Source: Lepisosteus oculatus (taxonomy: Eukaryota > Chordata > Actinopteri > Semionotiformes > Lepisosteidae). Taken from it: a DNA stretch of 64,000 bases. Shown here piece by piece: positions 1-64,000 of the stretch. The notes below the pieces were generated by a model. The model was not told the DNA's origin, did no database searches, and saw only the letters and a program-made list of their open reading frames with translations. Where the stretch lies: assembly GCF_040954835.1 (NCBI RefSeq), contig NC_090706.1, positions 41,177,148-41,241,147 on the forward strand, in the 5' to 3' direction. The position numbers and the translations under genes were made by a program. Position 1 is the stretch's first letter; each line of letters begins with the position of its first letter.

Positions 1-246
1 TTGTTTCTGGTAAAACAGTTGACTAGTACTGTCACGTACCTTGAGAAATTTCACTGGTCTTCTTTGACATTTTATGAGAATATGTGCCTGCTTGTAGGTG
101 GACTCTAATTGTACCTTTAAGTGCTCCCAGTGCTGCTGCCACTGTGAAGAGCACAGATAAACAGGGTAGTCTGTTACATCCCGAAGCTGAGGCTGTCCGG
201 GTGCAGTACAGTCTGCTAACACTTGGTGTCTCTGCTGCATGTCCAG

Positions 247-3200
247 ATTATCATGGCCATCATGGTGGTCTGGCTGATCTGCTACGTCCTCACTCTGACC
301 GATGTCCTGCCGAGCGACCCCAGCGAGTATGGCCACAAAGCCCGCACAGACGCCCGGGGAGACATCATGTCACTGGCACCCTGGTTCCGGCTGCCCTACC
401 CCTGTAAGGATGGCTGTCTGCACCGGCTCCCTCTCCCCTTCCGTTTCTTTACCACGATCCGCAGACTAGACAAACCGCAACAGAGTCGACACCGCAGCTC
501 GCGATGCACTCTGTGATCGTTGTTGCGGTCTGCACAGCTCTCATGCCCCTGCAGCACGATATGAGAAAAAAACAATTTTAATGACTGGAGGCTAGTGGAA
601 CTGTCCACGCTGAGCGACTATGCAGTGTTTCCTGGGCTTGGGCTGTAGTCAGTGTGTGTCTGCTTTCCCAGGCCAGTGGGGCATGCCCACGGTGACGGCC
701 GCCGGTGTGCTGGGGATGTTCAGCGCCACCTTGGCGGGAATCGTGGAATCTATCGGCGATTACTATGCCTGTGCCAGACTTTCTGGGGCTCCGCCTCCTC
801 CGATTCACGCCATAAACAGGTATCGCTTGCTCTTCCCTGCCAAGCCAGTGGCCTTTGTCCAGGGACATACTGCACGCTCTCCCTGACGAGACTTTCACAG
901 AAAGAGAGCTGTTTTAATAATTACGCTATCGTTGAGAATAAAGACTTCAGTGACTAAATCTCCAGTTCCCCGGTCACCCTGTGGTGGGAGGAAGACCCAG
1001 TATGAAAGTCACTTTGCTATAAATTAGAATATTGTCACCATGTTACAGAAAAATATATTTTTCTTTTCTGGAATCAGAGCAGAGAAGAGATGCCAAGCTT
1101 TCTCTTGGGCTACACTGTTTTCTGCTCTGTGTACCTGATTCTGTTTCCTTTCCAAAGATCCCTTCTGGTTTGCTTGTTGAGCCCGATTTGTCTGTTAGGC
1201 TTCCTTAGTGGATTTCTGCCTGGATGTGTGGGTCTTGATAGGTGACCCTGGTTCATTGGAAAGCGTGTGCTGTACAGCTCACTGTGGTGTTGCCGTTGCC
1301 TTGTCTTCACACAGGGGTATTTTCACAGAGGGCATCTGTTGCATCATAGCTGGTTTGCTGGGCACAGGGAACGGCTCCACCTCCTCCAGCCCCAATATCG
1401 GGGTCCTGGGGATCACCAAGGTAAATGCTGTGCTTTAGGGGCCTGCAGTGCTGTGTTCTTGTCCTTCTGAAACCATTGAAACCTACCCACTCTCACACTG
1501 GCTCTGTGTCTCTCCCCACACGGTGACTCTCAAACTGGTTCTGTGTCTCTCCCCACACCGTGACTCTCACACTGGCTCTGTGTCATGCAGGTGGGCAGCA
1601 GGAGAGTGGTTCAGTATGGGGCAGGAATCATGTTCATCTTGGGGACAGTGGGCAAGTTCACAGCCCTGTTTGCTTCCTTGCCTGACCCCATTCTAGGAGG
1701 GATGTTCTGCACTTTGTTTGGTGAGTGACACTTTCTTCACTAAGATGAGCCCATTTTCCAGGTGAGTGTTGCACCCGCACGTGAGAAGCATGCTGCTGAA
1801 AGTCCTCCCTTCGGACACTCTTCTGGGATTGTCAAATTACTGTAAGAGAACATCCACGAGTTTCACTAGAGGTAAAACTACAGCCAGAAAACCCTCTTGA
1901 GTGGCCTGACGTAACTGCAGTGTCTCGACCTGGAGACGCCAGCCCTCATCCTGAAGAGCTGCAGTCCAGCAGCTGATACAGGCCACCCTTAAAGCACCAG
2001 TTTCAATTAAGCAGGACAAATGGTAAATTAATCCAGAGATCATTTAAAACCCGAATATGAAGACCCTTCAGCTCTGAAGGATCAAAGAGGCTTTATTCTC
2101 AGTCTTTAGAAAGTCAGCTGGGGCTGTCCAGCAGCAGTGTTAGAGACTTCAGGTCCTGATGTAAAATTCAAGTGGCAGAATTAAAAAGTTTATTTTTTTT
2201 TACAACATCTAGATTCATACACATTAACAGAGCAATCACCCTCTGTTTTGAAATAATCCCCTTTTGACAACATGTTAATCACATTAGGTAAGAGGGCAAC
2301 TGTCACACAAAAGCCTTTTTCACCAGGGAAGAAAATAAATGTGATAAAGTGTTGTGAATTCCTGTTTAAATTCTTTTTGTGTACCTGTAGGAATGATAAC
2401 AGCTGTAGGGCTCTCCAATCTGCAGACTGTGGACTTGAATTCCTCTCGCAACCTGTTTGTCCTGGGATTCTCCATGTTCTTTGGATTGACTTTGCCAAAT
2501 TACTTGGACACGCACCCCAATGCCATAAGGACTGGTAAAGAATAGGATTGTTTTCTTTTTTGGGTGTTGTTTTAAGCAGCATTTTTGTTTTATTAAATTG
2601 CTAGATATAGTTTGAACTGTGCTGTTGTCTTATTTTTCACATTAAAAAGTTGTAAAAATCCAGATAGATTTTACTTTTAAAAATTTACAAAATGCAATAC
2701 TATATACTCTACTCAAATCAGGTGGAAAGTTTCTTGACCTTTAACGTGAAGATTCTTGTAAACCTGATGGGTTTTTGTTTCAAAATTGTTTTGTGGAAAT
2801 GAGATTAACCTGCGATTTACAGGTTTCTTACAATAATAACACAGCAGCTGAAAAACTATGTCCTGTGTAAAAAAAACTGCTTTATCTTTTTCCCATAATC
2901 CGTGATGACTTGATTTTATTGCCTGCAGGCGTACCAGAGATTGATCAAGTCCTGACAGTTTTGTTGACAACAGAGATGTTTGTGGGGGGATTTCTGGCCT
3001 TCATCTTGGACAACACTATTCCAGGTATTTCTGCTGCTCTTTTTTTTAAAACATATCACTGATATTTCCCACCCCTCCAGTTTGTAGGTTTCTTAATTTT
3101 ATCACAGAAAGCTCTGACGATGAAGGTCCTGCTTGCACTGCAGGGCAAGAGTAAGGAATACGTCATTTAGGGAAAATCAGAAAGACTGACAAAACCTCAG

Positions 3201-3618
3201 CACTGAAATCGCGCTTGTTAATGTCAGGCTCTGATTTTGGATGGTGTCCATGGTTGCTGTTGCTACAGGTTGACAAAACCTTGACTCTATACAGCCCCTT
3301 TGAGAGCAGCCGCCTCAGGTGTTTCACTGGTGAGCCGGTAGTGCAGTGTTCGCTCTCCCCACCCACACAGGCTCCAGGAAAGAGCGAGGCCTGCTGGACT
3401 GGACAGAGGGCGTCCACTCCAGCAGCGACCAGTGCGCGGGACTCCAGACCTACGACTTCCCGATCGGAATGAGCTGTGTGAGGAGCATGGAGTGCCTGGG
3501 GCGCATCCCGATCTTTCCCACCTTCCAGGGCTTCCGCAGCAGACGGAGGCCCGCTAGGGAGGCTGCGGAGGACGTCAAGCAGAATGGAGACAGTGCGGTC
3601 GCCTGTACGAAAGTATAG
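247..3618 (+). CDS. slc23a1: SLC23A1 (SVCT1) sodium/ascorbate cotransporter, 3' part
   Basis: Sodium-dependent vitamin C transporter of the nucleobase-ascorbate (NAT/SLC23) family, a plasma-membrane protein of epithelia. Seven coding exons are visible: 247-403, 672-819, 1315-1420, 1591-1720, 2391-2534, 2929-3024 and 3371-3618; their phases join without a break and give 342 residues, about the C-terminal 57 percent of a ~600-residue family member. The first exon starts in phase 0 and earlier exons lie left of the window. Exon 3 carries [18 protein letters not shown], which contains the NAT signature (P-N-x-G-x4-T-K) and the SSSP of ascorbate carriers. The last exon has [10 protein letters not shown], matching the position of the apical-targeting stretch known in mammalian SVCT1, and ends CTKV, a possible class I PDZ ligand. 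The CTKV ending favours SLC23A1 over SLC23A2. The gene points opposite to all its neighbours here, unlike the human locus. Confidence 0.95.
1489..1590 (+). repeat. 37-bp tandem repeat abutting a slc23a1 splice acceptor
   Basis: Two full copies (1489-1525, 1526-1562) and a partial third copy of a pyrimidine-rich unit beginning ACTCTCACACTGGCTCTGTG. The last copy runs into the CAG acceptor of the exon that starts at 1591, so the repeat supplies part of its polypyrimidine tract. Confidence 0.85.
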
Positions 3619-3859
3619 CCTCTCTCTGACACCTTCAAGCACGGCTCTTTCCGCAGCCGGAGGTGGGCGTGCTCCGGAGTCTCCTCCTGCGTGGACAGGG
3701 AGGGGCAGACCGATGGCCCAGCCTCGGTGCCGAGGAGGACTCCTGCATGGGGGTGTGTGACCCCAGCGTCCGCCTGCCCCGCTGCGCCCGGGGCGCAGGT
3801 CAGCGAGGACCCCCACAGTCCAGGTCACCCCCCGCCGTGTGACGAAGCCCAGAGTCATC

Positions 3860-3865
3860 AATAAA
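3860..3865 (+). terminator. Polyadenylation signal of slc23a1
   Basis: AATAAA about 240 bases after the slc23a1 stop codon, the first canonical signal downstream; it gives a short 3' UTR. Confidence 0.7.
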
Positions 3866-4577
3866 AAACAAACACTTCAAATCGGTGATACCATTGCAAT
3901 TTGTGAATTGTCAAAGGCTAGTTGTTCCTCTAACCTTTCTAAATCATGATCTAATCAGCACAATCTTTTCCCGGCAGAAATGGTAAAAATGTTTGAAAGC
4001 TCATATTTAAAGTGACATTGTTTTCCAATCAAAACATTTTGGAAAATGTATTTTGTAGTTACTTTGGAACAAAAAGATTGTCACCATATATGTGAGACAA
4101 TAAATTTAACATATTTAAAGACGTATGAACTGTTACACATTAAATCAGATTTAGGATAAGATTTTATGAAATATTAATATATTTAAAAAGGTTATTTAAA
4201 TATATACTTAACTTTCTAGGTTCTCAAGGTTCTTAAAATGTGTTACTATATTTTTAAAGTATGACATAGACATTCCCAGACTAGAATACGTTGTTATGCA
4301 CATCTATAGAGACAGTGCCATCTACAGATGTTGAACAGGTGTTTGGGGAAGCAGTAAGTACAACATCCACACAGTGTTATATTCTGTGTGTTGGGGAATA
4401 TACTCCACCGGGGAACAGACGGGGGGTCTCAGGCGACAGCAGGCTCTGTCCATGAGTAGCTCAGTGAGCCCCAGTGTTCTTGTCTCCAGATGCATGTTGA
4501 GGTCATCAGTCAGGTTCACCAGGCAGACCACTGGCCTTCATGTGCTGGTGCTACAGTGTAATTGAGAATTGCCACAC

Positions 4578-4670
4578 AGCAAGACCACACTGTCCCCCAC
4601 TAGCACAATCTCTGAAAGAACAGAAGGTAAGTCCAGAGAAATGAGACACGTAAAGTGGGGAAACCCTCAG
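4578..4670 (+). repeat. Dispersed repeat, copy 1
   Basis: About 90 bases sharing blocks such as AAGACCACAC, CTAGCACAATCT and CAGAGAAATGAGA with 6478-6573 in the same orientation. Similarity ends abruptly on both sides. No coding content or known family recognised. Confidence 0.7.
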
Positions 4671-6477
4671 CGTTGGAAGCCCGAAGTGGTGTTTCTCCAG
4701 GGCAGCCTCCAGGCTCACAGCTGCTGGAGAAGCTGTGCAGAAGAGTGGCGGAGGCAGCCTGGGCTCAACACAAGCTCGCACCCTGCCCAGACTTTAAACA
4801 CTGAATTCAAGCCCTGTGACGTAACCTGCTGTTGTTACAGTACACACGGTGAGGTGACTGTGTTCAGAAAAGGGCGAGCACATCTTCAGCCATTTGAAAA
4901 ATGACACCAACAACAGTCGAGGAAACACATATGGTGTCTTTATTACATGTGTACACTAGAGGTGCCCCAGGAGACACAGGCGTCAGAGAGAAGCTGCTTT
5001 TACAGTTGCTACTGTCAGATAAAAATAACTTAACAATCCTTCCACTCCGGGACGAGTGCCTTCTCTGTAGTCTGTGAATCAGAATCTGACCAAGGTAAGC
5101 ATCTGAGCATGTGATGAAGCATTTGAGCGGACTTGGTTTGGGATTCTGTATTACTTTCCTAAACACACCTAACAAAACGGCGTTTCTCCTTGTTCTTAAA
5201 GTCAATGACATCTCAGTCACAACGTGTGCAGGTTATTTCTTCTCTGGAGATCCCAGTCACCCAGCCGGCAGGCCCTGTGTGCTCGGGCTGGGGAGCAGGA
5301 GGCAGCTGCCCTCTCCAGCCCGACCAGCCCCGCTCTGGGTCCGCCAGCGCTGGTGGTGTCATGTCAGGCTCCGAATACTTTGGCAAGGGAGTGTGGAAGG
5401 TTTCACTGTGGTGTGGCCCATCCCACATCCCTTGTTCCACAACCCCCCAGTGTTCCCAGAGTGCCCAGTCCTGTACCCTATCCATTCTGATTCATACATT
5501 CTACGTGACCGCACGGCCCTCGATTCGAGGTCTTGTCTACTGCACCCGAAGAAGAATTGAAATGCCTACGAGGTTACAGCTGAAAGAGCTGTGGAACAGT
5601 GCAGGTGGTCTTTATGAGTGCGAACGCCTTCGCTGTTGCAGTAAGAAAGGACCATTACAGACGTGCTGATCAGCACAAATGTTCTGTCATTGTAGCACTG
5701 TCTACAGCGGGACATGTTTTTAAACCACATCTGAACTAAATAATGTGAAAGAGAAAGATACAGTCTAATCCAATGCACATTGAGGCTGCAATCTGGAGAG
5801 GTTTTTCATTAGGTTAGAAATTACTTGAAAAGGAACAGCTGCTTTGTGAATTGAGTTCCAACAGCTTTCACATGGTGACCCCATCAATGACAGTCGTAAG
5901 GGCAGCGACTGCTACAGCATTTTAAACACTCTCCCACATGACTGAACCCTTCAAACACTTTTTTCACCACTAACGTGTTCACACATGCTTTCACTCTCTG
6001 ACTTTCAGTCCAGACATTCTGCTAATGATGAAGTCAAACAGAACAGAACAAGCTCCGTAAAACACAACAAAGCAACAGATACCTACAGATCAAGAAGTAA
6101 TAACATTTTGAGAGATTAACAAAGCCCTACCAGAGGTCAAACTGAGTATATAACTGATTTGAAAGAGGCAGTTTGTCCCAACTGTACTGGACTGGAAGCC
6201 TGGAACAGACTTCAACCCCCAACTGGTATTTTCTGTCACCGAGCTGTGAAAGTAACACAGCCCTTTCACTGACTCCCCCTGCCAGGCCTCAGCTGTCTCT
6301 GAGGACAGTGCGCTCGAGCAGAGCTCTCTGACCCTTACAGGCTTGGGGGTGAATTATTCACCGCTAGCCCCCGCTGCTGAGACGTTTCCAAGAAGACTGC
6401 TTTTATAGCTCGTGTGAAGAATGCAGCACTAGAATGCCTGGTAACTTGTTCAGGATAACAACGGTCTCTTTTCCTCT

Positions 6478-6573
6478 GCCACAAGACCACACAGTCCCCG
6501 GCTAGCACAATCTATGAAATATCAGAAAGTAAGTACAGAGAAATGAGATAGGTACTGTACAGTGGGGAAATCC
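6478..6573 (+). repeat. Dispersed repeat, copy 2
   Basis: Second, diverged copy of the repeat at 4578-4670, about 1.9 kb away in direct orientation, with small insertions and substitutions. Confidence 0.7.
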
Positions 6574-7224
6574 TTTTGTTGTGTTATCAGTAATACAGTT
6601 CTTATGATCTATTAATAGTAGTGTTTTTTTTTTGGTAGAATGGCCAGCATTTCTGAAAAGAAACTCCTTTTTCATTTATTAGTAAAATGCTATTGCCTAT
6701 TGATGGTTTTTATCACATTATCACTTGCTGAGGATTACCTATTCAAAAAAGGACACACTGTAACGTCTGAGCAAAAGATCAACATTAAAACTATCATGTA
6801 ACTGCTACATGCTCAGCCATGCTTAGATCTGAATCTGGACCCTGTTCTTTTCCACAGTTTGGAAATGAGGTCATAAACCAACTATTAAATCTGTAAATTC
6901 TTTAATTTGTCTTGTAAAATGTTTTTTTGCTAATATTTTTCTTAATAAGCAACTACCGTTATTTCCTGATTCTGAAATAATACCTGATGCCTTGAGCTCT
7001 TGAGCTCCGTATGCAGCTTTGTGATCGCAGTAATACAGGATTTGACAAGCCAACCCAGATGTATTCAGAAATAGTCTACGGCAAGAAATTTATACAAAAA
7101 TTATAAATGTATAAGTTATATTTAAAATGAAACAAAACAGTAAAACTCACACTTGGGACCATGATGGACAAACTTTGTAGCCCACCTATTCTTCAATGCT
7201 GTGCACTTCTACTGACAATACATT

Positions 7225-10200
7225 TCAGGATCTTCTTATACCACCCGAAGAGCTAGGAGGACGTTTCAGGTGCAGTTCTGGCAGTGAAGGGTTGGGGCTT
7301 GCGGTCATTCCTGTGGGAATGTAGTACATGCTCTCCAGGTAGTTCTGCTCTGTGGGCTGGTTGCTCGGCACCTCTGGCTTCAGGTTCTGGCTGGCTGCAC
7401 TGCCATGTGGGGTGCTGCCCGGCAGGTCAGGGTGACCTGGCGGCAAAGCTGGGTGAGAAGGCATCGGCAGCCCAGAATAAGGCATGTAAGGTGAGCTGTA
7501 CATTCCTGGGTTCATAAATGAAGAATAAGGGGAGGCTGGGTTCTGGTACACCCCGCTGTGCGACAGAGCTTGCTGGGGTATCAGCACCTCCACATACTGT
7601 CCTGTTTCAGGATCGTACAACATTTTGCGCAGTGGTTGGACAGGCATGTCAATGTAGAAGTATTTCCCGGTTTCAGGGTCGAGCAGCACTTTTCTCGGAC
7701 TCTGATTGTACTGGAAGCAGGGCACGGCGGAGCTGGCGACGTTCCCAGGATACGGGAGGCCTTCACTCCCACACTCGGCAGCGAATGGAGACAGGAAGCC
7801 CCTGGGGCTGCACAGGAGTTGCTGCCTTGTCTCCTGGGCCGTTTTCGGGGGCTGGTGGAGAGGACTTCCACCGGCGGGATGCGAAGGCTGTGGCGATTTA
7901 TGACGGGTCACGCTGTGGCCTGGCCTCTGACTCGCCCGCCTCTCTTCAGACTCCAGTTGCACTGGAAAGAAAGAGGCAGCTGAAGGAGGGTGAAGTGGAG
8001 CTGGAGGCACAGACTTCATCTGCCCCGCCTGGAGAGGAAACGCCGGGTGATTCAGAGCACTTGTGTCTGTTCTTTGCGTTTGGGATGTCATCGCCTGCTG
8101 GGATTCTGGTGTTTCACTGTCGCACCAGGCACTAGCAGGAGAGGGGGCTGGGGGACTCGGCAGTGGAGCTGGGCTTTTCTGTGTCGCAACAGAACATGAA
8201 CACTTGGGAGGAGCAGGGCAATACTTGTCTGGCTTCCCGGGTGGCAGATCTGTTGCAAGAAGCCGGCTGAAACTCTCCCTTTCATCATAACTAGGAGGGT
8301 CGTCTGAAGCATAAAGATCTTGACTGAATTCTCCATAGCTGCGACTTTCTGGCTGCAAGATGGAATCCTGTGTGGATTTATGGCTGCATTCATCAGTCAG
8401 TTGCTCTTTGCTGGCATCCGATGCTGCAGCCTGACACTCTGGTGGCAGGAGGTCAGCTAGGGTTTGACTCTGTGGCAGGGGGAGGTCTGCTTCAGCTGGG
8501 GTCTCCATTCTTCCTGACTCTAAGCCTGTACTCTTGAGAACGCATGTTTGCAATGGCACTTCCAGAGTGTTGACATGCTTGGGAGCAGAATTACTGTCCT
8601 CACTGGAGGTTTCGCAGACTCCTATGTCAGCCTGGAATCCTTTCTCTTTCAAGATCATAGAAACTGAATGGCTGCTGCTGCTTGGAAGGCAGCCTGCAGC
8701 TGGTGTCTCCTCTGGTCCATCTTTCAGGACGAGCAATGTGGATATTTCCCTTTCTCTACTGGGAGGATCAATGCTTGTGTCGCTGAGCTCTGGGTTCCTA
8801 ATCCCTCCCAATGTCAGTTCTGAATTCTTATCTCCATCACTGTCTAGCATCTTCACAGGCGTTTCTCTCAGACCTGTGGTCTTTGTAACGGAGGTTTTAT
8901 CAGGTGTCTTACGCATGTCTTTGAGTAAGATGCTCTCGATTTTACTGGTCTTGGGACTCACGGAAATAGAAACGTTTTCCCTGGTTTGCACCACTGGAGA
9001 CACGCATGTTGTTTTCTCCTCCTTCTTTGTAACACTGTGGCTGTCATCTGCCTTGCTTTCTGGTCTGCTGATGGATTTGCACTCTATTAACACTGGTGGT
9101 GGACCAGCAGGCAGGAAGAGGGCTTCTTCTGGCTCTGGCAGCTGACTTTCTTGAGGTGGGGCAGCTGGCGCCTTAAACGACAAATTGTAAGTATTTTTCA
9201 CAAGCTTCCTCACATCTCTCACCTTGTGAATCAGAGTTTTTCCTTTATTATGTGAGGTAGTTTCCACCAGGTCACTTTCTTTGTTTTTCTCTTGGTCTAC
9301 TCCAGGTGTACTCACTGGACGTAATGACTCTCCATTCCCCACTTTTCCGGTTTCTTTGTCGGGAGACAGACAGGCAACTCTCAAGGTAGTCCGAACCTTG
9401 TCGTTTGTGTTGGGTTTTAGAGTTATCTCTGGGGCTTCAGACTTAAATATGGCTCTTGGATCCTGCTGTTGACACTTTTCTGTGTTCACAGGATGCTGCT
9501 CTTCTTTGTCTGTCCTTCCCGACTTGCTGCGTGTGGGTCGAGCGGTACTTATAACATCCACCCTGCCTGTCGTGCTGGAACTTGCTGAGTCACGCCATTG
9601 CTGCCCAGGATTGTCGCTGGCATTGTGCTCCGATTCGTCTTTCATGATCCCTTCATCTGTGCATGCCTTCCTCTTCTCACAGGGTATAACCAGTTCTGAC
9701 CTTTTCCCTTGCTTCCCGTTGCTGCTTTTCGTATTGGCAGCTCCTTCCACACAGTTCTCAAAAGCATTGAAGCTGTATTTGCAACATGGCTTCTGGTGCG
9801 TTTTTGCACTCACCGTGGTGTTAAGTATTATGTTGCTGGTATCAGTCACATTCTGATTGCTTAACTCCAATTTGCCAGGCAGCAGAGGCTCCAGTGACAG
9901 CTCTTCTGAAGAAAGGCTGCAGTCTGACTTGACCCCTGAAGTAAAGCAAAGATCTGAAATTTCGTTCTTTGGAGTCTCCCTGCAGCGTTCCAGACCTTTG
10001 TCACGGCCGGGTGAAGCAGTAACCGTGACTGGTGGCTGCCCATCCCGAACAGTCCTCTGAAGCTGTTTCAGTTTGTGTTCGTACAGCATCTTCTTAGACA
10101 ACACATTTTTTATGAGGCAAGATGCAAATTTAGTTTTACTAGACGTCTCATCCAGTGAGACAGACTTCTGCAGTTTCTTTTTGTTGTCCTGTCGGATCGT

Positions 10201-11658
10201 AACATCCTCGGTTTTGTGATACCCATCTTGAATGGCAGCCGGTGTGCTATGCTGGCGTAGCAGAATGTCCTGCGTACGCCTCTCAGAGCTCCTGTGCGTG
10301 GGTTTACATTCGCTTTCGCTGGACTCACTTGCTCTCGACTCGCTGGTGTCGCGTCTCTTGAGCTGGATTTGACGTTTGGGCACAGTCCTTTTGCCTCTTT
10401 TTAGCTCATCTTTGCTTTCAAGAGCCACATCCTCGCATTCAAAATTTCCCATCTCAAACTGCTCAGCGGGCTCCTTGCTGTCTGGCGCAATGACATCATT
10501 GCCATCTGTTCTGGACGAGCCGCGCAGGTCAGCGTACGCTGACCACACATTAGCCCCGCAGCTCTCCCCCGTCGAGGGCCGCGACGCGTTGGCGGAAGAC
10601 CTGTAGCTGGAGTTGTAGATGTCAAGGTAGTCGACTTGAGGGCTGGACAAGCTCTTGAAGGCCAGGTCGGTGAACCACTTCACCTCGTTGTCTGCTTCAT
10701 CCAGCTCACTGCCCATGCTGGACGCCTCGCTGGCGCAGTCTCTGGTTTGGTGGGTTGCCGCGGACGGACTGTGGCTGCTCTGCTTCCTTGCACTTCCTGG
10801 CTGTTCTTTCGGCTTCTGCCGCTGCGGACTGAACGGACACTCTGAACAACAGCGCCCTGGCATTCCCAGCAGGGGCTCTCTGTCTGTAAGCACTGTGCTG
10901 GAACTCGCAGGCCCTTTTCTATTCTTGGCCGTGAGTGACAGCTGAACCTGTTGCTCCTTGCAAGTGGTGCCGCAGCTGCCCCCCCCCACAGTGGGATCAC
11001 TTTCGCTGCGTCTGCCGACGGACCTTGAGCTAATGAGGACCGGCTCAGTGGAGGCCACTCTCAGAGAGGGGTGTCCCCCTACTGCCACACTCACTTCACC
11101 CTCTTTCCGCCACTCTGGCTCAGGAATCGGACCTGTGTTCTGTACTTCACTGCTGTCCTGCGTGGCCAGCTGTCCGGGGCTGCGGGGCATTACTGTGGGG
11201 CGATTAACTCCGGCCGTGAGCGCGATCTTCTTGGCCGCGTGCCCGCGCTGTGAGATGTGGCTTTCGGGGGCGACCCCGTGCTCCGAGTCCGTTTGCTCGG
11301 GCGACAGGTCCTCTTTGGAATCCTCGAAGTTCTCGCTCGAGTCGCTTGAAGGCTCTGCAGCCTCCGAGCACAAGGCCGTATGGTACGAGCCCGAGGAGTC
11401 GCAGACTGCATCGTCGATCTTCGAGCCTTCGGCGGAGTCTCTCTTACTGGACATGTTGCTACTTAAAAACACAGGGGCGTCGCTGTCATCACCAAAAATA
11501 TCGCAGAGTGAAGTCCTTTCTGTAATAGAGTGCTGCTTGCTTCTATTGCGCACTGCATCGCATAAGAACAACTCGGTCATATTTTCATCGTGATTTTGAA
11601 TGCTGGGGTCTCCATTTGTTCTCCTAAGAACATGGAGGTTTTCTTCTTCAGAAGACAT
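7225..11658 (-). CDS. prob1: PROB1-like proline-rich basic protein (C-terminal DPETG-repeat domain)
   Basis: A single uninterrupted frame of 1477 codons, which fits the single coding exon of human PROB1 but is about 460 residues longer. Most of the protein is low-complexity, rich in Ser, Pro, Thr, Glu and Lys, and probably disordered. A short conserved patch around residues 320-380 (EVKWFTDLAFKSL...) resembles the N-terminal conserved box of PROB1/CEFIP relatives. The C-terminal part, about residues 1310-1365, has two tandem half-repeats, DPETGKYFYI and DPETGQYVEVLIP, which is the DUF4585-type domain shared by PROB1, C4orf54 and C10orf71/CEFIP. The molecular function of PROB1 is not established; CEFIP is a muscle Z-disc partner of FHL2 and calcineurin. 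Position between slc23a1 and spata24 supports PROB1 rather than its relatives. The ATG at 11658 is the first in frame; a likely acceptor just upstream implies a non-coding first exon. Confidence 0.88.
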   Translation of the reverse strand: MSSEEENLHVLRRTNGDPSIQNHDENMTELFLCDAVRNRSKQHSITERTSLCDIFGDDSDAPVFLSSNMSSKRDSAEGSKIDDAVCDSSGSYHTALCSEAAEPSSDSSENFEDSKEDLSPEQTDSEHGVAPESHISQRGHAAKKIALTAGVNRPTVMPRSPGQLATQDSSEVQNTGPIPEPEWRKEGEVSVAVGGHPSLRVASTEPVLISSRSVGRRSESDPTVGGGSCGTTCKEQQVQLSLTAKNRKGPASSSTVLTDREPLLGMPGRCCSECPFSPQRQKPKEQPGSARKQSSHSPSAATHQTRDCASEASSMGSELDEADNEVKWFTDLAFKSLSSPQVDYLDIYNSSYRSSANASRPSTGESCGANVWSAYADLRGSSRTDGNDVIAPDSKEPAEQFEMGNFECEDVALESKDELKRGKRTVPKRQIQLKRRDTSESRASESSESECKPTHRSSERRTQDILLRQHSTPAAIQDGYHKTEDVTIRQDNKKKLQKSVSLDETSSKTKFASCLIKNVLSKKMLYEHKLKQLQRTVRDGQPPVTVTASPGRDKGLERCRETPKNEISDLCFTSGVKSDCSLSSEELSLEPLLPGKLELSNQNVTDTSNIILNTTVSAKTHQKPCCKYSFNAFENCVEGAANTKSSNGKQGKRSELVIPCEKRKACTDEGIMKDESEHNASDNPGQQWRDSASSSTTGRVDVISTARPTRSKSGRTDKEEQHPVNTEKCQQQDPRAIFKSEAPEITLKPNTNDKVRTTLRVACLSPDKETGKVGNGESLRPVSTPGVDQEKNKESDLVETTSHNKGKTLIHKVRDVRKLVKNTYNLSFKAPAAPPQESQLPEPEEALFLPAGPPPVLIECKSISRPESKADDSHSVTKKEEKTTCVSPVVQTRENVSISVSPKTSKIESILLKDMRKTPDKTSVTKTTGLRETPVKMLDSDGDKNSELTLGGIRNPELSDTSIDPPSREREISTLLVLKDGPEETPAAGCLPSSSSHSVSMILKEKGFQADIGVCETSSEDSNSAPKHVNTLEVPLQTCVLKSTGLESGRMETPAEADLPLPQSQTLADLLPPECQAAASDASKEQLTDECSHKSTQDSILQPESRSYGEFSQDLYASDDPPSYDERESFSRLLATDLPPGKPDKYCPAPPKCSCSVATQKSPAPLPSPPAPSPASAWCDSETPESQQAMTSQTQRTDTSALNHPAFPLQAGQMKSVPPAPLHPPSAASFFPVQLESEERRASQRPGHSVTRHKSPQPSHPAGGSPLHQPPKTAQETRQQLLCSPRGFLSPFAAECGSEGLPYPGNVASSAVPCFQYNQSPRKVLLDPETGKYFYIDMPVQPLRKMLYDPETGQYVEVLIPQQALSHSGVYQNPASPYSSFMNPGMYSSPYMPYSGLPMPSHPALPPGHPDLPGSTPHGSAASQNLKPEVPSNQPTEQNYLESMYYIPTGMTASPNPSLPELHLKRPPSSSGGIRRS

Positions 11659-11763
11659 GTTTTTTTGTCATACTGATCTGAATAAAGCTGATAAAACAGG
11701 CATTTAGGCAAACTTGCGAGTGTTTTCTCCTGCTATGGGGCACAGGAGCACGACTTTGACCTG
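11659..11763 (-). other. Likely 5' UTR exon part and splice acceptor of prob1
   Basis: Reading the minus strand, a pyrimidine-rich tract ending TTTTCACAG (AG at 11762-11761) lies about 100 bases before the prob1 ATG. This suggests the coding exon is preceded by an intron and an upstream non-coding exon that I could not place. Confidence 0.5.
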
Positions 11764-14082
11764 TGAAAACAAATGAGAAAAGAAAGATGTAAGCCTGGTA
11801 TTACCTTACAGATATTTCAGTGCCCTGATGTGTTTTTTGCCACATCATGGCAAGAAAGCCTCATCTGCCTGGCTGAAAGTTTGATAAAAATATATTCATA
11901 GAGAGACCAGAGAACATAATACTATTCATTTTTCTTCACTGTAGTCCCATTATTCAAATTACTTGTGTAAGGGATTTTAAAATGAACATAAAATTGGGGG
12001 CAAACCTTTTAAAGTATTCAGTTGATGGTGATCTTTGTAATCTGTAAATATTTACAATGTAATGTAATACATTACCTCTAATATTGCCCCCTCCAATTTC
12101 TTATTAACCAGGAAGGTATTTACTTCGATACCTAATAGTAAATTATTGCTTTTTTGGGAGACAGTTTGTTCACCTGGCTGGTAGTCCCTAGTATTTTATA
12201 ATAAGTATACATCTGCAATGAGCTCTTTTATATTTCCTAAATTAGTAGAGCACACCTGGCAGTGCATGAAGCAGCTTCAATGTAATAGCAAATGTAAGGT
12301 GAACCCTGTCCACCCACAACACAGCACAGCTCCTCAACCCAGGCCGGCAAGGACCACCCACTCTGAGGGCTGGTCACAGAGGAGCCTCACCCACAACATT
12401 CTCTCATGTCCAGATGGCAAAATCCTGACTAGTATTATCCACTAACGGGGATTAAAATCTTGGCAAAGAATTTTGTTTTGCAATATTTGCAGCCTTTGTC
12501 AGATTTCAAGAGGGGAACTCCTGCTGAGCCTGTTGTCTGGATCACTGTTACAGCATTCTGGCCCTGAACTTCAGACACAGCTGTAGCCACGACCCTCCGT
12601 CCAGCTGCTAACCCCCGACTGACCAGAGGCTTTCCAAAGAGTATAAGCAGAGGCCGCTGGAAAACAGGAAGCTGCTGTCAAGAGACACATGTGGAATTTG
12701 CAGTTGGAGGTGCTGCTGTGTTTTCTATCTGTGATTCAGCCCAAGTCTGTGTCTGTATGTGTGGCTAATATGTCAGGCTGATGGTGAGTATACCCTACTG
12801 CTCCCAACACCACCCTCTTATAACAGTCTGCTGTGTAATTACCATTATGCTTTTTAACAAATGTTAAATTATTTGACAAATTCCGGGTCTCAAAGGACCA
12901 TGCCCTAGGACAGGCACTGTGCTGTTCACCTACAGTGAGTCACCCAGAGTGATACAGCCTGAGATCTCTTCTGACCAGCACACTGCCTGTCACATCATCT
13001 CCCAGAACTACTCTCTTGACCAAATGCAGAAATTTCACTAATAAAGACAATGAATTTTAAAATTCACTTTGAGATTGTCAGTGTCAACCTGGAAGAGAAT
13101 GGTTTTGGCAAAACAAGTCACACTTGTGCCTGTCCTTACAGCTGTAGAGCTCCTCACAGAGGAGTTTAGCTGTTCAATGCCCACATGCATTAAAATTAAA
13201 GCCTGATTTGATGGAATAGGATTTGGTGTCACTGTAATATATTGAAAAATAGGACAGCAAAATGGCCTGTCAAATAATTATTCAATGTATCTGTTCATGC
13301 CATTACTTAGCCTGAAGAGGGAAAGTGGACTATATACTGTACCTGGAAAGTAGTAAAATGTCTAAACAAATCTATACAATAAAATTATAACACAAATACA
13401 ACTGGAGATGCCAGTTTTATAGTCCTCCCTGTTTTATTATGACAGATGTGTACGAAAGACAGCAGAAATAACTATAGGAGTTTATCAACAGCAAGTATTA
13501 GTGTATCAACATTTGGTGGGTATAGAAGGGTTTATTTTAGGGAAGTGAATTTAAAACAACTAATTTTCCTACCATTACTTTGAAAAAAAAAAGTATAAAT
13601 TAGGTTCATTTTGAAGGATTCCTCTTCAATTCAAACAAGTCAGATAGTATCCATTTTCCCCTCCCTCAGTATTTTGGAAAAAGCTGACCTTCTGTCTACG
13701 TGTCCAGCAGTGAGTGTGCAGGTGAACAGCGTTCAGTAGGAAGAGGGCCGCAGGGCTCAGGGCTTTGGGCGGACACTGGAACCCCTGCCTGCTGATCCCC
13801 ATCACCTTTGACAAACTCCATTCCAGTAAAAGTCCCAGCTTGTCTGTAGACAGCTTGGATTTACAGTGTCTTTGTTGGAGTGAGCCTGGGATTTTACTTT
13901 AGTCCATTTTCCTAAAGACAATCATTAACAGTTTATCGATGATAGGAAATAACCAATTTGATTTAATATTTTATTAAAATGATTATTGCTCATTGAAATT
14001 ATTATTTTTTCAATTGAACTGTAGTGAATTTTGTTACAGAACTCAAGTTATATCGTAAATATACTTCTCAATATACAGTACT

Positions 14083-14365
14083 GCTTCGTGGCTCTGTGGC
14101 TAAGGATCTGCGTCTGTGACCGGAAGGTTGCCGGTTCAAATCCCGCGGCCGGCAGAGGAATCCTACTCCGTTGGGCCCCTGAGCAAGGCCCTTAACCCCA
14201 ACTGCTCCAGGGGCGCCGTACAATGGCAGACCCTGCGCTCTGACCCCAAGCTTCTCTCCCTGTCTCTGTGTCTGTCTCCCTGGAGAAAAAGCTGGGGTAT
14301 GCGAAAAGACGCATTCCTAATGCAAGAAATTGTATAGGGCTAATAAAGAAACATTATCATTAATT
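14083..14365 (+). repeat. tRNA-derived SINE
   Basis: The 5' part has RNA polymerase III promoter elements: an A-box-like TGGCTCTGTGG and a B-box GGTTCAAATCC (consensus GGTTCGAATCC) about 45 bases later. A body with GAGCAAGGCCCTTAACCCC follows, a stretch typical of fish tRNA SINEs, and the element ends in an A/T-rich tail around AATAAAGAAACATTATC. Full-length in appearance; target-site duplications were not resolved. Confidence 0.85.
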
Positions 14366-15999
14366 AAGCTTAGTTCACCTCAAATATCAAGATTACTTTT
14401 GAACCTTAGCAGACTGTTACTAATGTCTTGCGGGCAGTATTTAAGTGACTATTAAACAGATTTACTTATGTAATTTACTTAATTACAATGCTTGATTATT
14501 TTATCTAAACTGCATGTAATGTTACCATACATGAATAACCCATTCAGAATCCACATAGTCAGCATCCAGTCTGTATAACAAGTAACACCATTCTCCTTTA
14601 GATGCACCATTCATATTTACTTGCTTTTAAATTTAAAGCAAGAAAAAGGGCTCTACGGCAGTAAACAGTCCTGAGAAATATCATTTTAAGTGAATCCAAG
14701 ATCAAGTTCGTTAGCCTAGTACGGCATTCTGGTCTTTTATTGCCACAATATCACCTGCAGTGAATGGGCTTGAGCATGCTGTGTCAAGTGAAAGCTTTAA
14801 AATTTGAGAACTGAATCTAGTGTTACCTTCAGGTATAGTAGACTGGATCACGTGGGTCGAAAACCCAGCAGAATCCACAGGCGCTGTCCAGTGCTATTGA
14901 ATCTCATTCTTGCTGCAGATCAAGAAGTCCATTTCAGTGAAAAGCAGGGAGAAATTAGCCTCAATTTAAAGTACCTTTACAGCTTTTACATGAAGAGACA
15001 GGCAGTTTCCTGATCAAGGGATGGCTGATCAGAACTCTTTAATTCAGATTGTCTTCTGCCTGATGTTCTTGGACACTTATGTGGTATCACAGTCAGCATC
15101 CAGTCTGTATGGTTCAAACTTAGTTATAGTTAGCAGCAGGTGCTAAACCAATCTGGACAGAAGCATCCGAGAGGAATCTGATATGCCAAGCCAGGAGAGT
15201 CACAGGGCTGTGCTAAATTTAAAACAGTGCTGTTGCTGGAGAGAAGGAGAACAAAATGTCTGGCTCATTAGAGAGACTGCCTCTCGCCTGCAAACAGACC
15301 GCTCCAGGCATGGACCAAAACCTTCATGTTGAATCCCTGTCTCTCCCCGTGGTTTACAGACAAAAAACATTGATATTGCACTCACTAAAAAACAACTGAA
15401 TTAAAGACCATTTTGATATACCGAAACATTTGTTAAATGTTTTGTAAATCAAACATTAATGACAAGACAGAGACAGGAATGAGGCAAATACATTACAGGC
15501 AGTAACGCCAGGTACCTAACGCCAAGTCCTTTTATATAGTTAAAAGATAACAGCTTAGGCAAATATGATCATCCTCACAACCACTGTTAATTTGAAACAC
15601 AATAAAAATATTTCATTGTGTTGAAAGAAATGCATTCCTCTAGCTTAGTATTTACTGTTTTTACAATACACCCATTCAATTTACAACCACCAAGTGTGTC
15701 TGTATGTTTTGGCTCACACAGAGATCAATGTGTTTACACAGGCTCCTTTGACACTGACTCATCCCACCCTGAGTGACAGTTATATTCGAGATCTCTCTCA
15801 AACAGCTAAAGGACAATCATAGAATCAAGTGTAATTGACTGGTTTTGGTTGGCTGTAAAACAACTAAATTAAGCCGCAAAATCATTTTTATTATTAACAA
15901 GCAATGTGTGGAAACTGCATGGAGACAAAAGTAATTTATTAATCCTGTTTTAAATAAAAGTGACACAGTTACTAAAATACATACTTGGGAACACACATG

Positions 16000-16065
16000 A
16001 AGAAGGCTCCACGGCCGAAACGTTGTGTTTTCTTTCTTCTTTTTTCAGCATGGAATGAACCTATT
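16000..16065 (+). repeat. Dispersed repeat end with CGAAACGTTGTG motif, copy 1
   Basis: Contains GAAGAAGGCTCCACGGC followed by CGAAACGTTGTGTTTTCT and a pyrimidine run ending in TTTTCAGC. The same core occurs at about 30886-30950. This looks like the end of an interspersed element; family unknown to me. Confidence 0.7.
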
Positions 16066-17129
16066 ACATGTTCCGAGGTGTGCCTCTTTTATTTATTTTC
16101 AAGTCAGTCCCGAAAGGGTTAACTTTAAGGGAGATGAGTCAACTCATCTGGGTTGAAAGAATGCAAACCACTCCTACTATGCGATATGTGCCTGGAGCCT
16201 GCAGGGAATGTAGCAGTTGCCCTTGTACACAGGAAAACGGTGGCAACCTACGGTCACCAGGAATTCTCTAAAAAAATGTTTGTAAGCAACTACTTTACTT
16301 AAGAAAGGTAACAAACAAGAGGAACAAACACTGTTCATTGTGAAGAAGTTCAGTAGCTTTCTTTAAACATCACAGGAATGTGTAGACACATGACAAATGA
16401 CTGTATGACAGTACATCAGAAAATACAATGAAGTTAATGCCCTTGCAGAACTCTCCCAGATAATTCAATTCCTTCATAGTAAGGATTTAAGAGACACAGT
16501 GATAAAATGATCTGCTCGAGACCTGGTGATACATGCCTCTACAACCTATTAAAGCTACAACGAGTTCTACATGTCATACTGATCATAAAACACAAAACTT
16601 CAGAAAATAACTAAATGTTGCAAAACACTAGAGTTTGGATTGATTAACATTCTAATTTTTTTAGCTCTTTTGAGTTAACTGTGATTACTCATTAATGCCA
16701 AGCACTAATCTAGCTCTTGAGCTCTGCATTTATAAATAAGGACTTGGTTTTCTGTTAATGGATAACTATGGCAATGTTTTTTAAACACTCATTCCTAAAT
16801 TTCAGAAAACCCCTTACAGAATTCCTAGATTGAATGAAACCACCTCTACATCTTATTATATGTGCAATGTGATACCTTCACACTATATATGAATATGTGG
16901 TAGCAATTCAGCAAGGTTCAGTAAACATATGTCTCTGTTTTAAGAATTAAAAAACAGAAGAGATGCTAACATTTATTAACAAACAAGTAATCAAAAAGCC
17001 TATATACTTGACTTACAATACACAGTATAAGCAACAGCACAAGCATTGTTTACAGTAAAAAAATACATTTCCTTTGCACTTATTAATTATTCAAATGAAC
17101 TATAACACATCAAATGTTCTCATGTGTTA

Positions 17130-17275
17130 TAAAGGTTACAAATGAGAGACGGTCATTTGGCCCATCTAGCCTGCTTGATTGCTAGTAGCCAGTGGAAACG
17201 AGAATCCATTTTTGAAAGAAGGCAGGCATGCTTCAACAAACTGGCTGTGTAGCTTGTTCCTTGCTGCCACAAAAT
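17130..17275 (+). repeat. Fish-type dispersed repeat (GGCCCATCTAGCC family), copy 1
   Basis: Contains CATTTGGCCCATCTAGCCTG, TTGCTAGTAG and TAGCTTGTTCC. The same landmarks in the same order recur at 34975-35245 and 38222-38440, and in reverse orientation near 60035-60160. It lies just past the spata24 stop codon and may be transcribed in its 3' UTR. Confidence 0.7.
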
Positions 17276-17527
17276 CTCTCAATGATGATGAGCGGAGTGT
17301 GTTTACTGATGAGACAGTCAACAGGTTTAAGAATAAGGAAATTCTAAATTGAACAAGAAAAACACTTCGACTAGTAGTCATCAGTCTCCTAAGATACAGA
17401 CCTTTGCTTCTAGGGTCCACAGCATGGGTCCAGGTTTTGCTCAGGCCCTGTAGTGCCAGGGCTGTTAGTGGCGTAGTGGAGACCCTGAAGACTGTACGAC
17501 CCAGCGTTAGTCCTCCAGATTTGACAC

Positions 17528-20500
17528 TCATGTAGGACAAGGCTGTGGGTGACGGGTCCTGCTTCTGCTCTTCTTCAGAAGCTCTCGGGCTATGTAGGCT
17601 TCTTGCTGTTTTTGTATCTCAAGGTCCCTCAGCTGGACTCTGATAGAATAAGTAAGATAAGACTAAGACTGGGTAAGCAAAACCCCAAACAAGCAAGAGA
17701 ACCTGCTATTGCAAAACCCCATGAGAGCATTCAGTGGCTCAGTAGTAGGCTCTGTGTATGGGTCTGTCACTGTAGTCTCTTTACTAGAACTGGCTGCAAT
17801 GGGAGAAGAACCAGACACTCTACTCATGCCACCTTCCTCAGTGGAACCAGGAATCAAACTACAAGGAAACAAATTCATAACAGCCAATCAAATCTACCTG
17901 CACGTCACTGGTAAGAACCTGGAGCCTTCAGACTCCATGCAGAAAGCCATCAAAGTCCAGGAGGACCTGAATGCTACCATGCTCACTATGGAAATGCATA
18001 CACTTGCTAAAGTAATACCTAGAGTAGACCAACACTTCACTCTGATTCTTCTAATTGTAACAAGCAAGTATCTTTGCTTTTCTGTCTAGACCATTTTTAG
18101 TCTGGGGTGAAATAAGGACAGATCATCTTTGATGATGAGGAGGTGGGATGCTTAGACCAATAATTTGATTTTACAAAAGCTGTTTTTTCTCATTCTTGGG
18201 GCAAAGGAAAAATAGCCCTTTACTTGTCTGGCTTTCAACTCTCTCAATAAACTGGCTGGTAACACACTGTGACGTGAATCTAATAAAGGAAAAGGCAACT
18301 GACTTCCTATACATACAGGGAGTATTAAATGTACCTACTTAAAAGTGTTTTTTTGTTTTTCTAATTTCCTCTGGAGTTCTCTGATTTGGTCATCTTTTGC
18401 TTTCAAAATGGCCTGGTGCATTAGAACAGAGGATTCAAAATCTGAAAGAAAAACATCAGTTAACTTTATAGCCTGCACTACAGACATCACTAACTCTGCT
18501 GCACAGACCTGAAAAACAACAAGCACAGTTGCCAGCAGACTGGTTTCCAATTATTTAATAACTAAAAATCAGTAGTGTTACCAACAAAATATTAGGAAAT
18601 ATCTTTGGAATTACATGGTTTTTACAGCATAAAATATTGTTGCATTTATCCTTGCCATCTCATGTTAAAATCATCCAGGCAGTTTCTCCCAGAAACTCTG
18701 AAATTAATATCTGTACCTTTAAATCAAAGGTGATTTGGCCAAATAAACGTGAAGGCAGAAGTAACGGCTGGAGACCATGGGAGCATTCTGCACTACCATT
18801 CGGTAACGAGCTGCCACTCATTCCTGTCCTGTTCCACTCATACAGAGCCCGTGCTGGACTGCGTACTGGCTGAGTGACGATGACAGGTATCTAGTATGGA
18901 CTACATGGCTCACGCCCATTCAAATACACTTGTAATGGGAAAAATCAAATGGCCATTCCCCACCCATTTAGGAGATGTGAGGGCTTTGGACTAAAACATC
19001 AGGAAGTGCTACAGCCGAGAGCAGACAGCTCCATCTACAGGCAGCTGACCAGAAAGAAGATTACAGTGACTGCAGAGTTTGTGTGTCCCTTAGGATGGTC
19101 TGAATTCTTCTATATTTCAGATGTAAAACATTATTAGATCATCATGAAAATAGTATTAAAAGATTAATATAACCTTATTTAACATAAATAAATAAATTCT
19201 ATGTAATGTTTAATTAAATAAATTATCTATGAATTAAGTAATCTATCTAAAATCATGTAACAGTAAATATCCTTGGGCCGAAAAGTGAGAACTCAGTAAA
19301 TGGTGGCTCCTGTTTGTAAAGCATCTGACTGCAAACATTAAAAAGATTTTAAGGAAATGAAAACTTACGACTACACTTGCTTTTCATTTTTTCATTTTTT
19401 GCTGACTCTTTCAGTGCTCTGTTCTTCATACTGGCAAGCCTGGGTGAAAAAAAGATGGAAAAAAACATTTATGTATGTTTTTTATGATTTTGCATTAAAA
19501 GCCTCTACGCATCTTTACAAATAATAGTTTAATTGACATATCTGACAATTATTTGCACAAATATCAGTTAAAGATGTGATAAAATGTCATTACAAAACCA
19601 GTAAACAGTTAAGGTAAGTCTAAGGCAAGGCTGGTAGACAGCAAGTGAAATATTGGGTGTTTACTCTCATTAACACTTTCATAGTTTAACCTTCATAGCT
19701 GGCCTAATGTTTGGAATACAAAGGCTACAGGACCTGCAAGACAGATTATGTGCGATACAAGATTATATATTTCAGATACTTAAAGAGTACAGTGTTAATG
19801 TCAACTGAAGGAATCAGTTTTATTTTGGTGGATTTTATTGTTTAGAGCAGGACTAATAAATGTTATGTATTATGACAAAGTTAACAAGTGTTTACGCTTT
19901 TTCAAAAGATTCCTTTTCTCTTTGAAGGTTTTTTGAGAGAACTTCTATCTCGCCCAGAGCGAAGTCCAGCTTCTCTGACTCCCTGGCCAGCAGTTCCTGT
20001 GTCCTCACACGCCACTGTCTCTCGCTCTACAAGGTAAGGCGGACAGTCGGTCAGTTCCCGCGTCCTCACACGCCACTGTCTCTCGCTCTACAAGGTAAGG
20101 AGGACAGTCGGTCAGTTCCTGTGTCCTCACACGCCACTGTCTCTCGCTCTACAAGGTAACCGCGGACAGTCGGTCAGTTCCCGTGTCCTCACACACGTTA
20201 GTAGGCATCAGCAGAATCAGGACACACAATGTGTACTTGTACACTGTCCTCCGAGATCGCCAGGCACTGCACAGGCACGCAGACTGGAGCAGGTCCGGAC
20301 GGGCCGCTGGGCTCAGAGCTGTCCGGAGCAGGGCTGGCCCCAGGCAGAGCAGCAGAGCACAGCCCAGCCTCCTCCCCCACCTTGTGCATCATGCAGGTAT
20401 TGAAGCTTCTGTTTCCGTTTAAAAACCACGCCGCCTGGGACACGGAACTGGCAGGGCTACATGGAGGACAGAAAGGGCTCCAGCCCCTAGTTACCTCCAG

Positions 20501-20938
20501 CTCCAGAGCCACCTCCTCGTATTTCTCTTTCGGTACCATCGACTTCCCTTGAACTGCCATCTGTGGAAACGCGACAAAACAGACAAGTGCTTTGTAACGT
20601 CCGCCAGCCTGGAAACGTACACACGCCGACAGGGTGAGTGCACGATGAAGTCCACATCTGACCAACACTCGTGGATGCCAGCAGAAGCTCCTGTTAGTGT
20701 CCAATTAAACCGTTTCATTCGCCACGACCAGCGTGGGCGCTATTCGTTTCTTCAGGTCGACGGAGGCGTAATACAATCGCCGATCCGAAACGCATCTCGT
20801 CGTGACGGCTGTTTCACTGGAGACGGCCCTGAACCTCACCTTCTCCCTCAGGCCGAGGATGACGCTCTGCTGTGTCTGGATGACGTCCCGCATCTGATCG
20901 TAGACCAGCCGGCTCGCACCCGGCCCGTCTCCCCGCAT
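17528..20938 (-). CDS. spata24: SPATA24, coiled-coil spermatogenesis-associated protein
   Basis: Six coding exons on the minus strand: 20938-20840, 20560-20495, 20026-19896, 19430-19369, 18441-18339 and 17639-17528. They join in phase to 190 residues (human about 205). Recognisable segments in order: DQMRDVI near the N terminus, LDFALGEIEVLSKNLQREK, DQIRELQRKLEKQK and LEIQKQQEAYIAREL, all at the places expected in SPATA24. The protein is almost wholly helical and probably forms a coiled coil. In mammals SPATA24 (T6441) is testis-rich and has been linked to chromatin and TBP-like factors in spermatids. The start is ambiguous because a 45-base tandem repeat gives three in-frame ATGs (21028, 20983, 20938); I chose the one nearest the conserved core. 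Exon 5 uses donor AA|GTAGGT; reading on would give an immediate TAG. Confidence 0.93.
19991..20198. repeat. 61-bp minisatellite spanning a spata24 splice acceptor
   Basis: About 3.3 copies of a 61-62-base unit starting at 19991, 20052, 20113 and 20175. On the minus strand the unit contains the TTGTAG|AGCGAGAGACAG acceptor and the first bases of spata24 exon 3, so three near-identical acceptors lie in a row; the one nearest the exon gives a phase-compatible join to exon 2. Confidence 0.9.
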
Positions 20939-21045
20939 AGCGACCTGTCCTGCCCGACTCGCACCCGGCCCGTCGCCCCGCATAGCGACCTGTCCTGCCC
21001 GACTCGCACCCGGCCCGTCGCCCCGCATAGCGACCTGCCCTGCCC
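20908..21045. repeat. 45-bp minisatellite containing the spata24 start codon
   Basis: About three copies of a GC-rich 45-base unit. On the minus strand each unit reads ATG and then codons for RGDGPGASRAGQVA, so the number of copies sets the number of in-frame start codons (21028, 20983, 20938) and possibly the N-terminal length of spata24 by multiples of 15 residues. Confidence 0.9.
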
Positions 21046-24000
21046 GGCCTGACCCAGTCCGACTCGCCCCAACGGCAGCCGCGGCTCCCCGTTTAAACCG
21101 CGTCGTCTCCTAGAAACCGGAGCTCCGACAAGCTCGCGCAAGCGTGGGCTGTCGGGAAATAACACAGGAACCGTAATGGGCAGAATATAAACGCATGCCG
21201 GACAGATAACAGGATCCCAGAGACTCTATACATATATCGAAATGCAGGCTAACATTTCTAATCGTCTCACCTGTATTGATATTTCTTATCCTTTAGTGGT
21301 TGTTAATATAAGTGGTAACTGCAGCACGGTAAACAATACGAGCTCTATTCATTCACCTACTCTTTACGATTCGAGGGGATGAAATAAAAAGATGAAGTAA
21401 AGTTTTCGCCATTTGGGGTGTGGTCTGCACCTTCTAGGTGCTCTGGAAAATGCAACACTGGATTTCTTGTTTTGAGTGCAAGTAAGGTTCTGGCAATGCA
21501 GCTAACACAGCCTGAAGTATTTAAACGGCATTTACCGCAGTCATGGTCTAAATTAGTTTAACACTTCGTGAGGAAAAGGCACGGGTTTTCCATTGCAGAT
21601 TTTAAAGATTAAAGTCAGAAAGTGCCTCTTCCACTTTTCGAAGTGATTGAGGTACCAAGGGATCTCCTCACCAGGGCCTGGCTCTCAACAATCTCATCCT
21701 GTTGAGCCTCATCAGATCCAGAATTATGTAGACAACATTTCTGACAGAATCCTCTTGTGGGACACCAACGCCGTGATCGATGCTTCTTGAAATTCACAAC
21801 TTCAGGACACAGGGATTACACTGCAAGATTTTTTTTATTAAACCAGCACAAAGTTTAGGAGGGGCTACAGGAAGCTATTCATTAAGTGATCATTGGACTT
21901 CCAAGCAAATAAAATCAATACCAGGGTGAAAGAGGTGGTGGGGAAATATTGAAGCTGTAGAGATACTTGCTGGGAATTATACAAACACACGTACTGTAGG
22001 ATGGAGACACAGCAAACAGGATTACAATTTTTTAACAGTCCATATTTAGGTAAGACAACTAATTTTGTCACTGTTTTCAAGATGGAACTGAAAACCTCTG
22101 CATGTTATTTTAATTACTTGTATTTAGGTTACCTAAAGAAAATAGTTTAAGCTAATTATAAATACTAAGTAATGCTTAATATGGTGAGAAGCATGCACTG
22201 TAGGGAAAATTAAAAACAAATCACTTTTTAAAATGTCCTTTTTACTCTTCAGACATGTTATATTATTTTTATAGTTCTGGCTTTCTCGGTTTGAAGCATT
22301 TGTCTAATTTTCCGCTGATGATACCGAACAAATATAATTAATTATAATTAAAAGCACCTTGCACATAACTTAAAGAAAAAACAAGTCATTAAGAAACAGA
22401 ACCAGCACTCCAGCCCCCTCTAGTGTTCACAATCCTGAAACGATGAAGCAGAACCCCCCAGTCTGGCTTCCTCAAGCTCATCCTGGGAATCCCCTGTCAA
22501 TCCAGGATTCTGGCTCAACCAGAGCCTGATCAGGTATCTTCACATCTGATCTCATTCACACTGCAAGTACTCAGCTAACACCCGACTTTACACACGTAGG
22601 GGAAAAACAAAATGACGAGTAGGTGCTGGTTGAGTCGAGAGACCCTCGGTATAAGAGCCCGGGACGGAGGACACAGGCCGTTCAGCTGCTGAAAGGACTG
22701 CTTCTGGATCAGCACATGGGAACCCCAGCATGCAGACCCTGTAGGCTGGGTGGGAGATGTTCTCTGCAGACTTATGTCACGAACCTTGTCTTGTACAGTT
22801 AAAATGTTATTAAAAAGTAAAGCACAGAGCAACTCACTGGGTAGTATCATGGGATTGCAATCGGTCCTTTCTAACACTGCGGCTGTTTCTGTAAGGCTTA
22901 GACTGTTTCCTTCACCCTGGTTCTAACAAGTGACACAACCATCTTCTCAGAAAGCCAGGAACCAAGCAGGAATTTGAGACAAAGGGCAGGTCGAGGAGGA
23001 AAACTGCTGAAGGGGGAGGAATCTTGGTGCCGAATTCAGAGGAAGCACAGAAGGCGGCAATCTGGTCACACGTGGAAAGATGTAGAAATAAATTTGTCGA
23101 TGACTGAACGCTCGGGGAAAAGCGCAAAGCCAATTTCAAGGTAACCTTGGCTCCAGCTGTCTTTCTGGCACAGGAGTCGCAGTGAGAGGACACAGGAAGG
23201 GCAGTTTAATCATGGGCAGAGAGCAAATAAGGGCTATATCTCAGTTTGAGATTGATCTTTGATCCTCATTGCTCTGACATGTTTCCTTAGGAGGTGTTAT
23301 GTGCCCTGCTGGACAAACATGAAGCTCTCTGAGTGACACTGAGGGTGTCAGAGGTGCTATGTGCCCTGCTGAATGTGCATCTGCAGGTGACACAACAACC
23401 TGTACCTGTAATGGACATTGGCTGTGGGCATTATAAGGGGACTAACACAGAACACAGATAAAACTAAGATAAAGAAAATACAGCTAAATCGTGTAGAGGC
23501 AGTTATAGATTTGCCTGTATTAGAAAATCCTGTTATCTGGAATTTAATAATTAAAGAGACTATCTTTTTGCTCCTTTCCTCCTGGTTTTTCAATTAAATT
23601 GCTGCATTACCACAATTCCAAAGTCTTTGCATTCAACGCTACAGTAGGATTTGTGCACGTTTGCTAATAACCTAAGAGGACTGAAAGCGCAGATCTGATG
23701 AACGTACTTGGCCTGTGTCCTGTTGGTGTCTACCTTTCAGTAGAGATCAGACATCTAAGTTCTGAGCAGCAAATGACTAATTTATTCCATTTTAATGGAA
23801 GTGCTGACATTTATATTCACAATAACACAATTCATTTCAGCAATAATACAAACATGTTAAAGGAGAACTGCAGTCCCAATTTCTCAAGACTGGTTATTAA
23901 ATCTTGGTAACAAAATAAGTTAATGGCATTGCAAAATTTTACAAATTCCAAGTTGAGCACAAAGTTGTGAACGTTGTTCAAAGTACTGTACTGTATTGTA

Positions 24001-25133
24001 CTGAAAGTACTGTATTGTCGCCATGTTGTCGCAAACCTGTGGTCTCTCCACAGGCGAGAGCGAGAGTTCATGAGAACTGTGTCACGAAACGGCCCTTCCT
24101 GCTCACTAGTCTCTGTGATGAATAATGTACTGAGATGTACGAGTGAATAAGTACAGGTTGTGCAGCAGACATTTCACCACAGAAATGTTCCAACGTGATC
24201 TGCATGCAGAGCTACGCATGTGTCGGCAAAACCATCTCAAAGTCGAGAGAGATATTTCTATTGGATTAAAAGATGTCTTCACAAGCCTGCTTCTATACAA
24301 TGTAATGGAGCTGCTTCACCTCACAGGAAGTTTTGTTGCCTCATTCTGAATCGCAGAACATGGTGCTGCACAGACCTGGAATCTATTGCATCTATTTTGT
24401 GAGGTAAATTGGAGGTTTTACAAGTTACTGTGTACATTGTACATTGTACATTGTACTTTCATGGTGGCTGAAATGCATCACCAGTGCTGATTTTTTGTAA
24501 CCCTGAAGTACAAAAATAGCCTTGCAGTTCCCCTTTAAGGATTTTAAATAATCTGTTTCAATTGAGCTTTTAAACAGTTATTTGGTACACCCAGGGTGTT
24601 GCACCTTATTCTTTTCAAAGTCCAGAGCCCATAATTGCTTGTCCGGTGCCTGGCACACCTTAGTGATGGTTAGCCTGAGTGCTGCGCCCCGTCCAACCCG
24701 CACTCTTATTGCACTGCTCCTCCTCTCACTCACCAGCTGCCAGAGCACAGCCATTCACAGCATTTAAAACACTCCACTCGGAAACGTGGGGCTGCAGGTA
24801 ACAGGAGAGAAAAAACAATAAAACCTTAACTCATAATAGCCCATAGTAGTCCTGCTCCTTAATATAAGGAAATAAAAATAGTATTTCCCAAAACAAAACA
24901 AAAAAAGCATCTTCTTATGGTGCCAAAGTTGTCCTCCACACAAACCACAGACCTACTGCACATTCCAAAGGAAAGAGAGCCGAGAGCCCTCTCACTGACC
25001 GAACTCCCTCTCGAGACACTGAACCCACACTGCAGCTGGCTCGTGTGCAATCTAAGGTATTTACAAACTGACAGCAGGAGATCAGTCAGGTCCACGCCCC
25101 GGCGCTGAAGGGGAGAAGCAGCTGTGTGCCTGC
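21046..25133. other. Intergenic region between spata24 and dnajc18
   Basis: GC-rich just upstream of spata24 (to about 21.2 kb, probable promoter), then AT-rich. No coding exon recognised. It contains a TTAA-flanked inverted-repeat element at 23861-24534. No AATAAA for dnajc18 was obvious close to its stop codon; a minus-strand AATAAA occurs near 23777-23782. Confidence 0.55.
23861..24534. mobile_element. Non-autonomous TTAA-type DNA transposon (piggyBac/Kolobok-like MITE)
   Basis: The left end reads TTAA-AGGAGAACTGCAG and the right end, read from the other strand, TTAA-AGGGGAACTGCAA: short inverted repeats flanked on both sides by TTAA (23857-23860 and 24535-24538), the target site of piggyBac and Kolobok elements. 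The inside has no transposase frame but has short tandem stretches (GTACATT x3 near 24430; a TACTGTA-rich block near 23980). Confidence 0.75.
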
Positions 25134-28100
25134 TCACTCCCCGCGCTGCCTCCCCGCCAGCCGGTACAGTTTGTCGCAGTTGTCCAGCTTCATGGACTCG
25201 GCCTTCTGCTTCAGGCGCTCATCCCGGTACAGCTGGCCCAAATTGGCCAAGTCCGATTCTGGAAGAGAGCGAACAGCGATTCAGTCCCAGGAAGAGCACA
25301 CTCTCCCGCACGCAGCTGCCCCAGCCTCCCAGACGAGATCAAGTCACAAGATGGGAATGCTACTGTCAAGAGATCAGCTAATGAGGTCCGCCTAAAATTC
25401 AAACAGAAATTATCAGCAATGTGGTTTTATCATTAGGAAATAACACTTTTTTCTTATAAAAATGTCACTTTAATTTTAGTAATCGGAAGCAGAAGAAATT
25501 GTGGTGGGCTTCATATGTTTGGTACTTTGCACTGCTTTCAATTCTTGCAGTCTGAGCTCCAACACGTAGGCTGAGCTGTCCCTGGTCCTGCCTACTGTCC
25601 CCCCACAGCACAGGGGAAAAACTCATCCGACTGACCTGCCTAAGGAAGACCAGTAATGTGACTGGATCTTGACGTCACCTGGATTCAACAGACCCTAAAG
25701 AACCCAGGCAATTCCCCGAACCAGATAGGGTTGATGTATATGAGATGAAACGGCATGTGCAGTCTAGACAGTAAGACTGGAGCTTGAACGATCATCGCTT
25801 CTTGCACTGCACATAAAACAACAGGAGTCATGGATTTCTCCACCAGCGCCATCTTAAGCCTGGCTCTCTGGCACATCAGCATGTGGGGCTCATCACCTCC
25901 CTCAGGCCTTAAACAGAACCAGTGGGACAGGAGCCGAAGGCTTGGAGCAAGCCCTTTTCCCAGAGCAGGATCCCAGTTTCGAAAGAGAGGCAGGAAACGT
26001 TTCAAAGGGAGGTCCATTTTTTATGGCCCTAACACTTGCTCGGTGGGGACGAACGGTTTGAGGAAAATGCCTTACTCTGCTGCTTCTCCTTCCAGCAGCT
26101 GGTCTGCAGGTAGTCGATATAGTCGCTCTCGATGGACTTCTCCAGCTCTCGGAGCGCGGCGCCCTTGTACTCTTTCTCAAAGCTCTTGTCCACATAATAG
26201 GGCACCCCCAGGTGCTGCGTCTCCCTCGACACCACGAGCCCCAAGGACCTGCAGGCAACACCACACAGCTACAGCTCACCTGGACTCGCCGCCCAGCACA
26301 CAGGATCAGAAAACAGATTTATCACTAAGGCGTTTACTCTCGAAAAGCTCGTTTTGTTTGCCTTTTTGCCTGCTGCCAATACAGAATGGTAAATTCAAAG
26401 AACTGTCCGAATCTTTAAATAGATTTTTATACCCCTAGATCAGGCCCGCCCGTTGAACTTCTCTGAGTGGCCCGCAGCTCACTCCTGTTTGAATCTCAAG
26501 GGTTACTTTTTGCATCAGATATTGAAAATCTTCCACCAGTGGCCTCTACTTGTTAGCTCTGCTGCTCTCCCTCAGCACTAATGGTCAAATGCAGAACAAC
26601 ACCTATTGCACGATGCATTTTACTTTTAGCCCATCAGACGTCAGCTTTAGCCCAGGTTACATACGCCTGTGCCACAACCGATTCCCCCCTGTGAATTCAT
26701 TAGGATTTTTGTTGCCTATCGTGATTGGCTCAGTCACGCAAATGACGTCTAGTGAAAGCGGGTCATGATTTCAAACGGCTCTAAAAGTTGTTACTGACAA
26801 GAAGCTAACTAAGTGATTCCTGCCATGTTGACAAAAAAGAAAGATCGATGCAGAGAGTCGAAAATTCAACGAAAAATGGTCAGGGGAGTACTTGTGTGTC
26901 CCTTGGAAATAAAAGGTAATGTGTCTTTTCTGTCTGGAAACAATCGCCGGGGTTAAAGAATACAACATAAAAAGGCGTTACGAGACAAAACGTCAGTATT
27001 TTAGAATACACAGGAGACGGACGGAGGGAAAAATTAGAACAGTTGAAAAGTCGCTTCAGGGGCAGCAAAAACTGTTCAAGAGAAAATTCAAATAAAATGT
27101 TGCAGCTACCTGAGCTGGTTAACGAGTATCACAGCTTCAAGCAGCAGCTGGCCGACCCTTCACGGGCGGCGAGTTTATTCAGCAGTGTGTGCTATTACAG
27201 TTGCTGAGTTTATCGGCTAGATAGAGGATTTCACTCAGGTGTCCCAGCAAGGTTAGTAAAATTGTTTTAGTGGCCCTTGCTCTAAAAAGTTTGCCGACCC
27301 CTGTCCTAGAGATACATGGTTCAGCATTTTCAGCCAAAGGTCTTGCTCACAAATGCATTTTTTTCCCCCTCTGGTTATGTGTTTTAAATTTAAAACTTAT
27401 AGGTGAAAGAATAGCTCTAATGCCACTTCTTTCTGCAGAGTGTGCATTTCACAAGACAGCCAAAGGTCACGTCTTCAATGTTGTTAGGGCAGGAAATGCT
27501 AATCTTAATGAGAGTCCCATGTGGCCAATGAAAAAGGAACAATTCTGAAGGTGCCAAATCAGCAGAACTTTGCAGCATAAGGTGAATGTGGTCACTTCAA
27601 CAGTTACTCTACTGTCTATGCGGACAGGAAGACCAGGAAGGCACATTTGTACAAGAACGGACAGACAGGACAGAATGTGTCATCTCCATGTGATTATGGA
27701 TTATTTCTGCAGTGTCATGTTTTGTGTGGTTGCTGGGTCAGCTTAATTTATCTTAACAGCTTAACTCCTCACTGAAACACTCAGATCTTGCCTGAGAAGG
27801 CAAAAGGTTTTTGTAAAAAAAAAAACTCTTCCAGCAAGACTGTGTGTTTGGACACCTGTGTGGTGTGCACAAGTTTGCAAGTATTTTGGTGTGCAGAGAT
27901 ACTTGCAGAGCAGCAGAGCAGCCTGCCTTAATATGCCACGCTGAGAGCATTAACAGAGACTGACTGCACCTGTCGGGTTCAAACAGGTGGGCAGAGCACA
28001 TGCTACTGCGCCCTCTTACTCTCTGGGCTCTGCAACATTTGAAACTGGAAACCAGTGCCGCACGGAGCTCCACACTCTCGTGACAGCAGCATTAGGAAGA

Positions 28101-31100
28101 GTCATTTCAGCACGGGGGAGTGATTCCGGCTCTCGGTTTCAGAGGCCAGAGAGAAGATCTGGACATGAAGAGTCCTGGGTGCTGGATTCTGCCTGTGGCC
28201 CCTCAGCCAGCGGCAAACTCATTGAAAGACACAGAAAGAGCCGAAACCGGAACTGATCAGAACGAATAAACGTGAACTTGAACTTCCTGCAGCTCACAGT
28301 TAGATTTTGGTCTAATTTTGTGATGATAAAGCAGCATTTCTGTCTTATCACACAGAGAGCTCTCTTCCTCTTTTCACCTCCCACCACAGGATGCAGCCAA
28401 AAATGACAGCTTGACATAAGTGCTACTAAAAGACATAGAAAAACTTTCTCGCGTGTTCTTCCAATGTTGCGAACCCGGATTAATATACCAGTCATGTCTG
28501 TTTCATTCCTTTTTTGGTTTCAAGAATTATTATTTTTGAGAACTCCTCCTGAAAGTGCTCTTTTGAAATAGATATTGAGCTGCTGTCATTATTTTGACAA
28601 TACTGATCTGAACTCCGAAACTGTACGACGTCATCAAACACAACACAGGAATAAAGTTTGTTCATTACAGTCATTTTACAAGGACACTCTGAGTCTAACT
28701 CAAATACCTGATAAAAAAAACCTCCAGAGAGCAACAGAGCAACTGGAGACATTCCTGTGCAAATGACTTACGGTTTGTAGAACAAGCTGTAGGGGGGATT
28801 GGAGGCCATCAGCTGGGTCACCACAGAGATCAGTATGAGCACAAGCACGGGCAGGAGCTGAAGAAATGCCGTGAATGTGTTCTAGGACAAAGAAGAGCTT
28901 GGATTATAAACAGCCTGCTGTGCCCCGGCCTTGAAGTGCCACAGACAGCTGGTCTCACACACAGCCCTTGGGGAGCCAGCCCTGTAGAGCGCAGGCCTCC
29001 CCTCTGCACTGGCTACACGACCCAGTGTTTGCCACCGGTCTTTTCAAACACACGAGCCAATACTGAGGTTACACAGCAGGGCTTTGAACAGCCCCAAACG
29101 CTAGGCCCCAGTCTCACAGACAAGGACATTGAGGCTGCCCGTCAGAGCTCTTTCATCTAAGGAGCTCCCGTCTCATATTTTCTCACGTCACCTCTCTTCC
29201 TAGGGCAATAGAGCCACTGGCGCAGCCCTTCAGCCATCCCGCCCTCACCCGCGGCGCGGAGCGCGGGAGCCACGCAGACGCCTTCACGATTAGCACACTC
29301 CAGCGAGCCCCCCCCCCCATCTCCCCCGCAGCCGTGCGAGACGAGCCGCTCGTGGCGCCACGCCCCCCCTGCCCGCTGCAGGAACCGTTACCTGGCTCTG
29401 GTGCTCCACCTCCTCCTCCCTCCTCTCGTTCATGCGGCGGCGGGGGGGCTGGTAGTAGTGGGTGTACGTCGCCCCTCTGTTGGTGTACATGTGAATGTTG
29501 CCTGGAAAACACATTCTGTACAGTTAAGAGAAAAAAAAATCTCATTCATATTTTACACTGAAACCCCCTGAGAGGCTTGACACGCTAGTCTCAAGCATGA
29601 CTGGCAAGGCAGCACACAAATGCCCATTTCCTGCGAACAGCCTAACCCAGCAGGGGGCTGTACGGGCAGGGCCTCTCCAGCCGCTCCCAGTTCTCCGAGT
29701 GGTATCCCGGACGTGCTCGTACAGTGCCCCGTGGATGAAGCAGGGCTTCTGGTGCCCGGCGGGGGCTGCGGACCAGGCTGCCGGCAGGACAATGCCATGT
29801 CCACACGGGGGCTACGAGCCCGGATCAGGTATTCTTAGGAAGAGTCACAACAGACCGGTCGCAGGGAAATCATCCACACTGAAACGTACGCTTGTGATCT
29901 GGATTCGGCTACACGAATACACAGGCATTTAAATACCACTAAACAAGAGAACGTATTTTGACTACTGATAAGTGTTAAAAGTGCAAAATGATCATTTACT
30001 TCTAGTGGAGTTTTCTGGAGATGATTCGATGTAGGGATCACTGATTTTCAGTGGTCCTTCCAGATAGCTTTTCATAGCACATTGAATTGGTCCCGTCAAG
30101 ACAATAATGATCTAATTTAGGCTGAAAGCTAAGCTGGAATGAAAACCTGCAGACCCTGCTCACCAATAACATAACATATAGACCATAACAGCCTCCACTA
30201 AGAGCGCTGCAGCTACCCTGGGTGACAGGGCGCGATGGGGGGGGTGGTCAGGTCCGAGTTGCCCACGGTTTCATCAGACAGCCCCTGTGAGCTTGCAGAG
30301 CCGTCAGTAAGAGCTGCAGCATTCGTCCACCTGACACTTGACTGTGCTGTTTCCGCTGTGAGCTGACAGTGTGAAATGCAAGCGGATGATGACAGGGCAT
30401 CTTTAGGGCATGTGAGCATGTGATCGAGAGCAGTCTACATCTGGCCCGAGCCGGTGTGGAGTGTATTGCGACAAGCTGAGCTGGTCGGTTCCTAAGAAAT
30501 GGGACGAGGCCAAGAAAATATGAGTGACTCTAATCGCAGAACTTTTAGAAATTGAAGTTAGTTCAAATAAGAAAAAAGCACAGGCTTAACCAGCTACTGG
30601 CACTGCATAGGCAACTGGATATCTGTCCATCCAATGCAGTGATCTTCTTCTCTGGTTATGGAGGGCCTAAACTGTTCAGATTTCACGTGTGTTGTCAATT
30701 AGTGGCAAGATCACATTAAGCCAGCATAACTAAACAGCCTCTTAGAGATCTGAGAGTAACGGAGAGTTTGACTGCACTGAAAACCATAAAGTCTAAAGGG
30801 TTTAGAGGAACATGAAGGCACAACTGCTTCTTTAATCGCTTTCATCACAGTTTAATTTATGCCGCAGTTCAGGTGGGTAGCTGCGTCAGCACCCGAAGAA
30901 GCCGAAACGTTGTGTTTTCTTTCTACTCTTTTCAGCTATACTGTGTTTAGTGAACTGGACTAATCAAAGTGACCATGCTATGCGTCAGTGATTCGCTTCA
31001 CAGATGCCGTGCTCTCTCTCCTTACTGAACGAAGCCCCTATTCCACACGCACAGGAAGGAAAAGCTCACAGAAGACCGGAAACACCTGCTAGAGGGGTGG

Positions 31101-34100
31101 GATAAGGAGGTGCAGGATCACCTGTGGGGAACCGCCCCCCGAAGAAGATGTTGAAGAGCTCTTCTGGGGAGATGTCGGCCTCGAAGTCCCTGTAGAAGTT
31201 GCGGTGGTGTCGGTGGTGGGCGGGATGGGTGGGATGGGCGGTGCTCTCCATGGGCGGCTCTTCTCCGTACTGGTCGTACTGCTTTCGCTTCTCGGGGCTG
31301 CTCAGCACGGCGTAGGCGTTCCCTATGGCTGAGGGCACAACCGGAGACGCAGGTCACCTTCCCACGGCGCGCTCGCAACACAAGAGGCAATGACAGATTC
31401 ACAAGAGTCCTCCCAATTATTCATTTCCTTCCCACCATGTCCATCACACTCCAGTCCCCGAGAGGCACCTCTGTTCTCACTACTGATTCATGTGACAGCA
31501 ACGGTAAATGCTTTTGACATACAACATGAATGTGTTACGTATGAAAGAATAAAGGGGCAGAGCCAAAAGCACTATCTAGTCCTTGTTATTCCCAGACCAG
31601 TTCAGGAACAATGATATCACTGGCACTGAATACCTTTAAAAGCGTCAGTAGCTCCAGGGGCACAGTTTTTGTCTGGATGGAATTTGAGGGCCAGTTTCCT
31701 GTAGGCTTTCTTCAGATCCTCATCGCTGGCATCTTTAGTCACACCCAAAATCTCATAGAAGTCCTTGCATTTCTTTATCCTGCAAAAAAAAAGGAGCACA
31801 TGCTGTGGTCTCGCAGAAAGTTTGAGTACAGGGTGTACAGAAAGTTACACAGCCTTCTATGCAAAATCCCACATTTCAGTCAAGTGACTGCCGAGCATGA
31901 TGCAAGTAGAAAACTGAGCCCCCTCAGTTTGTCTTTCTGGCAACACATAAGTCGAAAATTCGTCCCACTCAGCTCAACAAGTTTAGCGGCCTTTCTTTCA
32001 GAGGACACTAGAAACCCCCGTGACAAATACAGAACTGACATTAAACACTTTTGAAAACTGTAAATGATGACTAGGGCATAATGAAATCCTGCTGGTTCTT
32101 CAGTTTACCCATCTAACGAAAAAACATGCATCGCGGTCACTCTTAGTAACTGTAAATTTTATTTTATTTTTTCAGCCTGGTGATTAAAATTACAGTTCCT
32201 TACTGCAACCCTGGGACGCAGGTCCAATTCCAGACTAATAAAGCCTTGAGATGCTGTGTTCAAGAGGCTAGAAGTGATTTCAGCAAAAATCTGACAGTAA
32301 AAAGTAAAGTTCATAGTAAAATAATCACAAATTTGAAGTATTTTGCTGCAGTACACTACCCTACCCTGCATTATCCGATGGCTCTACACTTCTGGAAACA
32401 CAGAGTTTTCTGTCTTGGAATCCCAAATCCTGTTGTGATCTGAAAGTTGCAATGTGGAGGCAAGAGAAAAGACAACAGCAGAGGGCGCCTGTGAGCGGCG
32501 CTGTACCTCAGGACACCCTGCCGCTGCTCCTCTGTGTAGCTCTTGGCCTCCGCCTCTCTTCCTGAAAGAGCGTCGTCCTCGTCGCTCGGCCGCCGGCTGT
32601 GGAACTCGGGCACGCGGCCCCCTTCCCCTGCCGCACTCCCATTCCTCACGATGGCGTCAATTAAGGCTAAAAAGAGAGAGGAGGATCAGTCACACAGTGT
32701 CTGCGGTCTTCACACAACCACCACGACCAGCCACCATCCCAGACTGCCTGCACTCTCCCACTCCCTGTGTCCCAGTGATAAGGGGATGATCACTGCCGTG
32801 GCGGCTCAGCTGGGTGGAAAACACTCCCTTCTTTAAAACCTCAAAGTTTTCAGGGCACCGCTCAGCGCCCCTGCGTCACCCCGACCGCTCAGCGCCCGTA
32901 CAGCACCGCGACTGCGTCACCCACAGTGAAAACCACCCCTCAGCCCATGTGCCTTACTACAGGCACCAATTTCACTCATTTATTACTTCTTAGTTAGACG
33001 GAATCCTTATTATCTCACTTCTGACTGAGACAGAATCCCCGTGAAGGTGCTCAGTGACTCCTCACTGTTGGGGGACGGGGTCACTTGTTAATACTGCCCA
33101 AAGCTCACTGCAGACACACTAGGCAAGGAAGCTTCTGGAGCAGCACGGCTGCCCCTGACTTCTGCTCTGCCAGCTTTCTGTCTGAAACTGTTCTTCCTGG
33201 AAGGACTCCTTATCGTGACACATCATTCTCAGCATCACAGACCAACAGAAAAACCAGCCAGGCTGGAAATTCACATGACAGGAGTTCCTGTTGGCCTGCA
33301 AGTTTCCTGGAGTTGATACAGAAAAAAAGGCAGAAAAACATCTTTTACCACATGGCTTAAATTGACATGTATTAATTTTCTTCTTGGCCCTTTGTGCAGT
33401 TATTGTGTTCTGTGGTGTGGATTAATCGTACAAGGGTCACTTAGAAAGTAATGCCACGTAGATTTAAAAAACACAGTTCCCACAGAAAACAACGAAGCAA
33501 TCCATACTGCGAGCTTAACTTGCCAAGTTCTTGTTGTTCAAGTTCAGAAATGTTCCTAGAGACACCCCCTGCAATTAGCCATCAAACATCATGAAAGCGG
33601 GGCATCACTTTCTGGGAGCCTGTCAAAATCAGGCCCCTATGTGAGGCTTGAAGGCGCAAGTAAGGGCTGCTGTAACTGCAAGAGCTTCGCTCCTGCAGAC
33701 TCTCACAACCCTACTATTGCAACAGCTGGAACACAGAACCTCTGTGCCAGATGTGCACATGCTCTCTGTGTGGCGATGTGCCTCGACGCAGCCCGCAACA
33801 ATCCATACCGTTTTCATAGTGCAGGACACATTTTAACCAACTGTAAATTACTTGAAATTACTAAATTTCTAGATGAAAATGTTTTCTACGGCAATCTGTA
33901 TCATTGACTCAAACTGGAAGGTGGCAGGAGTGTGCCAGAAAAAAAAAGGGCATTTTTGACCACCAATAGTTATCAAACTCCACAATATCCATCAAGGGAC
34001 AATGCTTTGCCTTGGCCTCAGTCACAGCTCATCCTGCACGGTATAATCTGTTCCATAAAAAGGGACAGATCGATCAAATGGTCAAACAAAGCTGAAAAAC

Positions 34101-37100
34101 ACATTTGGCCTCAGTTTAACTTCATGCATCTCTCCCTCAATATATAAAGCACTGTGTGAAACGTTCAGAAGGTGATGCTGGCCTGTGCAAAATAACTCCT
34201 AAAATCTGTGAGGAATCGCTGGCAGCGGGCGGCTCCCACAGCGCGCCCAGCCAGACCAGCCGGCCGCGGGCCCCAGCCTCCACCACTGTCTGCGGTGCAG
34301 AGTCACTTCCTGGTTCTCACCACGCGCGGCTGCGGCGGCCGGAGCCCCCGGCCAGCTTCCTGGCTTTCATCTCCTGCCAGGAGTCTGGAGGAGCGTCACT
34401 GTGACGCCAGCGTTCACGTAAGAGCGTCTGCGGCAAGCTCACACACTACATCCGCACACAGACACCGGAAGAGAGGACTGTGGGCTTTAACGTACACAGC
34501 TTGGCACTGCCCGGCCCGCCCCCGCCGGTCCGCCTCGGTGCAGGGGCGCAGGGCTTCCTGGAGTGAGTCACACCTGACCTCAGCGCACAACACGCGCTTC
34601 CCTCTTGGCCTGGACACGGGCACGGGCACAGGCACAGCCACACCGCCTGCGTCCTGCTGCAGGACAGAAACGAGCCCCATGAATTACTGACTTTTAAACC
34701 CACTGGGTGAGTATTTTTACATCTGAACTGAAATACAGGAAAAACAACCCATCGTTGGGACCTGGTGACATATTATAACACCCAGAAGGCTAGCGGTTTT
34801 AAGGTAGTACTGCTTCTTCACTGCCCTTCGGTCCTGGGTTCGCTTCTGTCCACATGGGTGACAGCAGGTGCACCCATGTTCTCCCACTTCCCAGTGACAC
34901 ACTGTCTTGGGTAACTGGTGTCCCCGTATGTATGTGTGCAGCAGCAATGGGCGAGATCCGATCCGGAGGCTATGAAAAAGGTTACAGATGAGACGAGGCT
35001 GTTCAGCCCATCAAGCCTCCAGGCAGCAGCTAACTGACTGGCATCAGCAACAGGCTGGGTAGCTTGTTCCACACTCCAAAAACCCCACCTCTGTGTAACC
35101 AAGTCACTCCTGACCTGACTGGAGGACACCATCCAGCTGTTTCTTGAAAGAAACCAAGAACAGGCTGGGTAGCTAATTCTGCACTCCCACAGGACATACA
35201 CATGCTGTCCAGGGAGTGCTCTACAGGGCCCTTAAGAGGAATAATCAGCTCTCTGATAATGGACATATTTCTTTATGATTTTCATTTTACCATACCGGTT
35301 AATAATATTCTATTTTATTAAGTGAAAGGCATGTCTTGGAGACAAAATGTAATTAATGCAGTGGGACAGCCTACAGAAAGAGGTGCGAGCAAAAAGAAAT
35401 AAAAGATTAATACAGATCAGCCGCTATAATATAGACTCCTACCCTAATTCATCTCCTAAAAATACAACTGTCTATAAGCTGAGTCATACAGCTCTACAGC
35501 ACATGCAAGGCTATAAAAGGCTTCCTTCATCACATGGGAAATCACATGTGCATTGGGACTCAACTAACCTGCCCATCCAGAACACCTGATTCATTTACTG
35601 ATGAACATCACATTCACCCCAGCAGAACAGGCTGAACACTGCCTTCCTTCCCTAAACCAACTGACTGAACATCACTAGTCAGGTGTTCTTTTATATTTTT
35701 TAAATGTGGAGATGTTCCACTGTCACTGAATTAAAATGGAAGTTGTTAACTGAAGTGTGGGAGGGATAACAATGACAATCAATATCTTGTTGTCCCTCGA
35801 AATTTCTCCTTAGTAAAGAAATTCTCTATAACCTGCAAAAACTGCACTGTCCTAAGATTATTTAACAATGTGCCTGTAAAACCTGCTTAAAAAGTAACCT
35901 AAATGGTGATGTTCAAGTTAGGTACTGAGTTAACACCAGCAAGAAGCTATGATTTAATTTACCGAAAAGCCTGCAAAGGTTTTTGGTTAAGTAGCACTAC
36001 TAAAAGTTTACTTGTACAAGAGATAAGGATAAAAAACTATTCAACTGCAAAACTAGAGCCCTTTCACCCAAAAATAACCTTCAAACTGTGTCACCCGTAA
36101 AATTAATGACAGGTTTCAAAGGAGAAAATTAATATTTTTACATCTCCGCTGAAGGCAGAACACCCATCTACGGTATCACTGCTGACCCCTCCATGGGGAG
36201 AGACCAGCAGCCAGTGGGAAAGAACAGACCTTCCTGGCGTTAAACAACTGGGTGAGAGTTCCTCTCCGCAGTGTTTAAAACCATCAGGAGGACTTTCCGG
36301 TCCCGGTGCTTCTGCGCGTACTGGGCTCAATGGACAACAAGCTTCGGGACAGAGCCGTGATGCAGGGGGCTCCCTCCTGAACTCAGTCTGTCCCCCCCGT
36401 GGGCTGTGCACACGCCGCGAGCACTCGTGGGGCTCCCACGGGAAGCGCCGCCGACACAGTCAGGGGTGCACAGTAGGGCGCAGTGCCCCGCCGCGTGACG
36501 TGGGCACATGGACGCCCTCATGACGCCAAAGCACATAAAAGACCTCAGAGAGGCAAGTTCATTCATCGCTGTGTTTAAAAGGCCTGCGGCTACAAAAAAA
36601 GGAAACTAGCATTTCCACGCAGATCGAGCCTCAGGCTCAGGGGCAGACTCGTCACTCCGGCGCAGGATCGCGACTTCAGGCCAGCGTGCAGCACTCCTTC
36701 TCCTGCGCTACAACACGCTATGGGTCACCTAGTAAGAGCCCAGCTGACGCCTCAAACTGAGGAACGCTTACTTAAAAAAAACGCAATAAGTAAAAACGAG
36801 ACTGTTGCTCAGTCCCGGTTCTAGATAAACAGCAGAACTGATTCTAGAGTGCGTCTTTAGCAGACACACACAGCGGCCGACAGAAAGCGCTGATGGCAGC
36901 CGGCCCCCGTTCTCTGTTCCAGACAAAGCCCGACAGATCCGTCATACAGACCCGACCCCTCCGACACCCCTGCCTCTGGCCTGGACTACTGGGCTAGCAA
37001 GAGCTCTCAGCGGACTCCAGCGGCTGCAGACCGCTCTGCAAGCGAGTCTTCACATTACTACTCGCCTTTTCTTTGAAATAAAACTGCACACTCGCAATGC

Positions 37101-37617
37101 GTGTTACAGGGATTGATAACGGAGGCGCATTACATTTCTACTAACACGGAGACATTAAAAGGCAGCTCACAAGTCAGCATGATCAGTTCGCGGTATCGCT
37201 GACAGCCCCGTACTCCTTCAGTATGCTATTTGTAGCCCGGCACTATCAGAATGTGCGAACCGTCCTTCACAGAGCTACAGCTGAATAGTTATCTCCTCGG
37301 GATGGCTTAACTGTTGCCATCGATCGTGCAAGGGACCCAGTTCTTAAAACTCCTCGTTTTCAACCATGCGCCTCTCCCGTTTAATACTGCAAGAACAAGC
37401 ATGCCATTGGGTAACCAGCCATACGAACGCTACAAGATGCACTGAAACAAGAACTGAACCATGCAGAATGGCGCTGCTGTAGCGAATTACCTCTCGCTCT
37501 AGTGCTGGGGTATACTTTCTGGGCCTCCTGCAACAACTGTAGAGCTTTCTCTCTTTTCCCGGAGCGCAAACACTGCTTTGCCTTCTCTATTAACCTGTCC
37601 GACTCCTCCTTTTCCAT
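25134..37617 (-). CDS. dnajc18: DNAJC18, membrane-anchored J-domain co-chaperone
   Basis: Eight coding exons on the minus strand: 37617-37491, 32666-32507, 31779-31634, 31328-31122, 29501-29392, 28881-28772, 26248-26076 and 25258-25134. Phases join perfectly to 385 residues (human about 358). Residues 1-40 form a helical, TPR-like segment as in DNAJB12/DNAJB14. The J domain spans about 102-167 with the HPD motif at 130-132, needed to stimulate Hsp70 ATPase. [18 protein letters not shown] segment follows, then a basic-acidic linker, a hydrophobic membrane segment at about 254-275 ([19 protein letters not shown]) and the C-terminal DUF1977-type domain ([12 protein letters not shown]..., CWKEKQQ). 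By relation to DNAJB12/B14 it should sit in the ER membrane with the J domain in the cytosol. The C-terminal domain ([27 protein letters not shown]) matches DNAJC18 more closely than DNAJB12 or B14, and the neighbours agree. Confidence 0.95.
26441..27303 (+). mobile_element. Fossil hAT-type DNA transposon in dnajc18 intron
   Basis: The right end reads AAAAGTTTGCCGACCCCTG, the usual end of a common hAT family (CAGGGGTCGGCAAAC in reverse); the left end starts CAGGCCCGCCCGTTGAAC. Flanking 8-base sequences CCCTAGAT (26433-26440) and TCCTAGAG (27304-27311) agree at 6 of 8, as for a hAT target duplication. Between them, about 26822-27090 on the + strand, a frame broken by stops and shifts resembles the N-terminal BED-finger part of ZBED/SCAND3/GTF2IRD2-type transposases ([20 protein letters not shown] and following). 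The rest of the transposase is deleted. Confidence 0.72.
30886..30950 (+). repeat. Dispersed repeat end with CGAAACGTTGTG motif, copy 2
   Basis: Contains CGAAGAAGCCGAAACGTTGT and TTTTCTTTCTACTCTTTTCA, matching the core at 16000-16065 in the same orientation. It lies in a dnajc18 intron. Confidence 0.7.
34975..35245 (+). repeat. Fish-type dispersed repeat (GGCCCATC family), copy 2
   Basis: Contains GGCTGTTCAGCCCATCAAGCC, then GGGTAGCTTGTTCCACACTC and CCTCTGTGTAACCAAGT, in the order seen at 17130 and 38222. A second partial unit (GGGTAGCTAATTCTGCACTC) follows at about 35167, suggesting an internal duplication. Confidence 0.7.
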
Positions 37618-38221
37618 CTTGTGTCTCTCTCACGACCCCCAGATTCGCCACAGACACCTGGATGGTAACGACTAGGGGTGTCTCGGTGTGCTGTAACTGT
37701 AATGTTTACATCCAGAGCTCTGTCAGATTCGCATTACTTATTCTAAACGGTACCATTCTGGTAAACCTCCACCGGTCAGAACGCGCTTGTGTCTCAAAAG
37801 AAACAACAAAAACAAAAAAAAAAACCTCAAAATCCTTGCGCGCAACAAGGAGGAATCTAACACCGACCCCAAGCAATTTCACATTTTCCCCAGTTCGACC
37901 GGAAGCGGAAACAGCTGCGGCGAGGACGGCACCTGCACGAGCCAATGGCCAAGCGGCGTGTCTCGAGATGGGCAGACCCGCGACGCCAGTCCGCGACCGT
38001 GCGTGCGATATAAATACAGTATTTATAATCAGCGTCTAATTTTTATTCCTGTTACCTATTCCAACATAATTTTTGTAACTATTTTGTTGTTAATCTTAAA
38101 TTATTAGAGTCACAATGTACATAAAAGGCATAACGTCACACAGGTGTCACTCAAATCGGTAGTTTTTTTATGGTAAATGAATCACATTCTTATGCTTATG
38201 AGAACATAAAGCAGGATACAG

Positions 38222-38440
38222 TGTGGGCCGTGTAACTCGTCTGGTTGCTAGTAGTGCAGAGAACCGAGGATCTAATCCAGCGATTTTTCTGGAAGAAGGC
38301 GGGTTTTCAGTTTCCACCACATGACCGGGCAGCTTGTTCCCCACCCCCACCACCCTTTGTGTACAGAAGTTCCTCCTGCTCAGTCATGTGCTTCCGTGTC
38401 TTTTACACGTCTGTCCTGACACACACGCCGCATTAAATAT
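38222..38440 (+). repeat. Fish-type dispersed repeat, copy 3
   Basis: Shares CTGGTTGCTAGTAG, GGGCAGCTTGTTCC, CCCTTTGTGTACAGAAGT and TTCCTCCTG with the family seen at 17130 and 34975. Confidence 0.7.
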
Positions 38441-38477
38441 ATCCTGCCTGCTATTTGAGAATTAATATTTCACTCAA

Positions 38478-38560
38478 CCATCCATTTTGTAACGGCTCTA
38501 TCCAGTACAGGGTTGAGGGGAACAGAAGCCAATCCCATCAAGCAGTGAGGGCCAGGCGGA
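38478..38560 (+). repeat. Fragment of fish interspersed repeat (CATCCATTTTGTAAC start)
   Basis: Begins CATCCATTTTGTAACGGC and continues CCAGTACAGGGTTGAGGGG and AGCCAATCCCATCAAGC, the 5' part of a repeat widespread in fish genomes; other parts occur at 51785-52075, 55135-55230 and 58310-58445. Confidence 0.65.
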
Positions 38561-39435
38561 TTAATCTTCTGAAATTCAACATACGGTTTGCCCATAAGGT
38601 GCATACTGCTCAAAGAGCTCTAACAGGTTAGCTCCACTGGCTTACCTTTTCTGAACATCTACTTGTCCAGCAAAAAGTCTCTAACTCTTCAAAATGAGTT
38701 TCATTTCATTTAACACAATAAATTTGTTTATATTTAAAGATAAAGAATAACGGGGGCTGGATCTGTAAAGAAAGCTGCTTTGACCTCCAGCAGAAGCCCA
38801 GGAGTCGGATGTTGTCGGACAGCTGGACACTTTACATCTCACTCCGATGTCCCAGTTTCCTCTCTGTGACAGCTCAGGCTTCTAAACTCTCCTCTGTACA
38901 CAGAATGGACTACAGGTTTTTCAATCTGTATGTGTGTATCTATTTGTACAGTGTAGAGACTAACTGGCTAGACTGTCATTTTCCTGTTGTTTCCATGACC
39001 AGAGCAGACGAGAATGAACATGAGTACACACTGAGAATGTTTGTACAAATACATTAGAATCAGGCCGTGTCGCTCACTGCTGAAATGTTCCACCTCTTTA
39101 TCAGACACAGGCTGCGGTATCTCTCACACAGAGACAGGCTTCTCATGCAGCATCTGCACTTCTGCTTCCACCTGCTGTACGCTTCCTTCCTCTTTCTTGC
39201 TCTTTTAGTGACCACTGCCACCCGATTACACAGGTCTGGGAGGATGTGCTCCAGAGTGCACAGAAATGGCTTTATCTGCGCCTCGCAGCTAAATGTAAAT
39301 GATTATCCAGAAACGCATATACAGTACAGGCATCCTTTTCCAGTTGGTGGACTACAGCCACTTTCACCCCAAAGGGTTGCAAAATACCTTATCCATCGGA
39401 GGAGACCCACTTCATCCACCGCCAAAGTTTAACCC

Positions 39436-39724
39436 CCACCTGAAGACACAGGGTGATCATTCTGCACCAGCGTTCCCACATGGGAGACACACAGTGATCA
39501 TTCTGCACCAGCGGCCCCACCTGGAGACACACAGTGATCATTCTGCACCAGCGGCTCCACCTGGGAGACACACAGTGATCATTCTGCACCAGCGGCCCCA
39601 CCTGGGAGACACACAGTGACCATTCTGCACCAGCGGCTCCACCTGGGAGACACACAGTGATCATTCTGCACCAGCAGCCCCACCTGGGAGACACACGGCG
39701 CCCATTCTCCACCAGCGGCCCCAC
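39436..39724. repeat. 41-bp minisatellite, about seven copies
   Basis: Tandem unit containing GAGACACACAGTGATCATTC and TGCACCAGCGGCCCCACCTG, with few substitutions between copies. It creates repetitive open frames on both strands that should not be taken as genes. Confidence 0.92.
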
Positions 39725-41787
39725 TGCTTGTGCAGATCAGGGGGAGGAGAGAACTTGCTTCAGCAGTGGAAATGGCGAGTTGTGCTCCCTGTGGGATTTC
39801 CATCTCTGCAGGCAGATTGTGTTGAGGTCGCTGAAGCCAGCCGCGTGCAGCTCCACGCACACAATACCAGCGGTGCCCTGTTCAGCGGCCAGGGTATGAT
39901 GTAATCACTGAAACTGCTCAGTGTCAGCGCATTCACATGTTTGTGCAGCCAGTCTATTGAAAGAAAGCCTTCAAAACAGCACTGTAGCCTAGATTCTTAG
40001 CCAATTGCCAGCCTCAACTAAACAGATAGACTTTAAATATGCTCCCTCAAGCAGTTCTTTTGTCATTGAACCCTATAACACACTACAGCAGGGAAATAGG
40101 AATAGAAAAATGGTACAGTCTGATTTATAACGTGGAGAATACAGAGACCCACGTTCTGTTCTGAAAGTGAAAGTGTACTTTGTTCAGCATACGATTAAAA
40201 TATTCAAGGAAGCAGTTCTGCCACAGTTACATGGGGATTAATTATGGAGACAGACAGGAAATGCTTTGTCAAAGCATTTAAAAGAAAAGCTTTTTGGATA
40301 TTGCAGAAAACATTCAGGTTTTTACAAACATGTGATTATGAGCATCTGCCGTCGGAAACAGGCCTGTGACCACTATAGTCATTTGAAAGTTACAAGGCCA
40401 GAACTGGTTTCAACAGTCAAAAGGAACAGGGCATGGAAAAACAAAAATATAAAAAAGTATATAATTCCAGGGGTAATATAAACTTTCATTTTTCATTTTA
40501 TGCCAGTAGCTGTTATTAATTTATTAAACACTGCAGATAATATTCTCGTATTGACTCGTTACAATCAAAAGGTTGTTCGGCTGACGTTTTTGTTTAAAAA
40601 TGATGTAGGTGATGAGGCCAGAGACCCATAGTAACTACAGCTCTACTCTTCAGCTCCCAGCAGGTGATGCCATTAGCCACTTAGGTTACGACAATAGGCT
40701 CAGGGCCCTTTTACTGTTTCTACTGAGCACTACACCTGCCATCTGTTTATCGCTGAGCCGAGATGAGCTTGCAAAAGTGAACCATAAGTGAGGCACGTGA
40801 GATATAAAATAGCACATTGACATTTCTTTACAAATGTCTTTTTAATTAGCCTTTGATTAGGGGTGGTTGGCAGATCCTAACCAGATTTAGAAAACCTGCA
40901 TCGCTTGTCTTTCAAATTTAAAGCAAATCCAGAAAGTGCCGTTTTGCGTCCTGTCTCTCGTGCTGCATGAAGTTTCCTGGTTGATGCTCTGTGAAAGAAC
41001 CTCCCGATTTGAGGGCAAGAGAAAGACATCCACTCTGCTCCTCCTGGTCCTGTAGCTCACAGGCTCTCTTTAGGGCTACAGTACACACAGGGTGCTTTTT
41101 CTCTACTGGAGGTTCTTGTTAATACCTTCCTCCCTGTAAACAAACCTGTGTTAAATATTCATTTAAATCTGGAAAGTATTACATTTGCAGTGCTTTTGCC
41201 TGATCCGCTACCGATCAATAAAGCATTTGGTCAACTAATTCTTTCTACGCGTCTTTGAGTAAAACTAGCTCTTTTCATTCCATGACTTTGTCTCTTAGAT
41301 GCTTTTTCTTTACCGGTCTTCTGCCGTTATGCAGTTTGTGTAGTATATCAGTATTATCCCTCATTGCTTTTTTGTTCTGTTCCCTCTCAGTCCTTGTAAT
41401 GTATACTGTCCTGAGAGGCATTAAAAATCCAACTAGTGCTCAGTTCCAACACTCTTTGGTTGTGTCCTTAAATAACCACTTACTGTGGTATATTTGAACT
41501 TACATGAGCAAAGCCAGGAACAACTCCACAGACAGTCTTCTGAGACTTTAGTAAGATCTTAAGGTTTTAAGTGAGGTATTTTAAGGAACAAAGCAGCAGA
41601 ATATTCATGAATTAAAGGAATATTCCTTCCTAATGCTGATGAGAACTGACGTAGGCAACTGCTGTATCATGTTATACAAAGTTGAACAGCAAGTCAAATT
41701 GATACACGTCAGGATTTGAAGACAGAAATATGTCACTCACAAACATGCACAAAAATCCCATGAGACAGAATATACAGCATAAAATCT

Positions 41788-41793
41788 TTATTT
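41788..41793 (-). terminator. Possible polyadenylation signal of the ddit4-like gene
   Basis: AATAAA on the minus strand about 1.2 kb after the stop codon. DDIT4-family transcripts usually have long 3' UTRs, so this distance is plausible, but other signals were not excluded. Confidence 0.4.
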
Positions 41794-42984
41794 CATGTTC
41801 TTTTCACAGTTTTGCAAAATAGTGTAACAAAAACAGCCGTCATTAGCTCAGCTAATTCTCCACACACGTCTGTGAGCGTGACCAGCACACTCTCGTCTTC
41901 CTCCTGTGACACCAGGAGGCCCATCGCAGTCTGTCATACCGTCCCCAATCTCTTCTCACACTTCACCCAGACCATCAAGGCACTTTTAATACACTCGCCC
42001 CTCATCAGCAAATACATACACATGGCGCACGACACCACACACACTCAGAGCTGCCAACACAAAGCCAGCAGGGACACTGAAGACCCTGATCTAGGCCAAA
42101 CGGATCTGTGTGTAATACAGACGACTAATACTGATACAATCATTTGGACACAAACTGCCCCCCGTCACCCAGAAGCCTCTCAGATTCCTTCTGGACCTCC
42201 CGAATGCCTGTTCCCTCTTTCCATGTTTGAGGAAGCTGTTAGGAAACGAAGGGAGAAAGTCTGCTCTTCATCGTAGTGAGACAGTGTTCTTAGAGCTATA
42301 CTGGGAGGCAACACCTTACCCACCAATCCGTATCCACCCTGTTGGTTATACAGCCAGGTAGACAGAACACTAGAGAGTGTGAAGACAGGTTTGAATATTA
42401 AAGGATCGCTTCTGTGTAAATGAAGAAAAACTGAATTGGAGACAAATAAATACACATTCAATACCATCAATAATTTAAACAGAACAATGTGAAGGTGTCC
42501 AGTGGTAGTGTTTCTTCCTTCTTATTTAAGAATAACCCTTTCCCACAAGTTGCCAGAGACTTGTCCCTGCGACGTTTCCAAGTGGAGTCGCTTCAGGCGG
42601 CCCGGGTGCAGACTGGATTGCTCTGTCTGGGCGGTGACTCACTGTCTCGGGGTCACCTGACCGGGCGGGCCGAGCCTCACCGCGGCTGCGTGCAATCCGG
42701 GCAGGAGCTGTCGTCACAGCGGAGCGAGTCGCCCAGCGTGCTGCTGTCCCCCGTCCCCCTGCTGTTCCTGAGACAATGCCACCGCAACCCTCCTCTCCAC
42801 AGTCCGGCAGGCCGTGACGGATACTGGACACAGCTCAGCAGAGCCCACTCGCCTGGCAAGAGGAGTTCGCCTGGCGGTAGAGTCCACGAGAGAATTCATT
42901 TCACAAAGCCAGGGGAAGGAGGTGGGATCCAGCTCAAAGTGCTGCGTGCTTTCCTTTGAAGTGCTGAGAGCCAGACGCTGCAGA

Positions 42985-44416
42985 TTAAAACTCCTGTATC
43001 AGGGGGCCTGCGGAGGAGTAGAGCTTTCTTTTCACCAAGCGGAAGCCGGGGCTGAGCTTGAGAACTTTGCCGAACAAGTGCCTCAGGCTGGGCCAGTTGT
43101 CCTGGTCGGCTTTGAACACCACGGAGAGCTCGAAGGTGGGGGTCACGCTGCGGTCGGGCACGATGCTGCCCAGCGCCCGCACGGCACTGCCCGTCTCCAG
43201 GTGGACCTGGATGACCGCCCCCCGGAGTCCGCACGGCTCGTCCGAGGCCGTCCGCAGCGCGTCCCGCGCGATCCTGCCGGCCAGCTGGCGCGGGATGAGC
43301 ACCTCCTGGCACTGCAGCTCGGTCTTCTTGGCCCGGGCCAGGCACAGCTCCATCTGCTGGGCCAGCTCCTGCCACAGGCGCTCGTCCAGGGGGTCCTCCG
43401 GGCTCCTCCTGTCCACACCTGCAACAGGGCGGAGGGTTGACAGCAGCCCCAGAGACACACGGAGACACCTGAGCCTGCTGCTTACTGCAGCCCCTACAAG
43501 CTGCTCTGAATGGATATTTCCCCAGTAAGACTTGTGGAACTCTTGGACAAAAAAACATCTCAAAACGCGAGACCATGATCTTCCCGTTGAAAACACTTAA
43601 AGCCCACAGCAGATCGAGTTTCTTAAACTTATGTCACCTCAAGCCCTGATGGGCATAACTCGGGAGTCCAGCTCTGTATCAAACTCTAGGACGGACCAAA
43701 AGATGACTGTCCCAGGGCGGCGCACCCCTGAAGGCGCAGGGCTGCCCTTCCCAGCCCTCGGTCGCGCTGAAACCGGCCCCAGCCGCCGCGCCAGATAAGA
43801 TCAGCAGAGTCTATTTTTATCAGCCAGCCCCGATCATATGAGCTGGCTTTCGAAATCGAAGCAGCCGGTCCTAGGGCACTGGATCAGGTGACGAGGAAAC
43901 CGCCGGAGCCCACGGGGAAGCGAGCAGGGGCGGTTATCAGCAGATAAGAGCATAAACCACCGGCACCTTGAACTTGTAACTAATTCTGCTGTGCGATGAC
44001 GGCGTAAGGACCTGGATCCTTACATATATTTAGCTGAACCCCTTCATGCACTATTTTTTTTTAAACTGCGTCTCTGTTTTCATTAATTTATATTACCTTA
44101 TTTGAGAACCGTGTAAATAAAAAATAAATAAGTGCAGCACATTAAATAGACTCCTCATTTCATCTTGGTTACGTGTTGTACTTGATACACAAGTAACATT
44201 AAAAAACAACAACAACAACAACAACAACAACTTACCAGAGTCCTCGCTCATCTCTCCTTCACTGGAACAGCCGCTGTCAAAGGGCTTGTCGGCGCACTTC
44301 TCCTTTCTCGCCGAGGTGAACTGGTTGACGAACTTCTTCATCGCCTCGACCAAGTTGTCCTCTTCCGACAGGACCCCCATGCCGTGCGTGAAGCCCAGGG
44401 CTTGGGAATAGACCAT
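42985..44416 (-). CDS. DDIT4/REDD-family stress-response regulator (third paralogue)
   Basis: Two coding exons on the minus strand, 44416-44236 and 43418-42985, join in phase to 204 residues (human DDIT4 232, DDIT4L 193). DDIT4 (REDD1) and DDIT4L (REDD2) restrain mTORC1 through TSC1/TSC2 under stress; the same role is inferred here. The conserved core runs from about residue 72 to 204: LWQELAQQMELCL, EPCGLRGAV at 121-129, TPTFELSVVFK at 153-163, and GFRLVKRKLYSS at 185-196 with the basic patch known to matter in REDD1. The loop before GFR is about 11 residues shorter than in DDIT4. The N-terminal 70 residues match neither paralogue; they contain DSGCSS (47-52), which fits the beta-TrCP degron DSGxxS. 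It lies next to dnajc18, the relative of DNAJB12 and DNAJB14 that neighbour DDIT4 and DDIT4L. Not assigned to DDIT4 or DDIT4L. Confidence 0.92.
43791..43950. promoter_or_regulatory. GATA/MEF2/E-box cluster in ddit4-like intron
   Basis: Within 160 bases of the single intron: AGATAAG at 43793-43799, MEF2-like CTATTTTTAT at 43811-43820, TTATCAG at 43817-43823, CATATG at 43835-43840, GTTATCAG at 43933-43940 and AGATAAG at 43942-43948. Four GATA-type sites in so short a space suggest an intronic enhancer; this is inference from motifs. Confidence 0.4.
44205..44231. repeat. (AAC)n microsatellite beside a splice donor
   Basis: About nine AAC triplets on the + strand; read on the minus strand they form (GTT)n directly after the GTAAG donor of ddit4-like exon 1. 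Confidence 0.9.
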
Positions 44417-44496
44417 CTCAGAGCAGCGCTGCCCGGCCGCACACTCAGCGAGCCGTGCGCCAGAGACCTCGCCGCCGCGCCGCCCGCACCGGCCCC

Positions 44497-44542
44497 TATA
44501 TACTTCCAGCTGTTGCGTCAGCTGCCGGCCCGTGTTGCATCT
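44497..44542 (-). promoter_or_regulatory. TATA box and ATF/CARE-like sites of the ddit4-like gene
   Basis: On the minus strand TATATA lies at 44502-44497, about 80 bases before the start codon. Upstream of it are TGACGCAA (44520-44513) and AGATGCAA (44542-44535), each one mismatch from the C/EBP-ATF composite TGATGCAA. ATF4 is an established inducer of DDIT4, so stress induction through these sites is a reasonable guess. Confidence 0.55.
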
Positions 44543-45796
44543 GACCGTGTGGGCTGGGCCGAGGGCGGCGTCCAGGCTTTCTGATATTAAGCAACACCCG
44601 TGTAAAGTTTAATCAGCAACTGCGGCGCTTTCAAGAGGAGGCGGCGCAGTGGCGTACGCGAGAACACCAGAATACTGTTGCGCACTCTTACTATTTTCAT
44701 TCTTTTGTTGCGGAACGTAATGATGAGATTTTATCCAGTCTGAAAAAAAATTAGTTACCTTGGTTAAAACGTTTGTTAATTTTTCTAGTGAGAAACATGA
44801 GATAGAAGGCAGCCGTAGTTGCATCTGAAGATTAATATACTGCCCCGCTCCCCCTCAGGTCTGATGTTTTATTTTGACTCACTTAAAAACTTAAAAATCA
44901 CTTAAAAGCTTCTTTATATTTCTCAAGAAGAGTGAGGCTTGATTGCTGTGATATTTGCAGTCTGCCCTCCCTGTTTTTGGAGGATACAAAGCCAGTCCTA
45001 CAGAGTTTCAGCTGTTTTCAGGTTTCTGACTCTATACTGTGTATACTGGACTTCATAGGAACTGTAGTGGCTCATGTTCTCTTGTAAATCTGTTCCAGTG
45101 GAAATCTCCCTACGGTATCTCATACAAGGAAACTGGCCTGGAGTTGGAGTCTCTTCTCGTGTTTTTCGCCTGTTTCGTCTAGACACCGTGAAACAGCCTG
45201 AATCACCAGCCAGGTGTCGAATGCATGACTAAGCACTGTTGTTTTAAACTGTTGGAAAAACCCTTCTTCCTTAAACACACCTTTTCAGACTAACAGGAAG
45301 ATACAATGAAGATCAAATGACCTGAGCTGCCTGGAGACCAGCCCTGTGTCGATCTGCTTGCTTACTGGTGTCAGCAGGGGCATGTGGCACATAAGCATGT
45401 CGCTCAGAGTGGAGTTTTCAATCACTTTAAGGATTTTTTCAGTTCAGGCTTTATGATCGTTTGGGGGAAGTGTGCTTTGTAGTACAATCCAATAGAACGA
45501 TACAACAATCCAACAAGGAAACTGGCATCACCAATGGAGAAGACAGTACAACAGTGTTATGAGAGAGAAAAGAGTCATTTGACATTGTTTGAAAGAGATG
45601 AAACAGTTCCTGAGTTTTCACTAATAGTAAAATATTAAAGGTAGAATTGCAGGTTTACAGATCTGCCGTAAGCGTTGTCCTTCCAAACTACTAGGCTGCT
45701 TTCCCCTCGTTTTCTGGACAGGCTGCGAGGATGAGGACACCCAGAGGTCTTGGTTGAAAACCAAGGAATACAAACCTTAAGTACCATTTCTGTGTA

Positions 45797-46018
45797 CTTG
45801 CCTGGGTGTACTGTACTGGTGAGAGTATATTGACCTTGCCTCAGTATACTGTACTGGTGTGAGTATATGGACCTTGCCTCAGTATACTGTACTGGTGTGA
45901 GTATATGGACCTTGCCTCAGTATACTGTACTGGTGTGAGTATATGGACCTTGCCTCAGTATACTGTACTGGTGAGAGTATATGGGCCTTGCCTGGGTGTA
46001 CTGTACTGGTGAGAGTGT
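45797..46018. repeat. 38-bp minisatellite, about 5-6 copies
   Basis: Tandem unit reading CCTCAGTATACTGTACTGGT then GTGAGTATATGGACCTTG, with minor variation in the outer copies. Confidence 0.9.
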
Positions 46019-49000
46019 GCTGTCAGTACCCTGGGCCTCCTGTGACTGATGCAACTCACTGCCCTGGTTTTGTCAGCGGGTGACGATCCTCAGCCCTGCT
46101 GATAGTCACGCTGCAGCCGAGGCAGAGCGCTCGCGAACCGGGTGCAGCACATGATGGCTGCCTGTTTCCTGGTCCTTCTTCTCTCTGGAAGATTCCTCTA
46201 AACTCCTGACGACTGGGTCCCCCAGACGTTGAGCCGCAGCTCCGGAGACACAACCTCTGGGAGGGGGGGTCACACCTTAGGGTTACCAAACGTCCGGACA
46301 TCCCAGCCGACAGCATGTGCTCTTGAGTGAATGCTCAGACACGGGAACCCCAGATTTGAATAGATACCGGTGCAGGAATCACCAGGAATGGAGTATCTTC
46401 TTCCATGAATGTTCAAATACCAGAACCATAGATCTGACACTAAATCTGACAGCCATGCCCACACCACAATGTCCTCCTTCCTGATTTCTGAAATACAGTA
46501 GCCCTGTCACACGTCTCACGCACATGTATAAACACAAGACAGTGCACACACACACAAGTCTGCTGCGACCAGGTGTGAGAGCTGCCCCTGTCTCTGGCAG
46601 TGCTGGGCTTGCGGGAGCTGTAGGGTGACCCACAGGGATTTACACCTCCACAGCACTGTCCCACGGAGCTTAAATCCCTATTTCTAACGATAGACTCGGC
46701 TATCTTTGTCATTGAAGATCCCAGCATCTGGCCCGGCTGTTTCCTCCAGAGGAGCTGCCGGTTGTTGCCATGTGCCCACTGCTCATCGCCCCCTTTTCAG
46801 TCTTCAGCTCTCCTGCGCCTCACAGCTTTCCTCTTGTGACCCTGGAGCCTCACTGGCCTGAGACGACAACACAGGAAAGCCGTTACCCTATTCTCCTGGA
46901 AGAAGACAGAGCCGCTCAGACACGTCGCGCCCTCGGCCGGTGGCAGGGGGCGAGTGGGTTCCTGCCTGACGGGGGAGCAGGCTGTCCGGCTGTGGAGCTC
47001 ACAGAGAGGCCTGCACCGCGCCGCGCGCCCGCCCGAGCAAGCCAGCGTCTGCGCCGGCTCCCTCCCATGACTCAGGAGAGTGACGGGGAGGCCCAAGGTG
47101 ATCAATGTGACACATTTCACGTACCAGGAGCCCGGCTGCCCTGACGCCTCACGGCATTTTTTGCGGTGTTTTGCTCAACAACACGTTGGCCAGCTAAAAC
47201 TGGTATTAACACTGTCTCAGCTGACAGCTGCTTGTTTCACGTTTGTCTTCCCACAACTCAGTAACTTGAACCCGAGCAGGCCGCGCCTCTTTCCTGTAAA
47301 GATGAAATAAGAATAAAACTATTCACTTGATTTCCAAGGTTAGCATGTCCGTACATAAATCTACATCTTAAAGTGTTAAAAGCGTCTTGTTGTATTTTAT
47401 ACCACAAGATTTATAAATGTTATCAGTATGATAAAAAAATGAAAATTAAGAACATAGAAAATTAGAAATGAGAGGGGCTGTTTGGGACATTCAGGACATA
47501 AGTGTTTTCAATAGTTAGGTTATTATAATTATTTTGGAGCCAGTAGAATTGTAGACCTCAAGTGTGAGTGGAAAATATTTTTAATTGCCCATTTCTGGAA
47601 TTCGTTTGAGGTTACTCCTTGACGTACACTTTGGAAATTGCACAGAAAAATATTTTGACTTCCCACTATTGCTTCAGGTAACCGAATAAGAATCCTTATT
47701 TAAAATATTACTTTGGTACCATAGTTACCAAGAGTGCCAGAGTGCCAGGGAAGTCAGCTGACATAAAAAAAGCACCGCGTTCCTGTTGTGTGAGAAAACA
47801 TCAATCACCCGAAGCCCCGCCCTTGCTCATGCCGATCATGAGATAGCTACCTGAGGGCTGAAAACACGAGCAGCAGGAATGTGTTCGACCTGACTTGTCT
47901 GTGAGGGATCTGTGCATTCCCATCAGTGTGCTCATGCGCCCCGAGCTCGAGAGCTTGACTCATTGCATACTCTTCACCAAGAGTCCTTTCACCTTTTCAC
48001 GCCCACCAGGGACGTGCAGTTGCATGGAAAAAGCACAGAAAAAACCTGCATGCATGAACATAAGTGACAAATGCAGGTTTAATGAAGGAACTTCACCTGG
48101 TCCTCTGAGCATTTTCATAACAAGCACCTTTCAGGAACATGTTTAAAAGATATATACAGTATTTATATCTGCAGAAATAGCACTAAAATAAAAATCTAAA
48201 AGCTAATGTGACACATTTGCCCACCAGTTACTGGTTCTTTGAGAACTTGCAGTGCTAAAGAGATATTAACATTCTTCCAAGATATTCTTCAGTTATTAGA
48301 AGTCTCCTTTTGCCACAGGAGTTTCATTGTGTAGCTTTTTTAATTAGCTTTAAAATTAAAAGCACAGTCTTAATGATTGTTTTAGTTCAGTACATAAATG
48401 CTGGAACTTTACTGTAACAGCAGCAACAAAGCCCCTTTGTAGAGAACCGGTTCGCTATGGGGTTACATCAGCTCTTTTCAAAAACCCCTTCGCCTGAGGC
48501 TATTGCAACTTAGGAAAAATAAACCCAAGTTTGTGAGGAAGAGGGATAAAAATAAATTAGCAGAATGAGAGACATATTCTGAAAAGCCGTTATCAATACA
48601 GTAGAGTACATTGACACAATTCTAGCACAGCTAAGGGTACAAGAGCAGGTTGCAGAAACATTCCTAACCAGCCCCATCAGATCAGAGGTCAATAACACAG
48701 CAAGCAGACTTATCAGACCTGTATCGTTGATCAGGTTTAGACCTAGAAAAGACCTTTAAAGACTGCAGATGCAGAAATTAAAGTAAGCATGCCTCGGTGT
48801 TTCTGAACTCGTCCAAATTAAAATTATAGTTAATTTTAAAATAAAGTCAAATGTCACTGGCAGCAGGGAAGCTCACATCAAAGGTTAACGTTGAACCAGA
48901 AATCCCAATGGTGTTAAATCAGGAATCTTAATGTAAGAAAAGAGTTTCTGTATCCCTGAGCTTTTACATCTGTTGTCCGTCTTTGATCTTTGGCTGAAAC

Positions 49001-50980
49001 AGGGATTAACCACCCAGGTGAAATCCACAGTCCAGGAATTCGGGCTCGTAGCCAGTCTGCTAAGTGTTCGCTCAGGGTGGGGTGAGAGCCGCTAGATCTG
49101 GGTCTGACACAGGGAGGATAAGACTGCTGGCCTCTGCTCTGCTTGTTTTCCGGGTTTATATCGGCAGGAAAAAAAGATGTTGGACAAGTACCACAGATGC
49201 GTGTAAAGCACTGAACAGAAGCAAAATCTCAACATTTTCCAATGGCAAACTGTAACAGTAACAGTTGTACTCTTCCCAGGCCTGTCCGGCGTGCTCCTTC
49301 AGAGAGCAGCAGACAGCTCCACAGTCCGGACCCCTGGATTTCCCCGTGCACACCGGAAGTCTTGGCTGCTCCGGCGTCCCTCTCCTCGGGTGAGTGCTAG
49401 CTCTTCAGCAGGGATCAGCTTGGATATGCTGGCAGCTAGGAGGAGGGTTTGCTCTCTCCTGATTGCCAGGTGTTATGTTCTTTGCATTCCCAGTTTTCAC
49501 CATTTGCTGTATCCGTTAGTTTCGACAGGGTGTCGATTATACATTTGCACCAATCTTCAAAGTATCAGGTGGCAACAAACATCACTTGGCAGTGTTGAAT
49601 AGTGTTCTTGTGTTGAACAGTTAGACATTGTGTCTTTTCTGTACTGTACCTAACACAAACCACTCTGTTGCAAGGAGCCTGCAGTGCTGAGCTCAGCTGA
49701 CATGCAACCAGCCAATTCCAAATGAATAAATACATTTAAAATTTTCCCATCTCATTACTTCCTTGTTCTGCTTCAGACTTTGCCCAGATGAGGAGATGGG
49801 ATTAACAGGACTTTAACTTTCCAGGCCGCTCATGACTGTCTGGCCCATCAGACAGACCTGTTTGCCAACAGAACAAAACTTGCAGCGATTGTGCAATGTA
49901 CCTGTTCAGTTTGAGGGTTGATTTTATCAGTAATAGCTTGACAAATAATACAGCCTGAATATACAAAGGCACAATATTTTGTATTGTGGACATATAGATA
50001 TTTACAAATGTGTTATATGTACTTTTTTTGGCAGACAGAGTAACGTGACTGTCTCATCAAAAATTTCTGCAAAGAGAGAGCTTTACATAATTCTGTTAGG
50101 ACTGACTATAACACATTGTCTATCTAGTAGATTTGCATATCTACATTATCTGGCACTTTAATTGGAATACTATTACTTGCAGCAGTTCTGTCTCTTTCTG
50201 TGTTGTCTGTGCTGGGTTTTGTCCAGACCTTTGAGGAAAGAATTTGGGTATCATGGGCAGAATTTGAGTTTTGCTCTGAGACTTTTGAGTGGTGTAAGTG
50301 AAGACAGCAGCCTGTATACTGAGGAAGCAATCAGCAGTGTCACGGTCTGTGTTTACTGAAAAGAGATGAAGAGCTGGACAGAGAAGCAAAGACACTCACA
50401 ATCCAGGAAGAGCTGATGCTCACCCTATTAGCCCCCAAATAAAATTTGAAAAATCATTAATGACTACTTGTTTGTTTGCACATCCCATTTTGCTTGTACG
50501 CTTTTTTATCATTCTTTTAAGGAATCTGAACAATTTTAATTCCAGTGAACGTGTCTTTTTCAGGGCGATCTTTAAGGCACGTCACTCACAGAGCGGTGCC
50601 CTTGGACGATCACATACTGCTCCTGTGTCGCACTGACAGCGAGAATCCTCTGGGTGTCTAAATCACTCCCACTTACTCCCCAGGACATGACCTCACGAGC
50701 TCTGGAAGCACAGGGCACGCTGTTCTCCTGGCCTTGTCGTGTCTTCCCTAAGGCCAAGGGCAAAGCCAGCTCAGGGCTGCAAAGACAGGCAGTTAATTGC
50801 TTCCTAAATCACTAACACCAACACACCCAGGAGGGGAATCAATTAGGCCGGTAATTCGTTGAATGAGGTGCTCAAGAGCTCGGTGTCTGTGCAGCTCACC
50901 TGCAGGCGGGGTGCAGAGCAGTGACAGCAGAGACTGCAGCCCATTGCTAAAGCTTGCCTGCAGAGCTATGTGCTCTAGTG

Positions 50981-51276
50981 CAGGGGCTCCCCAGCCCGGC
51001 CCGGGGATCCCCACACTCACTGGGTCGCATTCCAGCTGAGCTCTTTACATCGATCGATAACATTTTTGATTGAACAATTTCCTTGACTGCAATCCAAGTG
51101 ACAAGTTTTTTTTTCTGATCATAAACCTGAAGATCTTACGTTACTCAGACATTACAATAGTTGGAAGCCATGTGTAGGAATCAACAGAGTTGTCATTAAC
51201 CTTGAGAGTTCAATTATATGGCTGAGAGCCCAGGGGGAAGGAAAACCAGGATCAGGATTGGGAACGGCTGCCCCTG
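50981..51276. mobile_element. Inverted-repeat (hAT-like) MITE
   Basis: The left end CAGGGGCTCCCCAGCCCGG and the right end, read from the other strand, CAGGGGCAGCCGTTCCCAA are diverged inverted repeats enclosing about 300 bases without coding capacity. Target duplication is not clear, so the family is a guess. Confidence 0.5.
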
Positions 51277-51784
51277 TACACAGGTGCCCACTCCAGTCCT
51301 GCAGGGCCACAATCCAGCAGGTTTTAGGTCTGTTCAAACAAGACTTCATGGAAAAAAAACAGCTGAAGATGAAAGTGTTGCCCAGTGTAGCTAATGATCA
51401 GCTGGACCTGCTCATCAACAGCAGAGTGGAACCACTGCCCAGAGACACTGTGGCCCCAGGACTGCAGCTCTGGAAGAGGGAAAACCTCAGCTTCAGCCCC
51501 TAACAAGAGCAGAAGCAGCAGCTACAGCCTGAGTCCGCATGGAGTCACTCCACAGTGAGGACACAGTTCACTTTCACAAAGTGCCATCTCGCACAAGAGC
51601 CTCCTGCACCACAACACTCGCTAAGTGCAAAACAAACCGACAAACAAACAAACAGACAAACAAATGAGAAGAATATTTTTTCCTTCATGTAGCTTAAATA
51701 TCCAGTCTGCTCCCAAAGTGCTGATCTGCTCTTTTACACCATCTGTAAGAGACACAAGGACATGAGAAATCTGGTGCTAACTGC

Positions 51785-52075
51785 TTTTTTCCACCCATCC
51801 AGAAAACCGGTTATTCCCGGAAACACAGGGCACCAGGCGGGACTACACCTGGACAGGATGCAAGCTCACGGCAGAGACACACACACACACACACAACCAT
51901 AACCACAACCACAACCACAACCACAACCACAACTGAGTCACACCAGTTAACGTGGGAGGAAACCGGAGCACCAGGTATCAAACACACATGGGCACGGGGA
52001 GCACAAACTCCACACAGAAGGTCCCACATGTCGGAATCAACCTCAGGACCCAAGAGCTGTGAGACAGCAGGGCTA
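51785..52075 (+). repeat. Fish interspersed repeat (GTGGGAGGAAACCGGAGC family)
   Basis: Begins near CACCCATCCAGAAAACCGG and contains GGACAGGATGCAAGCTCAC, GTGGGAGGAAACCGGAGC and CAAACTCCACACAGAAGG in the order of a repeat abundant in fish genomes. A CA run and an (ACCACA)n microsatellite at about 51878-51932 interrupt it. Confidence 0.75.
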
Positions 52076-52079
52076 GGAA

Positions 52080-55000
52080 TCATACAGGATACTAAAGGGG
52101 CCTCAGAAAAAAGAAGGTGAAGAGAGACGATATTTTCTAGTGTTAATGCTAAAGAGTGAATAAAGGCTGCCACGGTCTACCTTGCTATTGTGCAGATCAG
52201 AGCCGGGTTCTCCATCAGGGCCGTTCTCCAGGGCTGTGCTGTGAATGGAGGAGATCCGTGGAGAGTCGGTGTCTGCACGCGGGTCACAGAGGAGATCCAA
52301 CATCAGTTTTCTGAGCTTTGAGCACAATGTCTAACTGCACAACTTGTGAGACAGGCCAGTTTGGCATTTATGGTAGCACCAAACAGAAACCTGTAGCAAG
52401 TTCAATTGACATACAGCAGAAAAAGAAAGATTTTACTGTTGTTGTGTTACAAAATGTGTCACATATCTTATTCCTGCTGTTTAAGTAGATCATTATCTTT
52501 AGAATCAGTGTCTTTTATCTGTAGACATGGTTCATTTCAGAAATCAGAATGTCACTGTATTCACTCAGATCATTACTGATCAGAAATATCAAGAAAAATC
52601 AGCATCATGTCAGTCTAGGAGCTGCAGATTGCACTTTATAGACATATCTATAAACACATTAACACTGATGGATCCACTAATGATGCATTAATACGTGACA
52701 TTTTAAATAATCAAGCCATTAACAATTAGTAGGCTAGTTCCTTATAAGTTAATTATATATCTTCTCTCTGTATAATACAGATGAGAACGGAATATAAATG
52801 GAATTTGAAACCTAGAATCCCAGAAGCGATACTGAAAAAAATCTACGGATCCCCTTCCAAATTTCAGAGTCAGAACTGCTGTCTGTTCTACCGGCACTGT
52901 TTTGCACTGTGAAGCATTTATTTCTAGACAGACAGGACTGCTTGCAGCTGGAGGCCATCCCAGAAAATCTGACGACATGGGACCTGGACTGCTGGTGGGT
53001 CAGGAGTGTGATGTCGAGGGCAGAGCCCCGGGCTGCAGGCAGGACACCGCTGCTGTGTCTGTCAACAAACACTTTCTTCATCATGGGTCTCCAGTCTTCA
53101 CTGACAAAGACACTCTGTTCTCAATGGCCGTAGCTCGTTAGATAACGGTTTAAATCGTTCACCGTCAAAGGTCTCCTGGCTCATCTAGGCTCCATCGTCA
53201 ACGTGTGACATGCACGGCTTTGGGTCTTCTGGGCCTGAAGTACAGAGTCAGGCTTAACTGCCAGAGGCCCAGATCCCAACAGTGAAAAGAAGGAGGAAAA
53301 AGAGCCTGGGATTCAGGGATTATACTGTTCCCCTGCATGCCCTCCGGCTCGTTCCCGAGGTGCAGAGAAGAGCTGATTATCGCACGGTGCCGGGCGACCA
53401 GACCACAGCGAGGGGGCCGTGCTCCTGGCTCTGGGAGGCAGCGTGGGACTCGGGGCCGAGACAGGGACCTTGCTCTGATACATCAAGTAAAAGAGCTGCT
53501 GTACCTGTCTCCGTGTTTATTGTCTTCATGGAGACCAGTGTGATGCTCTCTTTCTCCCCGTTGACTGTAATGTTGCTAGAAGTAAAGAAAAAAGCAAGTC
53601 ACACACAGAAGACACCGGTCGCCCTGGTCCAGGAGGAACACTGCGCCTTCTGTTTTGTAATCACAAGCTAATCGGCTTCAGTTTTCTGTTTGTGAAAGAC
53701 TGTATCTGTAAATTTGCTTTCAGCTCTTAAAAGGTCAGGCTGGATTTGTAGTGGTTGTAAATTGTACTGGTAATTCCCCCAGTCTCTGATTTTCAGCGCT
53801 TCCCTCACTGAAGTGTGTTGCACCTGAAACACAACCAATTGACAAACCCACCTCTGCAGAAATCCACCTCTGTCTAATACAGGATCACTCCCAATGTGGG
53901 TGTAATGCAGGGACACTCCCACTGTGGGTTTGTCTAATGCCGAGTAACTCCCACTGTGGGTGTATCTAATGCAGAGTCACTCCCACTGTGGGTGTGTCTG
54001 ATTTACAGGGTAACTCCCACTGTGGGTGTGTCTGATTTACAGGGTAACTCCCACTGTGGGTGTGTCTGATTACAGGGTAACTCCCACTGTGGGTGTGTCT
54101 GATTACAGGGTCACTCCTACTGTGGATGTATCTGATACATGATCACTCCAACTGTGGGTGTCTCATGTTCAGGGTCATCCTCACTGGGGGTGTGTCTAAT
54201 ACAGGACCATCCCCACTGGGGGTGTGTCTAATATAGGACCATCCCCACTTGTTATTGAGGACTGAAGTTGTTGATGCTAGAAGCAGGATGAACTAGGGGG
54301 TTTTGACACTCACACTGAAGAAACTAGTCAAAACTATGAACAAGCAAGCAGATCAAATAAGTCGTTAGTCAGCACTCTGTAGTGCCCAGCTGGACTGAAA
54401 TCCACAGGATGCACACAACCAAATGTTTTTCCAGAGAAATCAGACCCCATACCTCTCAGACACGACTGAGTCTCCACTCTTCTTGCCTTTCAAAATTAAA
54501 AACAAGCATGTTAGAGCAAGTTGCTTTAATATCCTGAAGTGCATGTGATACTGACTAGAGAATGCTAGCATGAAAAACTGGAAGTGAATTAAAACAAAAT
54601 GTCCTGAATGGATGGCACAACCCATCATCATTTCCTGTCATTTATTTTCTTAGGTATTTTGCAGCCTGTTGTCTGTGTTCAGGTGCTTTTCCATTTTTCC
54701 TACTGCTTGTTTTTTGCATCTGCTGTTCAGTGCAATAATTTAAAAAACAGAGAGCAGTTAACACAGGAAGGAGACTGAAAAAAAACAAACAATGAAGAGA
54801 ATCTTAATAATCCCCAAAGATCAGGTGTCCTGTGTAACTGAAGCACAGTTCCACAATCCTCTTTTTGAGGTCTTGAGGGAATGAAGGTCATCGTGAAAAA
54901 CAAAGATATCATCTTGTAAGAACAGTTTTGAAGCTTTGAAAAACACGACTTTATCACCATGGCTGCTTAACCCACATTCTGACAAGTGTTTAAACACAAA

Positions 55001-58000
55001 CTGTAAATTCTGAGTCTGCTGCACTCATTTCCAAGATCACATGCTTGCGGCCTGGCTGTAGGTATCCTTGAGGCCTGTTGCATGTCTGACACCTATGGAG
55101 AGCCAAATTCTTATTCAGTGGTATCTCGAAACGTGTGCCCTGTGATGGAATAGGGTCCTATCCCGGCTGTACCCTGCCTTGTGTCTGGTTCTTGCTGGGA
55201 TAGGCTCTGGCTCTCCTGCAATCCATATCCCAAAATGCATTTAAAGAAATTTTTAAGTATTTGAAGTCATTGGAATGGAAGTACCCACTAGCATTCATGA
55301 AGAAATACCAAGCCACAGACATCAGGCTGGCACCTTGAGAATGAGTGCAGAGGGTCTAGAAACGTCTCACAGTGCAAGCAATGAAAAGGAAAACGACAGA
55401 GGCGATGTGGACAGTACTAGAGCAACGTGTGGCCAGATACTGTACGGTGCTGTGTTTCTCAGAGCTCTTGCCCTGGCTGAGGCTGCTCCTGAGAGGTACA
55501 GTATGCTTTCACCCCACCAGCACGTTCTGACCCTTATCACTGCAAACACCTGGAACATCACAACACTGCTCACTCCTGGAATACACTGGGAACTTATATG
55601 AACTTATAATAAAGATCAGAATTAATCCTTCTGCTTTCAATAATCACTTGGTTGGGGTTGTATAATTTAATATGTAAATAAACATCTGATTAAACAATGA
55701 CATATTTTTGTTAAGCCTTCTAAAAGCTTTTGCTGGAAGAGGAAATGAACTGCAGTCGGCAGTAATGCAACATCAGTAAAAATGAAACACAGATTAAATG
55801 TATTTGTTTCCCAGGGAACTGCACGAGCAAGATGAGATTTAGCTTTAAGGACTCAATGTGTCTTTGTCTGACGTTCATCGTCAGGCTGAGGCCCTATGAG
55901 GGACATCTTCATCTCAGCTTCTGTCATCCTCACTCAGCTTTTCTAATGCAGCGACTGCGGCGAGTTCAGGCCAGGAGCCTTCAGACAGCTGTGTGGCACA
56001 ACAGTGAGCCAGGTTTTCTGTCCCTCACCAGATCCCCACAATACCTTCGTCCCTGGAGCCCCTGCACCTCCCACGCAGATTGACAGCAGTGACTAATACC
56101 ACCATGACGATGATGAGGATGAGGATGAAGCTCATCACTCCTGAAATGAAAGGGACTCCTTTGTGTAAAATATGTCTGACTTCACATGCACGCACGCACA
56201 CACACACACATTCTCTTCTTTTTCTCATAATCAAAGGTCAAAGCTGCACAGGACCTGTCTGCTCAGGATGTGGGGGTCTGTGGTTATTATTCCCATTCCT
56301 GCTGAACCATTAACTCTTCAGGCTTTTAATTCTATCTCACCACCACCTCAGCCCTTTACCCTCAGTTTTAAGATTTGCCAGTGCTTTTCCTTTTAACTGA
56401 CTTCTCCCAGTGAGAAATTAGCACCAGGGCTCTGACAGCAGCAGAAGCAGTGAAGACACTGTTTCCACCTCCTCAGGCATGTGCACAGATAGGTGATCCT
56501 CTTTTCAGACTGTGAGCCAACAGCACCTCCAGGAGGCAACAGGCAGCACACAGAGAACACAGCTGAGGGCCAAACAAAGAGGCTGGGAATTATCAACGAG
56601 GGCGCACAGCTGTGTTCTCTTCTGGCCTCTAGCCAGCACTGACTTGTGAACTATGATAGTAATAATTGCTTTCTGGACACTCCACTCAAAGCGCTTTACA
56701 GGTAATGGGGATCCCCTCCACCAGCACCAGTGTGCAGCTCCACCTGGATGATGCATCAGCAGCCATAGTGCGCCAGTACACTCACCACACACCAGTTCAC
56801 AGTGGGGAGGAGAGCAGAGTGATGGAGCCAGTTCAGAGATGGGGGTTATTAGGAGGCCATGATGGGTAAAGGCCAGGGGGAAATTCGGCCAGGACGCCAG
56901 GTCACACCCCTCCTCTTTTTGAGACATTTCCTGGGATATTTAATGACCTCATCCAAAGGACGGTGCCTTTTTCCAGTATAGTGTCCCCATCACTATACTG
57001 GGGCATTATAGCCTGCTGGCCCCACTAACACCTCTTCCAGCAGCAACCTTAGTTTTTCCCAGGAGGTCACCTATCCAGGTACTGACCAGGCTCACACCTG
57101 CATAGCTTCAGTGGGCTGCCAGTTGTGAGCTGCAGGGTGATATGGCTGCCAGCCTAACTAAAACGAGAACTGTTCTAGTGACTGAACCCTTCTGTAGTGT
57201 GAAGTTCAGCCATTGGACTTGTCTAAAGCCAAGGACACAAGAATAGAGGCACAAGCACAGAGGCCCCCTGTCCACCACCAGGTGGTGCTGTTTAGCAATA
57301 AGAGGAGGAAGCCCCAGTTATCAGCTTTAACCCATGCAGCCACACATGTGCAATGTAGAAATTTAATTAATTTTGTCCTGCAGCATATTACTTTGTTAAT
57401 GAAAAGGACAAGAATCCTCCAATCATGGTTGTGGCTCCAAAGCCAGGGTCATTTTGACTCACAGTGCTAGAGCTAAACCCACAAAATTGCATCTTGAGTT
57501 CCAAGACATTCATTAGAAAACTGTAGCGCATCACTATATGACAAACATATGTTCCTGTATTTCCAGTCACATAACACTCCAACAATCAGAAACGAGATTG
57601 ACAACTGGAGGTACCCCAATGTCTGAACACAGTTGTTCTGTGTCTGAGCGCTCTTACAAATCATCGATGATGCTTTTATTTCAGCAAATCAGTTTGATTG
57701 CTTATCTGCTGTAAGATCAGTTTCAGGGAACTGTGTTAGAGTTCAAATACAGACTCTGCATCTGATCTATGTTACCAAAGGCCAGCATGGACAGGCTGCT
57801 TGAGGGCTCCTTCACTGCAGATGTGGAATCCTGCCCTCTGGGTGTTTCACTCCCAAACATCGTCGGGAAAGTGGTAAGTCCAGAGATTCCTGTTAAATCT
57901 GCAATAAAAGAAACATCATCACTGATACCTTCCTTAGGCTACTCTTCATATGAAATCAGTGACATCTAAAACCTTTAAATGCATTTGGGTCTTATTTTTG

Positions 58001-61000
58001 AAACAGGTTGACAAATGACAATTAGAGGCTTGGTCTCCGCCCACCAGACTGTGATATTAGCCAATTCATTTACATCTTTACATTTAAATTTTAAAAAAGT
58101 CTCTATTAATTGTTTTCCCTAGGTAAGCCAATTAAGAATACCTTCTCATTTACAATGACTGCGAACATGTTTACAAATGAGATGAGATGAGATGAATTGC
58201 TATTCACATTGGAGTGATGACTCTGCAGTGCACATGTGTTTCTTTGACAATATTTGGAACTTTCTTTGGACTAGTGTTTGTGTTTAAATAGAAATGTTAG
58301 GAGGAGAATGTTATTCATCCATCCTTTTTCTAAATGCTTCGTCCAATTCAGCATCGCAGAGGAGCTGGAGCCTATCCCAGCAAGCAAAGGGCACAAGGCA
58401 GGACACACCCTGGATGGGACACCAGTCTATTGAAGGACGGGGAAGGCTTGTTAGTCAGTTTTTAGTACGTCACCAAACTTGGGATATTTCATTGTTCCTT
58501 AGGAAGACCCTTTCTATACTTTCTTCCATTAAAGGAGCAGAACAGAGAGTCACGGAACTGCCTGGTGGTGGCAGAGTCCCAGCTCTGAATCACTGTCACT
58601 TGTCATCAAGCCATTGGCAGCTGTCTGTGCGGTGTGAAGTACTAACAGCACCACACCAGCGAGCACAATGCTGACAGCTTCCTGATTTAACTAAGGTACC
58701 CGCTCAGAGGCTCCACGCAGTGAACTCGCGTAGCCCTGCACAGCCAGGGAAACCTGGAGAACACGTTCAATAACAGGAAAGGCAGACGATACAGACGGCC
58801 ATTGCAGTTGCCGTTGGGTTCACTGCCAAGGAAATGACAAGCCTTATCAGCAGCCATGCGATTACAAAGGAAATCACCTCCTCCCGCTGAAGTGGCTCTG
58901 TTTAATGTAGGTTTTGCCACCCCTGCAGCTGAAGTGCTTCTTGGAGATAACGAACCCATTGATGTTGTTGCTTCACTCCTGGAATTTCCTGGAATTTTGG
59001 CTGCAGTCAGAAGAAAACAGAGGAGATTTCAGAAGCGCAGAAAGCCTCTTGTGTGCCTTTCAAAGGCACAAAACCTGCACTGTCCAGACCTATCTGCACC
59101 TCTGGAGGTGAACAGGTGTCAAACAGTAGAGCTGCGTCACCCCAGAAGGACAATGGGAAGCTTGAACCTGCTCAGTCTTGTCTGCTTATTGAGGCAGAAT
59201 CTGCTTTTCGTATTTCGTCTCGTTCTGGGTCTTGTGAAGGACAGCAGACACTTCAGTGTTTGCCATGGACTCCTGCCACACACAGCACACAACACAAGAG
59301 CACTATGGCTTTACTAAACTATGTGCATCAACTTAAAAATGTTAGAGTAAGTCTGTTAAGCGTAGGCTGATGGTAATATAATCATGCTGCTGTGCGATGG
59401 AAGTACTGTTTGTGTGTCCTCAGAAAGAGGGGATTAGACCAACACTGAGGACAACATAATATAGAGGACAGACTGGAACTGGCCCAGATCGGAACACAGT
59501 CGCCACACAGAGAGGACGTCGGTTTCACTTGCATGAGACATCTGTGGCTAGAACAGGGGTGGTCGACCTTGGTACCTTGATTCCAGGCCATTGCCACTCT
59601 TCAATGATCAAAGTGATGAGGAACTGGGCTAATTAAGCAAGAGGCAGATGTACGAGAAGGAAGGAGGAGTAGTGCTCAGACCAGCCAGTACCGTTCGATG
59701 TGTGTGGGCTGGCTTCTCTCACTGTAGGTGTTGCTACAGGTCCTGAGGTTCCACTGCCCCGACCTGCAGAGAGAAAAGGACAATGGAAAAGTTTTTTTTT
59801 CTGGACATTAATTTGCTGCACATGGCGAAAAAAAACAAGAAGCTTCCTGTGAGCAGGCAGCTGAAATTACATTTGTGTCTGGAATTAAATGAGAAAACCC
59901 CGCACAATGCACTAGTTCATCACATTACAAGAAATAAACTGCTGCACCGGAGGTGTCCTTGAGTCTGAAGGAGTGCCCTGTTCTCAAAAGATAAAAGAAC
60001 TGTTCTTTTACTCCTAATGGAGTCGATTCTGAAAGGTCCCGATACAAGTATACAAGAGGCTTCTTTCAAGAAACAGCAGGATGAGATCCTGGGATCAATT
60101 AACTACTAGTGACGATGGGCCTAATGGCCTCCCCCTGTTTGTAAATGTTCTTAGGTTGTTATGTATTCATTAATCATTATGTACTTCATCACAACCAATT
60201 CAGCCCAATGCGTGTGAGTGTGACCCCAGGTGAGAATCCTGGTCACAGTCAGCTAAAGCCAAATCTCAGATGGTCTGTGCCTCCGAGGCCGATCTTTCAT
60301 CTCTGCAGAGCTCCTTCCAATAAACAGCAGGAGCTTTGTACAGCAGCACCCAGGCTGAGCTGCTCGTGACAGCCACGCTGAGGGGGAAACTGGGGGACTC
60401 CCAGCACACCGAGACACTCCCAGCTCCAGCAGAGCAGGGACAGCTGTGCACAGCCCCAGTCCCAGCTAGCTAACGGGATTCGAACCCTGGTTTGAGTCTG
60501 TGATGTCATCCTGACATGTGTCCTACAGGGCTTGATCTGAGCGAACACATTTACTGGCCAAGCCCATAGCTAGAGGTGTCCGTGGATGTTCAGTACGAGG
60601 TTATTATTATAAAATGTCACAACAGAGCAGCTCCAACAAACTCATGGGAGATATTTTTCCTTCATTACCTCTTCTCTTTATTATTAATCCCTTAACTTTG
60701 TTCTAAAGTTAGGACTTTTCATCTGGTAATTAATTCTCACCAGTTTAAGTGCATTACTGGTAACATCCCTATAGGTAACCTTGCCATAGAAAAACTGATA
60801 AACAAGAAAGAGTGCTGTACCTTGAGTTAGTGCAGGTGCAAAAGTCACAGATGTATTACCAGGTGTTGACGCTGATGTTGACATCACTGACAGATTTCCA
60901 GATGTTGAAGCAGATGTTGAGGTCACAGACCGATTTCCAGATGTTGAAGTTGATGTTGTGGTCACAGACAGATTCCCAGATGTTGACGCAGATGTTGAGG

Positions 61001-61591
61001 TAACAGACAGATTCCCAGGTGTTGATGGGTGCAATGAGATCATTTCTGGTGTTGAGGCCACAGGACGCCCGCGTGTTGTCTGTGTTGTCACTGCACAAAG
61101 AATCATGGGAGATCCAACTCTAGACGAGTTCTTCTCAACAGCCTTCAGTGCCAGTGTCTTCAGAATAAATGCCACACCTGACCAAACTCCGGGCCATCGT
61201 TAAATGCCTTGGTCCATGTAAAATGGCTCAGTCATACAGTAGTTTGGGTGTATATATAAAGGATTAATAGGTATCCTAATAATAACTTTCATTTGAAAGT
61301 TACATATCATCACAGGAAGTTAATAAAGCCTAAGATTTATAGATATTCATTGAGATTTATAAATTCGATTTTTTTCTTCTTCCGTTCTTATTAAATTATC
61401 AGAAGAAATCACTGATTTGTTCTTGAGCTGTTCAACAGAATCTTTGTGAGTAAATTGTAACAGTCAAATCAACAAAGACATTAGCAAATCTCTTCTTTCA
61501 GAAGAGTGATTGACACATACTGTACCTGCTCTGGAAATGTTACTACTGGAGCTTCCTGCATCCACTGGACCCTCAAGACTGGAGGGTTGAC
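52080..61591 (-). CDS. ecscr: ECSCR, endothelial mucin-like membrane protein (signal exon not found)
   Basis: Single-pass sialomucin-like protein of endothelium, linked in mammals to chemotaxis, apoptosis and VEGF receptor signalling. Minus-strand exons: 61591-61526, 61090-60821, 59763-59692, 59000-58878, 57898-57776, 56140-56045, 54486-54453, 53575-53505, 52272-52181; all junctions keep the frame. Extracellular exons 1-5 encode about 200 Ser/Thr-rich residues, with STSGNLSV-type repeats in exon 2 and NIS/NLS/NTS glycosylation sites. The 56140 exon encodes GVMSFILILIIVMVVLVTAV, the membrane segment. The tail has VNGEKESITLVSMKTIN, nearly identical to the human ECSCR signature, which secures the call. 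Every extracellular exon is a multiple of three and split in phase 1. The signal-peptide exon lies further upstream, perhaps outside the window. The 3' end is uncertain: a short exon 52091-52080 (ending YPV) after a good pyrimidine tract, an exon at 50777 (ending P), or read-through to 52103. Confidence 0.86.
53885..54250. repeat. About 32-bp minisatellite in ecscr intron
   Basis: Roughly eleven copies of a unit containing ACTCCCACTGTGGGTGTGTC and TGATTACAGGGTA, lengths varying by a few bases; it fills much of the intron between the exons at 54486-54453 and 53575-53505. Confidence 0.9.
55135..55230 (-). repeat. Fish interspersed repeat fragment, reverse orientation
   Basis: Read on the minus strand it contains GAGAGCCAGAGCCTATCCCA and GGCAGGGTACAGCCGGGATA, matching the first part of the family at 58310-58445. 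Confidence 0.65.
56652..57155 (-). repeat. 5S rRNA-derived SINE (SINE3 class)
   Basis: The minus-strand head (57155 down to about 57058) aligns with 5S rRNA: CCATATCACCCTG at the 5' end, GAAGCTATGCAGGTG, CCTGGTCAGTACCTGGATAG and CTCCTGGG near the 3' end, including the internal promoter region. A body of about 370 bases follows (AACACTATACTGGAA, CCATAGTG and so on) to a tail near 56652. It sits in an ecscr intron in the same orientation as the gene. Diverged, so probably inactive. Confidence 0.85.
58310..58445 (+). repeat. Fish interspersed repeat fragment
   Basis: Begins ATTCATCCATCCTTTTTC and contains GAGCTGGAGCCTATCCCAG and CACCCTGGATGGGACACCAG, the 5' half of the repeat family also seen at 38478 and 51785. 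Confidence 0.75.
60035..60160 (-). repeat. Fish-type dispersed repeat (GGCCCATC family), reverse copy
   Basis: On the + strand it ends GATGGGCCTAATGGCCTCCC and CTGTTTGTAAATGTTCTTA, which is the reverse complement of the usual start of the family at 17130 and 34975. Confidence 0.65.
60830..61030 (-). repeat. Coding tandem repeat of ecscr mucin exon
   Basis: Imperfect 48-base-scale repeats (with a shorter 24-base sub-period) encode successive STSASTSGNLSVT-like units, the likely O-glycosylated stalk. The repeat also keeps several other frames open, which explains long shadow frames on the + strand. Confidence 0.8.
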
Positions 61592-62356
61592 CTGAAAATA
61601 CAGCCACTCATTATATAATGGGTCACAATATAAGGGCAGAAGTACAACTATCAGAGCAATGTCTGCTTCCTGGTAAGGGATCTCATGTATTGAACCTCAA
61701 ATCCCAGTAAAAGCTGCTCATACAGTATCTGCAAATTTGTATAATTACTGTATTACTGGTATTCCTCCTGTTATTGATTTACAGAACAGACAAAGCCCAG
61801 ATGACTGTGAATGATGAAAAAAAGTTTGTAGGGGCTCATCCTGAAAAGCATGCAACTTCTCTTCTGAAAGCTTATCTTTGTGAATTTATCATAGCTATTT
61901 GCAGGATTTTGTAGTGACATTGTCCTGTTATCTTTGGCATTTTGTCTTGATTACAGTGGACTGGTAAAGCTGTTCCGGAAGAATGGTTATGATGCAGAAA
62001 CCTGTCTTACTCATAGATTGGTCTAACAAGCCATATGGAAGATCTTGTGTTAAGCCCACAGGGAACTACAGCAAAAGTGAGGCAGAACCACAGCAAAACC
62101 GCAATACTGCTGCAATCCATGTGCCTAGTGAAACTTTCACAAAGGCAGGTCTCTCAGATTCTGGCAGTTTCAGTTTTTAGGTTTTGCTTGAGACACTGGT
62201 TGTCTACAGTAAGCAGCAGCTCAAGGGTGTGTCAGCTAAAAGTAGCCATTAGCTGCAAAATGGAAAGTAACAAAGATATCTCCCAGAGACAAACACGATA
62301 CAGTGTAGGAGCAGCGGCCAACTTCTAATCTGAGCATATACCAATGATGCCTTAAA

Positions 62357-62614
62357 CCAGGGGTTTTAACATGTGGGGCACGCCCCCTTCATTAAAATGA
62401 GAAAGAATAAAACAACGGCAGTAAACATGTTGCTTCAGGGGTTAATAGCAATTCATTAGTCATCCACTAGAGGGGGGTGTTGCAATCTGGAATAGACTTG
62501 CCGTCTATTCTCATTGGTAAAGGCTAAAGCAGAGTTGAGACTTTGCATACAACCGGCTCCTCTATCACATGTTAATGGGGGGGGGGGGCGCATGTCAAAA
62601 AAGGTAGAACAATG
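62357..62614. mobile_element. Probable hAT-like MITE
   Basis: The left end CAGGGGTTTTAACATGTGGG and the right end, from the other strand, CATTGTTCTACCTTTTTTGA resemble the CAGTGGTTCTCAACCTTTTT ends of hAT MITEs in diverged form. Flanking duplications are poor, so this is tentative. Confidence 0.4.
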
Positions 62615-62899
62615 CTTACATAGTTCTCAAGCAGATAACCTCAGCTGACTCACTCTGTAAATTCAGAGAGGAACAAGGAAATGCAGTATTTCATTTTTCT
62701 TTCCCTATTAGGATTGAATAAGGAAAGATTGATGCCATTTCCTTTTTCCTTCCTGAATCCTGCTGGGCTGGTCCTGGTGGTTAAGATGACCTGAAGGTGA
62801 GAGGCCTCCTGCTCTCAGGCAGGTGTAGCAGGTGTTCTCTCGGAGCTCTCTCGGAGCTCATGGTGAGCTCTCAACAATCTCGCTTTGCTACCTTGTTCT

Positions 62900-63420
62900 G
62901 ACACTTTGGGAAATATTTTTGGATCTCAGCGGATTCTCTTGCTCCATCTGCTTTTCTCAAAGGCCAGAATCTCCCTGGAGTTGCTTTTCTTCCTGTTAGC
63001 TTTGGCTACATCTGTGACATGCTTCTTCTGTCCTGCTCTGGTACAGCTACCTTGGTCAAGCTGGGAGAAAAGAACCTTCTTTGGCTGCCAGGGCTCTGAC
63101 ATTGAGACAATATGACCAATCCAGCAGAGATGATAGTGGATGATCACAGCTTCAGTGTCGCTTCTCAGGACAGACCTCACTGATGTTGGCCCATCTTTCC
63201 TCTCAATGATAGGTAAAGTCTTCCCCCAAACAGCACTGCTTTGACTCCAGTCCTTTAAATGTCTGTGTTTAAATTGTCTGTATTTCAGCCCTGCACTGTA
63301 AAGTAGGAATGATGACTGCATGGTAAAACCATCAGTTTCGTTTCACTTTTGATGTCATGGTGGCCAAAGACTGCACTTTGACATTTCAGGTGCTGCTGGA
63401 TTTCTCAGCCTTCTTTAAAA
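62900..63420 (-). pseudogene. LINE reverse-transcriptase tail, degenerate
   Basis: The minus-strand frame 63321-62926 includes CWIGHIVSMSEPWQPKKVLF and GQKKHVTDVAKANRKKSN, the familiar C-terminal end of LINE ORF2 proteins (RW-x-GHV-x-RM ... LPK ... GQKKR). Upstream the match continues in other frames, so the copy is frameshifted and truncated. Retrotransposon remnant, not a host gene. Confidence 0.7.
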
Positions 63421-64000
63421 GATCTCTCCCGACATCTGAGAAGTCACGCCTCTGGATGGGGCTATCCAAGGAAGACTGATGAGGAAGACTACGGTTGTGG
63501 GGAAATGGGAGTGAGTGGCAGAGAAGAGATCCTCAGTTTAATATTTCACCTCAAGGAGGGCATCTCCTGCATCTCAGTGCTGTCACCTCAACCAAACATT
63601 TGTCTAGTGAGAATTTCAGGATTTCAGGTTGCAAAATGAGGGATATACAGTAATTGTTGTTTCTAAATTGATCACAATTCCCTGAAATCTAAAATGGTCA
63701 CCACCCAACCAGATGTGACACAGAGATTGCACAAAAATCAAGGGCAGAATTATACAGTACTTATAATTTAATATTTAGGAGCATACAGTATATGTACAAG
63801 ATAAACAACAGCAATAAAGTTTGAACAAACTATTGAAACTACTGCACAATCAGTAAAACAAACTGCTGTAAATGAGCCCAGTTTACTTTGAAACTAGTAA
63901 AACAAACAATGTCTCATGTAGTCAGAATCTCTCTATTACAGCAGTTCCTGTAACCTCTTTCCACCTTCATGGAATAAAACTGTAGTCTGAATAATAAAAA

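What the first reader, a model, noticed from the sequence alone, without database searches (positions are those of the whole stretch)
42985..44416. A third DDIT4/REDD gene beside dnajc18, completing a three-way DNAJ-DDIT4 paralogon
The sequence shows a complete two-exon DDIT4-family gene next to dnajc18. From knowledge of the human map, DDIT4 neighbours DNAJB12 (10q22) and DDIT4L lies near DNAJB14 (4q23-24); DNAJB12, DNAJB14 and DNAJC18 are paralogues. Here the third chaperone also has a DDIT4-type neighbour. prob1 strengthens this, since its relative C4orf54 lies near DNAJB14/DDIT4L. The simplest reading is a 2R-derived ohnologue kept in this lineage and lost from human 5q31.
Basis: partly seen in the sequence, partly recalled or inferred. 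Interest (0 to 1): 0.8.

Follow-up and report, generated by a model that had tools for sequence, protein, structure and literature searches.

The report
Third DDIT4/REDD-family gene beside dnajc18
This vertebrate genome carries a third, intact member of the DDIT4/REDD family of stress-induced growth brakes, beside the chaperone gene dnajc18, and it looks like an old sister of DDIT4L rather than a recent copy.

Summary
Minus-strand exons 44416-44236 and 43418-42985 (GT-AG, phase-1 intron) encode 204 residues with an RTP801_C domain (134.5 bits, cut-off 27). A whole-genome search finds three such genes over the cut-off: ddit4l on C1, ddit4 on C4, and this one; a fourth, weak C7 match is a decayed ddit4 relic. 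On C4, ddit4 neighbours dnajb12, mirroring the window. In a five-sequence tree the third protein is excluded from DDIT4 and best placed outside this genome's plus human DDIT4L. That fits an old duplication, compatible with 2R. Its placement as sister of the C1 ddit4l alone is not rejected by the KH or SH tests. Other vertebrates, loss from human 5q31 and further 2R families could not be tested. Likely function: TSC-dependent mTORC1 inhibitor (inferred). New member of a known kind.

The parts
44236..44416 (-). coding exon 1 of the third DDIT4-family gene (ATG at 44416; 60 codons plus one base)
   Evidence: GT donor, phase 1
43419..44235 (-). phase-1 intron, GT-AG
   Evidence: phase-1 introns in ddit4 (C4) and ddit4l (C1) were read by eye from the sequence printed
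42985..43418 (-). coding exon 2 with the whole RTP801_C domain; stop codon at 42985-42987
44417..44525 (-). proximal promoter candidate: TATAWA 86 nt and TGACGCAA 104 nt upstream of the ATG
   Evidence: motif matches only, no chance estimate made; last 300 nt GC 0.61, CpG o/e 1.09
25158..37617 (-). dnajc18: first coding exon 37617-37492, J domain 31775-31635 continuing at 31329, DUF1977 26235-26074, later exon 25277-25158
   Evidence: positions; Pfam (second J-domain piece 18.9 bits, below the cut-off); exons read
18338..20026 (-). two spata24 exons
   Evidence: 51.9 bits (over the cut-off 27) and 21 bits (below it)
7228..11667 (-). prob1 large coding exon with DUF4585
   Evidence: 103 bits, cut-off 27
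220..3059 (+). exons of an SLC23-type permease (slc23a1 by position, recalled)
   Evidence: three ORFs tested: 33.4 bits (over the cut-off), 14.9 bits (below it), and one without a match

Best explanation
The locus is a third vertebrate REDD gene, an old sister lineage of DDIT4L that has stayed beside dnajc18, most simply a product of the early vertebrate genome duplications. Shown: the intact gene, its family, its neighbours and its exclusion from DDIT4. Inferred: the 2R date and the function. The expected mechanism is that of REDD1/REDD2 (recalled): stress raises transcription, here possibly through an ATF4/CEBP-like site next to a TATA-like box; the protein frees TSC1/TSC2 to switch Rheb off, and mTORC1 signalling falls.
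For: RTP801_C at 134.5 bits. Three such genes over the cut-off in the genome (6 of 6 candidates scored). Phase-1 intron in all three genes. ddit4 and dnajb12 are neighbours on C4, and of 1362 window ORFs run against about 81 kb of C4, 29 gave a hit: 1 is the DDIT4-type gene, 7 are dnajc18 exons or their antisense, and 21 fall in four stretches that look like repeats. Domain identity: third to C1 ddit4l 71/133, third to C4 ddit4 52/133, C1 ddit4l to recalled human DDIT4L 99/144. Best tree puts the third outside DDIT4L, RELL 0.79 (LG) and 0.85 (JTT); inside DDIT4 rejected, SH p 0.001 and 0.003. In simulations, 0 of 100 under each of the two DDIT4L-internal trees reach the observed difference (a liberal test). 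EPCGLRG and KLYS are kept in 5 of 5 aligned sequences.
Against: Sister to the C1 ddit4l alone is not rejected (KH p 0.20 and 0.12; SH p 0.42 and 0.33). The dnajb14-ddit4l adjacency is absent here. Arrangement differs: the third gene lies 5' of dnajc18 on the same strand, ddit4 lies 3' of dnajb12 and convergent. Exon 1 shows no similarity above shuffles. The 1000 nt upstream of the third gene hold no RCGTG hypoxia-type core, whereas ddit4's 858 nt hold three, which speaks against direct hypoxia induction. The fold could not be modelled (pLDDT 44.3). One genome only, no expression data.
Confidence: 0.62

Rival explanations
1. A later, lineage-specific duplicate of ddit4l that moved to the dnajc18 locus and evolved fast.
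For: The third protein is closest to C1 ddit4l (71/133); this tree is 4.1 (LG) and 5.5 (JTT) log units worse and not rejected by KH or SH.
Against: It would have landed by chance beside the third member of the chaperone family whose member neighbours ddit4; 0 of 100 simulations under this tree reach the observed difference; it has an intron, so it is not a simple retrocopy.
Confidence: 0.2
2. The gene arose by an old segmental or tandem duplication before or between the two genome duplications, not as a simple 2R quartet member.
For: Order and orientation relative to the chaperone differ between C11 and C4.
Against: One DDIT4-type gene per chromosome, each chromosome with one DUF1977 gene, is the pattern expected of genome duplication.
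Confidence: 0.12
3. The gene is intact in sequence but redundant or on its way to loss, with no distinct role.
For: It lacks 10-11 residues in the loop before the last conserved stretch and has changes in the YSEP and KKK stretches; no RCGTG motif in 1000 nt upstream.
Against: Open frame, canonical splice sites and a promoter-like upstream region; the crystallised human construct 3lq9 also lacks five residues in that loop.
Confidence: 0.06

Closest known systems
DDIT4L / REDD2 / RTP801L
   Same: RTP801_C domain; highest identity (71/133 to the C1 copy); 13 of 25 family-diagnostic columns match; phase-1 intron; in human, DDIT4L also lies 5' of DNAJB14 on the same strand (recalled)
   Different: 7 of 25 diagnostic columns are DDIT4-like and 5 are neither; 10-11 residues shorter loop; N-terminal exon not alike above shuffles (945 of 2000); other chromosome and neighbours; no acceptor-like site seen by eye before the ATG
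DDIT4 / REDD1 / RTP801
   Same: same domain, phase-1 intron, and lies next to a DUF1977 DNAJ gene
   Different: 52/133 identity; placement inside DDIT4 rejected; exon 1 not alike above shuffles (525 of 2000); other arrangement relative to the DNAJ gene; no RCGTG upstream where ddit4 has three

Membership tests
DDIT4/REDD (RTP801) family | RTP801_C domain over the curated cut-off | tested here: met
   134.5 bits, cut-off 27
DDIT4/REDD (RTP801) family | phase-1 coding intron before the domain, as in this genome's ddit4 and ddit4l | tested here: met
   (the two paralogues read by eye)
DDIT4/REDD (RTP801) family | fold of the REDD1 crystal structure | tested here: inconclusive
   sequence match to 3lq9 E 1.4e-23, but the single-sequence model has mean pLDDT 44.3 and was not used
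DDIT4/REDD (RTP801) family | TSC-dependent inhibition of mTORC1 | not testable with these tools
   needs a cell assay
DDIT4 (REDD1) subfamily | clusters with DDIT4 in a tree | tested here: not met
   SH p 0.001 (LG) and 0.003 (JTT) against both placements
DDIT4L (REDD2) subfamily | falls inside the clade of this genome's plus human DDIT4L | tested here: inconclusive
   best tree is outside (RELL 0.79, 0.85); sister to C1 copy not rejected by KH or SH; simulations 0 of 100 and 0 of 100
2R ohnologue set DNAJ-DDIT4 | each DDIT4-type gene adjacent to a DUF1977 DNAJ gene | tested here: not met
   adjacent on C4 and C11; same chromosome but 29.6 Mb apart on C1
2R ohnologue set DNAJ-DDIT4 | further gene families shared by the three chromosomes | not tested
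   PF15232, PF08332, PF12851 and PF04617 were asked but did not complete (and later)
2R ohnologue set DNAJ-DDIT4 | present in other vertebrate lineages | not testable with these tools
   no other vertebrate genomes are held

The most novel reading that the evidence does not exclude
A third vertebrate REDD subfamily, born in the early vertebrate genome duplications as the sister of DDIT4L, kept beside dnajc18 in some lineages with its own TATA-type, ATF4/CEBP-like stress promoter and a shortened domain, and lost on the line to humans.
Probability: 0.5. Interest if true: 0.55.

Novelty: new member of a known kind. Interest (0 to 1): 0.42.

Why it matters
REDD proteins link hypoxia and nutrient stress to mTORC1, and mammals are described with two (recalled). 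A third old copy would change the family's history and give a natural comparison for which parts of the protein are needed. None of the papers listed by my ten searches showed, by title or start of abstract, a third REDD gene. Several of those lists were cut (20 of 35, 15 of 22, 15 of 56, 8 of 100). The library lacks most subscription papers, and genome annotation pipelines may already list the gene.

Tried and rejected
Fourth copy on C7 (24.2 bits, below the cut-off, 3 stops). Rejected as an ohnologue: blastn matches C4 ddit4 in two pieces, 73.4% over 94 and 72.7% over 99 columns, lying closer together than in C4, so it is read as a decayed intronless copy.

Conserved N-terminal exon. Rejected: the exon 1 score against C4 is reached by 525 of 2000 shuffles, against C1 by 945 of 2000.

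Structure prediction. One single-sequence job, mean pLDDT 44.3; not used, and no fold search was made.

PPP3CA, a MICU1 fragment, UBE2D2, LAMTOR3, ADH5 and a P4HA1 fragment gave no hit in the fetched C1 and C4 pieces or the window. H2AZ1 alone hit, on C1 about 26 kb from ddit4l.

Papers. PMC9627712, PMC3530439 and PMC4277396 were seen as found passages only. All others were seen as search listings only.

Full report
Observation. The gene is real. On the minus strand, exon 1 spans 44416-44236 and exon 2 spans 43418-42985. The splice sites are GT-AG, the intron is phase 1 and the protein has 204 residues. Pfam gives RTP801_C at 134.5 bits against a cut-off of 27. The only strong solved-structure matches are human REDD1/DDIT4, 7mop and 3lq9; a third row, FAM32A, has E 0.22.

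Neighbourhood. From low to high coordinates, Pfam supports an SLC23-type permease (+; one of three ORFs tested over the cut-off), prob1 with DUF4585 (-), spata24 (-; one of two exons over the cut-off) and a DNAJ gene with J domain and DUF1977 (-). The third DDIT4-type gene follows on the minus strand, 5.4 kb upstream of the first coding exon of that DNAJ gene. The names slc23a1 and dnajc18 rest on this order, which matches human 5q31.2 as I recall it. Between about 45 and 64 kb I could name no gene, but I only read ORFs there and tested one of them, 58838-59314, which has no Pfam match.

How many copies. A whole-genome search with RTP801_C scored 6 of 6 candidates and found three over the cut-off: C1:32304817-32305173 (-), C4:19650937-19651296 (+) and the window gene. 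A fourth match, on C7, scores 24.2 bits with three stops and is read as a decayed intronless copy of ddit4. The C4 gene is ddit4 (86/142 to human DDIT4) and the C1 gene ddit4l (99/144 to recalled human DDIT4L).

Chaperone partners. A DUF1977 search scored 5 of 5 candidates and found three matches: C4:19657936-19658142 (-), C1:61920825-61921001 (+) and the window's dnajc18. On C4, pieces of dnajc18 find four exons of the partner on the minus strand between about 19658 and 19666 kb, converging on ddit4. The nearest exon found is about 6.6 kb from ddit4's stop, and the fifth query, the last dnajc18 exon, found nothing. The C1 match is called dnajb14 by elimination; its DNA could not be fetched. 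It is 29.6 Mb from ddit4l. No dnajc18 piece and no DUF4585 match was found in C1:32204001-32404000. A recalled H2AZ1 sequence hits there, about 26 kb from ddit4l. H2AZ1 lies beside DNAJB14 in human as I recall, so the pair may have been split by a rearrangement in this lineage; this is inference, and H2A.Z genes are hard to tell apart.

Unbiased comparison. 1362 window ORFs of 30 or more residues were run against the fetched pieces. On C4, 29 ORFs hit: one is the DDIT4-type gene, 7 are dnajc18 exons or their antisense, and 21 fall at 15.8-16.2, 30.9, 56.5-57.2 and 58.3 kb. On C1 there were 145 hits and only the best 40 queries were printed: two are the DDIT4-type gene and its antisense. I take the rest as interspersed repeats because most hit several places or both strands. 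I did not check them one by one; some, such as ORF 1006-1242, had a single short hit.

Tree. In the domain region the third protein is 71/133 identical to C1 ddit4l, 66/133 to human DDIT4L, 52/133 to C4 ddit4 and 54/132 to human DDIT4. Of 25 columns that separate DDIT4 from DDIT4L, 13 are DDIT4L-like, 7 DDIT4-like and 5 neither. Among five topologies the best has the third protein outside both DDIT4L sequences (RELL 0.79 with LG, 0.85 with JTT). Both placements inside DDIT4 are rejected (SH p 0.001 and 0.003). Sister to the C1 copy is 4.1 and 5.5 log units worse and is not rejected (KH p 0.20 and 0.12; SH p 0.42 and 0.33). Sister to human DDIT4L has KH p 0.08 and 0.05 (SH p 0.33 and 0.26). FastTree gives the split 0.90 (all). 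In simulations under the two DDIT4L-internal trees, 0 of 100 and 0 of 100 reach the observed difference; this test is liberal.

Date. The stem shared by the two DDIT4L sequences is 0.26 substitutions per site, against 0.15 and 0.30 after their split. This fits a duplication well before this genome's lineage parted from the human one. It cannot date it, and the species is not known. Passages of a catfish paper show four DUF1977 genes with dnajb12 duplicated (PMC4277396); three here would fit a fish without the teleost duplication, or loss. The planned Hox check did not complete.

Function. All five aligned sequences keep EPCGLRG and KLYS. The third protein has SDEP where human DDIT4 has YSEP, KRK where the others have KKK, and lacks 10-11 residues in the loop before the last conserved stretch; construct 3lq9 lacks five residues in that loop. 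I infer that TSC-dependent restraint of mTORC1 is kept. Upstream there is a TATAWA match at -86 and TGACGCAA at -104 from the ATG, in CpG-rich sequence. TGACGCAA resembles ATF4/CEBP sites (recalled). No chance estimate was made. Against direct hypoxia control, the 1000 nt upstream hold no RCGTG, while ddit4's 858 nt hold three. The C4 gene also has TATAWA matches at -75 and -73, which I read by eye as part of an intron end; C4 and C1 both show an acceptor-like sequence before the ATG, and the third gene does not.

Literature. Ten full-text searches listed no paper whose title or abstract start describes a third vertebrate REDD gene; several lists were cut. Zebrafish redd1 is described as orthologous and syntenic to human REDD1 (PMC3530439, passages).

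Verdict. A real third REDD gene, probably an old sister of DDIT4L. The three-way adjacency is two-way in this genome, with the third pair only on the same chromosome. The 2R claim is likely but not settled.

Noticed in passing
L006 (G000:C7:12240258-12240569, minus): Decayed intronless copy of ddit4 with three stops, about 73% identical to C4 ddit4 in two pieces.
   Followed up: partly
G000:C1:61920825-61921001 and G000:C1:32304817-32305173: dnajb14 (by elimination) and ddit4l share a chromosome but are 29.6 Mb apart, while an H2A.Z-like gene is about 26 kb from ddit4l, suggesting a rearrangement in this lineage.
   Followed up: partly
window 56508-57243, 15820-16153, 14028-14360, 58274-58462: Stretches whose ORFs on both strands match places in the C1 or C4 pieces, probably interspersed repeats.
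   Followed up: no
window 19895-21100: Short units repeated in translation around a spata24 exon (SERQWRVRTQEL-like and GRAGRYAGRRAGCES-like), likely tandem repeats.
   Followed up: no
window 45800-46000: A short unit (tatactgtactggtg...ggaccttgcctcag) repeated several times in tandem beyond the gene.
   Followed up: no
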